DNA of 43,970 bases from a virus: the IMG/VR virus record IMGVR_UViG_3300029448_000064, positions 3,302 to 47,271 of that record. One strand, given 5' to 3'. The notes under the pieces were generated by a model. The model had not been told where the DNA came from and did no database searches. It worked only from the letters and a program-made list of their open reading frames with translations. Positions 1-43,970 of this stretch are shown here, piece after piece; position 1 is the stretch's first letter, and the number at the start of each line of letters is the position of its first letter. A program made the translations under genes and the position numbers.

Positions 1-7
1 GGATAAA

Positions 8-304
8 GTGGAAGTAAGTAAAGATAGTAAATTTACATTGAGTTTAGAAACTGCTGTTAGTATAGCAGTAACTATAGCTTTAGTAGTTGGTATGTGGTAT
101 ACCTTACAAGCAGATATAGAGCTTGCTAAGAAACTACCAGAACCAGAAGTGTCACGTATGGAGTACGATCTTAAAGATCAGATGGTTCGTGATTCGATTA
201 TGAATACAGAAGAAAAAGTAGAGAAACTTGAAGAGAAAGTAGATTCTGTTAAAGAAGATACGAGAAGTATTAATGAAACTCTTCTTAACATGAACAATAA
301 ATAG
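8..304 (+). CDS. Holin/spanin-like single-pass membrane protein (possibly 5'-truncated)
   Basis: A short protein with one hydrophobic segment (about residues 13-32), followed by a charged region that reads as a coiled coil (repeated Glu-Lys-Val/Leu heptads, residues 65-90). This topology is common for phage holin-like or lysis accessory proteins, and a lysozyme lies on the same strand at 7.3 kb, but no family is firmly recognised. The GTG at position 8 has no visible ribosome site, and the frame is open to the left edge, so the true start may lie outside the window. The next gene follows after 12 bases. Confidence 0.6.
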   Translation: MEVSKDSKFTLSLETAVSIAVTIALVVGMWYTLQADIELAKKLPEPEVSRMEYDLKDQMVRDSIMNTEEKVEKLEEKVDSVKEDTRSINETLLNMNNK

Positions 305-316
305 AGGTGTTTAATT

Positions 317-703
317 ATGAAGAAATATTACAAGTTACTTTGTGGCTTATTTGGTGCAGTATTATTACTATCGCCATTGCATTCACAGTCAGTTAATTTA
401 GATACTTTCGAGGAAGTACAATTAGTTAAGTTACAAGAATGTGCAGTTGTACAAGTAAATGCATCTTGGAATTATGCTAATAGAGTAGGAGTAGAAAAAT
501 TAGCTGAGCTTTGTTTTGTTGGTGAAATAGATTTAAATAATAAAACTATTGGAGCTGTTATACAAAAAGAGTGGGACATAAAGATAGTACCTACTATAAT
601 TATATTTAAGAATGGGACCGAAGTAATGAGATACGAACCAGGTATTAGCATGAGATTTGATGAACGAGAAGTGTTTGATAAGATTAAAAAAGAAATTAAA
701 TAG
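317..703 (+). CDS. Secreted thioredoxin-fold protein lacking the CxxC active site
   Basis: Residues 1-24 form a signal peptide (Lys-Lys start, Leu-rich core, Ser-Pro-Leu-His-Ser end), so the protein is probably exported. The rest follows the thioredoxin pattern: a beta strand ending in Ala-Ser-Trp (residues 49-51), then the position where WCxxC is expected, and the cis-proline loop Val-Pro-Thr (91-93) followed by a strand and Lys-Asn-Gly. At the active site both cysteines are replaced by asparagine (Trp-Asn-Tyr-Ala-Asn, 51-55), so dithiol redox chemistry is unlikely. A binding or structural role is inferred. A good ribosome site (GAGG) precedes the ATG. Confidence 0.7.
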   Translation: MKKYYKLLCGLFGAVLLLSPLHSQSVNLDTFEEVQLVKLQECAVVQVNASWNYANRVGVEKLAELCFVGEIDLNNKTIGAVIQKEWDIKIVPTIIIFKNGTEVMRYEPGISMRFDEREVFDKIKKEIK

Positions 704-706
704 TAT

Positions 707-735
707 TTGGAAACAAAAAATAATTTATATATATT
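707..735 (+). promoter_or_regulatory. Candidate sigma70-type promoter
   Basis: TTGGAA at 707-712, a 17-base spacer and TATATT at 730-735, in the only sizeable gap (59 bases, extremely AT-rich) between neighbouring rightward genes. A purine-rich ribosome site (GAGGAGAGAG) follows before the ATG at 763. The match is only fair, and AT-rich sequence gives such matches by chance. Confidence 0.35.
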
Positions 736-762
736 ATATATAAAAATTAAGAGGAGAGAGTT

Positions 763-1665
763 ATGGCAGTATTTTTAAAGGGAGATAGGAAGACAGGCGG
801 TACTGATGTAAGAGCAGCTTTAAAAACTATAGGTTTAGGAACTGCGGGAGCATTAGGAGCAGCAGCATCTGCACCAATAGTTACAGCAGGTGGAAGAGCT
901 GTACTTGGAGGAGCTTACACATATGGTGGTAAAGCATTAACTGGTGCTTATGGAGTTGGTAAGGGAGTTGTTGGTTTAGCACAAGGAAATTTACCTAGCC
1001 TTGGAACTGATTTTAAAATAGGTAACCCAGGAAAAGGAATGGGTTCAGGTGGATTTAATATACAATCTTATGGTCAACCAGACATTAGATTGTCATCAGC
1101 AGGGAATAGTACTTATAGTACTTATAAAAACCCTATAGGGCCTGACAGACCAAGAGCTAGTGTTAGTTTGCGAGGAAGAGGAGTAGTAAAAGTATCACCA
1201 GGTTATCCTAGTACAGCAGGTAAAAAAGCTAATGCAAGAGCTATTGCTTCTATTATAAAGAGAACAGAAGCAGTTACAGCTAAAAATACAGCACAAACCA
1301 CAATAGGACAAAAATTAAAAGCTAGTTACAATAGAGAAGCATTTAATAAAGGAGTAAAAGCTGTTGAACAACTTGAAATAAAAGACGGTGTTAGAGCTGC
1401 TAGAAAATCAGGACAAAAATTTGTAGGTTCTAGTTCTTTTAAAAAAACATTTGAGGTAGCTGCAAAACAAGGTAGTAAGAAAGTACTTAAGAAAGCAATT
1501 ATAGGTGGAGCAGCAGGATTAGCAGGAGTAATAGGAGCACCAGCTATAGCAGCAGGATTAGCAACAGCAGGAACAGCATATACTTTATACGAAGTTGGTA
1601 CTGGAGCTGTTAATATAATAAAGAGAAAAAAAAGTAGTGGTGGAACGAAGAGGGTTAAGTATTAA
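763..1665 (+). CDS. Gly/Ala-rich, basic, membrane-active-looking protein of unknown function
   Basis: Three hundred residues with two Gly/Ala-rich hydrophobic stretches, one near the N terminus (about residues 22-75) and one near the C terminus (about 245-285), separated by a strongly basic, Ser/Gly-rich middle. The C-terminal tail is Lys/Arg-rich. I do not recognise a family. The composition resembles small internal virion proteins of podoviruses that insert into membranes, and the gene lies between lysis-like genes and tail genes, so a virion or ejection role is possible but unproven. A strong GAGGAGAG ribosome site lies just upstream. Confidence 0.6.
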   Translation: MAVFLKGDRKTGGTDVRAALKTIGLGTAGALGAAASAPIVTAGGRAVLGGAYTYGGKALTGAYGVGKGVVGLAQGNLPSLGTDFKIGNPGKGMGSGGFNIQSYGQPDIRLSSAGNSTYSTYKNPIGPDRPRASVSLRGRGVVKVSPGYPSTAGKKANARAIASIIKRTEAVTAKNTAQTTIGQKLKASYNREAFNKGVKAVEQLEIKDGVRAARKSGQKFVGSSSFKKTFEVAAKQGSKKVLKKAIIGGAAGLAGVIGAPAIAAGLATAGTAYTLYEVGTGAVNIIKRKKSSGGTKRVKY

Positions 1666-1687
1666 TAACCAAAAAGGAGAAACCCTA

Positions 1688-1885
1688 ATGAGTAAAAGTA
1701 AGAAAGTAGATCTAAAACAAGAAGCAACTGAATCAATGGAAACAATGGTTGAGCAACATAATTCTCTTGTTCAAGAAATACAAGAAGCTAATGGTAGATT
1801 AGCAGAAGTAAAACAAATGATCGTAGAGCATCAAGGATATATGAAAGGCCTTGAAGCTTGTGATGAAAACTGTGAGGAGAAATAA
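1688..1885 (+). CDS. Small coiled-coil protein, unknown function
   Basis: A 65-residue helical protein with heptad-like spacing of Val/Leu/Ile and many Glu/Gln, ending in a short Cys-containing tail (Ala-Cys-Asp-Glu-Asn-Cys-Glu). The frame is open further upstream to 1637, but ATG 1688 has a proper AAAGGAG site at 1674-1679 and avoids overlapping the previous gene, so I chose it. The stop overlaps the next start (TAATG). No function can be assigned. Confidence 0.65.
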   Translation: MSKSKKVDLKQEATESMETMVEQHNSLVQEIQEANGRLAEVKQMIVEHQGYMKGLEACDENCEEK

Positions 1886-2043
1886 TGGGACCAATAGTAG
1901 GAAAGTTACTAACTAGCTTAGGAACTGAGAAACTAATGAAAGCTATATTATTACATTTAGGAGATTGGCTTGTAGTAAAGTCATCAAATAAATTAGATGA
2001 TAAGCTTTGGAATGAAGTTAAAAAAGCGTTAGCTAAAAAATAA
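1885..2043 (+). CDS. Small hydrophobic/basic protein, unknown function
   Basis: A 52-residue protein whose start overlaps the previous stop by one base and follows a GAGGAG site. It has an amphipathic to hydrophobic N-terminal half (Gly-Pro-Ile-Val-Gly-Lys-Leu-Leu) and a Lys-rich tail ending Lys-Ala-Leu-Ala-Lys-Lys. It could be a small membrane-associated lysis or virion protein, but nothing diagnostic is present. Tight coupling to both neighbours supports it being a real gene. Confidence 0.55.
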   Translation: MGPIVGKLLTSLGTEKLMKAILLHLGDWLVVKSSNKLDDKLWNEVKKALAKK

Positions 2044-2055
2044 CAGGAGGTTTCA

Positions 2056-2823
2056 TTGAAACTAGAAAAACGTGGTATCGTAATACCTGATCAGCATTAT
2101 CCATTAGAAGATAGAGCTGCAGTAGAGTGTGTAAAGAAAGCAATCTTAAAAATAAAACCTAATGTATTTGTAAACTTAGGTGATGTTGGAGAGTGGGAAT
2201 CTGTATCAGCTTGGAGGTATAAAGATAAAAAGTTACCACCTTTAGAGTTTCAACTTCCTATTGTTAACGAAGATATAAGATTAGTAAATCAAGGACTAGA
2301 TGAGTGGGATGAAATATTGGAAGAAATTGGATGTAAAGAAAAGTATTTACTCCAAGGCAATCACGATATCTGGTTGGACAATTTTGCTAATAAGTATCCT
2401 TATCTTAGTGATTACAACTTTTATCAAGCATGTAAGATTAAAGAAAGAGGATATACGTACACAGAATACAACCTACCTATCCAAGTAGGTAAGTTAGTAT
2501 TCTTTCATGGTGCGTTTGCAACAACATACCATGCGAAAAAACATTTAGAAACATATGGTGAAAATGTAATGTATGGACACGTACATGACATACAACGACA
2601 TACCATGACAAAGCTTAATAGTAATATTGGTGCTTGGTCTATGGGATGTTTAAAAGATATGTCTCATGAAAGTAATAAGTGGCTAAAAGGTAGACTACAT
2701 AATTGGGGTCACGCATTTGCTATTGTTGATTGGTTTGACAATGGTGAGTTTAAGGTAGAAACAGTGGAAATAAGAGACGGAAAGACAAGCGTCTGGGGAG
2801 AGATTATAGATGGAAACAAGTAG
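2056..2823 (+). CDS. Calcineurin-like metallophosphoesterase
   Basis: The 255-residue protein carries the full metallophosphoesterase motif series: Asp12-x-His14, Gly42-Asp43, Gly-Asn102-His103-Asp104, His151-Gly and Gly174-His175-Val-His177. These residues bind two metals in the family, so it should be an active hydrolase. The substrate is unknown; phage relatives may act on phosphorylated RNA/DNA ends, nucleotides or proteins. Translation starts at TTG, supported by a perfect AGGAGG six bases upstream. Its location within the virion/lysis block rather than the early genes is notable. Confidence 0.85.
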   Translation: MKLEKRGIVIPDQHYPLEDRAAVECVKKAILKIKPNVFVNLGDVGEWESVSAWRYKDKKLPPLEFQLPIVNEDIRLVNQGLDEWDEILEEIGCKEKYLLQGNHDIWLDNFANKYPYLSDYNFYQACKIKERGYTYTEYNLPIQVGKLVFFHGAFATTYHAKKHLETYGENVMYGHVHDIQRHTMTKLNSNIGAWSMGCLKDMSHESNKWLKGRLHNWGHAFAIVDWFDNGEFKVETVEIRDGKTSVWGEIIDGNK

Positions 2824-2941
2824 TAGTTTAAAAGGTAGAGCATTTAATGGTGTATCTATGATGGGTGATAGAAGATTATTTAGTTTAGGTAAAAAGAAAA
2901 AACCTAAAAAACCTAAGAAACCTAAGAAACCTAGATATTAA
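2810..2941 (+). CDS. Small basic protein with Lys-Lys-Pro repeats
   Basis: A 43-residue gene overlapping the end of the phosphoesterase gene by 14 bases and ending one base before the next ATG. The C terminus is a tandem Lys-Lys-Pro repeat (four units) ending in Arg-Tyr. A GGGAGAG site precedes the ATG. The basic tail suggests DNA, RNA or membrane binding; the function is unknown. Small lysine-rich proteins of this sort are frequent in podovirus structural blocks. Confidence 0.5.
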   Translation: METSSSLKGRAFNGVSMMGDRRLFSLGKKKKPKKPKKPKKPRY

Positions 2942-5362
2942 ATGGCTAAAAAAATTATCAACATAGGTAATTTTAGTTCAGGTATTAACAACAATACTAA
3001 TGCACGTGACTTAGAACCTAACGAGTTTCCAGTTCTAGATGGATTGGATAATGAAATACCAGGTAGATTACGTGTATCGGGTAGTGTAGTAACTGGTCCT
3101 TCTTACAGTGAAGCTAATAGCAGTGCAGCTAAATTTATATATGGTAATGGATTAAACTACATTACCCTAGACAGAGACCCTGGTGATGCAGATCCTTCTA
3201 CAAATTTAAATGCAACTGAGCTTTATTTAATTAATGACTATGATAATGCTAACATAGATTTATATGACGCTACAGATAGTGCTGAAATGTTAGATGTTAT
3301 TAGTTACGGTACTGATGAAAGTCCAATAGATTCATATGTTATAGATGGTCAAATAAGAATATCTTCAACAGACCATACAAAAAATAACAATACACCTAAA
3401 TGGTATGGATATGTAGATGGTACTTATAATTTAGGAGTAACTAATGTTAGTAATGGAGATGGTGTTAGTGACACTATAGATCAGATTGGTAAAGTTTATA
3501 ACAGCTTTTTTTCTGCTGACGCATATCCTGCACCTATAAACACTACTAATGGCGTAGCATACGATCCAGAGTTTTATGATAATCCATCTACTATAACAAT
3601 AGCACAGTCTGAAATTGTTTTAAATCCAGGTTTAACAAATGCTAATTATTCTGCAGCAACAACTGGTTCAGTAATAGTAGGAACTTATAATACTCATGAA
3701 TTGTTAGATGCTTATTTAGATGATGCAGCTAATTTTTCTGAAGGTTATGGAGGCTTTGCAAATTTTTGTTGGTTTGACGATGACACTACAGCATCTAATC
3801 AAACAACTGGTACTAAAAATTACACTACTGTTTACTCTAGTCAAAGTGGAATTAAGTATAGTTTATTTGCTTCTAATGTTTACGATACACAAGAATCGTA
3901 TCCAGTTTATATAGGAGATATATTACAACCTACTAGTGTAGGTTTTACGCTTGGTAGTTGGACAAGAGCTTTATATTTAACTATAGTAGGTAGGATGCCT
4001 AAAAAACCTAGACAAACTGGGTTAAAAGTTTATTGGTCTAAGAGTGAAGGTACGTCAAGTAGGCGAGAAAACTTTGGACAAAAATATTTATTCTATGAAT
4101 TAGATTTTACTAAAGGAATTAGATTTGCAGGTGCAGATATATTTCATGAGTTTTTAAAAATAGATGGAGACGCTGCAGCAAATAGATCAGATAACGATTA
4201 TTATATTTACCCTACAGGTAACAGTTCTGCTTCTTATGTAATTGGAGAGCGTATTTCTCAACTATCTCAAAAAGAGCCATATCTTAATTATAAACCTACA
4301 GTGGTAGGTAGACAAGGCTCAGGCTTTAAAACGTCTGCTATAGCCAATAGAAGGGCTTATATAGGCAATGTAGCGGTGTATGAGAAGAATAAAAAGGTTG
4401 TTAAGTCAGATACTGTATATAAATCAAGAGTAAATCAATTCGATACATTTCAATCAGATGGATTTATAGATGTAGAAATAAATGATGGTGATGAGATTGT
4501 TTCATTACAAACTATAGGTACAAAGTTATTACAGTACAAAAAAAATACATTATATATTGTTAACGTATCTAGAGATATAGAATTTTTAGAAGCAACATAT
4601 GAATACAAAGGTGTAGAAAAAGAATGTCACGTTGTTAAGGGTGAAGGGTTTGTAGCTTGGTATAATAAAGTAGGAATGTTTATGTATGCTGGTGGTAAAA
4701 TGATAGACTTAACATTAAACGAAGATGGTCAACCAAGATTATCTAATTGGAGATCTTCATATTATCATGACAATTCATCTTTAGGATACGATCCAGATAA
4801 AAAAACTTTACATATATTTAATAGCAATAATTCTAGTGTGTTACAATACGACATTAAATCACAATCATTTACTTATAACAGTAATGTAACAGGATTTGGT
4901 AATGAAAAAATATCTAACATTATAACTAATCAAGACGGTGAAATGGTATTCTTGCATCAAAATAATAGTAGTCCTTATCCACAAACATTAAAAAAATACA
5001 GTGATGTGTCAGTTGATTTAGTTAAATCTAGTGGAAATGTTATAATGCAAACAAAAGATTTTGACATGGATAGTCCTGATGTATATAAAAACATATGTAG
5101 TGTATATATAAATTATGTACAACCTTCTACTAGTAAAGTTAAAGTTTATGGTATTCCAGATGTAGATGGAACTGCAGAAGATTTAGGAGCTTTACCACAT
5201 ACAGGAACTAATGGATTTACTACTCATAAGATTAGTGTTACTGCAAGTACTATGAAAAATATTAAATCATTTGCTTTACAATTTCAAGCACTTGGAACTA
5301 TAAATTCTGGATTTCAAATAAATGATATACAAATTGTATACAGACACAAGGTTAGAAGATGA
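2942..5362 (+). CDS. Tail nozzle / stabilization-like beta-propeller protein
   Basis: An 806-residue beta-rich protein. The opening (Ile-Asn-Ile-Gly-Asn-Phe-Ser-Ser-Gly-Ile) followed by Asp-Leu-Glu-Pro-Asn-Glu and a Gly-Arg-Leu-Arg motif, plus a central region with repeated strand-turn units (about 440-620: Val-Asn-Gln-Phe-Asp-Thr, Ser-Leu-Gln-Thr-Ile-Gly, Lys-Lys-Thr-Leu-His-Ile-Phe), matches the style of podovirus nozzle proteins such as P22 gp10 or T7 gp12. These cap the portal and adaptor and form the lower tail. The assignment rests on pattern and position, not on a decisive motif. The stop overlaps the next start (ATGA). Confidence 0.6.
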   Translation: MAKKIINIGNFSSGINNNTNARDLEPNEFPVLDGLDNEIPGRLRVSGSVVTGPSYSEANSSAAKFIYGNGLNYITLDRDPGDADPSTNLNATELYLINDYDNANIDLYDATDSAEMLDVISYGTDESPIDSYVIDGQIRISSTDHTKNNNTPKWYGYVDGTYNLGVTNVSNGDGVSDTIDQIGKVYNSFFSADAYPAPINTTNGVAYDPEFYDNPSTITIAQSEIVLNPGLTNANYSAATTGSVIVGTYNTHELLDAYLDDAANFSEGYGGFANFCWFDDDTTASNQTTGTKNYTTVYSSQSGIKYSLFASNVYDTQESYPVYIGDILQPTSVGFTLGSWTRALYLTIVGRMPKKPRQTGLKVYWSKSEGTSSRRENFGQKYLFYELDFTKGIRFAGADIFHEFLKIDGDAAANRSDNDYYIYPTGNSSASYVIGERISQLSQKEPYLNYKPTVVGRQGSGFKTSAIANRRAYIGNVAVYEKNKKVVKSDTVYKSRVNQFDTFQSDGFIDVEINDGDEIVSLQTIGTKLLQYKKNTLYIVNVSRDIEFLEATYEYKGVEKECHVVKGEGFVAWYNKVGMFMYAGGKMIDLTLNEDGQPRLSNWRSSYYHDNSSLGYDPDKKTLHIFNSNNSSVLQYDIKSQSFTYNSNVTGFGNEKISNIITNQDGEMVFLHQNNSSPYPQTLKKYSDVSVDLVKSSGNVIMQTKDFDMDSPDVYKNICSVYINYVQPSTSKVKVYGIPDVDGTAEDLGALPHTGTNGFTTHKISVTASTMKNIKSFALQFQALGTINSGFQINDIQIVYRHKVRR

Positions 5363-6921
5363 AGAATAATAAACCATATTTACTTAGAGATGAGTTTAAC
5401 ATTGATAGCAATGAGTCTAAACAGCAATATCAAACACCTACAAAAGAAGGCAATGAAGTACCAAACGATAGTCAAGGATCAGAAGGTGATATGAAAATAT
5501 TAGATTATGGTGATTCAAAAAAACTATTAATTAAAAATAAATTAAAATGGTTAAATATAGATTTAAAAGATTCTTTATTTAATGATAGTGGAATTATAAG
5601 TTCTAGTACATCTGGAGCTACTGAAGTAGAAGCTGGATTAGGTCCTGAAATAACCTTTAGTTTAAGTTTAACTGGTAATAAAAATGTAGTATTAAATTGG
5701 AATGTAGTTAATGCTGATAATTGGAATATTAAAAGAGTTAATGCGTCCTCATTTAGTGGAACTACTACTGACATTATAGACAGTGATTCTCATTCAGATA
5801 ATGGTACATATACAGATGTAACTACTAGTGCTTCACAAACTTATACATACAGATTACAAGCAACAAATACATCTTTACCTGAATTTGACGACAAAACAAT
5901 AGCTACTAACAGTTTATATAGTACTTATGCAATTCAATATTTAAACCCTCAATCTGGATCAAATACAGGATGGGATAGTGACGAACTTATACCAGCTGCT
6001 GAGTTAGAAGATCCACCTAATTCTAATAGTAGTGTAGCTCAACTTACTAAATATTTAAATAGTTCATCTTTTCAAAATGGAGATATTCTTTACGACAATG
6101 CAAATGGAACTCAAGTATTTGATGGAACCTTTGGTCAAGGTGGGTCAGCAATGTTCTTTGCATTTGATGGTTCTAGTTTAGATAAAGTATTTAGAGTAGC
6201 AAATAATGGAGTTCTTTCAGATGTAATGAATAGAAAACCTGAAACTCCATCAATAGATGCTACTACTATATCAAGTACTGTAATAGCATTAACCATTACA
6301 GGTGATACAAAAGTTACAGATAAGTATCAGATACATAAAAAAGAAGGTACTGGTTCTTATAGTCAACATGGTTCAGATATAGATCCAAGTGCAAAAGGAA
6401 ATTTAACTAACACAAATGTTACTACATCTTTAAACATAACATCATTAAATGCTAACACTCAATACACTTTTAAAGTTAGAGGAATTAATGATGATTTTAA
6501 TGGAGATTTTTCAGGAGAAGAAACTGAAAGTACTGCAACAATAGGAACCTCATGGTCTAACATACCTAATGATTTTACTTTAATTACAGATACTTTTATT
6601 TTTAATGACATTGCTATATCTCCTGCTAAGACAATTACTTTAACAGGTGGTAATAATAATACTGTTATTACGTGTCCTCAACCATCAAACGGTACTCTTG
6701 AAGTAGCAGTTGCTACAAACTTAGATCCAGGTATAAATGGTAATGGAGGAAATTCAACTGGATATAGCACATCAAAAACTATAGGTGTATCGGGTACATA
6801 TTATTTAAGATTTAGATACAAACAGATTAAACAATTTTCAAACAACACAACAGAAGATATAAGTTTTTTAAACAATAGCATAGAAGATACTACGTTAAGT
6901 ATAACATGTACAGCTCAATAG
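5359..6921 (+). CDS. Virion surface protein with fibronectin type III-like domains
   Basis: Five hundred and twenty residues, strongly beta-predicted. Two regions resemble fibronectin type III or Ig-like folds: about 95-180 (ending Tyr-Thr-Tyr-Arg-Leu-Gln-Ala-Thr-Asn) and about 297-395, which opens Pro-Glu-Thr-Pro-Ser-Ile and closes with Asn-Ala-Asn-Thr-Gln-Tyr-Thr-Phe-Lys-Val-Arg-Gly. Such domains decorate phage tails and capsids and bind carbohydrate or cell surfaces. The Ser/Thr/Asn-rich sequence fits an extracellular virion protein. The start is coupled to the previous stop by ATGA. Confidence 0.65.
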   Translation: MKNNKPYLLRDEFNIDSNESKQQYQTPTKEGNEVPNDSQGSEGDMKILDYGDSKKLLIKNKLKWLNIDLKDSLFNDSGIISSSTSGATEVEAGLGPEITFSLSLTGNKNVVLNWNVVNADNWNIKRVNASSFSGTTTDIIDSDSHSDNGTYTDVTTSASQTYTYRLQATNTSLPEFDDKTIATNSLYSTYAIQYLNPQSGSNTGWDSDELIPAAELEDPPNSNSSVAQLTKYLNSSSFQNGDILYDNANGTQVFDGTFGQGGSAMFFAFDGSSLDKVFRVANNGVLSDVMNRKPETPSIDATTISSTVIALTITGDTKVTDKYQIHKKEGTGSYSQHGSDIDPSAKGNLTNTNVTTSLNITSLNANTQYTFKVRGINDDFNGDFSGEETESTATIGTSWSNIPNDFTLITDTFIFNDIAISPAKTITLTGGNNNTVITCPQPSNGTLEVAVATNLDPGINGNGGNSTGYSTSKTIGVSGTYYLRFRYKQIKQFSNNTTEDISFLNNSIEDTTLSITCTAQ

Positions 6922-6929
6922 GAGGAGTT

Positions 6930-7304
6930 ATGGCAACAGAAGCAGATAATATTATGATGGAATTTAGAGCTGGTAATTTAGCAGCACAGGTTAATGAAGA
7001 GAACAGAGAAGCTATGAAAACTGGAGTTCCAGCTTTATTTGACGATATAACTGGTGGTATATTAGGGGCAACAACTGCACTTAATTTTGGTGGAATTATG
7101 CAAGAAGCTACAGATACTAGAACATTCAAAGAAAGAGTAGAAGGTCAAAAAGTTGACATGCAAAAATACATAAATGTAGATCAAGTAGTAGATGAAATTA
7201 GTAATACTTTTTTACAAGGTTGGAAAAGACCAGATGCAATTACAGGTTTAACAGAAGATCAAAAAAACATATTGGGAATAATAGAAGATGGAAACAGCTA
7301 CTAG
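6930..7304 (+). CDS. Small protein of the virion block, unknown function
   Basis: A 124-residue protein. I chose ATG 6930 rather than the upstream ATG at 6906 because of the strong GGAGGAG at 6921-6927 and because it avoids overlapping the previous gene. It has an acidic N-terminal helix, a Gly-rich hydrophobic middle (Gly-Gly-Ile-Leu-Gly-Ala) and no recognisable motif. It overlaps the lysozyme gene by 17 bases. A virion or assembly role is inferred from position only. Confidence 0.6.
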   Translation: MATEADNIMMEFRAGNLAAQVNEENREAMKTGVPALFDDITGGILGATTALNFGGIMQEATDTRTFKERVEGQKVDMQKYINVDQVVDEISNTFLQGWKRPDAITGLTEDQKNILGIIEDGNSY

Positions 7305-7782
7305 TTTTAAAGAAAAATTATACGAACATATAAAACTTCGTGAAGGTTATAAAGACGTAGTTTATTTGGATACATTAGGAAAACCTACTGGTGGAGTAGG
7401 TCATTTACTAACAAGTGAAGAAAGAAAAATTTATCCAGTAGCATGCATGTTAAAAGAAAGTATAATTGTAGAATGGTATGAAAAAGATATAGAGAAAGCT
7501 TTGAATGCTTGCAATGAACAATGTAAAATTTTAGGTATACATGAAATAGATTTTAAAATATCTTTAACATCTGTTAATTTTCAACTTGGTACTAAGTGGT
7601 ATAGAAAGTTTCCTTCAGCTTGGAAAGCTTTGTGTCATAAAGATTATGATAAAGCTATAGATGAAATTTTATATGCTAACAAAGAAGAAGAAAGATATTC
7701 TAGGTGGTATAAACAAACACCAGTAAGGGTTAAAGATTTTATAGAGTCAATAAAACAAATTAAGGAGATGGAAAATGGCTGA
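7288..7782 (+). CDS. T4-type lysozyme (GH24 muramidase)
   Basis: The catalytic triad of T4 lysozyme is present with its exact spacing: Glu19 in Leu-Arg-Glu-Gly, Asp28 nine residues later and Thr34 six further on, followed by Gly-Gly-Val-Gly-His. The C-terminal Arg-Trp-Tyr-Lys-Gln-Thr-Pro-Val-Arg is the other family hallmark. At 164 residues it is the usual size. It cleaves the peptidoglycan glycan backbone. Lying among tail and internal virion genes, it may serve as endolysin, as a virion-borne lysozyme for entry, or both. No signal peptide is visible, so a holin would be needed for lysis. Confidence 0.9.
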   Translation: METATSFKEKLYEHIKLREGYKDVVYLDTLGKPTGGVGHLLTSEERKIYPVACMLKESIIVEWYEKDIEKALNACNEQCKILGIHEIDFKISLTSVNFQLGTKWYRKFPSAWKALCHKDYDKAIDEILYANKEEERYSRWYKQTPVRVKDFIESIKQIKEMENG

Positions 7783-7963
7783 AAAGAATGTAGAATCGGT
7801 AGAGCAATTAGACAATTCTATCGAAGTAAAAGACAATAAACGTAGAGATTTAGTTTCAGAAGGAAGAAGAGAAGCTAACATAAGAGCAGGATATAGTTTA
7901 ACTATATTTGATATAGCAGAAGATTTAGGTTTAGATTTTAATGCTTTTGAAGGAGAGAAATAA
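7775..7963 (+). CDS. Small acidic/basic mixed protein, unknown function
   Basis: A 62-residue protein overlapping the lysozyme gene by eight bases, preceded by AAGGAGATGG. The N-terminal half is highly charged (Glu/Asp/Lys/Arg). The C-terminal half (Tyr-Ser-Leu-Thr-Ile-Phe-Asp-Ile-Ala-Glu-Asp-Leu-Gly-Leu-Asp) looks like a helix of a DNA-binding or scaffold domain. No family is recognised. Confidence 0.55.
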   Translation: MAEKNVESVEQLDNSIEVKDNKRRDLVSEGRREANIRAGYSLTIFDIAEDLGLDFNAFEGEK

Positions 7964-7964
7964 A

Positions 7965-8786
7965 ATGGGATTTATAAAAAACTCACCAATGTATGGGCCT
8001 CCTGCACCTACACCAGGAACTAATTATTATGATGGACCTTATAATACATCAACTTATTCATCACCTATAGGTCCTAGACAACCAAGTCCAACTTATAATA
8101 GTCCTATAGGTCCTCAGTTACCTACGACTTCTACTGGATCTAATAACCCTGTTGCAGGTAGAACTGACTTTTCTCTTTTTAATCAGCAACCTTTATTAAA
8201 TAGAATGGCACCACCAAATCCAACAGGACCTGGTATGAGACCGTTAGCAAAGATTGCACAATTTGGTGGTAAAGTATCATCGTTTTTTGCGGCAGCTAAT
8301 CCTATATTAGCAGGTATAGGAGCAGTAGCAGGATTCTTTAGTGCTAGATCAGCAAGAAGAAGAGCAAGAAGAGAAGCAAGAGCACGTAAAGATAGAGCTA
8401 TAAAGAGTGAAGATTTACTAATAGGTGCAGCAAAAAATGTTGCAGCTAGAACTAGTCAACAACAAGGCTTTTTAAAAGAAGAGTATAACATAGGTAATCG
8501 TGCAGGAATACAATCTCAATATACAAACATAGGTAAGACCGAAGCAATTTTTGGAACTGCTAATTTAGTAGGAGCAGGTAGTCAAGATATGATGACTGAG
8601 AACTTAGAAAACAATTATAGCAATCAATTTGATATGGCTAAGCTAGGTTTAGACAAAGGTATGGACGCTTTAGCTAGAGCAAAAGAATCTGAATTAAGAG
8701 GTATAGAAGGTAATTTATTAGAACTGTCTGCATACTCTAAAAGAAATATGAGTGTGTTAGATATGATAGGAGGAAGTGTAACATGA
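7965..8786 (+). CDS. Internal virion protein, T7 gp14-like in position and layout
   Basis: A 273-residue protein. ATG 7965 is chosen because AGGAGAG lies directly upstream. The N-terminal ~95 residues are Pro/Gly/Ser-rich, with Tyr-x-Ser-Pro-Ile-Gly-Pro repeated. Then follows a hydrophobic segment (about 105-130: Phe-Phe-Ala-Ala-Ala-Asn-Pro-Ile-Leu-Ala-Gly-Ile-Gly-Ala-Val-Ala-Gly), an Arg-rich patch and a long helical region. Podovirus small ejection proteins combine a membrane-inserting segment and helices and stand first in the ejection gene trio, as here. The assignment is by analogy. Confidence 0.6.
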   Translation: MGFIKNSPMYGPPAPTPGTNYYDGPYNTSTYSSPIGPRQPSPTYNSPIGPQLPTTSTGSNNPVAGRTDFSLFNQQPLLNRMAPPNPTGPGMRPLAKIAQFGGKVSSFFAAANPILAGIGAVAGFFSARSARRRARREARARKDRAIKSEDLLIGAAKNVAARTSQQQGFLKEEYNIGNRAGIQSQYTNIGKTEAIFGTANLVGAGSQDMMTENLENNYSNQFDMAKLGLDKGMDALARAKESELRGIEGNLLELSAYSKRNMSVLDMIGGSVT

Positions 8787-9484
8787 GTTATAGTAACGAA
8801 GCAATAACAGCACTAGCACAGCTAGCACAAGCAACTGGAGGCTTACATGATAGGTTAAGCAAAGAAAGTAATGATGCCAGAGCTATAGCTGGAGAAATGA
8901 TTACAGCAGCTAATGCTGCTAAGTTGCAAACAGCAATGAAGTTAGGTGAATTAAATATGTTGGAAAGACAACAGCTTACTAAAGAAAGTTTAATAGCGTT
9001 AAAAGGTATTACTGCTGCTAGAATTACAGCTGGAGAAATGGAAAGTTCTTCTTTAGAAAATATAGAACAAGCTATAGATGATGGTGATAGCCTTAGTTAT
9101 TTAGGTAGTGCAAACTTTGGAGATGCACGTAGTGTTAGAAAAGATTTTGCAGAGTATGTAGATTCTATAGAAGAACAAATAGAAGGACAGAAATTAAGTC
9201 TTGCAGATATTATGACTAAGAAAAACTTTTTAGGTAAAGATTCATCAATAGTAACTGGTACTGTAGATGAGTTAACAGTAATGAGAAATAATTTACAAAA
9301 TGCATTATCAGCAGTAGAGCAAACACAACAGTTTGATCCTGACTTAGATAAAACTATTATTACTAAAGGTAAAAGACCTAGAACAGTATTAGGAATATTT
9401 ACAGATACTGAAGAAGATGTAGCTAAAAGAGCAAACAAAAAAATAGACTTGATAGATAGTTTAATTAAAGCATTAGAAAAATAG
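8783..9484 (+). CDS. Internal virion / ejection protein, helical
   Basis: A 233-residue, nearly all-helical protein with Ala/Leu/Glu heptads. It starts in an ATGA overlap with the previous gene and its stop overlaps the GTG of the giant gene. It stands in the middle of what looks like a T7 gp14-gp15-gp16-like trio, so a role in forming or filling the DNA ejection channel is inferred. There is no signal peptide, transmembrane segment or enzymatic motif. Confidence 0.55.
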   Translation: MSYSNEAITALAQLAQATGGLHDRLSKESNDARAIAGEMITAANAAKLQTAMKLGELNMLERQQLTKESLIALKGITAARITAGEMESSSLENIEQAIDDGDSLSYLGSANFGDARSVRKDFAEYVDSIEEQIEGQKLSLADIMTKKNFLGKDSSIVTGTVDELTVMRNNLQNALSAVEQTQQFDPDLDKTIITKGKRPRTVLGIFTDTEEDVAKRANKKIDLIDSLIKALEK

Positions 9485-12400
9485 TGGAAAACTTTAGTAA
9501 TTTTCAGCTAATCTATTTAGATGATGCATTAAAAGGTGGGTTAGTTACACCTGAAGACTACCTAAGTAGGTTAGAACTTGCATACAGAGCTAACCCTACA
9601 TCTTTTAACGAAGATGAAGTAGACTACATTGAAAAACAATTTAAGAAAGTAGATGTTAAGTTTGAACGTGACATGGTGGCGGGGGAAGCTAATGTTCTTA
9701 GTACTGTTAATCAATTTGTATCTGGTTTAGTAGAAGGTTTTACTACGTTAGGATGGTCAGAAGAACCTGATACAACAGTAGAATCTATATCTAATAAGCT
9801 AGGTCATTTAATTGGTTTTGCTCCTGATGTAATAGCATCGTTCTTTTCTATGGGTACGTACCTACCAGTAGCTACAGCTAAACGTATTGGTAAAGTAGGT
9901 TCTGGATTAACACAAGCAGGATTAAAAAAAGCAGCAGAAAAAGCACCTGCTATATTTCGTAAGGAAGTAGCACCAAAAACATTTATGTTACAATCAATAC
10001 CTATGAAGATAGCTGATAAAGTAACTGCACAAATAAAAGGTAGTATAGGTAAGTCTAGTTTAGAAGCAGGTGGTTATTTATCTAAAGGTATATTTGCTAA
10101 TAAAAAATTTAGAGCTATAGGAGAGCAAGGATTACACTTAGGTGTAGCATTAGGTGTGTCTTCTTGGAAAGAAGGACCTAGTGGAATGGTGCAAGCAGGT
10201 ATGCATGGTGCTGCAGCTGGTGCTATATTTGGTACTATAGGTAACTATGTTAATATAGGTAAGCTTATAGAAAATCCTAAGACTAGAGCAGAAGGTTTAA
10301 GAATTGTTAAAGGAGTAGCTAAAACAATATCAGATGATACAGCTAAGATGGAAGGTATAGACATGTTAGTTAAAGGTACTTTAGGTGCAGGTTTCCAGGG
10401 TGGTATGGCAACTATGCAAGGAGCACCAGTAGCTGAGCAAGTTTATGAGTATTTATTAGGTGGTTTCTTTGGTGCAACTGCACGTAGTGTAGGTTTTGTA
10501 GATAGACAAAGATGGATTATGAAGAACGACCCTAACTTATATGAGCTAGGTAAGCCAGTAGAAAAAATTATAAAAGAAATAGAAGCAGATCCAGAGTTTG
10601 GAAAGTTAGATAAGTCAGATCAATCGTATATTAAAAACCATATAGCTTTAGTACAACAACAAAAGTTTGATCAATTTGCCCCTTTAATTGGAAACATATT
10701 ACCTGAGTTTGCTGCAATAGCTAAAGAGAAAGGTTATAATCTTAAGAATTTAAATCAGAAACAATACGAAGAAGTTATACAAGATTATAAAAATGAAAAC
10801 GCTGCAGCAGGAATAGAACCAGCTGAATCTACAATATTAAAAGCAGCTACTATAGTAGAAGATGCTGCACCAGGAGGATTTAAACCTGCTAAAATAGTAA
10901 GTGAAAAACCCAGAAGAGCTGAAATTGTTGGAGAAAAAACGGGAGAAGCAGAAAGAATAGAGATAGAAAGAGCTGAAATTATTGAAAAAGAACCTTATAA
11001 AGAAGGTGCTAAAGACCAAAGAATAGATATAACTATAGCAGAAATGACTGAAGCTTTACAAACTAGAGACGCAACAGATCCTCCAGGAGTATTTAAAAAT
11101 AGAGACATAGAAATTATAGCAGATAATTTACGTTCATTTAAAATAGGTAAAAATAACGATGAAGTTATTATTGATTTAAATAGAATAGCTGAAGAAAGTA
11201 AGTATGAATATAATGAATTTATAGGTAAGATATTTAAAGAGTATGGAGTAGATGGTAAAACATTTTTAAGTGGAGAGTTAGGGGAAGTAAATAGAAATAG
11301 ACTTGGTAGTTATTTAAAATTAAAAAAACATTACGACAATAGATCTGATTTAGAAATAGATTTAAGTAGTAATAATGTTAGAATAGAAGTAATGCCTATA
11401 CAATCTGAAAAGGGTGAAGCTCTTGGAGGTGAAAGACCTCAAAATAAATTTAACAAAACTTTTGGATTAGAAGGACAACCTAAACCTAGATTAATAATTA
11501 GAAAAAGTTATATAACAAATGCATTAGAAAAATTTGGAAGTAGTCAAGGAAATAATAAAATAAAAACTAGGCAAACATTTACAAGAGAAAATCCTTTAGG
11601 TTATGACAGAGCAGAGTTTAAAGATTTTTTAACTAAAGAAATATTACTTGATATAAGACAAGCTGCTAAGAAAAGAGGAGCATATGTTTATGGTGGTGCA
11701 AAAGACAGTGGAGTTATATTGTTACATCGTTTTCCTATTAGTGAAAATCCAGAATCATTAAACTTTTTTTCTAGAGCACAGCAAATAGAGTTTATACAAA
11801 AAACATTTAGTTCAAACAAAACTAAAGATGGATTACACTTTGGATTAAATTTAAAAAAATTAAAAATAAATCCTAAAAGTAAAGAAGAAATAAACGCTGT
11901 AGATAAAGTAAAAGAAATTATTTCTAACATTCATTACTCTTTAGTAGAAGCTGGATACTTAGATACTAGTGTAGAGTTAAACTTTAATAGGTTTAATGCT
12001 GCTTATATTAAATATAAAAACGATCCATTGTTTAGTAGTGTACAAAAATTTAATAAGTATAATAATTTAGCACAAGGTGCTGACATACCATTAGAAAATT
12101 CAGACTATACTAATGCATTAAATACCAAGATAAAATTAAAACTAGATGGTAAAGATATTGATAAACCAGATTATTCTTTTGATGGCTTTATGAATGTTAT
12201 GATGATGCAAACAGATAAGGCTATGAAAGATAATCCATTTGAAGTTGGTGGTAAATTTTCTGAATCTGGTACTGATGCAGTAGTATATCAAAGACAAGAT
12301 ATATTTGATATAACACAAACTAAAAACTTTAGACCAGCAAAGAATGGATTTTTAAAACTTGTAGGTTATAGTAGTCCAAGGAATGGAGTAGGTAATATAT

Positions 12401-15400
12401 TAATGAAGACTGGTACCTTTAGAGCTACTGATGCTATGAATAAATTTATGATAAAAAATGACATACATATGATTGGTACAGATACTGCTATGAAAACTCA
12501 ATTAGGTTTGAAGAAGCATGTTTTAACTTACAGTAAACAATTAAATGAATGGATAGCATTTGCTGGAGCTAAAACTATACAACCATTTAGAATGAGACCA
12601 GAAGAACTATACCTTAACATGGGTGTATATGAAAACGATTCTAAGATTAATACTAACCTACCTTTATTAAAACAAATGTTTGATAAGATAAATGTAAATC
12701 AATTAGGTAAAGATGCTGAAGCTTTTAAAGCAGACTATTCTGAATTAATAGAAACATCTATTAAAGGTGTAGACGTAGTTAACAAAGAGTTTATAAAAGC
12801 TAGAGATGAATATTTTAAAAGTGGAAGAGATGAATATCAAATAAAAGATATTGATGAGTTAAGTTTAGATCTTGTAGAAGAAAGTATTAACAGTGGTGCT
12901 GGGACTGTTTTTGGTAGAAAAATGATTAAAGCTTTAATGGAAAGAGGTCAACAAGATTACCATAAATTAATAGAAGAGTCTACAGATTATGTAGATAAAA
13001 AAGTATATGGTATAGAAACGTATCAGATACCTGACATACTAAACAAGGTAGATTACGAACCTACAGCATTGTTAGCACAGCCTATGATATCTTATATAAA
13101 CAGAACGTTGTTAAGATATAGAACTTCTAGATTAGTAAAGCCTCATACTAGGTACGGTGCTACTGCAAAATTAGCTCCAAGAGATAATGAAATAGAACAA
13201 CTATTTAAAACATCATTACGTGATGACACTTTTTTATTACACGAATCTTTTGGTAAAGACTTTATGGTTAATGTTAAGCTTGATAAGAAAGATGGTGGTG
13301 GAGAGTTTACTTTGGAAACAGTGTTTGAAGTTTATAAAGACACTGTAGATCCAAAAAGTAAATCTAACTATACTGCTGAACAAAAATTTGCATACAAAGA
13401 AGCATTAGATTTTATAATTGTAAGGTCTCCTAACTCTGGTAACGGAGGTGTAAGAGTATTAAAGTTTCGTGGATTTGTAAAACGTAAAGGATATGGTATA
13501 GTTACTACATCTAAAAACGATTACTATTTAGGTGGTGCAGATAAAGATGCTGACTCTGTAAACATGTATCAGAACATGTCTAAAACTACTAAAGAAGTAT
13601 TTAAAAAATATGAAAATGAATTATACGATCCAGTTACAAAAGAAACATTTAGTTTTGAAAAGTCTTCTGGAATATTTGCAGACTTAATTAAAGAGTATGC
13701 TCCTTCAAAATTTGATGGACAAATTATGAGAGATCTATTTGACCCTGCCGTTCGTATCGATATTGCTAGAACTGCTAGAAGAGGTAAACAAAATATTAGT
13801 TATGTAGTAGATGGATCAGTAAGAATGCAAAACATATTAGATTTAATACAACAAAACAATGGAGAGATATCTACTATTCAAGCTAACGAAGCTAATGCTA
13901 ATCCTATTTTAGTAAAATTAAAATCAAGTTATCCTGGTAAAGGTAGGCTTACGTCAGAACAAATGGCTAAAGAATTACAAAAAGATAGTTATCAAATTAT
14001 AAATTTAATGGCTGACTCTTCTAATTTTACAACTATGCCTACACCTGATGTAATATTAAATAGAATGTTTAATACTTATTTTGAAATAATTGGTCAAGGT
14101 ACTCATTATAGAGGTGGAAAAACAGTAAACACTAACATGAAAGATTACAGAGAAGTTATGCAAAATCTAAGAGTGTTTAGATCTATAGAAGATGTACACT
14201 CTGTATTGTATAAAGGTAAAACTAATGGACAATTAAATCCAGATTACTATACTACTATAGCAGAAAACTATATAAGAGACTGGGGAGAATCAAATAATTA
14301 TTATTATACTTTAGCTAAAGGAGTTATTGATAATCCAAATTTTGTAATAAATCCTTTTCAGTTTTATGGTAATGAAATAATTAAGAAAAATTTAGGTGCT
14401 TCTAATTATGGAATATACGAAGCTACATCTTTATATGTACAAAGATTAAGAGATTTAGTTGCTAATAATAAATTATTTAAACAGGCTGGACTATTAGATA
14501 CATACAACTCTGACATAGAAAGTAAATTAAATTTAAAATTACTTATAAAAGAACCTACTTTATTACACAACAAATTAATGGAATACCAAGGTATGTGGAG
14601 AAGTTTAAGATTGTCTGATTATTTTATAAACAGTATGTCGGCTAGAGAAGATATACCTTATGGTAGTGAAACAGCTGAACTTATAGTTAAAGATATTATA
14701 AGAACTACATACAATATTAAATCATTCTTACAAGAAAATAGTTCTATAACTATGGATACTGTAATAGGTGGTAAGCGTAATGCAGAACCTAAAGATATAA
14801 ATCAAAATATAGCTAACCTAAAACAACAGTATGCAGAAAAATATCCTGAAATATTTAAAGAGATAGAATCAGTTATGGATTCATGGTTGTTAACTAAAAC
14901 AGCTATGATAGATCCTGCTAAAACAAAGTTTCAAGAAGAAATGCATGTTGATTTATTTCAACAAGGTCTAAAGATGGACAAAGAAATAGAGTTTTATTTA
15001 AAGAATGGAAACGAAAACAATTTAAAGAAAGCTTTTTATAATAAGAATGCAGCATTTAATAAATATGTACCAGACGGACACTTCTTAATTAAGTCTATTG
15101 CTATAAATAATAACAATCGTAAACAATTTTTTAAAGACTTAACAGTTATGTTATCAGAAAATTTAGAATCTATATCATCTAAACTACAATTAAATGAAGC
15201 TCAATTACAAGTTAGAGATTTTCAAAAAAATCAACCTGAATATATACCAATAGAAGTAATGAAAGATAATCCTAGTTTTCAATACAATCCTAATACTGGT
15301 AAAGGTAAACCTCCAGCAAATACTTCAGCTCCAAAAAATAAAAAAGTTTATAAAACTAGAGACATTATTGAGAACTTAGAAAATAATTTAATAGAAACAT

Positions 15401-18400
15401 TACCTCAATTTGATTGGACTCAAAGTAAAACAAATCCTAATAAAGTTATAACAGAAGCAGCTGATATAGAAATTAAAAGAACAAAAGAAATCTTACGTAA
15501 AAATCCTTCTGCTATTGAAAGGTTTGAAGAATTGTTTTTAGATTTAACATTTAGGTCAGAAGGTATAGGTAAAAGATTAGAACTGTTAACTACTAAAGAT
15601 TTAAAAATGTTAAATGATGCATTACAAGATAGGTTTAGTGCAAGAAGTATATTAGATAAGGTTACTGGAGAATTAAAACGTAAGCCAGGATGGATAGAAC
15701 AAACTTTAAACTATGAAGTTATAGGTAAAACATTAGAAGGTTTTGACAGAGTGGAATATGAAAAAAGAGCTATACCTATACTAGATAAATTTGGTCAAGA
15801 CAAACCTAAAACAATGAATGTTGTATTACCTACTAGTTCATTAGAACAAATAAGATTAAACATAGATAGATTTGATGGGCTAACACGTATACAAAGTAAT
15901 GCTATTGAAAAGAAACATACTGGTACATACTCATGGTTAAGTGTTAACGATCCAAATTTAAACAAACATGTTAATACATTAGTAGAAGCAGCGTGGCACT
16001 CTATTGAATACAATAATGGTAGGTATCCTACTGGAGAAAAAGGTGAGATATCAAGAAAGATATTAAAAGAAAACATGATGGACTCTATTGCACAAGTAGA
16101 AAAATTAGGTGATTTAAAATTTCCTGTACCTTCTAACAAGCTACCTGGTGAAAAAAGTGGAGAAGGTATAACAAGATATAAATCAGCTGCAGAAACAATA
16201 GAAGTAATTAAAGCAGATATGATAAAAGGTAACAAAGGAATTAATGATTACTACATTAAAAGTAGATGGCAACAATTAGGTAAACTACTATCACAAGCTA
16301 AAGTTCCTGGATTAAAAATTAAAAAATTAAAACATAAAGGTAAAGATGTAATTACTGTTGTAGGTGAATACAAGCCTAAAAAAATAATAGCACCTGGACA
16401 AAAAGGATTTGAAGAACAACAATTAGATTTAATGTTCTTAGATAAAAATGGATTAATAAGAGAAGACAGAGTGTCAGCTATATTTAGACACATTGAACGT
16501 ACACAAAATTTAGGTAGAGAAGTTATTAACACTTCATTACCAAGTGCTAATGATTACAGATATATAAAATATCAAATGGAAATTAAAGACAGAGTTGCAT
16601 TTGCTTACAAAGATATAGATGTATATAAGCCATTAAAAAAACAAGATGCAGACAAAGTAAAAAAATATGTAGAGATGGAACGAGACAAAGCAGGTTACAG
16701 TAAACACTTTATTGGAGACGTGCGTGAGGGGTATATGCCTAGACTTGGTCACACTATGATTAAGAAAAACATACCACTAGTTGAGAAGTTTATAAAAGAC
16801 AGAGTAGAAAATAGAATAGTTGAAGCTAGAAAAGATCCATCAAGATTACCATTGAAGTTTAGAATGTTACAACAATACGGTAAAAAAACAACTGAAGAAA
16901 TATTAGATCTATATAGAGAAGCTGAAACAGCTAAGTTTGAAAGATCAACTCAATACGAAGCAACTTCAGGACAAGTAGAATCAGAACGACAAGTATTAGA
17001 TTTACTTACACGACCAAACACCGATGGTTATGTCGGTGATTATGCAGCATCAATGACCAAGTCTAGAGCAGATGAATTTGTACCTTACTATAAAAAAGAT
17101 TTAGATGCATTGCGTATGTATGAAGCTGGATTTTTTAAATCACATTTAACAAACTTAGCAGGATTACGTACTGAAATAATCTTACGTAGGTTTGATTATA
17201 AAAATAAAGGTGAGAAATTTGTAAAGAACTGGTCTAATTATATGAGGAATGCAGCAGTAAATATGATGGGTATGTCATCTTACAGAGCACTGAACATACA
17301 TGGTATACAACAAAAAGATCAAGCTTTGTTTAAAAGATATATCAAAAACAAATTAGAACGAAAAGGTATGAAGCTTACACTTGACAGAGAAAAAGATTTG
17401 TTAATGGATTTTGATCATGCTATATCAGTAAGTGCAACTGAACAACAACACATATTGTTTAAGCATACTAAGGGAACAAAAAAAGAAGGTGTAATAGATA
17501 TTGATGCTGCTATTAAAGAAGTTGAAGCATTAAGAATGGAAAGAGCTATGCAATTATCAGAAGAAGTTAACACTACTGGTAAGTATGGTACTCTGTATCA
17601 TTACACTTCAGACGAAGCAGCTGTTAAATTATTTAAAGGACTAGATAAATTATTTGGTAATAGAATATTTGGTCCGTTACCTAAATCTCCAATGGAAGAA
17701 CGTTACACAATTATGAAACGTATAAGAGCATTGAGTGATCTTGAAGGTAAGTTTGAGTTGTTATCATTATTGTCTCACCCTAAAACTGCTATTACTAATT
17801 TATATGGTGGTACCGTTAATACCATATCAGATACAGGTTGGAAATCATTTAGACGAGCTAACAATTCTATGTGGATGAAAGAAAATATATTTAAAGATGC
17901 ATCATTTAAAGTTGTAGACGAATCTACAGGTAAATTAAAAAGACATTACTTTGAAAGCAGAAAAGAAATTGATATGTGGTTAGAGTCTATTGGTGTATAT
18001 GATCAAATGTTTTTAGACATGGTATCCTTAGACAGAAACTTTGGACAGAAAGGTGTTGTTAAATTTTGGCAAGAGTTTATTGTTCGTATGAATAGAAACG
18101 TACGTACAAAAGGAATTGAAACACAAGAAGCATACGAAACACAACAACGTAAAACATTAAGAGAAGTAGCCAGAGATCTTAAAGTAGAGATACCAATAGT
18201 AGAGTTTGGTGCTTTACCTATGAAATGGTCTGAACGTAAACTACGTGGTACTGCATTCTTAGCTAATTATATTAACATGCATCAAAATGTATTGGGTAAA
18301 CAAATGTCTGACTTAATGCCTTTTGATAGTCCAGTGTTTATTGATTATGGATTAAAAGGTGTATTGTCTTCTCAGTTTATGTATCAAGCTACCTTTAGAC

Positions 18401-19023
18401 CTAACTTTGCTAACACTTCTTTAGGTCGTGTACTTACTAGGTTCCAGCCTTATGCTTGGAATAGTGTAGGTAGACGTATGAAACTATTTAAAGGTGCTAG
18501 ACAATCACAATGGAACAGTGAGCATCAAGCAAGTAAAAAATTCCAAAGACAATTTACATTTGATTTAATGTCATTAGCTTTAGCTAACGTATTTGTTGCA
18601 AGTATTTTTGAATATGCATTATCACCTCCAATGTCATGGATGCAAGACTCTGCACAATTATTATTTGGTGATCCCAAAGAACGTGAACGAGCTTTTTTTA
18701 GTTCTTATCCTCATCCAGTATTAGCACCATTACAAATTGTAACACCTCCTATAGGTAGGTTTGTAATATCTCCTATAAGTTCTTTATTGAATAACGATTT
18801 TGAATCATTTACACAATATCAATTAGCAACATATTTTCCTTTTGGTAGATTGTATCGTGATGCAAAGAAAACATACGAGTCTCCAGCTATGGCTGTTGAT
18901 TTTATGACAGGTATGCCATTACATCAAGTTCATACTATGCAAAGAGATCGACTCGAAAGAGATAAAATTCTTGAAGAGCAGCTGTCTGAAATGACAGACG
19001 ACATGAGGTCTGACTTCGAGTAA
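9484..19023 (+). CDS. Giant (3179 aa) internal virion protein; candidate two-barrel virion RNA polymerase
   Basis: A single frame of 9.5 kb, last gene of the rightward unit and third of an ejection-protein trio. Gly/Ala-rich hydrophobic segments lie near residues 105-125, 220-265 and 325-345, and one near the C terminus (about 3030-3050), which suits membrane passage. Residues 440-525 are a charged low-complexity linker. The key stretch is about 1300-1360: Arg1314-Ser-Pro, a run of beta strands (Val-Arg-Val-Leu-Lys-Phe-Arg-Gly-Phe), then Gly-Gly-Ala-Asp1353-Lys-Asp1355-Ala-Asp1357-Ser-Val. This is the layout of the second double-psi beta-barrel of RNA polymerases, where three Asp bind catalytic magnesium. 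Upstream, Asp900-Gly and Lys1004/Lys1010-Lys1011 could belong to the first barrel. crAss-like phages inject such a polymerase and N4 injects a 3500-residue one of another fold. The polymerase call is inference; the virion role is likelier. It starts with GTG and no visible ribosome site. Confidence 0.6.
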   Translation: MENFSNFQLIYLDDALKGGLVTPEDYLSRLELAYRANPTSFNEDEVDYIEKQFKKVDVKFERDMVAGEANVLSTVNQFVSGLVEGFTTLGWSEEPDTTVESISNKLGHLIGFAPDVIASFFSMGTYLPVATAKRIGKVGSGLTQAGLKKAAEKAPAIFRKEVAPKTFMLQSIPMKIADKVTAQIKGSIGKSSLEAGGYLSKGIFANKKFRAIGEQGLHLGVALGVSSWKEGPSGMVQAGMHGAAAGAIFGTIGNYVNIGKLIENPKTRAEGLRIVKGVAKTISDDTAKMEGIDMLVKGTLGAGFQGGMATMQGAPVAEQVYEYLLGGFFGATARSVGFVDRQRWIMKNDPNLYELGKPVEKIIKEIEADPEFGKLDKSDQSYIKNHIALVQQQKFDQFAPLIGNILPEFAAIAKEKGYNLKNLNQKQYEEVIQDYKNENAAAGIEPAESTILKAATIVEDAAPGGFKPAKIVSEKPRRAEIVGEKTGEAERIEIERAEIIEKEPYKEGAKDQRIDITIAEMTEALQTRDATDPPGVFKNRDIEIIADNLRSFKIGKNNDEVIIDLNRIAEESKYEYNEFIGKIFKEYGVDGKTFLSGELGEVNRNRLGSYLKLKKHYDNRSDLEIDLSSNNVRIEVMPIQSEKGEALGGERPQNKFNKTFGLEGQPKPRLIIRKSYITNALEKFGSSQGNNKIKTRQTFTRENPLGYDRAEFKDFLTKEILLDIRQAAKKRGAYVYGGAKDSGVILLHRFPISENPESLNFFSRAQQIEFIQKTFSSNKTKDGLHFGLNLKKLKINPKSKEEINAVDKVKEIISNIHYSLVEAGYLDTSVELNFNRFNAAYIKYKNDPLFSSVQKFNKYNNLAQGADIPLENSDYTNALNTKIKLKLDGKDIDKPDYSFDGFMNVMMMQTDKAMKDNPFEVGGKFSESGTDAVVYQRQDIFDITQTKNFRPAKNGFLKLVGYSSPRNGVGNILMKTGTFRATDAMNKFMIKNDIHMIGTDTAMKTQLGLKKHVLTYSKQLNEWIAFAGAKTIQPFRMRPEELYLNMGVYENDSKINTNLPLLKQMFDKINVNQLGKDAEAFKADYSELIETSIKGVDVVNKEFIKARDEYFKSGRDEYQIKDIDELSLDLVEESINSGAGTVFGRKMIKALMERGQQDYHKLIEESTDYVDKKVYGIETYQIPDILNKVDYEPTALLAQPMISYINRTLLRYRTSRLVKPHTRYGATAKLAPRDNEIEQLFKTSLRDDTFLLHESFGKDFMVNVKLDKKDGGGEFTLETVFEVYKDTVDPKSKSNYTAEQKFAYKEALDFIIVRSPNSGNGGVRVLKFRGFVKRKGYGIVTTSKNDYYLGGADKDADSVNMYQNMSKTTKEVFKKYENELYDPVTKETFSFEKSSGIFADLIKEYAPSKFDGQIMRDLFDPAVRIDIARTARRGKQNISYVVDGSVRMQNILDLIQQNNGEISTIQANEANANPILVKLKSSYPGKGRLTSEQMAKELQKDSYQIINLMADSSNFTTMPTPDVILNRMFNTYFEIIGQGTHYRGGKTVNTNMKDYREVMQNLRVFRSIEDVHSVLYKGKTNGQLNPDYYTTIAENYIRDWGESNNYYYTLAKGVIDNPNFVINPFQFYGNEIIKKNLGASNYGIYEATSLYVQRLRDLVANNKLFKQAGLLDTYNSDIESKLNLKLLIKEPTLLHNKLMEYQGMWRSLRLSDYFINSMSAREDIPYGSETAELIVKDIIRTTYNIKSFLQENSSITMDTVIGGKRNAEPKDINQNIANLKQQYAEKYPEIFKEIESVMDSWLLTKTAMIDPAKTKFQEEMHVDLFQQGLKMDKEIEFYLKNGNENNLKKAFYNKNAAFNKYVPDGHFLIKSIAINNNNRKQFFKDLTVMLSENLESISSKLQLNEAQLQVRDFQKNQPEYIPIEVMKDNPSFQYNPNTGKGKPPANTSAPKNKKVYKTRDIIENLENNLIETLPQFDWTQSKTNPNKVITEAADIEIKRTKEILRKNPSAIERFEELFLDLTFRSEGIGKRLELLTTKDLKMLNDALQDRFSARSILDKVTGELKRKPGWIEQTLNYEVIGKTLEGFDRVEYEKRAIPILDKFGQDKPKTMNVVLPTSSLEQIRLNIDRFDGLTRIQSNAIEKKHTGTYSWLSVNDPNLNKHVNTLVEAAWHSIEYNNGRYPTGEKGEISRKILKENMMDSIAQVEKLGDLKFPVPSNKLPGEKSGEGITRYKSAAETIEVIKADMIKGNKGINDYYIKSRWQQLGKLLSQAKVPGLKIKKLKHKGKDVITVVGEYKPKKIIAPGQKGFEEQQLDLMFLDKNGLIREDRVSAIFRHIERTQNLGREVINTSLPSANDYRYIKYQMEIKDRVAFAYKDIDVYKPLKKQDADKVKKYVEMERDKAGYSKHFIGDVREGYMPRLGHTMIKKNIPLVEKFIKDRVENRIVEARKDPSRLPLKFRMLQQYGKKTTEEILDLYREAETAKFERSTQYEATSGQVESERQVLDLLTRPNTDGYVGDYAASMTKSRADEFVPYYKKDLDALRMYEAGFFKSHLTNLAGLRTEIILRRFDYKNKGEKFVKNWSNYMRNAAVNMMGMSSYRALNIHGIQQKDQALFKRYIKNKLERKGMKLTLDREKDLLMDFDHAISVSATEQQHILFKHTKGTKKEGVIDIDAAIKEVEALRMERAMQLSEEVNTTGKYGTLYHYTSDEAAVKLFKGLDKLFGNRIFGPLPKSPMEERYTIMKRIRALSDLEGKFELLSLLSHPKTAITNLYGGTVNTISDTGWKSFRRANNSMWMKENIFKDASFKVVDESTGKLKRHYFESRKEIDMWLESIGVYDQMFLDMVSLDRNFGQKGVVKFWQEFIVRMNRNVRTKGIETQEAYETQQRKTLREVARDLKVEIPIVEFGALPMKWSERKLRGTAFLANYINMHQNVLGKQMSDLMPFDSPVFIDYGLKGVLSSQFMYQATFRPNFANTSLGRVLTRFQPYAWNSVGRRMKLFKGARQSQWNSEHQASKKFQRQFTFDLMSLALANVFVASIFEYALSPPMSWMQDSAQLLFGDPKERERAFFSSYPHPVLAPLQIVTPPIGRFVISPISSLLNNDFESFTQYQLATYFPFGRLYRDAKKTYESPAMAVDFMTGMPLHQVHTMQRDRLERDKILEEQLSEMTDDMRSDFE

Positions 19024-19117
19024 GATAATCGATTCTAGGGCTATCCTCGTGCCTTGTATGTACCTTCTTTTCTTTTTCGGTGGCTGATATTCTTAATTCC
19101 TCTTCCTTTTAAATTCT

Positions 19118-19209
19118 TTTGGCCTACTGGTGCCAACCAAACATTTACAAAAAACTTTCAAGAGTGTGAATTCCTTTCATGTTAATTTGTTTATAGTATG
19201 TAGGCCAAA
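19118..19209. repeat. 10-bp inverted repeat with long spacer
   Basis: TTTGGCCTAC at 19118-19127 is the exact reverse complement of GTAGGCCAAA at 19200-19209, with 72 bases between. It directly abuts the next inverted repeat, so the two could fold as adjacent stems in an RNA from either strand. Confidence 0.6.
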
Positions 19210-19210
19210 T

Positions 19211-19281
19211 TTAAAGCGGGATTATTATATGAATGTGAGTTAATATACTAATATAACGATAACCTCGTTTTCCCGCTTTAA
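19211..19281. terminator. 11-bp inverted repeat, candidate bidirectional terminator or structured RNA
   Basis: TTAAAGCGGGA at 19211-19221 pairs perfectly with TCCCGCTTTAA at 19271-19281 across a 49-base AT-rich loop. It lies three bases beyond the last leftward stop. The loop is long for a classical intrinsic terminator and the T-run is short, so termination is inferred mostly from its place between converging units. Confidence 0.45.
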
Positions 19282-19283
19282 TT

Positions 19284-19433
19284 TTACAACTTGTTTACTC
19301 TACCTAACAGTTCATCTAATATAATTGTTTCAGACTTAGATAAGAATGGTGCTTTCTTATAGTTTACTAAAGCTGATTTCAATAATAATAACTCTGCTGG
19401 ATTATAAAACTCTAATATTATAGTATCAGTCAT
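19284..19433 (-). CDS. Small last protein of the leftward unit, unknown
   Basis: A 49-residue frame whose ATG lies within the end of the upstream gene (ATGACTGA overlap). It reads Met-Thr-Asp-Thr-Ile-Ile-Leu-Glu, then a helix-rich middle, and ends Asn-Lys-Leu. The tight overlap and protein-like composition support it. No function can be assigned. Confidence 0.5.
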   Translation of the reverse strand: MTDTIILEFYNPAELLLLKSALVNYKKAPFLSKSETIILDELLGRVNKL

Positions 19434-19593
19434 CACAACACTCGCAATTCCCTACTCTAGGTTGTGCGAAACTATCATGAGAATCTTCTGATGCTCTAAT
19501 TATTTTATCGGTAGCTAAATTTTTATCTTTTTCTTCTAATATTTTTTTAGCTAATGACATAATAGCTTCTATTTCTCTTTTATCCATCTTCAT
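19426..19593 (-). CDS. Small protein with Cys-rich tail, unknown
   Basis: A 55-residue frame starting inside the end of the resolvase-like gene, after a GGAG site with suitable spacing. It has an amphipathic Lys/Glu helix (about residues 4-24) and ends Asn-Cys-Glu-Cys-Cys-Asp-Asp, a cluster that might bind metal. It overlaps the next leftward gene by eight bases. A second in-frame ATG exists at 19587. Confidence 0.5.
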   Translation of the reverse strand: MKMDKREIEAIMSLAKKILEEKDKNLATDKIIRASEDSHDSFAQPRVGNCECCDD

Positions 19594-19915
19594 TAGATTT
19601 CATCTCCTTTTCTATTTTAATTAATCTAATCCATTCTTTATATGGTATTACAGCTAACGCTTCTTTGCGATCCATACGTGTAACTACTAAGTCTACATCA
19701 TCTGCATGATGCTTAGGATATAACCATTGTGCAATCTTTTTTTTCATTTTAGCTTGGACTGCATACCCTTCTACTAAACAATCAACTTGTTCAGACTTAC
19801 CTAATGCTTTACCATTAGAAGCATAGGCCCTCTCAGCAGAGAGCCCTTCTTCTTTAGCAATGTTAACACATTCTCTTTCAAGATTGTTGCCACGTATTTT
19901 ATTTCTATGCGTCAT
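19580..19915 (-). CDS. Holliday junction resolvase-like PD-(D/E)XK nuclease
   Basis: A 111-residue protein with the order of elements seen in archaeal Hjc-type resolvases: Arg-Gly-x-x-Leu-Glu13-Arg-Glu near the start, Ala-Glu-Arg-Ala-Tyr-Ala-Ser-Asn-Gly at 27-35, Asp45 after a Glu-Gln-Val strand, and Gln54-Ala-Lys56 in the place of the usual Glu-x-Lys. The protein is basic. Such enzymes cut branched DNA made during replication and recombination before packaging. Gln for Glu in the last motif occurs in related nucleases, but activity is not certain. It follows the primase-helicase and lies in the replication group. Confidence 0.65.
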   Translation of the reverse strand: MTHRNKIRGNNLERECVNIAKEEGLSAERAYASNGKALGKSEQVDCLVEGYAVQAKMKKKIAQWLYPKHHADDVDLVVTRMDRKEALAVIPYKEWIRLIKIEKEMKSNEDG

Positions 19916-20114
19916 AACGTCTGGTAATATTAATATATTTATCCCATTTCCTAAGAGTTAAACACATTGTTGTATTCTTAATACCAACACCTATTGAGTA
20001 ATGTATACCAAGTTCTTTATTAATACATAATGATAAATTAAACGTATTAAAGAACCAAAGTTTCCATATCTTAATCTTGGCATGTGACGGATGATCTCTT
20101 TCTATTCTAATCAT
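19905..20114 (-). CDS. Small basic protein, unknown
   Basis: A 69-residue protein between the primase-helicase and resolvase-like genes, with AAAGGAA upstream of its ATG and an 11-base overlap with the next gene. It is rich in Ile, Lys, Arg and aromatic residues and is probably a compact beta-rich fold. No family is recognised; position suggests an accessory role in DNA metabolism. Confidence 0.55.
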   Translation of the reverse strand: MIRIERDHPSHAKIKIWKLWFFNTFNLSLCINKELGIHYSIGVGIKNTTMCLTLRKWDKYINITRRYDA

Positions 20115-20124
20115 ATTATTTCCT

Positions 20125-21912
20125 TTACAAGTTTACTTTTGTGAATGTCATTGTCTCAGGATGAAACTGTGTTAATAGTTCTAATCGTCCATCATCTCTA
20201 GACTTTTCAGTAACTACTGTTCTGTATTGATCGTTTCTATTTCCTTTTATTACAACAACCTTGTCTGCTTTTTGTACTACATTGGACGAACCTTTAAGTG
20301 AGTGTAATCCAACCATACCTTGTGCTGCACTAGCTTTATTTAAATGATGTATAGCAAAAATCAAAGTGTTATTTCGTTGTGCAATTTGCTTTAACGTATC
20401 AATAACTATGTTTTGTTTTTGTATATCACCATCAAATCTATCTACTTGCATTTCGTCAGTAGTATCTACTACTAATATATTAGGTTCGTATTGTGCTACT
20501 ACTTTCTTAACAGCTTCTATTTCAGGAGCAATAACCATTATTTTTAAATGATCTAACTCGTCTTTAACAGAAAAATCTGGATCACTTTTGTATTGATTAA
20601 TTACCCAATCATTAGTTTGTCCTTTTACTATCTGCACAAACCTTCTCCATATTAATATCTCATTCATTTCTAATGATAAAAATAAAGTATCTTTTTTGGC
20701 TTGTGCTACAAGATTTTGTACAAACGCTGTCTTACCCATACCAGTGTCACCACTAAATATAACTAACTCTCCAGGTTTAAACACGTAATCTTGTGCTCCA
20801 TGAAATACGTCAGCAATATTAATACTTCTTTTAGTGAAGTCTTTCTCTATATACTCTTTGAATGTATCTTCTAAAGTATTTGAATCACGTATATCTAATA
20901 CATAATCTTTTCTTTTAAAGTGTATACATTTCGGATCACAGTATTCCATTAAGATAGTGTCGTCACATCCGTATATATATTGATTATCATATACGTTTGT
21001 AACAGTACGTTCTATTTCATTTGCTTCCATAGTATCTTGTGCCCACTTGTTAATACCGTTTAACGATACTATAAATGGTATTCCAGCTCTTTTCCAAGAG
21101 CTAACCATTCTCATCATATTTTTATTTCTAGACCCTTGTATAGGTCCTTCATTAAATATGTGTTGAACACAAGTAACTACAGAATTAGCATCACTAGTAC
21201 GCATTGGTTTCAAACTAACGTTTGCTTTATTAGCAATGATAGACGTTTGTAAGTAAGGTTCTACTATTGTATCATGACTATTAAACGTAGCGTAAAAGTT
21301 AGGCTTAGTTTTTTCATACTCTTTGTAACTTTTTCTTGACTTAGCTATATTGCAGACATCATCATAAGATAAATTAAATATATCTTCTAATGGTAGCCAT
21401 ACTTTATGTAAGTTAGTTTTCTTGTTTAATGACCAAGGTGATCTTATAATTCTAGTCTTATCGTATATGTTATCACCAAAACTAAAATGTTCTGTTAAAG
21501 TTGATTTAACTTTTTCATGTACATTTTTGTTAGGTTGAAAACCAAATACATTAAGTAGCTCAATATGATAACCGCTGCCACTAAACCATACGTTAACATG
21601 GCTACTATCAATACCAAAATCAAACAACTCATTACAAGAATGTATGAGATAGCTTTGCATATTTTGTCCATCGATTTCCCCTTTGTCTAAATCTATAATA
21701 ATTCTATTGGGATATGCTAATCCTTCATAGTTTTTTACAGAGTTGGTTTTTAATACATGATCTTTGAACGTTGTGTCAAACAAATAATATGATACATACA
21801 TTTCTTTTTTGAATGCATTTACATTTACTTTCTTTAAATAACTTTCGTAATCACATATAATATTTCTATTACTAATTGTATCTTCTACAATTTCTACTAT
21901 TCTATTCTCCAT
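20125..21912 (-). CDS. AEP-type primase fused to DnaB-like helicase
   Basis: A 595-residue two-domain replication protein. The N-terminal part shows the archaeo-eukaryotic primase motifs: Asp74-Leu-Asp76 after three Ile, Ser111-Gly-Ser-Gly-Tyr-His116, and an Arg-rich third motif near 154-171 (Thr-Arg-Ile-Ile-Arg-Ser-Pro-Trp). A Cys cluster at 316, 325 and 329 may bind zinc. The C-terminal RecA-like domain has a Walker A, Gly388-Asp-Thr-Gly-Met-Gly-Lys394-Thr, and a Walker B ending in Asp482, as in DnaB-family helicases. It should prime and unwind the phage origin. No DNA polymerase gene is present here, so it presumably recruits the host enzyme. Confidence 0.85.
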   Translation of the reverse strand: MENRIVEIVEDTISNRNIICDYESYLKKVNVNAFKKEMYVSYYLFDTTFKDHVLKTNSVKNYEGLAYPNRIIIDLDKGEIDGQNMQSYLIHSCNELFDFGIDSSHVNVWFSGSGYHIELLNVFGFQPNKNVHEKVKSTLTEHFSFGDNIYDKTRIIRSPWSLNKKTNLHKVWLPLEDIFNLSYDDVCNIAKSRKSYKEYEKTKPNFYATFNSHDTIVEPYLQTSIIANKANVSLKPMRTSDANSVVTCVQHIFNEGPIQGSRNKNMMRMVSSWKRAGIPFIVSLNGINKWAQDTMEANEIERTVTNVYDNQYIYGCDDTILMEYCDPKCIHFKRKDYVLDIRDSNTLEDTFKEYIEKDFTKRSINIADVFHGAQDYVFKPGELVIFSGDTGMGKTAFVQNLVAQAKKDTLFLSLEMNEILIWRRFVQIVKGQTNDWVINQYKSDPDFSVKDELDHLKIMVIAPEIEAVKKVVAQYEPNILVVDTTDEMQVDRFDGDIQKQNIVIDTLKQIAQRNNTLIFAIHHLNKASAAQGMVGLHSLKGSSNVVQKADKVVVIKGNRNDQYRTVVTEKSRDDGRLELLTQFHPETMTFTKVNL

Positions 21913-22148
21913 CCTTTTACCTTACTTTTATTATGTTGAACTTCTTCTAATTTAATTCCATGCCTCTTTAAAGTATTACTTTCACGTATCTTTCTAAATG
22001 CCCTAGCATAAGTACTTGCAGTGTGCATTTTTTGATGTACAAGTCTACCATAATTAGGCAATGACCCTTCTAAATCGTAACTATAAAAGACTGGATTACT
22101 AGTTTTTATACTTTTAATCCAGCCAATTACGATGTCTTTTGCAGACAT
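21897..22148 (-). CDS. Small basic protein in the replication operon, unknown
   Basis: An 83-residue protein starting in a TAATG overlap with the SSB-like gene and overlapping the primase-helicase by 16 bases. Sequence such as Ala-Ser-Thr-Tyr-Ala-Arg-Ala-Phe-Arg-Lys-Ile-Arg-Glu followed by Val-Lys-Gly-Trp-Arg-Ile-Glu at the end resembles a small winged-helix DNA-binding domain (recognition helix then wing). That reading is tentative. A loader or origin-binding role would suit its position. Confidence 0.6.
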   Translation of the reverse strand: MSAKDIVIGWIKSIKTSNPVFYSYDLEGSLPNYGRLVHQKMHTASTYARAFRKIRESNTLKRHGIKLEEVQHNKSKVKGWRIE

Positions 22149-22708
22149 TAGAACGGCACTTCAGAACCATCAAAAGCTTTCTTAACCATATCAACTGTAG
22201 CTTTTTCTTCTACTGTTTCAGTTGCTTGTGATGCTATGTTTTTATCATAGTCTTTAGGGTAACCTTTACTAATCTGTTGATTAAAACGAGACTCTAGTTG
22301 TTCTTTTGCATCTATTGATGATAAAACTCCCCAGGTATTACGTTTATATTTACCAGTAGATTTGTATGTAATGCAAGCTACCTTTTTATTTGCTAAAGAT
22401 TCAAGTGATTTAGTATCTAAAACACCATTATCTGCTACATTTAGATCGCATCCAGCTGCAACAAACAAAGTATTTAGATCGTCAGGATATTTTAATCCTG
22501 TTACTATGTCATTTGTATCTTTTTCAAAGTTTTGATTAACAAAACAAATATAAGTATAGCCATTATTGTCGTCTGTCAACTCTAATTTTAAACTCATGTC
22601 TGTATATTGTGAATCCATTACTTCAATATCAGTAATAGAACAATCATTTACAAAGTAATTTCTTGTATTACTACCTCTATTATTCATTTTTGTACCATTT
22701 ATAGCCAT
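22148..22708 (-). CDS. Single-stranded DNA-binding-like protein
   Basis: A 186-residue protein with an OB-fold-like beta-rich N-terminal part (about 1-130), a variable linker, and a C-terminal tip Gly-Ser-Glu-Val-Pro-Phe. The tip closely mirrors the acidic Asp-Asp-Ile-Pro-Phe tail that bacterial SSB uses to recruit partner proteins. It is located directly upstream of the primase-helicase in the same operon. The core is too diverged to call from sequence alone, so the tip and context carry the assignment. GGAGG precedes the start. Confidence 0.65.
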   Translation of the reverse strand: MAINGTKMNNRGSNTRNYFVNDCSITDIEVMDSQYTDMSLKLELTDDNNGYTYICFVNQNFEKDTNDIVTGLKYPDDLNTLFVAAGCDLNVADNGVLDTKSLESLANKKVACITYKSTGKYKRNTWGVLSSIDAKEQLESRFNQQISKGYPKDYDKNIASQATETVEEKATVDMVKKAFDGSEVPF

Positions 22709-22971
22709 TACGCCTCCGTTCCTGTACGATTATCGTTAATATAGTCTTGGTTTTTGTCATTGATAGCGTCTTGCATCATATCATTATGGTTTTCCATGTG
22801 TTGATGTAATGCTTTTGTTGTTTGTTCAGTATCAATGTAATCATATCCGTATTGACCGCCTTGATATGCTATTCTTACGAGTACATAATCACCATGATCG
22901 TTACTAATATATTGAATGTCTCCTTCATTCATGTCAGATATTGTATGTTTACTTGCTTCCTTTTGACTCAT
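22708..22971 (-). CDS. Small acidic protein in the recombination group, unknown
   Basis: An 87-residue protein. I chose ATG 22971 over 22983 because GGAGG sits five bases upstream of it. It overlaps the end of the annealing-like gene and ends one base into the SSB-like start. It is Asp/Asn/Gln/His-rich, with Tyr-Gln-Gly-Gly-Gln-Tyr-Gly-Tyr-Asp in the middle. No motif allows a function. Confidence 0.6.
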   Translation of the reverse strand: MSQKEASKHTISDMNEGDIQYISNDHGDYVLVRIAYQGGQYGYDYIDTEQTTKALHQHMENHNDMMQDAINDKNQDYINDNRTGTEA

Positions 22972-23527
22972 TCTTGCCTCCATCCAGTATCTGTGTTTCT
23001 AAATAAGATTTAGTAGTGCCAACTCTTACTAACGTATCAAAGTATCCATCTGATCTTTGTTTTGTATACTTAAGAAAGTGTTCTTCACCTATAAAAGGCT
23101 TAGCTTTTTTTGCTAAGTCATCTAATTCTTCTAGATGTTTGATCTTAACATGTGATTTAACTGCTGCTGCTTTAGCATTATCTACTTCATCTTTAGAAGC
23201 TATTGAATAACCTCCACCAAATCCAGCAAATGCTAATGCTCTACCAACTGCAGATGTTTCACAGTTTTCTAATGCTGATGTCTTGTTTACAAATCCTGTA
23301 TTGTCACGTTCAGCTGCGTAACCAGTGTAATACATATCAGGATTAGTTTGTTTGTCAGGATATACAGTAGACTTAATCATGTATTCATTACATCTTTCAC
23401 CTGATGGTGTGTCTGTAATATTGTTTACTGATATAAGTTCTGTTTCTATTGTAGAAGTAGGATATTCTGATAAGAATGCTTCCACACGATCTTTTACTTC
23501 TGTATATTCTTTGCCTTTGAACTTCAT
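22949..23527 (-). CDS. Putative ERF/Rad52-type single-strand annealing protein
   Basis: A 192-residue protein containing Glu-Asn-Cys-Glu-Thr-Ser-Ala-Val-Gly-Arg-Ala-Leu-Ala-Phe-Ala-Gly-Phe-Gly (about 86-103) and then Ser-Lys-Asp-Glu-Val. This element, best known as Glu-Thr-Ser-Ala-Ile-Gly-Arg-Ala-Leu-Ala, is common to a phage family treated as ERF/Sak-like annealing or ssDNA-binding proteins. The neighbouring SSB-like and resolvase-like genes agree with a recombination role. GGAG precedes the ATG. The family name is from memory, so confidence in the exact type is moderate. Confidence 0.6.
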   Translation of the reverse strand: MKFKGKEYTEVKDRVEAFLSEYPTSTIETELISVNNITDTPSGERCNEYMIKSTVYPDKQTNPDMYYTGYAAERDNTGFVNKTSALENCETSAVGRALAFAGFGGGYSIASKDEVDNAKAAAVKSHVKIKHLEELDDLAKKAKPFIGEEHFLKYTKQRSDGYFDTLVRVGTTKSYLETQILDGGKNESKGSK

Positions 23528-23580
23528 TTATTCTCCGTTTCGTTTCATGTTTAATTAATAGATTATTATTGTAATCTAAC

Positions 23581-23598
23581 TTTGTAATATACTACAAA
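23581..23598. promoter_or_regulatory. Dyad symmetry upstream of replication operon
   Basis: TTTGTA-N6-TACAAA, with an almost palindromic centre, lies about 54 bases upstream of the annealing-like gene. A second small dyad (AGATTA-N6-TAATCT, 23560-23577) follows toward the gene. The 75-base gap they occupy is large for this compact unit, so this is a likely operator/promoter site. No strong -35/-10 pair could be fixed. Confidence 0.4.
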
Positions 23599-23602
23599 AT
23601 TC

Positions 23603-23779
23603 TTAATCTTGCAAGTATTTTTCGTACATAAACTCTCCATAATCCTTACATCCTGTACATAATGCTACGTAAGTTTCGTCTTCTAAATCTTTACCCGATT
23701 CAGATATTGGTTCTGATGCTGGCGAACCATTAGTACATACTGTACATATTAAATCGCCTGGATCATCATTGTTATTCAT
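23603..23779 (-). CDS. Small zinc-ribbon-like protein
   Basis: A 58-residue protein with two CxxC knuckles (Cys-Thr-Val-Cys and Cys-Thr-Gly-Cys) separated by about 27 residues, a spacing typical of small zinc ribbons. I chose ATG 23779 with AAAGGAAATAAC before it rather than the upstream TTG at 23794. It is acidic between the knuckles. It could be a regulator or a nucleic-acid or protein binder. It lies between the E1-like gene and the replication genes, with gaps on both sides. Confidence 0.65.
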   Translation of the reverse strand: MNNNDDPGDLICTVCTNGSPASEPISESGKDLEDETYVALCTGCKDYGEFMYEKYLQD

Positions 23780-23827
23780 GTTATTTCCTTTCAATCAAAA
23801 GGGCCGCTATTTATAGTGGATTACGAA

Positions 23828-23852
23828 GAGAGGTATATAATGCGACCCTCTC
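23828..23852 (-). terminator. Short hairpin after the E1-like gene
   Basis: GAGAGG at 23828-23833 pairs with CCTCTC at 23847-23852 across a 13-base loop, just past the end of the E1-like gene in the transcript direction. There is no clear T-run, so it may be a weak terminator or a processing hairpin separating the modifier cassette from the replication genes. Confidence 0.3.
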
Positions 23853-23864
23853 AATTTATTTATT

Positions 23865-24527
23865 TTACGTAGTAAATGACTTGTAATCTAATGCCATAGT
23901 AGGAAAATTAAAAGCAAAACTTTGTTGATAAGGCTCGCTTCTTAATATCTTTTTAATGGTATTACTAATAAAACTACCGCTCATATTACTACAATATGAT
24001 GTTGCCTTAGCATTACATGGCTCACTACTACCTTCTTCGTCAGAATACCATGTTGCTAAGTATTGTTTCATTGTTGGATTTTTAAATGTATACTGCTGAT
24101 AATGTTCAGCACCCATACGTCCATCAATTAACAGTAAAGGCTTTCTCTTCTTCATTATTTTCTCTACTGCGTCTTTTCTACTATCCATAGAATCAAATCC
24201 CAATACAATTATGTCATTATTATCTTGACCTTGTGTATTGTGCTCTTCAAACAATCCATTGTAAATACTTATATCGCATTCTGGATTAATATCTTCCAGT
24301 ATTTCTTGCAATGCTTTTACTTTTGGCATGTTCAAATGTCTGTGTGAGTACATAGATACACCAATATTTTCAGTATTGACTTCATCCATGTCGTATAAAT
24401 TAATATTTACACCACCCATTCTAGCAATTTGACTAGCTGCGGCACTACCAATAGCACCGCAACCTAATATATGATAGGTATATTTATCAAATGAATTTAC
24501 AAGGGCTTTGTATCTTTGATTTATCAT
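23865..24527 (-). CDS. ThiF/E1-like adenylating enzyme for a ubiquitin-like protein
   Basis: A 220-residue, single-domain E1-like protein. Evidence: a Rossmann nucleotide loop Gly22-Cys-Gly-Ala-Ile-Gly27, Asp46-Met-Asp48-Glu-Val at the end of the second strand, Asn54, Lys69-Val-Lys71, Asp112/Asp115-Ser-Arg117, and Cys171 in Glu-Pro-Cys-Asn-Ala-Lys-Ala-Thr-Ser-Tyr, where E1 enzymes carry the thioester or sulfur-carrier Cys before Thr-x-Tyr. The family adenylates the C-terminal Gly of a beta-grasp protein. ATG 24527 is preferred to TTG 24533 because it forms an ATGA overlap with the peptidase stop and has GGGGG upstream. It is smaller than eukaryotic E1 and near the size of MoeB/ThiF. Context argues against thiamine synthesis: no thiamine genes, but a JAMM peptidase and Gly-Gly protein adjacent. 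Confidence 0.85.
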   Translation of the reverse strand: MINQRYKALVNSFDKYTYHILGCGAIGSAAASQIARMGGVNINLYDMDEVNTENIGVSMYSHRHLNMPKVKALQEILEDINPECDISIYNGLFEEHNTQGQDNNDIIVLGFDSMDSRKDAVEKIMKKRKPLLLIDGRMGAEHYQQYTFKNPTMKQYLATWYSDEEGSSEPCNAKATSYCSNMSGSFISNTIKKILRSEPYQQSFAFNFPTMALDYKSFTT

Positions 24528-25414
24528 CTCCAACCCCCATAACTTAATGCATTAGCTTGATTAATTGCTACATCGGGATCAAACTTAGTTCCTTTAGCAT
24601 GTATATAACAATCAGCATCTACAAAATTGATAACTAAATCAAGATAATCTTTACTAATCTTACCAACTCTTAGCTCACTCTTATCTTTTCTTAGTTTCTG
24701 GTTTATCTTTCCTATGTCTGCACTGTATTTATTGTAATTATTGTTAGTTAAATAATTAAGTAATACATCATCCACCTTGCATTCAAGATTAACTCTTTCA
24801 GCGTCTGAACCAGTTTCTTCATCATCTGTAAATATACTTACTTGATTTTTATTGTTGTAAGTCCATCCTGATTTGTAGCTACCAGCAACTTTAGGCATTG
24901 TAGTTATAACACTTGTAGGTTTTGTGCACAACTTATCCACTTTATTAACTATACCCTTTGGTATTTCAGACATACCTTCAATTTCAATATCAACATCTAC
25001 GTGAACTTCTAACGGTTCCCAGATACTGATCCTAAACTTGTATTCTTCTTTCAGGTTTACTACTAAACTAAACGAGACTTTACTATTAGATGATTGTTGT
25101 ATAGCTGTTAAGTCTGTTCCGCTCCAGAAAGCTGCCATTGTATGATGACTATGCCACCAACAATAATATATATCTTTAGGATGATATTGCATACCCGTTT
25201 TCATTAGGTATTTTGCTAAATCATCTCTATCTATTACTGTATTACCTGCAGTTATTTCCTGTTTAAGTATCACTGGATCTAACATTCTAAATGTACCGTC
25301 ATCTTCTTTGACGACTACCATGTAGCCGCCAATTTCTGATTGATGTTCATCCCATGCATACTTTGAATAGTTCTGGATAGTATTCCAGTCTTTCTTACTT
25401 ATTACGTAACTCAT
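24524..25414 (-). CDS. JAMM/JAB-domain metallopeptidase (deubiquitinase-like)
   Basis: A 296-residue protein. The N-terminal ~130 residues are a JAB domain with the complete zinc motif: Glu27 in Ser-Glu-Ile-Gly-Gly, His88-Ser-His90, then exactly seven residues to Ser98-Gly-Thr-Asp101. All four metal/catalytic residues are intact. In bacteria such domains trim or remove ubiquitin-like proteins. The C-terminal ~160 residues (Lys/Asp/Asn-rich) are unrecognised and may bind substrate. It starts in an ATGA overlap with the E2-like gene and ends in an ATGA overlap with the E1-like gene, so the three are surely co-translated. Its probable substrate is the Gly-Gly protein two genes upstream. Confidence 0.85.
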   Translation of the reverse strand: MSYVISKKDWNTIQNYSKYAWDEHQSEIGGYMVVVKEDDGTFRMLDPVILKQEITAGNTVIDRDDLAKYLMKTGMQYHPKDIYYCWWHSHHTMAAFWSGTDLTAIQQSSNSKVSFSLVVNLKEEYKFRISIWEPLEVHVDVDIEIEGMSEIPKGIVNKVDKLCTKPTSVITTMPKVAGSYKSGWTYNNKNQVSIFTDDEETGSDAERVNLECKVDDVLLNYLTNNNYNKYSADIGKINQKLRKDKSELRVGKISKDYLDLVINFVDADCYIHAKGTKFDPDVAINQANALSYGGWR

Positions 25415-27450
25415 GTTCTTATTCCTCTCATTGCAACTTCCATCATTCTATCTTCCATAGACATGTCAGTAGTTGGTTCTTGTTCTTCTTCTTGTTCTTC
25501 TTCTTCACCTAGATAATCTTCCTCGTGAAAGTAGTTATTCAGAGACGCTCTTTCATCAAATGGCAATCTTTCATAGACTCTATCTGATAAACCATTACCA
25601 TCTTCAGTCATGCTCGATAAAGGGTCTGCTTGATTTGCTATGTATGTGTTAAGTTCTGAAACTTTACGTTCAGTTTTAACGTTATCATCACCAGTAACTT
25701 TGTCAATAAACTCTACAAATTCTACATATAATGTAGAAAGTTCTCTTGACTTACAGTTGTTAGCATCTAACCAATCAACTAAACTTATCATAGAATTTAA
25801 TATATATTCTTGACAAGTTGTTATGTATTGATCAGCTTTATCCATATCGCTATCTTCCATTTGATTTACACCGTTATGTTGCATCATAACATTTCTAAAC
25901 TCTAGTTCTCTTTCACCACTTTTAATATTATTAGCATGCTTTACTGTTTCATACGTAGGTAACCATTCGTATCTAGTAAAATCATAACCATAATATGATT
26001 CTCGTTCTGGAATATTGTCGTAATCATACGCATACCACAATACAGCACTATTGTATCTATCTCTTGAACTATAAGATACATCATCATAGTAACCAGACTT
26101 TTGACTTTCGTCTGTGTTTGAATCATCTAATGTAATAGCTATGTCGTAATCTACATTAATTTGATTTAAGTATCTAGCATACATCAAGTTAATTGGTAAG
26201 CCTACATCAGTAATAAATGTATCACTATAGCTATCATCTACACATAATATAGATTTATGTATTGATTGCAACGGTTGAGTAACACCTAATGTATATATTT
26301 GCCACGAATTTAACGCAGTAAATAGTCTCATAAAATCCAAACGAACAACAGATTCTACGATTTCATCATTAAGATTACCAAAACATATGTTATTACCACT
26401 GTTGAAACCATTACCATCTTCAGTCATGCTTGTCCAATAATTATTAAGACGTCCACCAGTTTGTGTTCGTAGACTTTCTTTACCTTGACTAAAGAATGGA
26501 TGATTGTATGTAATCTGATTATCATATTGATTTGATGTATTATATCCAGCCCATCTACCTTTCATTTTAAATGACGGCCAAGCTTGCACACCATACAAGT
26601 TTCTTTCTGATGATGTTACACGATAACGATCGTTACTTGCTATCATTTGTCCATCAAGATTCTTAATATCATGAGCAAACATTGCATCTACCATGTTAGC
26701 CATAGGTAATTCAAAGAATAAATAAATAGGTTCAGTAGGAATTTGTCCCACTATGTCACCTTCTTTATTCATTACTGTTATTGATGGCTTATTGTATTTA
26801 ACTTCCAAAGTAAACACAGAAGTTTTCCACTTAATAACTTCAACTTTTTCTGGCGTACCAGCTAAATATTCATCATCAGTTACTTCATTGAATGCTATAT
26901 AACTATCTAATTCTACATTACACATATCTGGAATAATTTTCTTAGCTGATTCCATTTTATCTTGTATAGTTTTCATTAACAGTTCATATCTATTTACACC
27001 TGTATCAAGCGTATCATCCATAGTAACCTTTCTTGAACGCAACTCTTTCATCTGATCTTCTATAGTTAATATCTTATCAATAAACTCTCGTCTAGTCCAT
27101 TTCATTCTTGCAGGCCTGTTTCTAAGTATAGCTTCCAACGTACCAGGTTTATCATATTGTAAGAACCTTGTTTGTAACGCTTTTAATATACTATCTTTGA
27201 ATCCACGCTTCCACCTATATGTTCTTGTAACACCTATCGGTTCTATTGGATCTAACACTGATCTGTTTCCATATATATATGTGCTTGTAATGTAGCTTCT
27301 ATTGATTCGGTCTAGCTCACGTAACAACTTCTTTTGTGGGCCCATAACTAAATGTTTACCTACTTCAGCCATATCTATACTGTAATCTTCAATTTCTTGA
27401 CGCATTTCTATTTCCTCTCTTTTGATTATTAATTTATCTAAATAATACAT
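25411..27450 (-). CDS. Large protein with E2-like signature, part of modifier cassette
   Basis: About 679 residues from ATG 27450. The frame is open to GTG 27498, and a further ATG at 27405 has the best ribosome site (AGAGGA), so the start is uncertain. The centre, numbered from 27450, has beta-rich sequence, then Tyr-Asn-His317-Pro318-Phe-Phe, a ~37-residue insertion, and Asp-Gly...Asn-Asn-Ile-Cys356-Phe-Gly-Asn followed by a helix (Leu-Asp-Phe-Met-Arg-Leu-Phe-Thr-Ala-Leu-Asn-Ser-Trp). That order (His-Pro, Asp-Gly, Ile-Cys-x-Gly, helix) is the E2/Prok-E2 core with Cys356 as possible thioester site. The insertion is longer than in classical E2s. Flanking regions are helical and charged; the C terminus is Glu-rich. 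The E2 call is inference; it could also be a cassette-specific target or scaffold. An octapeptide is repeated at its Cys motif and near its C terminus. Confidence 0.6.
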   Translation of the reverse strand: MYYLDKLIIKREEIEMRQEIEDYSIDMAEVGKHLVMGPQKKLLRELDRINRSYITSTYIYGNRSVLDPIEPIGVTRTYRWKRGFKDSILKALQTRFLQYDKPGTLEAILRNRPARMKWTRREFIDKILTIEDQMKELRSRKVTMDDTLDTGVNRYELLMKTIQDKMESAKKIIPDMCNVELDSYIAFNEVTDDEYLAGTPEKVEVIKWKTSVFTLEVKYNKPSITVMNKEGDIVGQIPTEPIYLFFELPMANMVDAMFAHDIKNLDGQMIASNDRYRVTSSERNLYGVQAWPSFKMKGRWAGYNTSNQYDNQITYNHPFFSQGKESLRTQTGGRLNNYWTSMTEDGNGFNSGNNICFGNLNDEIVESVVRLDFMRLFTALNSWQIYTLGVTQPLQSIHKSILCVDDSYSDTFITDVGLPINLMYARYLNQINVDYDIAITLDDSNTDESQKSGYYDDVSYSSRDRYNSAVLWYAYDYDNIPERESYYGYDFTRYEWLPTYETVKHANNIKSGERELEFRNVMMQHNGVNQMEDSDMDKADQYITTCQEYILNSMISLVDWLDANNCKSRELSTLYVEFVEFIDKVTGDDNVKTERKVSELNTYIANQADPLSSMTEDGNGLSDRVYERLPFDERASLNNYFHEEDYLGEEEEQEEEQEPTTDMSMEDRMMEVAMRGIRT
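25589..26430 (-). repeat. 26-bp perfect direct repeat within the E2-like gene
   Basis: The 26 bases at 25589-25614 recur exactly at 26405-26430, and both copies are read in the same frame as Ser-Met-Thr-Glu-Asp-Gly-Asn-Gly. The distance, 816 bases, is a multiple of three. One copy immediately precedes the proposed catalytic Cys; the other is about 65 residues from the C terminus. Confidence 0.9.
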
Positions 27451-27513
27451 ATGTTTCTCTCTTCTTAATGTATGAAGGGCAGCAACTAATGTTACCACCC
27501 TCCATGTTATCTA

Positions 27514-27786
27514 CTACCTAGCGTCTCCACCAGTTTTATCGTTGCTCATGAAGGCAACCCAAACTAAAGTGTCTTCACTATTGTTCGGTGCTAAGTCAGC
27601 ATTTCTGTTGACATTACGCAAGTTCATAGTGATTGAACTATTAGCTGGTACATCTACACCACAATCTGTAGATAAATAATTAATAAATTGCTCTATTGTG
27701 GTAACATGAGCTGGTACATTGGTATCTGTTACCCATTGTCCGTCACCCACATTGTATTTTACGCCTGTTATTGTACTCTCTGACAT
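27514..27786 (-). CDS. Ubiquitin-like (beta-grasp) protein ending in Gly-Gly-Asp-Ala-Arg
   Basis: A 90-residue protein (ATG 27786 chosen for the AGAGG site six bases before it; a longer frame starts at 27807). The order of elements fits a ThiS/MoaD/ubiquitin-type beta-grasp fold: a beta hairpin (about 5-24), a helix (Thr-Ile-Glu-Gln-Phe-Ile-Asn-Tyr-Leu, 29-38), a strand (Ile-Thr-Met-Asn-Leu-Arg-Asn-Val), and a last strand after Glu-Asp (Thr-Leu-Val-Trp-Val-Ala-Phe), leading to Gly86-Gly87. The Gly-Gly is followed by Asp-Ala-Arg, a short tail that would need removal before E1 activation, a job suited to the adjacent JAMM peptidase. It is the first gene of the cassette. The fold is inferred from pattern; the Gly-Gly tail and neighbours are direct observations. 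Confidence 0.65.
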   Translation of the reverse strand: MSESTITGVKYNVGDGQWVTDTNVPAHVTTIEQFINYLSTDCGVDVPANSSITMNLRNVNRNADLAPNNSEDTLVWVAFMSNDKTGGDAR

Positions 27787-27787
27787 G

Positions 27788-28222
27788 TCATGCCTCTTTC
27801 TTTTCATTTAAACTATCTTGACGTTCAATCTCTGCTAAACATAAGTTATACAAAGCGTAACACAAGTTAGTTATTGATCTATTAATGTATATATTGTATA
27901 GTTCATCTTCACTTCTAATAGCTTTTATTCTTTCAGCTATTGTATAAACTAAACCATCTATACATTCTTCTATTCCTTCCTTTAGATTATCTCTATCGAC
28001 TTTGAGACATTCTTCTGCAAGTATTGGAACTTGTGTGCCATAATCTATAGCACCTTTGTCCAATCTTTTTTGTATCATATACATCATATTGTCTGTGATA
28101 CAAGTCTTTTCGTGTATTGTTAAGTTATTCTCAGACATTAATTGCTCTGACGCAAAGCTTAAACAATCATAAAATTGCGTAATGATTAATTCGTTATTAG
28201 TTAAACCCATACCTATAGCCAT
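27788..28222 (-). CDS. MazG-like all-alpha NTP pyrophosphatase-type protein (tentative)
   Basis: A 144-residue, all-helical protein. The segment Asp-Lys-Gly-Ala-Ile-Asp-Tyr-Gly (about 55-62), then Glu-Gly-Ile-Glu-Glu-Cys-Ile-Asp-Gly-Leu-Val-Tyr (about 84-95) resembles the Lys-Gly-x-x-Tyr-Gly and Glu-x-x-Glu/Asp...Asp metal-binding helices of phage MazG-like dNTP pyrophosphatases. The match is incomplete, so the catalytic function is uncertain. Such enzymes adjust nucleotide or alarmone pools. It precedes the ubiquitin-like gene, ends two bases before its start, and overlaps the upstream gene by one base. Confidence 0.45.
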   Translation of the reverse strand: MAIGMGLTNNELIITQFYDCLSFASEQLMSENNLTIHEKTCITDNMMYMIQKRLDKGAIDYGTQVPILAEECLKVDRDNLKEGIEECIDGLVYTIAERIKAIRSEDELYNIYINRSITNLCYALYNLCLAEIERQDSLNEKKEA

Positions 28223-28407
28223 TACGATTTCCTATACCTATCGAGCCAACCAGGTTTGTATGTGCTTGACCCTTTATTTCTACCTTGACTGGTTCCGTTG
28301 AACCAAGCCCAACCATTGCCATTCATTTTATACATATAATAATGCAGCAATCTGCGTTTGTTCTCATATGGAAAATGTCCTGACGGATACTTCTTTATCT
28401 TACTCAT
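28222..28407 (-). CDS. Small basic aromatic-rich protein, unknown
   Basis: A 61-residue protein with a strong AAGGAGG site, overlapping neighbours at both ends. It is rich in Tyr, Trp, Lys, Arg and Gly (Gly-Asn-Gly-Trp-Ala-Trp-Phe-Asn-Gly). Small, basic and early, it resembles host-takeover proteins in style, but nothing diagnostic is seen. Confidence 0.6.
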   Translation of the reverse strand: MSKIKKYPSGHFPYENKRRLLHYYMYKMNGNGWAWFNGTSQGRNKGSSTYKPGWLDRYRKS

Positions 28408-28792
28408 TGATGGCCTCCTTGACTCTCAATTTAACATGAATATACTTTCTTTTAAACGACAAGAAACATTCGTATGGTATTGATTGTCTCTCGTATTGTA
28501 TAGCTTTCCTAAATAAATCTACATCTATCCTCATATTTGGCCAGATAAAATTTAAATCAGGGTTATCATAGCCATCAGCAGTTCTTTCCATGGCCTCTTG
28601 CATTGAAGCACGAGTTGCTAAGTTACACCATATACTATTATGATGATGTTTCTCCCATTGCATATTAACTTGCATAATATTATCTATGTCAATCACATCG
28701 TCTTCGACTAGTGTAAACAAATCTTTTAACGATGTGTTGAACTGCATGTCCTCTTGCTCACAATTAATATACAACAACTCTGCTGCAGTCAT
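28400..28792 (-). CDS. Early protein of unknown function
   Basis: A 130-residue soluble protein, helical, with an acidic N-terminal half and a basic C-terminal end (Phe-Lys-Arg-Lys-Tyr-Ile-His-Val-Lys-Leu-Arg-Val-Lys). It contains a His triplet (Lys-His-His-His-Asn) with no recognised motif. AAAGGTGAG precedes the ATG. It overlaps both neighbouring genes by a few bases, so it belongs to the same transcript. Confidence 0.6.
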   Translation of the reverse strand: MTAAELLYINCEQEDMQFNTSLKDLFTLVEDDVIDIDNIMQVNMQWEKHHHNSIWCNLATRASMQEAMERTADGYDNPDLNFIWPNMRIDVDLFRKAIQYERQSIPYECFLSFKRKYIHVKLRVKEAINE

Positions 28793-29031
28793 GACTCACC
28801 TTTCTTTACCAAAGGCAAGCCTAAATAAACTGGTTTGTTGTTACTGTCTAGCACTTCCATTGGTGTATTGCTACCCAACTTCAGTCCTATATTAGGATAC
28901 TTTAACAGGTTATCCTTACTACCCTGAACTATCATAACATGATAGCCTTTGTTGTTACGTGTTAGTTTTAACTCTGCTTTTGTTAGGTTAAACTGTTCAC
29001 ATAGTTCTTTGTTTGACGGCATTGTAATCAT
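28789..29031 (-). CDS. Small early protein, unknown
   Basis: An 80-residue protein preceded by AAGGAGAG. The start (Pro-Ser-Asn-Lys-Glu-Leu-Cys-Glu-Gln-Phe-Asn-Leu-Thr-Lys-Ala-Glu-Leu) reads like a helix-turn-helix segment and the remainder is beta-like (Tyr-His-Val-Met-Ile-Val-Gln-Gly). It might bind nucleic acid; that is a weak inference. Confidence 0.55.
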   Translation of the reverse strand: MITMPSNKELCEQFNLTKAELKLTRNNKGYHVMIVQGSKDNLLKYPNIGLKLGSNTPMEVLDSNNKPVYLGLPLVKKGES

Positions 29032-29062
29032 AATATCTCTCCTTATTATATTGAATTGTGAT

Positions 29063-29107
29063 AGTAGGTTAGTTAATCATATATGAAACCTTTGCGGCTA
29101 ACCTACT
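29063..29107. promoter_or_regulatory. 10-bp perfect inverted repeat in a 90-bp leader gap
   Basis: AGTAGGTTAG at 29063-29072 pairs exactly with CTAACCTACT at 29098-29107, with a 25-base loop. It lies in the 90-base gap before the 80-residue gene of the leftward unit, the largest gap in this part. A transcript hairpin (attenuator, processing site) or an operator are both possible. Confidence 0.4.
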
Positions 29108-29121
29108 CTCAGCCACCGAAA

Positions 29122-29340
29122 CTATTTGTGAAGCTGACTAGCATCAAGCACTGCGTCTTGTATGTAGTCTTCTTGCTCTTGATCTAACTGTTTATTGATT
29201 AGTTTCTTGATGGACTTTTTGTCGACTGCTCTGTCTTTATATATAGGTGTCCAGACACCCTTAATCTCAGTCTTTATGATGTCTGGAACCTTATCTCTTT
29301 TAGGCAATACTTTCACCGTTATAATGCCCAGCAATAGCAT
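29122..29340 (-). CDS. Small soluble early protein, unknown
   Basis: A 72-residue protein overlapping the membrane protein gene upstream by 41 bases. The start is uncertain: ATG 29340 has no clear ribosome site and a GTG at 29316 would also work. Basic N-terminal half, then an acidic, Gln-rich helix (Lys-Gln-Leu-Asp-Gln-Glu-Gln-Glu-Asp). The pair of overlapping genes (membrane protein plus small soluble protein) recalls spanin pairs, but this one shows no lipobox or signal. Confidence 0.5.
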   Translation of the reverse strand: MLLLGIITVKVLPKRDKVPDIIKTEIKGVWTPIYKDRAVDKKSIKKLINKQLDQEQEDYIQDAVLDASQLHK

Positions 29341-29542
29341 CTAGTTGACGAACAACTTCGTCTCTATCTTGTATTGACTGTTGCTTATTTAGTTCTTGTA
29401 ATAACCTATTGATTTCCACTTCTTGCTTGTAGTTTTGATTGACTACCTTGCGATACTCTACTATGATGTTGTGAACATTCATAAGTATTATTACTAACAA
29501 CATTAGTGTCATTAGTAACAATACATAGTTAACATATTCCAT
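29300..29542 (-). CDS. Small membrane protein with cytoplasmic coiled coil
   Basis: An 80-residue protein with one hydrophobic segment (about residues 4-23, Leu/Met/Val-rich) followed by a Gln/Glu/Arg-rich coiled coil. AGGAG precedes the ATG. This is the architecture of an i-spanin or a small membrane effector. It lies early in the leftward unit, which is unusual for a lysis gene, so a superinfection or host-envelope role is also possible. Confidence 0.6.
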   Translation of the reverse strand: MEYVNYVLLLMTLMLLVIILMNVHNIIVEYRKVVNQNYKQEVEINRLLQELNKQQSIQDRDEVVRQLDAIAGHYNGESIA

Positions 29543-29569
29543 GTTTACTCCTATATTGATCGGTTAATA

Positions 29570-29746
29570 TTACGGCTTAATCAAGCGTCTGATTGCTTTG
29601 ATTGTGCCAAGCTTGCGATACTCTACAAGTTCTTTGTAGGTAGCTTTGCTTATTTTGTTAGCAATGCGTTCATCTAAAGACATTCTGTTATAATCAGTAA
29701 ACTTTAGTGTCAGTTGATGAATGATTGCTTGTTTTGATAGAACCAT
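29570..29746 (-). CDS. Small basic early protein, unknown
   Basis: A 58-residue frame with a perfect AGGAGG five bases before its ATG. It is Lys/Ile-rich and helical: Leu-Ser-Lys-Gln-Ala-Ile-Ile-His-Gln-Leu near the start, Lys-Leu-Gly-Thr-Ile-Lys-Ala-Ile-Arg-Arg-Leu-Ile-Lys-Pro at the end. Size, charge and helix arrangement would suit a small DNA-binding protein. It is the second gene after the leftward promoter region. Confidence 0.6.
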   Translation of the reverse strand: MVLSKQAIIHQLTLKFTDYNRMSLDERIANKISKATYKELVEYRKLGTIKAIRRLIKP

Positions 29747-29810
29747 ACATTCCTCCTATTGTAGGGTATTTAGTAAAGTAAAGGGACAATTAAGTCCCTC
29801 TACAAACATA

Positions 29811-30143
29811 TTAGGCAATTTCAGCAGGCTTAATAACCACTGAGCCATTACCTCTAACAGCATAACGACTGATACCAACAGGCACTTTAGCATTAGGACT
29901 GGTGACTTTCTTACCAATCGCTGCACCACTTGCCAATACAGACATTATAACAGTTAACTCAGCCTCACTCGCATTCTCAATATCAGAAGACAAGTTAATA
30001 AAGTCGTTACCTTTAACAGTTCCAACATTTATCTTAGTAGTATTAACACCACTAATATCACAACTGACAATAAAACATTCATTCATAAATTCCATAATCA
30101 TACTCACATTCATTCGGTTAGTTATATTATTCACATTATTCAA
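29811..30143 (-). CDS. First gene of the leftward unit, unknown
   Basis: A soluble protein of 110 residues from TTG 30143, or 100 residues from ATG 30113. The shorter form is attractive because a TAATAT box at 30124-30129 would start a transcript just before ATG 30113. The C-terminal half (Ala-Ser-Gly-Ala-Ala-Ile-Gly-Lys-Lys-Val...Pro-Val-Gly-Ile-Ser-Arg-Tyr-Ala-Val) is beta-like. As the most promoter-proximal early gene it should be made first and strongly, as host-shutoff or anti-defence genes often are. No family is recognised. Confidence 0.6.
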   Translation of the reverse strand: MNNVNNITNRMNVSMIMEFMNECFIVSCDISGVNTTKINVGTVKGNDFINLSSDIENASEAELTVIMSVLASGAAIGKKVTSPNAKVPVGISRYAVRGNGSVVIKPAEIA

Positions 30144-30247
30144 CCAAATACAATAATAATGCTAAATCATAGGCAGGGGTACATTCTATATATACCACGT
30201 GCATACATTCTAGTTGCATTTTTAAAAAATGGGCCTTATATTAGATT
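30144..30247. promoter_or_regulatory. Divergent early/late control region
   Basis: A 104-base gap from which both transcription units diverge. Rightward: TTGCAT 30214-30219, 17-base spacer, TATATT 30237-30242. Leftward: TTGTAT upstream of TAATAT (30124-30129 on the reverse strand, 18-base spacer). The gap also has a 9-base direct repeat TACATTCTA (30180-30188 and 30204-30212) flanking a CACGTG palindrome (30196-30201), a plausible regulator-binding site. Both putative promoters would give very short or no leaders. Confidence 0.5.
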
Positions 30248-30469
30248 ATGGGAACAATGAAAATACCTAAGAAAATGTTATTCCAGATGGTTATGGAAGG
30301 AAAGATTGAAAAATTTGATAAAAATTCTGGAGAATGGGCTGATGTTACCTTTGAGCCAGGCAATGAGGAACATATTAAGATCAAGACTCAACACTACGCT
30401 CAGGCTGAAATTGATTTTGTGCATGAAACATTAGAGTTGGGAATGAAAATTTGTAGAGAAATAAATTAA
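30248..30469 (+). CDS. Small acidic protein, possible regulator
   Basis: First rightward gene, 73 residues from ATG 30248 or 70 from ATG 30257 (Met-Lys-Ile-Pro-Lys-Lys-Met). A TATATT box ends five bases before the first ATG, so the message may be almost leaderless. Acidic overall, with a mixed beta/helical pattern and no known motif. It is followed by a promoter with twin dyads, so it could encode the factor binding there; that link is a guess. Confidence 0.6.
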   Translation: MGTMKIPKKMLFQMVMEGKIEKFDKNSGEWADVTFEPGNEEHIKIKTQHYAQAEIDFVHETLELGMKICREIN

Positions 30470-30471
30470 TG

Positions 30472-30500
30472 TTAAGACATAGTAATACTTATAGTATAAT
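30472..30500 (+). promoter_or_regulatory. Sigma70-like promoter for the structural gene unit
   Basis: TTAAGA at 30472-30477, a 17-base spacer, and a perfect TATAAT at 30495-30500, in the 96-base gap before the terminase region. The dyad ATACT-TAT-AGTAT lies across the spacer and the first bases of the -10 box, so a bound repressor would block the promoter. Confidence 0.6.
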
Positions 30501-30535
30501 ACGCACATAAGGTGCTAAGTAATACTTACAGTATA
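30481..30535. repeat. Tandem 18-bp operator-like repeats with internal dyad
   Basis: Eighteen bases at 30481-30498 recur at 30518-30535 with one mismatch, 37 bases apart. Each copy holds the symmetrical core ATACT-N3-AGTAT. The distance, about 3.5 helical turns, and overlap with the promoter point to a paired operator. Confidence 0.65.
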
Positions 30536-30565
30536 CTAGTAAAAAAAGAGGATGTCAAGTAAAAT

Positions 30566-30781
30566 ATGAAGAAAAAGAAAAATAAACCTACACTTAAGGA
30601 CCTTAGTCGTGCTTTAGGTGGAGCCATGATGCAGATAGAACAATTAAAGTCTCATGTTTTCAATGGAGACAAAGCATTAGACGAATACATTAAGATGAAA
30701 GGCGACAAAGAAGATTTTATAAAATTTTTAGAAAAAAATTATAAAGATGATACGGATAAAGAGAAAGCTGAAGATAAATAA
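30566..30781 (+). CDS. Small helical charged protein upstream of terminase, unknown
   Basis: A 71-residue Lys/Asp/Glu-rich helical protein with a long leader after the twin-dyad promoter. AGAGGA lies some 14 bases upstream of the ATG, a wide spacing. It overlaps the next gene by 35 bases. It could be a packaging accessory or small-terminase-like DNA-binding protein, but no motif is visible. Confidence 0.55.
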   Translation: MKKKKNKPTLKDLSRALGGAMMQIEQLKSHVFNGDKALDEYIKMKGDKEDFIKFLEKNYKDDTDKEKAEDK

Positions 30782-31538
30782 CTTTGAAGATACCGAGTAT
30801 ACAGTCTACACACGTAAAGAATTTGATAGCTTGGATAAAACATTCAAGCATTGGTCTAAGTGTAATAGTGGTGATTGGGGAATTTCTGATGATGGTTATG
30901 TGGCTGAGTGTCTTCAGCGTAACATTTATGGTACAAGCATTGAAATGGTGTTCCCATATGGTAGGCAATGGGCTAAGAGAACTGCGAAGTTAGAGTTTGA
31001 ACCACACTATTACAGCAAAAACTACAGTAATGTGTCTACTAAAAGCTATTCAGAGCTAGAAGCTAGCAAAGATAGGGCTGATTTGGCTATAGATGCGTTC
31101 TTAGCCTACAAAACTGCAGGTAAAAAGCCTGATATGGACAAAATAGGTAAGATATACAGACCAGATCAGAATAATCCTGCAATAGCAGTAAAGAAATTAT
31201 TTAAAACTAAAGAGGTAAAGAAGATTATGGCAGATAAACTAAAGGATATACTACTGGATAGGGAGATAGACGAAGGTTTCGTACTTGACGTTATTAAAGA
31301 CGCAATAGATACAGCTAAGGTTAAGGAAGATCCAGCTAATATGATAAGAGCTGCTAAAGAATTGTCTGTATTTTTAGATATGGCTCCTAAACAAAAACAA
31401 GTTACAGAGTCTATAGAGATGGATATGTCTCATCAAATAGCAGATACGTATAAGAAACAGACTAAGAAATTAAAAGCAACTAAGATAAGTGAGATAGATG
31501 ATGGCAAAGAAGATAGTAATTATCAAGTCGAAGAGTAA
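30747..31538 (+). CDS. Probable small terminase subunit
   Basis: A 263-residue basic protein directly upstream of the large terminase. The middle (Asp-Arg-Ala-Asp-Leu-Ala-Ile-Asp-Ala-Phe...Asn-Pro-Ala-Ile-Ala-Val-Lys-Lys-Leu-Phe-Lys-Thr-Lys-Glu-Val) reads like repeated helical DNA-recognition segments with a helix-turn-helix feel, and the rest is helical with a Lys-rich end. Small terminases recognise phage DNA and feed it to the motor. The assignment leans on position. The start overlaps the previous gene and lacks a good ribosome site. Confidence 0.6.
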   Translation: MIRIKRKLKINNFEDTEYTVYTRKEFDSLDKTFKHWSKCNSGDWGISDDGYVAECLQRNIYGTSIEMVFPYGRQWAKRTAKLEFEPHYYSKNYSNVSTKSYSELEASKDRADLAIDAFLAYKTAGKKPDMDKIGKIYRPDQNNPAIAVKKLFKTKEVKKIMADKLKDILLDREIDEGFVLDVIKDAIDTAKVKEDPANMIRAAKELSVFLDMAPKQKQVTESIEMDMSHQIADTYKKQTKKLKATKISEIDDGKEDSNYQVEE

Positions 31539-31614
31539 AGACGATCTAGAGCTATTCTATGCTGTATTAAAAGAAGTAGCTAGGGATATGAAGGTGTCAG
31601 TCAATAATGGATGA
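31501..31614 (+). CDS. Tiny overlapping frame between terminase genes
   Basis: A 37-residue frame beginning inside the end of the small terminase gene and ending eight bases into the large one. It is protein-like (Met-Ala-Lys-Lys-Ile-Val-Ile-Ile-Lys-Ser-Lys-Ser) and bridges an otherwise 68-base gap, so it may be real or serve for translational coupling. Confidence 0.4.
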   Translation: MAKKIVIIKSKSKDDLELFYAVLKEVARDMKVSVNNG

Positions 31615-33091
31615 TAAGAAAAAAATATTACTAGAGATGCAACAAGACATGCTACTGTTCGGTAGAATGGTTATGCCTAACATGTTTAGTGAAAACTCTC
31701 CTAACTTTCATTACGATATAGTAAGGGAGCTATCTTCAGAGAATAAACAAATAAATATTATAGCACCACGTGGTCATGCTAAGTCATCGATTGTTGCTGG
31801 TGTTTATCCTTTATGGCATCTAATGATGGATAAAGGTACAAAAGTGATCGTATTAGTATCTAGAACGCAATCTCACGCTACAAAGCTTCTTGGTACTATA
31901 AAAGATGTATTAGACTATTCTCAAGAGTTTAGATATTTTTTTGGATACTGGGGACAGAACTCGGCCAGAAAGTGGACGAACACTGAGATAGAGCTGAAAG
32001 ATGGTAGTATTATTATATGTAAAGGTACAGGACAACAGATAAGGGGGATAAAGCATGGGAATCAAAGACCAACGTTATTGGTACTGGATGATCCTGAAGA
32101 CGAGGTTAATACGAAAACTGCAGAAGCGATGGAATATAATCTACGTTGGCTGCTGCAATCTGGTGTTCCATCCCTTGACCCGCTCCGTGGTAGAATCTGT
32201 GTCATTGGTACTCCGCAGCATCAGCGATGTATGGTTGAGACGTTAAAAGATATGAAAGGATGGAGAAACTTAATGTTTAGTCCAGACTTAGAAAGCAATA
32301 CTGCACTATGGCCAGAAGTATGGCCCATAGAAAAATTAAAACAAAAGAAGGAAGAATTAGATAGTATTAACAGGTTATCTGTATTTTATAGGGAATACCT
32401 CTGTCAAATTGTAGGAGATGAAGATAATTTGTTTCGTGCTGAAGATATTAACTATTACGATGGCTATATCGAAAGAGATGAACAGGGATTGTCGAATCTC
32501 GTACTGACGAACGTTAATGGTGAGGAAGTGCAAGAGATTAGACCTGTAAACGTGTTTACTGGTGTCGATCCCGCATCTAGTACTAAAAGAGGAGCAGACT
32601 ATAGTGTTATATTTAATATAGCAATAGATGGTGAAAACAATCGTTGGATACTGCCATACTATAGAAAAAGAGCAACTCCTCTAGATTTAGCAGATGCTAT
32701 CATACAAAACTTCCAAAACTTTAAAAGTTCTAAAACTAGAATAGAATCTGTAGGATATCAGGAAATGTTACGTCAATACATAAAAGAAAAGGCAGAAGAG
32801 ATGGGAATGTTTATACCTGGCCTTGAAATCAAAGAGAACCCTAGAACTAGAAAGTCTTATAGATTAGAGAGTTTGCAGCCATTATTTGCAAATGGTAAGG
32901 TATTTCTGCAAAGAAGGATGGAAGCATTGGTAGATGAGCTAACATTATACCCTAGAGGTAAGCATGACGATTTATTGGATGGATTCTTTTATGCTAACAA
33001 AAATTGTTATAAACCTGCTCATGAAGCTGAATTAGTGTACGAAGAAGAAGATTATTACTTACCTCAGAAAAAAAGTTGGAAATTACTGTAA
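31607..33091 (+). CDS. terL: Terminase large subunit
   Basis: A 494-residue packaging motor. ATPase motifs: Walker A-like Ala-Pro-Arg55-Gly-His-Ala-Lys59-Ser-Ser, Walker B Leu-Leu-Val-Leu-Asp161-Asp162 with Glu165 as likely catalytic carboxylate. The RNase H-like nuclease domain begins near Phe-Thr-Gly-Val-Asp321-Pro-Ala-Ser-Ser, and Lys-His-Asp-Asp-Leu-Leu-Asp-Gly near residue 470 supplies the other metal ligands. The length is normal. It cuts concatemers and pumps DNA through the portal encoded next. Confidence 0.95.
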   Translation: MDDKKKILLEMQQDMLLFGRMVMPNMFSENSPNFHYDIVRELSSENKQINIIAPRGHAKSSIVAGVYPLWHLMMDKGTKVIVLVSRTQSHATKLLGTIKDVLDYSQEFRYFFGYWGQNSARKWTNTEIELKDGSIIICKGTGQQIRGIKHGNQRPTLLVLDDPEDEVNTKTAEAMEYNLRWLLQSGVPSLDPLRGRICVIGTPQHQRCMVETLKDMKGWRNLMFSPDLESNTALWPEVWPIEKLKQKKEELDSINRLSVFYREYLCQIVGDEDNLFRAEDINYYDGYIERDEQGLSNLVLTNVNGEEVQEIRPVNVFTGVDPASSTKRGADYSVIFNIAIDGENNRWILPYYRKRATPLDLADAIIQNFQNFKSSKTRIESVGYQEMLRQYIKEKAEEMGMFIPGLEIKENPRTRKSYRLESLQPLFANGKVFLQRRMEALVDELTLYPRGKHDDLLDGFFYANKNCYKPAHEAELVYEEEDYYLPQKKSWKLL

Positions 33092-33098
33092 AAAAGAC

Positions 33099-33126
33099 TT
33101 GACAAGTTCAAATACTTGTGTATAAA
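33099..33126 (+). promoter_or_regulatory. Strong sigma70 promoter with overlapping dyad
   Basis: A consensus TTGACA at 33099-33104, 16-base spacer and TATAAA at 33121-33126, in the 144-base gap between terminase and portal. The -35 box is embedded in the palindrome ACTTG-A-CAAGT (33098-33108), a possible operator. It would give an extra dose of portal, scaffold and capsid transcripts. Confidence 0.65.
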
Positions 33127-33141
33127 TTGCAAAGATAGTTT

Positions 33142-33294
33142 ATGGAAAAAGAATTACCCTTTAAAGAGTTTATACGTAAGTTAGATAAGGTTATTACGTA
33201 CGATATCCCAGAGGGGTACATTGAAGTAAAACGTAATGCCAAACAAAATAAAAAAAAGAACAGCATCGACAAGAACCCAGACGATCAAAGATAA
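33142..33294 (+). CDS. Small frame upstream of and overlapping portal
   Basis: A 50-residue frame starting 16 bases after the strong promoter and overlapping the portal start by 59 bases in another frame. It is charged and protein-like (Phe-Lys-Glu-Phe-Ile-Arg-Lys-Leu-Asp-Lys-Val-Ile-Thr-Tyr-Asp-Ile-Pro). The ribosome site is weak. It may be a genuine small protein or a leader that couples portal translation. Confidence 0.45.
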   Translation: MEKELPFKEFIRKLDKVITYDIPEGYIEVKRNAKQNKKKNSIDKNPDDQR

Positions 33295-35563
33295 AGAGGT
33301 TGTCTTTGGGTATGAACACGATATAGAAGCCTATGTCGTACCAGAAGAAGTACAAACATCCCGTGAACTATTTACAGAATACAAAAGCTCCAGAGAAGCC
33401 TGGGCTGTTAAGTTTCAAGAGTCAATAGAATTTAGAGCTGGTGCTCAATGGAGTACCGAAGAACAAGAAGTACTAGAATCTCGTGGTCAAGCACCAATCG
33501 TAGTAAATCGTATCCATCCTATCGTAGAAACAGCAAAATCCTTATTAACTTACAATTCACCTCAATTTAGAGCTACTGCTAGAGAAGACTCTGATAGACA
33601 GACAGCTAGAGTATTTTCAGATTTATTTGAGTATATATGGAGTAAATCATCAGGAGATGAAGAATTAAAGAAGATTATAGATGATTATTATGTTGGTGGT
33701 ATGGGAGTTATGCAAGTATATCAAGATCCGTCAGCTGATTTAGGTAAAGGAGAAGTATGTCTTAAGTCTATTAATCCTTTAGATATATACATAGATCCTA
33801 ATGCTAAAGATGTTTATGCTAGAGATGCTGCTAATATATTAGTTGTTAAGTATATGACAGACGAATATGCAGAGTTAGTATACCCTGAGTACATGGATAT
33901 TATTATGCAAGCAGAATCAGAAGCAGATGGCGAAGAAGATTACCCTACAACTAATTTAGCTGCTACAGAAGGACAGATGTTCTTTTCAGGTGATGACAGT
34001 AGGATGCACAACAAAAGAAAATTTATAGAACGATACACAAGAACTAATCAATATTATTGGAATGTGTATGAACCGTTCTCTCAACAAGAGTTTTTATTTA
34101 ACGAATCAGAGTATGATGAATATCTTTCTAGAAATTACATGAAAATAAGAAAAATTACTGGTGAAGAGATAATTATATTTGAAGAAGAAGCAATATCTAA
34201 CTTAGTAGACGTCTTATTAGATACTGGTGGAGTCTTTCATTATAGACTTCCAGAACCTGTATCTGACGAAATGGGACAAATAGTACCTCAGCCACCAGTA
34301 AGAGTTGTTGGTGAAGAGGATGAAAATGGAATACCTGGTAGTACTACCATACTTATTCCAATGTCTACAGAAGAATTAATAGGGTTAAAAGCAATAACAT
34401 CTAACGAAATACTAAAACCTTGTGTTGAACAAGTAGTAACAGTAGGAGATAGGTTGTTATACAAAAGAATGCTACCTACGAATGAATATCCTATAATACC
34501 ATTAATGAATGTTCATCATCGTAATCCTTATCCTGAATCAGACGTTAGGCTATATAGACCTTTACAGGAATATATAAACAAAATTAGATCATTAATTATA
34601 GCACATGCAAGTACAAGTACTAATGTTAAGTTGTTAATCCCTAGAGGTTCTGCTGATTTAAGACAGATAGAACAAGAGTGGAGCAAAGCTGGTACTAGTG
34701 TTATAGAGTTTGATGCAGAATTAGGTGCACCCATTGTTGCTGGCCCAGTGCCGTTACCAAACGAGTTGTATAAGAATGAAGCTGATGCTAAGTATGACTT
34801 AGAATATGGCTTTGGTATATTTGAACTTATGCAGGGTAGTGGAGCAAGTGCACCATCTACTTATCGTGGTACATTAGTTGTAGATGAGTTTGGCCAGCGT
34901 AGAATTAAATCTAGAAGAGATGACATAGAAAACTTTTTAACACAAGTCGGTAAGGTTGCCGTGCCTTTAATTCAACAATTATACACAGAAGAGAAAGTGA
35001 TTAGGCTAATACAACCTAACGGACTTGAAAAAGAAGAAAGAATTAACTTTTATAAACAACAAGAAGATGGATCTGTTGCTAGATTCCATGACATTGGTGT
35101 TGGAAAATACGACATTATAATTGTAGCTGGTTCTACATTACCATCAAATAGAATGGCTATGTTAAACACTTACATGCAAATGTACCAAGCTGGTCTAATA
35201 GATCAAGTAGAAGTATTAAAGAAGACAGAAGTAGTGGACATAGAAGGAGTATTATCACGTGCTGGACAAATGCAGCAAATGCAACAACAAATGGCAGCTA
35301 TGGAAGAAGAATTAAAGAAAGTCAAGGGCGATTTACAAACCTCAGATAGAGAAACTGTACACGCTAAGAAGAGACTTGAAGTAGAAAAATTCAGTGGGGA
35401 ATTAGATAAAATATCTAATCGTGCTGATATGGCGTCTAGTTTATATAAAGCTAGACTTAACGATGCAAAATCAAATCTGATAAACTCTGTTAAGACCGAG
35501 GAAGTAGAACAAATGGAAGAAACTAATTTCTTTGATGTTTCACCCGAGGAAATAGAGAATTAG
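33236..35563 (+). CDS. Portal protein, P22-like size class
   Basis: A 775-residue protein immediately after terminase. Diagnostic-style segments are Trp-Ala-Val-Lys-Phe-Gln-Glu-Ser-Ile-Glu-Phe-Arg-Ala-Gly-Ala-Gln-Trp (about 54-70), then Pro-Ile-Val-Val-Asn-Arg-Ile-His-Pro-Ile-Val (about 85-95) and Ile-Asn-Pro-Leu-Asp-Ile-Tyr-Ile-Asp-Pro-Asn-Ala, which are typical of P22-family portals. The C terminus (about 670-760) is a Gln/Glu-rich coiled coil like the P22 barrel. It forms the dodecameric DNA gateway. The start has no strong ribosome site. Confidence 0.88.
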   Translation: MPNKIKKRTASTRTQTIKDKEVVFGYEHDIEAYVVPEEVQTSRELFTEYKSSREAWAVKFQESIEFRAGAQWSTEEQEVLESRGQAPIVVNRIHPIVETAKSLLTYNSPQFRATAREDSDRQTARVFSDLFEYIWSKSSGDEELKKIIDDYYVGGMGVMQVYQDPSADLGKGEVCLKSINPLDIYIDPNAKDVYARDAANILVVKYMTDEYAELVYPEYMDIIMQAESEADGEEDYPTTNLAATEGQMFFSGDDSRMHNKRKFIERYTRTNQYYWNVYEPFSQQEFLFNESEYDEYLSRNYMKIRKITGEEIIIFEEEAISNLVDVLLDTGGVFHYRLPEPVSDEMGQIVPQPPVRVVGEEDENGIPGSTTILIPMSTEELIGLKAITSNEILKPCVEQVVTVGDRLLYKRMLPTNEYPIIPLMNVHHRNPYPESDVRLYRPLQEYINKIRSLIIAHASTSTNVKLLIPRGSADLRQIEQEWSKAGTSVIEFDAELGAPIVAGPVPLPNELYKNEADAKYDLEYGFGIFELMQGSGASAPSTYRGTLVVDEFGQRRIKSRRDDIENFLTQVGKVAVPLIQQLYTEEKVIRLIQPNGLEKEERINFYKQQEDGSVARFHDIGVGKYDIIIVAGSTLPSNRMAMLNTYMQMYQAGLIDQVEVLKKTEVVDIEGVLSRAGQMQQMQQQMAAMEEELKKVKGDLQTSDRETVHAKKRLEVEKFSGELDKISNRADMASSLYKARLNDAKSNLINSVKTEEVEQMEETNFFDVSPEEIEN

Positions 35564-35577
35564 AAAGGAGATAAATA

Positions 35578-36465
35578 ATGCAAGAAGAAAAAAAGATGGA
35601 CAATGTAGAGGAACAAAAAGTGGAGAGTACAGAGACTGCAACTGAGACCACTTCTCAAGAAGATATTTTTAGTGAAATTTTTGGACAAGAAAAGGAGCAA
35701 TTTGTTGCAACTGTTGATCCTGAACCAGAAATAACTCCTGAAGGTGAACCTTCTGATGTTCAAGATACATCTGATCCAAAGAGTGACGCTGACAGTTATA
35801 GATACTGGCAAAGTGAAGCAGATAAACGTTCTGTTGAAGTAGAGTTATTAAAAAGTCAAGTAAGTGAACTTATGAACACTAAAGGCTCTACACAAACTGA
35901 ACAGCCTGTACAGGAAACAGTTAAATTAGAAAAACCTGTTAAACCTCGCAAGCCTGCTGACTATGATCACTCTGAGGCACTGGCTGATCCTGATAGTGAC
36001 TCAGGTAAATTCCTGGGTAAACAGGAGCAATATTTGGACAACATAACAGAATATATGATGTCTGTAGAAGAGCAACGTGAAAAGTTAGCTAGTAAACAAC
36101 AACACCAAGCAGAAGAGTTTCAACGAAACCAGAAGCTAGTTGGAGATTTACAAGCAAGATATAACTACTCACCGCAAGAAGCAGATGACTTTATATCTAA
36201 AATGAGTAGTCCAGATTCTTTGTCTTTAGACAATTTAGTTAAATTGCATAAAATGAACACGGGAAATGTCCCAACGCAGGTTACACAGGTAACCCAACAA
36301 GCTCAACAAAAGCAAGACCTAATGAATAAAAGACAACAGAATCTTAGTATACCTAAGCCAATAGGTGTACAGCCAGGTTCAAACGTGCAGTCATCAAAAA
36401 ATGTAGAGGATTTAATGATGGATTCCATGATAACAAATCATAAAAAAAGGAATCCTTTTAAATAA
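35578..36465 (+). CDS. Scaffolding protein
   Basis: A 295-residue, highly acidic then Gln/Lys-rich helical protein between portal and major capsid protein, with an AAAGGAGATAA ribosome site. The acidic, disordered N terminus, central coiled coil (about 95-190) and short basic C terminus (Lys-Lys-Arg-Asn-Pro-Phe-Lys) match phage scaffolds, whose basic tail binds capsid protein. It is expected to leave the prohead during packaging. Confidence 0.8.
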   Translation: MQEEKKMDNVEEQKVESTETATETTSQEDIFSEIFGQEKEQFVATVDPEPEITPEGEPSDVQDTSDPKSDADSYRYWQSEADKRSVEVELLKSQVSELMNTKGSTQTEQPVQETVKLEKPVKPRKPADYDHSEALADPDSDSGKFLGKQEQYLDNITEYMMSVEEQREKLASKQQHQAEEFQRNQKLVGDLQARYNYSPQEADDFISKMSSPDSLSLDNLVKLHKMNTGNVPTQVTQVTQQAQQKQDLMNKRQQNLSIPKPIGVQPGSNVQSSKNVEDLMMDSMITNHKKRNPFK

Positions 36466-36474
36466 AGGAGATAA

Positions 36475-37893
36475 ATGATGGCAAATGTATATAGCATGAC
36501 ACCAGGAGAAGCAGTTCAAGGAACTAGCATCAATGTTGATAGAAGAATCTTCAACTTTGGTGAGAGAGTCGCTGAATTAGCTCCCAACCAATCGCCTTTC
36601 TTCACATATTTGTCTAATGTTGCTAAAGTGCCTACAGACGATCCCGTCTTTAAGTTTTTAGAACAAAGACATCAATATCAAAGACGTAACTTTGAACTTC
36701 AAGCTGACATTGTAACTACTGCTTATAGCACTGGTTTCAATATTGCTGCAGGTCAAGCCTTTGATGTAGATTGTGGTTATGACAAATTCGGAAGAGAGCA
36801 AGCAGGACAACAACCAAACTTCTTACTTGAGAATCAAATCTTAGCAATCGAATGTGAATACGATGCTGATGGTTCTAATGGAAGTGATACACCTGCTATA
36901 GCTTATTACAAAATTATAGCTGCACCAGATCTAGCGACAGATACTGCTGCTGCAAGACTTGTAATGAGTTTTATTAGAGTAAATTACAAACCAAGTGGTT
37001 CTAATGGAGCAACTGCAACTAACGCTGGAGAAATTTCACCAGCTGCGAATTCTAAATTAAGATTCGATGCTGACATGAAAGGTCAAGTAGTTGGTTCAGC
37101 TTTTGCTGAGGGATCAGAAGATCCAGAATCATGGCATGATGAGTTTTACAACAGAGAAGGATACTGTCAAATCTTTAAAACTTCAGTACCTTTATTCTCT
37201 GGTACAGCTCTAGCTACACGTTATCGTGGAGTTAATAACGAATACATGAGAGTGTATCAAGAAAAACTTATGGAACATAAGATGGATCTTGAACACGCTA
37301 TGTTATTTGGTATTGGTGCTGATGATTCAACAGCAACAGGTCCAGTTCGTAGAACATGGGGTGTTTTACCTTACACTGAGCAGTACGGAAAAGTAAAAAC
37401 ATTTACTTATGCTGACGCTTCATATGACACATTCATTGATGCAATGGAAGATGTATTCTCACCAGAGTCTGGAAACAGCGGTGAGAAACTTGTTCTTTGT
37501 TCAAGAGCTGTGATGTCATACTTTAACAAACTTGGAGGAACTTCATTCCTAGGTAACACTATGGCATTGAACTCTCAAGTTGGTAGTGGTTTAGATATTC
37601 AAAATGTACAAGGTGAGTTCGGTCACTTAGTAACAAGAATATCAACATTATATGGTAATTTAAACCTAGTAATGGAACCATTATTCAGAGGAGCATATGC
37701 AAACACTGCAATAATGATCGATCTAAATAACGTAGCATACAGACCGTTAATGGGTAATGGCGTATCAAGAGATACACAAATTATTACTAACGTTCAAGCT
37801 CGTGATATTGATGGAAGAAAAGACATGATTCTTACAGAAGCAGGTCTAGAAATTCAACTTCCTGAAACACACACTGTGTTACAGTTTAGTTAA
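36475..37893 (+). CDS. Major capsid protein
   Basis: A 472-residue protein after the scaffold gene. AAAGGAG at 36464-36470 serves either of two adjacent ATGs (36475, 36478); the second has the better spacing. The N-terminal Pro-Asn-Gln-Ser-Pro-Phe-Phe-Thr-Tyr-Leu, the regular sequence and the position identify it as capsid protein, presumably of the HK97 fold. GC and codon use are noticeably less extreme than in neighbouring genes, as expected for a highly expressed protein. A terminator hairpin follows directly. Confidence 0.85.
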   Translation: MMANVYSMTPGEAVQGTSINVDRRIFNFGERVAELAPNQSPFFTYLSNVAKVPTDDPVFKFLEQRHQYQRRNFELQADIVTTAYSTGFNIAAGQAFDVDCGYDKFGREQAGQQPNFLLENQILAIECEYDADGSNGSDTPAIAYYKIIAAPDLATDTAAARLVMSFIRVNYKPSGSNGATATNAGEISPAANSKLRFDADMKGQVVGSAFAEGSEDPESWHDEFYNREGYCQIFKTSVPLFSGTALATRYRGVNNEYMRVYQEKLMEHKMDLEHAMLFGIGADDSTATGPVRRTWGVLPYTEQYGKVKTFTYADASYDTFIDAMEDVFSPESGNSGEKLVLCSRAVMSYFNKLGGTSFLGNTMALNSQVGSGLDIQNVQGEFGHLVTRISTLYGNLNLVMEPLFRGAYANTAIMIDLNNVAYRPLMGNGVSRDTQIITNVQARDIDGRKDMILTEAGLEIQLPETHTVLQFS

Positions 37894-37900
37894 TATAACT

Positions 37901-37929
37901 GGGGGAGTTGAAATATACTCCCCCTTATT
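37901..37929 (+). terminator. Intrinsic terminator after the capsid gene
   Basis: GGGGGAGT (37901-37908) and ACTCCCCC (37917-37924) form a perfect 8-bp GC-rich stem with an 8-base loop, followed by TTATT. Seven bases past the capsid stop, it would reduce transcription into the tail genes and leave the capsid message as the most abundant. Confidence 0.75.
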
Positions 37930-37947
37930 AAAGAGGAGAGAAATATA

Positions 37948-38232
37948 ATGGCAAATCCATTAATAGCATTTTTAGGAAGACAAGTAATTAAAGGTGCAGG
38001 TAAGGTTGCAAAAAAACTTGGAGAAATGAATAGAGCTAGACCTCACAATACAGGTCAAGGTATAAGTTTTAAACCTAAAGGTATAATTAATAGAATGAAA
38101 AATAAAGCTCAAAAAGCTAAAGTAGAAACAACATTACAAGGACGTGGTAAACAATACAAACAGCAATTTGAAATGATAACTAAGCAATCTACTGATTCAA
38201 TGACTATAATTAAAAAACACAAGGTTAAATAG
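37948..38232 (+). CDS. Small basic protein after capsid, unknown
   Basis: A 94-residue, strongly basic protein (Lys/Arg/Gln-rich) with GAGGAGAG upstream. It opens with a short hydrophobic stretch (Pro-Leu-Ile-Ala-Phe-Leu-Gly-Arg) and a Gly/Lys helix. It could bind DNA within the head or insert in membranes. It ends two bases before the next gene. Confidence 0.55.
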   Translation: MANPLIAFLGRQVIKGAGKVAKKLGEMNRARPHNTGQGISFKPKGIINRMKNKAQKAKVETTLQGRGKQYKQQFEMITKQSTDSMTIIKKHKVK

Positions 38233-38234
38233 AA

Positions 38235-40544
38235 ATGAGCTTTAGAACAGAGATAGAAGCAATTACTGGGAGTATTTCAAGCTTAACATCTGAAGCTAAT
38301 TTATATTTAGCAGAAGGAGTAAAGTTTATTACTAAATATGTAATGAGCAATCCTTTAATGATTGAAAGATTAACACAGTCTAGTACATTAAATAGTAGTA
38401 CACCTCAACATCCTATGAGTGGTGTGCTAGGTGTATCTTCTGTAGTTAGAAGTGATGGAACAAGAACTAGAAATGCAGATGAAATATCTCCAGAATTTTT
38501 AGCAGATTTATCTGATGTTAATAGTATATATTTTACAAATAAATTTGACCCTAAGTATTACGTATCAGATAATATTTTAAAGGTATATCCATTACCGTCT
38601 GATACCGAGCAAGCTATTGTTAAACATATTACACCTGATGCTTCTGTAGCAAATACAGATAGTAGTGTAAGTAACTTTCCAACTGAATTAAACAGAGGAG
38701 TTGTTTTATATGGAGCCCAACAAGTTTTAAGAAAATTTATGAGTGTAAGAAATGCTACGCTTACTGGATTAACTTCTGGACTAGGTAGTATTAATCCTCC
38801 ATCTAGTAGTGGAGTAGTATCAACAGTTACTTATAGTGGCCCTAGTAATGGTGACGTGGGAACAGCAAGTGCAGCTTCAGTATCAAGTCCTACTGCAGTA
38901 TCTGCATCAAACAAGATAAATATAGGATCAGCACCAGCTTATAGCAAACAAGCTAATTATAATATGACAGCCATAGCAAGTATAAGTGATTTAAATTTTA
39001 GTGGTATAACACCACCAAGTAGTATTGGAATTGGAAGTGTAACTTATTCGACTCCAACTGATGCTAATGTAGGTAGTATGGGAGATGTTGCAGCAGGTTT
39101 TAACACTGCAGTTGTATCTACTGGTGCAGCAAATGTAGGGTCAGCACCAAATTATAGTGCTCCTAGTATTGTAGGTACTGGTAGTGTTTTATTAGCAACT
39201 CCAAGTATTCAATCATTAACTATAAGTGTTACTCCTCCTAGTGCTCCTAACGTAGCAGATGTAGGTATAGGTGCTTTAGGTAGTGCTCCAGCATACGCAC
39301 CACCATCTTTATCTTTAGATTACACAGCACCAGGAGATTTAGGTGTTGATGATTATTTAACTAGTGAAGATGTAGAGTTAGCACAAATAGCATTACAAAA
39401 AGTAGCTAGTGATATTAATAAATACCAGATAGATGTACAGAACCAAGCAAATGAGTTCAATGAAAATATGGCTGTCTATCAAGCTAATTTACAAAAAATA
39501 TTAGCACAAGGTCAAATTGAATCAACAGAATCTGAACAGGGTATACAAAAATATTCTCAAGAAATAGCATCGTTTACAGCTGATATAAATAAACAAATTG
39601 GAGCTTATCAACAAAATACAACTAAAGATATTACTCTATGGGAGACAACTAGGCAAACACAATTAGCTCAGTATGCATCAGACATAGAAAATCAAAGTGT
39701 AGTTTTTAATGCAAATGTAGAAAAATTTAGAGCAGATAATCAATCTGCTTTAGATAAAACACAAAGAGATTTACAAGCTAGTATAAGTAACGCACAGAAT
39801 GATTTAGCTGAAGCACAAGTAGATGCTGCTTCTGCACAAGATAAACAAGCTAGACAGTTTGCAGAAAAATCTGAAAGACTTATACAGGGTGCTATTCAAA
39901 CTATGCAAGCTACTTTAGGAGATAATCAATCTAAAATAGAACAGTTTAATTCTTTGCTATCTAAATACCAGTCTGAAATAAATACAAAAGTTACAGAGCA
40001 TCAACAGAATACTAATAAAGAAATTGCAAAAGCAGAGTTATTAAGAACTACTGAGTTGCAACAATATACTATTGCTATACAAGACGAGTTAAATGAGTTT
40101 AATAAAGAGAACGTAGCTTATCAAGCAAACATTCAAGCAGAGTTTGACAAAGTTCAAAGAGATCTTCAAGCATTAATAGCTGATGCACAAAATGATTTAG
40201 CTGCAGCACAACAAACAGCAGAACAAACTACTAGTGTTTCAATTCAAAATCAATCAGAAAAGTCTCAAAGATTAATACAAAATGCTATAAATACAATGCA
40301 AGCTATAGTAACACATAATCAAGCTAAAGTAGAAACTTACAATGTAGATGTTGCTAAGTATCAAGCTGAAGTAGCTGAAGCAGTACAAGATTATACATTA
40401 AGTTTACAAGAAGTAACACAAGATTATACATGGTTAAAGGAACAATATGGTATAGTAACAAATGATTTAATAACATTCTTACAACCATATCTACCTCAAC
40501 AACAAATGCAGGAGGCTCAGAATGAAATTGCAGCAAATGGTTGA
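38235..40544 (+). CDS. Tail/neck structural protein with duplicated coiled coil
   Basis: A 769-residue protein in three parts. Residues 1-180 form a globular domain (Ile-Leu-Lys-Val-Tyr-Pro-Leu-Pro...Val-Leu-Tyr-Gly-Ala-Gln-Gln-Val-Leu), which resembles virion proteins encoded near adaptors. Residues 180-375 are Ser/Pro/Gly-rich with repeated Ser-Ala-Pro-x-Tyr. Residues 380-760 are a Gln/Ala-rich coiled coil containing two copies of a ~131-residue unit. Long parallel coiled coils form tail needles or fibre shafts. The role is inferred from layout; which tail part it is cannot be fixed. Confidence 0.6.
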   Translation: MSFRTEIEAITGSISSLTSEANLYLAEGVKFITKYVMSNPLMIERLTQSSTLNSSTPQHPMSGVLGVSSVVRSDGTRTRNADEISPEFLADLSDVNSIYFTNKFDPKYYVSDNILKVYPLPSDTEQAIVKHITPDASVANTDSSVSNFPTELNRGVVLYGAQQVLRKFMSVRNATLTGLTSGLGSINPPSSSGVVSTVTYSGPSNGDVGTASAASVSSPTAVSASNKINIGSAPAYSKQANYNMTAIASISDLNFSGITPPSSIGIGSVTYSTPTDANVGSMGDVAAGFNTAVVSTGAANVGSAPNYSAPSIVGTGSVLLATPSIQSLTISVTPPSAPNVADVGIGALGSAPAYAPPSLSLDYTAPGDLGVDDYLTSEDVELAQIALQKVASDINKYQIDVQNQANEFNENMAVYQANLQKILAQGQIESTESEQGIQKYSQEIASFTADINKQIGAYQQNTTKDITLWETTRQTQLAQYASDIENQSVVFNANVEKFRADNQSALDKTQRDLQASISNAQNDLAEAQVDAASAQDKQARQFAEKSERLIQGAIQTMQATLGDNQSKIEQFNSLLSKYQSEINTKVTEHQQNTNKEIAKAELLRTTELQQYTIAIQDELNEFNKENVAYQANIQAEFDKVQRDLQALIADAQNDLAAAQQTAEQTTSVSIQNQSEKSQRLIQNAINTMQAIVTHNQAKVETYNVDVAKYQAEVAEAVQDYTLSLQEVTQDYTWLKEQYGIVTNDLITFLQPYLPQQQMQEAQNEIAANG
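39620..40400 (+). repeat. Two-copy ~131-residue internal duplication
   Basis: Matching landmarks recur 393 bases apart: Lys-x-Gln-Arg-Asp-Leu-Gln-Ala, then Ala-Gln-Asn-Asp-Leu-Ala, then Arg-Leu-Ile-Gln-x-Ala-Ile-x-Thr-Met-Gln-Ala. The copies have diverged strongly at DNA level, so this is an old duplication of a coiled-coil unit. Confidence 0.7.
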
Positions 40545-40806
40545 TCAAGTTAGAAAGCACCATCCAGAACTAGGTGTTAATGAAATAATAATACTGTTGA
40601 ACCAAGCATCTGATGAGTTTAGTTCTAGAACATTATTACTAGAAGAAGCAACTCAATTTACTACAGTAGCTAACCAACGTTATTATGGATTAAAAGAATC
40701 TATATTAGAAATTAAATCTGTTGATTTAACTGATGCAGATGGTAATGCTAAAACAATTAAACGTCTACAAGGTAGACCAAAATACAGGGATTTAGATAAT
40801 GTCTAG
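40522..40806 (+). CDS. N-terminal part of a head-tail adaptor-like protein
   Basis: A 94-residue protein with AGGAGG before its ATG, which lies inside the end of the previous gene. Helical N terminus (Asn-Glu-Ile-Ile-Ile-Leu-Leu-Asn-Gln-Ala), then Asn-Gln-Arg-Tyr-Tyr-Gly-Leu and Ile-Leu-Glu-Ile-Lys-Ser-Val-Asp, the start of the beta part typical of gp4-like podovirus adaptors. It stops where the fold should continue, and the continuation is found in the next frame. Confidence 0.55.
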   Translation: MKLQQMVDQVRKHHPELGVNEIIILLNQASDEFSSRTLLLEEATQFTTVANQRYYGLKESILEIKSVDLTDADGNAKTIKRLQGRPKYRDLDNV

Positions 40807-41185
40807 AAATAAAGAAAATGTTTACTGGGTTGAAAGAGATTCTATAGGCTTAGCCTTATATGATCCAGTAGGATCTGAAAAAAATAACTTTAAAAGTTTA
40901 ACATCAGCACAAACTGTAACATTATTTTACTATAAAAAAGCTGATCACTTTAATACGTTGAATGAAACTGGTATGCTTATGTCAGAACAAAGCGAGTTAC
41001 CACCACAATTTCATCAACATTTAGTTGAAAAAGCAATTCAATTAGGTTATGAAACTAAGCCAGATATGATTCAAATGGCACCATACTTTGCTAATAAATT
41101 TGAAATGGGTATTAAAGAAGCTAAGATGTATTCTAATAGAGGTCGTATATCTGGAATAAGAACTGTTCAACAACATAATTACTAG
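40799..41185 (+). CDS. C-terminal part of a head-tail adaptor-like protein
   Basis: A 128-residue protein overlapping the preceding frame by eight bases, in the +1 frame. It supplies the missing half of the adaptor pattern: Trp-Val-Glu-Arg-Asp-Ser-Ile-Gly-Leu-Ala-Leu-Tyr-Asp-Pro, a Val-Thr-Leu-Phe-Tyr-Tyr strand, Glu-Leu-Pro-Pro-Gln-Phe-His-Gln-His-Leu-Val and a last helix. It may be a separate subunit, a frameshift product or a sequencing split. The ribosome site (AGGGA) is modest. Confidence 0.55.
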   Translation: MSRNKENVYWVERDSIGLALYDPVGSEKNNFKSLTSAQTVTLFYYKKADHFNTLNETGMLMSEQSELPPQFHQHLVEKAIQLGYETKPDMIQMAPYFANKFEMGIKEAKMYSNRGRISGIRTVQQHNY

Positions 41186-41193
41186 GACGTATT

Positions 41194-41481
41194 ATGGCAC
41201 ATGAAAAAAGAAGAGCTAGTTTAATTAAAAAACATAAGTTAAGTGGTGTTAATAAACCTAAAAGAACTCCAAGTCATAAGACTAAATCGCATATGGTTTT
41301 AGCACAAGAAGGTCACAAGTTAAAGTTAATAAGATTTGGACAGCAAGGAGTTAGTACTGCTGGTAAAAAAACAGATGCTAAATCTAAAGCTAGACGTAAA
41401 AGTTTTAAAGCAAGACATGGAAAGAATATAGCTAAAGGTAAAATGTCTGCAGCCTATTGGGCAAACAAGGTGAAGTGGTAA
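41194..41481 (+). CDS. Small very basic virion-associated protein (DUF6321-like)
   Basis: A 95-residue Lys/Arg-rich protein. The C-terminal Arg-Arg-Lys-Ser-Phe-Lys-Ala-Arg-His...Gly-Lys-Met-Ser-Ala-Ala-Tyr-Trp-Ala-Asn-Lys-Val-Lys-Trp, and Arg-Phe-Gly-Gln-Gln-Gly-Val earlier, are conserved hallmarks of a small family frequent in marine phages that I recall as DUF6321. Its function is unknown; charge suggests packaged-DNA or RNA binding. Confidence 0.7.
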   Translation: MAHEKRRASLIKKHKLSGVNKPKRTPSHKTKSHMVLAQEGHKLKLIRFGQQGVSTAGKKTDAKSKARRKSFKARHGKNIAKGKMSAAYWANKVKW

Positions 41482-41505
41482 TGAAAATAAAAGAAGAAGT
41501 AAGTA

Positions 41506-41808
41506 ATGGCTAAAACTTGGCGAAGAGGAACTTTTGGAATACAATCATTTGATGATATAAATGTATCTTTTGATACATTATTAGCTGATACATTTCAAGA
41601 TGACATTAATAGTTTGTACACAGATAAAGAAAGTTTATCTAATACAGTTTATACAAACAAGCCTACATTACAACAAGTAACTTTTACAGATAAAAAAACA
41701 TTACAGAATGTTACTTATACAGATAAGCCAAGTTTAAATACTGTTACTTATACAGATAAACCAAGTTTAAATACTTCAATTTATGAAGATAAAGGAGTGA
41801 ATGCATAA
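41506..41808 (+). CDS. Small fibre-associated protein with 11-residue repeats
   Basis: A 100-residue protein whose C-terminal two thirds are five copies of an 11-residue repeat (consensus Tyr-Thr-Asp-Lys-Pro-Ser-Leu-x-x-Val-Thr). Short regular beta repeats form shafts or connectors in fibres, and the fibre genes follow directly, with a TAATG overlap to the next one. The last two repeats are nearly identical in DNA. Confidence 0.65.
   Translation: MAKTWRRGTFGIQSFDDINVSFDTLLADTFQDDINSLYTDKESLSNTVYTNKPTLQQVTFTDKKTLQNVTYTDKPSLNTVTYTDKPSLNTSIYEDKGVNA
41611..41796 (+). repeat. 33-bp tandem repeat coding for fibre unit
   Basis: About five in-frame 33-base units encode the 11-residue Tyr-Thr-Asp-Lys repeats. 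The last two units differ at only a few bases, so the array has recently expanded or been homogenised. Confidence 0.75.
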
Positions 41809-42059
41809 TGGGTGGATCATTATCAAAACCAAACAAAATAAAGGACGTATATAAAAAGATAGTCTTTTATGACGGTAATAAGTTAAAAACAGATAACGGT
41901 ACTACAGACGTTACGATTACTACCGCAGATAATTTTTCTGGAGATATAGTTGCTGGAACAGGAATTAATGCTACTAAATCAAACGGACAAACAACAATTA
42001 GTGTAGATGATGACGATCTATTACTACAAAACGAAACAATTAACGGAGGGGTATTTTAA
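41808..42059 (+). CDS. Small beta-rich tail fibre-associated protein
   Basis: An 83-residue protein coupled by overlaps at both ends. Its Asp/Gly/Thr-rich sequence with Ile-Val-Ala-Gly-Thr-Gly-Ile-Asn-Ala-Thr is like phage fibre beta-roll segments (the Gly-Thr-Gly-Ile motif). It may act as an N-terminal fibre adaptor or a separate fibre segment. Confidence 0.6.
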   Translation: MGGSLSKPNKIKDVYKKIVFYDGNKLKTDNGTTDVTITTADNFSGDIVAGTGINATKSNGQTTISVDDDDLLLQNETINGGVF

Positions 42060-42910
42060 TGGCAAATACAATAACATTAAAAAGAACTTCAACATACAAT
42101 GCAACTGGTGCTCCAGGTTCTTTATCTTATGGTGAGTTAGCCTGGGTTAATGGGAGTAATAAATTATATGTTGGTGTTCTTTCAAGCGATAACAGTTCAG
42201 TAAATGTTACTGAATTTAATAGTATTATATTAGGACAAATTCCCGATTCAACAGCTGGAGTAAAAGGTAAAGTGATTGTAGCTGCAGGAGAAGGAATAGA
42301 TGTAGGTTATTCATCGGGTACAGCAACAGTATCTGCAGAAGACGCAACTACATCAAATAAAGGTGTAGCATCGTTTGCAAGTGCAGATTTTGGTGTATCA
42401 AGTGGAGCAGTAACTATTAAAGCTGGTGGTGTATCTAATACACAATTAGCAGGTAGTATTGCTAATTCTAAATTAGCTAGTAGTAGTATTACTATTGGTG
42501 ATTCAACTGTAGCACTTGGTGGATCAGACACAACTTTAACTGGACTAACAGATTTAGACATGACTGCTGGTAATAAAACAATACTAGATAGTATAGGTTC
42601 TAACACCTTAACTATTGGTGCAAGTGGAACTACAGTAGCTATAGCTGGTAATTTAACAGTAGCAGGAGCAACAACCACTCTTAATACATCTACATTAGAC
42701 GTTGAGGATATTAATATTACAGTAGCCAAAGGAGCAGCAGACTCTTCAGCTGCAGACGGAGCTGGTATTACAGTAGATGGAGCAGGAGCAAGTTTTACAT
42801 ATACGCATTCTGGAACAAAATGGAATATGAATAAAAGTTTAGACATTGTAGGTACTTTAGAAGCTACAAGCGGACTTGTAAATACAACTATAGATTGCGG
42901 AACATTTTAA
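42059..42910 (+). CDS. Tail fibre protein
   Basis: A 283-residue Gly/Ser/Thr-rich protein. It opens with Thr-Leu-Lys-Arg-Thr then Gly-Ser-Leu-Ser-Tyr-Gly-Glu-Leu-Ala-Trp...Lys-Leu-Tyr-Val-Gly, a widespread attachment domain of phage fibres. The C-terminal part (Asn-Thr-Ser-Thr-Leu-Asp-Val-Glu-Asp...Lys-Gly-Ala-Ala) is of a type common in marine cyanophage fibres. It is expected to recognise the host surface. Confidence 0.8.
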   Translation: MANTITLKRTSTYNATGAPGSLSYGELAWVNGSNKLYVGVLSSDNSSVNVTEFNSIILGQIPDSTAGVKGKVIVAAGEGIDVGYSSGTATVSAEDATTSNKGVASFASADFGVSSGAVTIKAGGVSNTQLAGSIANSKLASSSITIGDSTVALGGSDTTLTGLTDLDMTAGNKTILDSIGSNTLTIGASGTTVAIAGNLTVAGATTTLNTSTLDVEDINITVAKGAADSSAADGAGITVDGAGASFTYTHSGTKWNMNKSLDIVGTLEATSGLVNTTIDCGTF

Positions 42911-42918
42911 GAAATTAA

Positions 42919-43970
42919 ATGGCTAATATTTTAAAGCTTAAACGAGGTTCTGGAGTACCTTCTAGTAGTGATCTAGCTGTATATGAGTTAGGGTATAGGA
43001 CAGGAACGTCTGAATTATATATTAACGACAATGGCACGTATCGTCAAGTAGGTGGTACATCTGGTGGCGGAGCTGTAGATTCTATAGCTAATTTTGCTGA
43101 CAATAGAGTTCTTACAGCATCTGACGCTGATTCTATTCGTGGAGAAGGCAATCTTACTTTTGACGGAAGCACATTAGCAGTTACTGGTGCAATAAGCACA
43201 ACTTCAACAATTACAGCAGGTGGAGTGTTATCTTTACAAAGTGAATTAGACTTTTCAGGTAATGGTAACAAAATTATAGATGTTTTTACTTTAGCTAATA
43301 GCAATTCTTTAACTATTAGACATCATAATCCAAGTGGTAATTTATTTGAAGATGCTTTAAAACTTACTGCAAATGCTGGTGCAAAACTTTACTATAACAA
43401 TGGATTAAGATTTGAAACTACAAATGGTGGTGCTCAAATAATAGGTAATGGAGGTTTATTAACATTAACAGGAACTGACCATTCATATATACAATTTTAT
43501 CCAGATGGATCAGGTGCAGGTAGAAAAGCTTATATAGGACAAGGTAGTGCTAGTAATGATGGATTTACAATAGCAAATGAATCGTCTGATGCAGATATTG
43601 TAATTAAAGTAAAAGATGGTAGCTCTACACTTAGTGCTATGATTTTTGATGCAAGTGAAAGTGGTAGAGTAAAACTACCTAATGATAATCAGTATCTTTC
43701 TATTGGTGCATCAGGAGATTTATATTTTTTCCACGATGGAACTAATTCAGTTATTAGAAATGCTACTGGGGATTTAGTTTTAAGAAATGATGAAGCAGAC
43801 CAAGATATTATACTCCAAACAGATGATGGTTCAGGTGGTATTGCTACTTACATAACATTAGATGGTAGTGCTGGTTCTATTCTTGCTGCTAAACCAGTCT
43901 TTGTAGGTAGTGGACCACAAATACAATTAGATGATGTTAATAATAGAATATTGCTTCAAGATAATGTTTC
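42919..43970 (+). CDS. Tail fibre protein, runs off the right edge
   Basis: An open frame of at least 350 codons from ATG 42919, nine bases after the previous stop, with no stop before the edge. It starts with Ile-Leu-Lys-Leu-Lys-Arg-Gly-Ser-Gly...Tyr-Glu-Leu-Gly-Tyr...Glu-Leu-Tyr-Ile-Asn, the same attachment domain as the preceding gene, and goes on with beta-helical Gly/Asp-rich segments (Thr-Phe-Asp-Gly-Ser-Thr-Leu, Phe-Phe-His-Asp-Gly). It is a paralogue in architecture to the preceding fibre gene and probably the host-range determinant. The C-terminal part is missing. Confidence 0.85.
   Translation, partial: MANILKLKRGSGVPSSSDLAVYELGYRTGTSELYINDNGTYRQVGGTSGGGAVDSIANFADNRVLTASDADSIRGEGNLTFDGSTLAVTGAISTTSTITAGGVLSLQSELDFSGNGNKIIDVFTLANSNSLTIRHHNPSGNLFEDALKLTANAGAKLYYNNGLRFETTNGGAQIIGNGGLLTLTGTDHSYIQFYPDGSGAGRKAYIGQGSASNDGFTIANESSDADIVIKVKDGSSTLSAMIFDASESGRVKLPNDNQYLSIGASGDLYFFHDGTNSVIRNATGDLVLRNDEADQDIILQTDDGSGGIATYITLDGSAGSILAAKPVFVGSGPQIQLDDVNNRILLQDNV

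Follow-up and report, generated by a model that had tools for sequence, protein, structure and literature searches.

The locus described here raises the question of whether a bacterial virus can own a complete pathway for attaching a ubiquitin-like protein (Ubl) to other proteins and for removing it again. Bacterial examples of Ubl conjugation come mostly from antiphage immunity and from cassettes carried by plasmids. The window, by which we mean the whole stretch of 43,970 bases that was analyzed, is part of a 50,796-base IMG/VR virus record. It belongs to a tailed phage: the plus strand carries genes for TerL (PHROG 38, 2e-79), a P22-like portal (Pfam, 3e-54) and an SU10-type capsid protein (Pfam, 1.5e-33). 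The cassette lies within a minus-strand gene run that also holds a DnaB-like replicative helicase (Table 1).

A Ubl-modification cassette had been predicted by a model from the sequence, as four consecutive leftward open reading frames, the last three joined by ATGA overlaps. All four were found on the minus strand, and both overlaps, one between the large-protein and JAB genes and the other between the JAB and E1 genes, are present in the DNA; a short spacer separates the stop of the Ubl gene from the large-protein gene. The residue numbers used below differ from those of the original prediction. The ATG start at 27450 had been used for the large protein, so that its Cys356 is Cys372 here, and Cys171 of the E1 corresponds to Cys173 because we used the longer open reading frame start.

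Table 1. Genes of the cassette and of the same operon, in window coordinates
Feature	Coordinates	Strand	Details
Ubl	27514..27786	(-)	90 aa from ATG, ends NDKTGGDAR
E2-like large protein	25411..27498	(-)	695 aa from GTG 27498, or 679 aa from ATG 27450
JAMM/JAB metallopeptidase	24524..25414	(-)	296 aa, C-terminal extension present
ThiF-type E1	23865..24533	(-)	222 aa from TTG, or 220 aa from ATG 24527
Small CxxC...CxxC zinc-ribbon-like protein	23603..23794	(-)	directly after E1
Three operon genes between E1 and helicase	22148..23527	(-)	in 20-29 loci at conserved offsets
DnaB-like replicative helicase	20125..21912	(-)	PHROG 19, 1.9e-22; weak primase similarity, PHROG primase 7.9e-9

The predicted Gly-Gly of the Ubl is present and is followed by a three-residue tail (KTGG-DAR), which would have to be removed to expose it. 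Gly86 and Gly87 are invariant in all 54 aligned Ubls, and Lys84 is kept in at least 90% of them. Among the Ubls of distinct relatives, 29 of 57 stop exactly at Gly-Gly, and the rest carry tails, mostly short. The window Ubl itself had no credible family in scans of Pfam, NCBIfam, PHROGs and PADLOC. The nearest sequence families are ThiS and MoaD, and Pfam ThiS was matched by 18 of the 54 members (best 4e-6). The beta-grasp fold on which the prediction depended was recovered in an AlphaFold model of the 90-residue protein (pLDDT 81.5), where the elements follow the order beta-beta-alpha-beta-beta-beta. The best Foldseek matches of this model in the PDB were ubiquitin, ISG15, Urm1, NEDD8 and archaeal ubiquitin, with probabilities mostly of 0.96-1.0 and E-values of only about 1e-2. 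Judging from the model, the protein thus appears to combine a beta-grasp fold with a C-terminal Gly or Gly-Gly.

It should be mentioned that some Ubls continue for 30-117 residues beyond Gly-Gly (L114:2288-2878, L115:1078-1515 and L088:2597-2911), so that a cut by the JAMM peptidase after Gly-Gly would set a second polypeptide free.

The peptidase matched Pfam Prok-JAB (1.6e-5), and among solved proteins it comes nearest to the Rpn11 homologue from the ubiquitin system of Caldiarchaeum subterraneum (E 1e-4). The residues said to be intact, Glu27, His88, His90, Ser98 and Asp101, are all in place, and E27, H88-S-H90, S98 and D101 are invariant in 24 of 24 sequences; with this intact E..HxH..S..D pattern the protein belongs to the JAMM/MPN+ peptidases. 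No NlpC/P60 match was found in this protein with Pfam. The E1 matched Pfam ThiF (3e-22); its best NCBIfam matches were also ThiF, and its PDB profile matches comprised MccB, UBA5, UBA6, ThiF, Cap2 and Bub. The Gly-x-Gly-x-x-Gly motif that had been noted reads GCGAIG, and the GCGAIGS loop, D48, D50, K71, D114, C173 and C181 are invariant in all 31 sequences. Only one of the two cysteines, C173, is common to the E1s of crAss-like phages, Flavobacterium phages and PRTRC cassettes, which makes it the candidate for the thioester cysteine; it is also the one named previously. With its glycine loop, adenylation residues and candidate cysteine the protein is a member of the ThiF/E1 superfamily. A tblastn search with the window E1 against plasmids returned weak MoeB/TcdA-type matches only. 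The four-gene set, as it had been read from the sequence, is confirmed, the family matches and invariant residues going beyond what chance would give, and its interpretation is supported.

The E2 fold proposed for the large protein was neither established nor contradicted. The motif register with PRTRC protein B, the position of the gene in the operon and a structural match to the protein that occupies this position in crAss-like phages speak for it, while no E2 match was obtained in Pfam or the PDB. Relatives of the protein show only about 13-33% identity to it, and of the four proteins compared it has diverged most (median identity 0.18). Cys372 is its only invariant residue (61 of 61 aligned sequences); P334, W399 and P409 are kept in at least 90% of the 61. 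The motif HPYI...VCxG...W..Y...TNPLN (HP at 334, C372, W399, P409) has its landmarks in the same order as PRTRC protein B (APLxN...CxG...W...FTHPN), and in hhalign alignments the common HP/AP..C.G..W..(Y/F)..T(N/H)P falls in register, at a probability of about 2% (P about 0.02) that is weak in absolute terms. For the cropped core, one of 200 column shuffles scored as high, and the reversed profile reached 9.7 vs 18.4. The full-length comparison with PRTRC B was weak, being equalled by 11 of 200 shuffles, and only the cropped core stood out. In most relatives several conserved cysteines (C..C..C..C), likely a metal site, follow the E2-like motif; they have been lost from the window protein, and L003 and L006 retain only some.

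Family searches with the large protein gave no credible match in Pfam, NCBIfam, PHROGs and PADLOC, and no E2 family occurred among the Pfam matches listed for its 61 relatives. A sequence profile search of the PDB and a Foldseek search of its model against the PDB yielded noise only and no E2, Pfam Prok-E2_B had no match in the virus's own record, and tblastn against the phage collection found none. Neither a profile of the E2/UBC family nor a solved fold of it was matched. In the model (pLDDT 73.6, core above 90) a long N-terminal part is helical, and there are a helix, several successive strands and Cys372 directly ahead of two helices, an order of elements that is compatible with an E2-like fold but is not proof of it. 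In a Foldseek search of the predicted viral structures of BFVD the top six matches were unnamed proteins, probably members of the same family. The next matches with a probability above 0.5 were A0A7M1RZ27 (cr128_1, 435 aa, 0.66) and A0A1B0WLX5 (420 aa, 0.85). A0A7M1RZ27 is exactly as long as the protein encoded directly before JAB-E1 in cr128_1 (L119:2210-3517), and A0A1B0WLX5, identified by length only, is as long as the Fpv1 protein at L038:2470-3732. Cys372 together with the PRTRC B motif order, the crAss-like structural match and the operon position give us moderate confidence that the large protein is E2-like.

The gene order was expected to recur in relatives, and it did. A pattern search for JAB retrieved 36 viral loci, and one for E1 retrieved 337 stretches, the best 80 of which were kept; some contigs occurred in both sets. 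In nearly all of these loci with enough flank the order was Ubl, large protein, JAB and E1. With the JAB and E1 patterns, whose shortness limits sensitivity, no confirmed relative was found when about 85,000 genomes of bacteria and archaea were searched. Since searching with the cassette itself introduces a bias, we also sampled relatives with the downstream helicases of the window and of three divergent relatives as queries. All four genes were present in 37 of the 38 helicase-anchored loci having at least 7.4 kb upstream, and E1 was present in 52 of 54 having at least 3.3 kb upstream; the query relatives were taken from cassette-bearing contigs, and distant helicase lineages devoid of the cassette could therefore be missed. 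The four-gene set is conserved and near-fixed beside replication genes in a large group of relatives.

The exception is L174, where the cassette site (5717-8177) holds three unrelated open reading frames (341, 133 and 347 aa), the first of which presumably resembles DUF932-type phage and plasmid proteins; no E1 was found in the 36.9 kb record. Since other genes occupy its place there, the cassette is not indispensable. Two loci have the Ubl gene after E1 and not ahead of the large protein (L030:9555-9764 and L034:9548-9754). In L157:1375-2711, on the contig that also contains L051, JAB comes directly after the Ubl gene and E1 is present; no large protein was found in this 27.8 kb record, which possibly represents a natural E2-less variant.

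The helicase is a downstream neighbor in the same operon, outside the cassette, and lies about 2.1 kb (median) past the E1 start in 103 loci. The three genes between E1 and helicase had no named family in Pfam, NCBIfam and PHROG scans. Several relatives (e.g., L073, L082, L086) have small CxxC proteins similar to that of the window immediately behind E1; from its sequence, the protein could be an accessory component or adaptor of the system. The cassette genes co-vary with each other (Spearman rho 0.58-0.63 vs 0.33-0.38 with the helicase), as expected of proteins that work together. Elsewhere in the window, positions 9484-19023 hold an open reading frame of 3179 aa without a Pfam match, which clusters with open reading frames in 26 loci, mostly partial at contig or flank ends.

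A distant version of the cassette was revealed in crAss-like and Flavobacterium phages, whose E1 relatives show 25-30% identity. The order in crAss-like phages is primase, a protein of ~200-300 aa, a protein of ~400 aa, JAB, ThiF, a gene of unnamed function and uracil-DNA glycosylase. In the cultured Bacteroides phage crAss001 the block corresponds to gp79-gp76 (L124:2334-6744), and further distant blocks were found in the crAss-like and Flavobacterium phage loci L037, L117-L120, L125 and L038. The first small crAss-like protein opens with a beta-grasp-like stretch ending KKIKSGA, and the profile of these Ubl-like proteins aligned with the marine Ubl profile above all 200 shuffles; the ~400 aa protein carries HSHV...CxG. 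When the crAss E2-like protein was compared directly with PRTRC B, 46 of 200 shuffles did as well, so that the match is not significant. Both crAss001 gp79-gp76 and the Fpv1 counterpart resemble the window cassette in having Ubl-like, possible E2-like, JAB and ThiF proteins in the same order. They differ from it in that the crAss-like Ubl domain has Ser-Gly at its end and continues into a fused C-terminal extension, that the E2 motif reads HSHV..CxG instead of HPYI..VCxG, and that the flanking genes are primase and uracil-DNA glycosylase. The crAss-like blocks adjoin replication genes; the genes of the crAss-like and Flavobacterium phage blocks are annotated only as thiamine biosynthesis protein, metalloprotease or hypothetical. 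The word ubiquitin does not appear in the searched text of the 2021 crAss-like phage analysis (PMC7886860) and of the crAss001 paper (PMC6235969).

In our opinion, the cassette is probably a reversible Ubl-conjugation system that the phage expresses with its replication operon; the conjugation itself, the E2 role of the large protein, the roles of the cysteines, the target and the benefit are what we infer. The JAMM peptidase would trim the DAR tail and leave a Ubl ending in Gly-Gly, where about half of the relatives' Ubls already end. The E1 would adenylate Gly87 with ATP and form a thioester, most likely on Cys173. The Ubl would then be passed to Cys372 of the E2-like protein, whose surfaces would also choose the target, and be joined to a lysine of a replication-active protein, either a replication or recombination protein of the phage or a DNA-metabolism protein of the host. 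The JAMM peptidase could also strip the Ubl, which would make the mark reversible. That two distant phage groups both have the set next to replication genes speaks for a replication or recombination target, and its constant place in the replication operon fits a role in DNA replication or recombination better than virion marking. More tentatively, with confidence just short of an even chance, it can be hypothesized that two distant groups of tailed phages, a widespread marine podovirus-like lineage and the gut crAss-like phages, run their own complete cascade of Ubl conjugation and deconjugation, which controls phage DNA replication.

The main chemical rival is a sulfur-carrier pathway, in which a ThiS/MoaD-like Ubl would bear an E1-made thiocarboxylate for a thio-modified nucleotide, tRNA or metabolite, and the JAMM peptidase would only trim the tail. 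The Ubl is indeed nearest to ThiS and MoaD, the best NCBIfam match of the E1 is ThiF, and sets of JAB, ThiS and E1 occur in sulfur assimilation operons (Iyer 2006, PMC1779556). However, no gene for a sulfurtransferase, rhodanese or cysteine synthase was found among the operon genes scanned, and the large protein with its invariant cysteine, kept in nearly all relatives, would have no role, so that we consider this pathway unlikely. The large protein is also the subject of a reading that seems to us unlikely as well, if somewhat less so, namely that Ubl, E1 and JAMM suffice, as in archaeal sampylation, and that it is the main substrate or a scaffold instead of an E2. The lack of an E2 match in Pfam and the PDB, the presence of a locus without recognizable large protein (L157) and the co-variation with E1 of a protein that is yet the most divergent are all in line with this reading. 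It accounts less well for a cysteine within an HP..C.G..W motif that never varies among 61 highly divergent sequences, for the register with the PRTRC B motif and for the location of the gene at the E2 position of the operon.

Alternatively, the set may intercept the host systems CBASS Cap2/Cap3, Bil or Bub, for example by JAMM deconjugation or by tagging a defence protein. Bacteria do use Ubl conjugation against phages, as in the Cap2-driven conjugation of cGAS (PMC10097602), and L174 has other genes in the place of the cassette, as is the case for accessory conflict genes. Still, an own Ubl and E1 would be superfluous for mere deconjugation, and the cassette is near-universal in its lineage and locked to the helicase, whereas counter-defence genes usually have a patchy spread; we judge this function to be improbable to about the same degree as the sulfur-carrier pathway. 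A role in marking or maturation of virions, suggested by the analogy with TAPI and TAPK of lambda, has in its favor that a Ubl and JAB pair occurs in tail operons of the lambda/T1 type (PMC1779556), but it is very improbable for a cassette that lies in a replication operon, with the structural genes on the other strand, is accompanied by an E1 and has a JAB without an NlpC/P60 match. Reversible conjugation of the Ubl to a replication-active target is thus the reading that we prefer.

If the marine lineage and the crAss-like phages do run such a cascade to control their replication, it would be the first that belongs to bacterial viruses instead of being directed against them. Ubiquitin is touched on only briefly in a jumbo-phage overview (PMC7824862), and in the literature searched, to which subscription papers and preprints did not belong, we found no description of a complete Ubl cascade in a bacterial virus; we do not claim priority. 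A near-fixed complete cascade in a phage replication operon would be a reversal, with phages owning such systems. The findings suggest that protein tagging may regulate phage replication, that phage cassettes are a further reservoir from which ubiquitin systems could have evolved, and that abundant gut phages have genes wrongly labelled "thiamine biosynthesis protein ThiF". The distant version in the cultured phage crAss001 offers a setting in which this can be tested.

Comparison with known systems revealed both common and distinct features. In lambda/T1-type tail operons a phage Ubl (TAPI) is paired with a JAB-NlpC protein (TAPK) (PMC1779556). These are late tail genes without E1 or E2, in contrast to the window cassette with its location in the replication operon. 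CBASS Cap2/Cap3 has the same E1, E2 and JAMM chemistry, and Cap2 is among the profile matches of the window E1; however, Cap2 is a fused E2-E1 that conjugates cGAS, whereas the phage encodes separate proteins with an E1 of 222 aa and a dedicated Ubl. No CD-NTase was found among the operon proteins scanned, and a type II CBASS operon is thus not recognized here. Bil and Bub operons have dedicated Ubl, E1, E2 and JAMM parts. The Bub E1 is likewise a profile match of the window E1, but both are cellular systems, Bil being used against phages, while the window cassette is owned by a phage.

The plasmid PRTRC cassette, apparently operon type 6d of Iyer 2006 (PMC1779556), consists, like that of the window, of separate genes for a Ubl-like protein, an E2-like protein B, a JAB protein A and a ThiF/E1. 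Their relative order (Ubl-like C .. B (E2) - A (JAB), B - ThiF) agrees with the Ubl-E2-JAB-E1 order of the window, and the position of the E1 cysteine and a similar E2 motif are also common to both. The NCBIfam PRTRC cut-offs were not reached by the window E1 (17.2 of 144.75 bits) or JAB (14 of 101.8), and the cassette was therefore not filed as PRTRC. No PRTRC family score was obtained in NCBIfam for the large protein or the Ubl, and no match to PRTRC B, C, E, F or ParB was found among the operon and neighboring proteins scanned, a set that did not include all smaller open reading frames. Points of difference from PRTRC are the Gly-Gly close to the end of the window Ubl, the long and helical N-terminal part of the large protein, and the location of the cassette in a phage replication operon. 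Nevertheless, judged by its gene order and its E2 motif, the phage cassette would work most like the PRTRC cassette.
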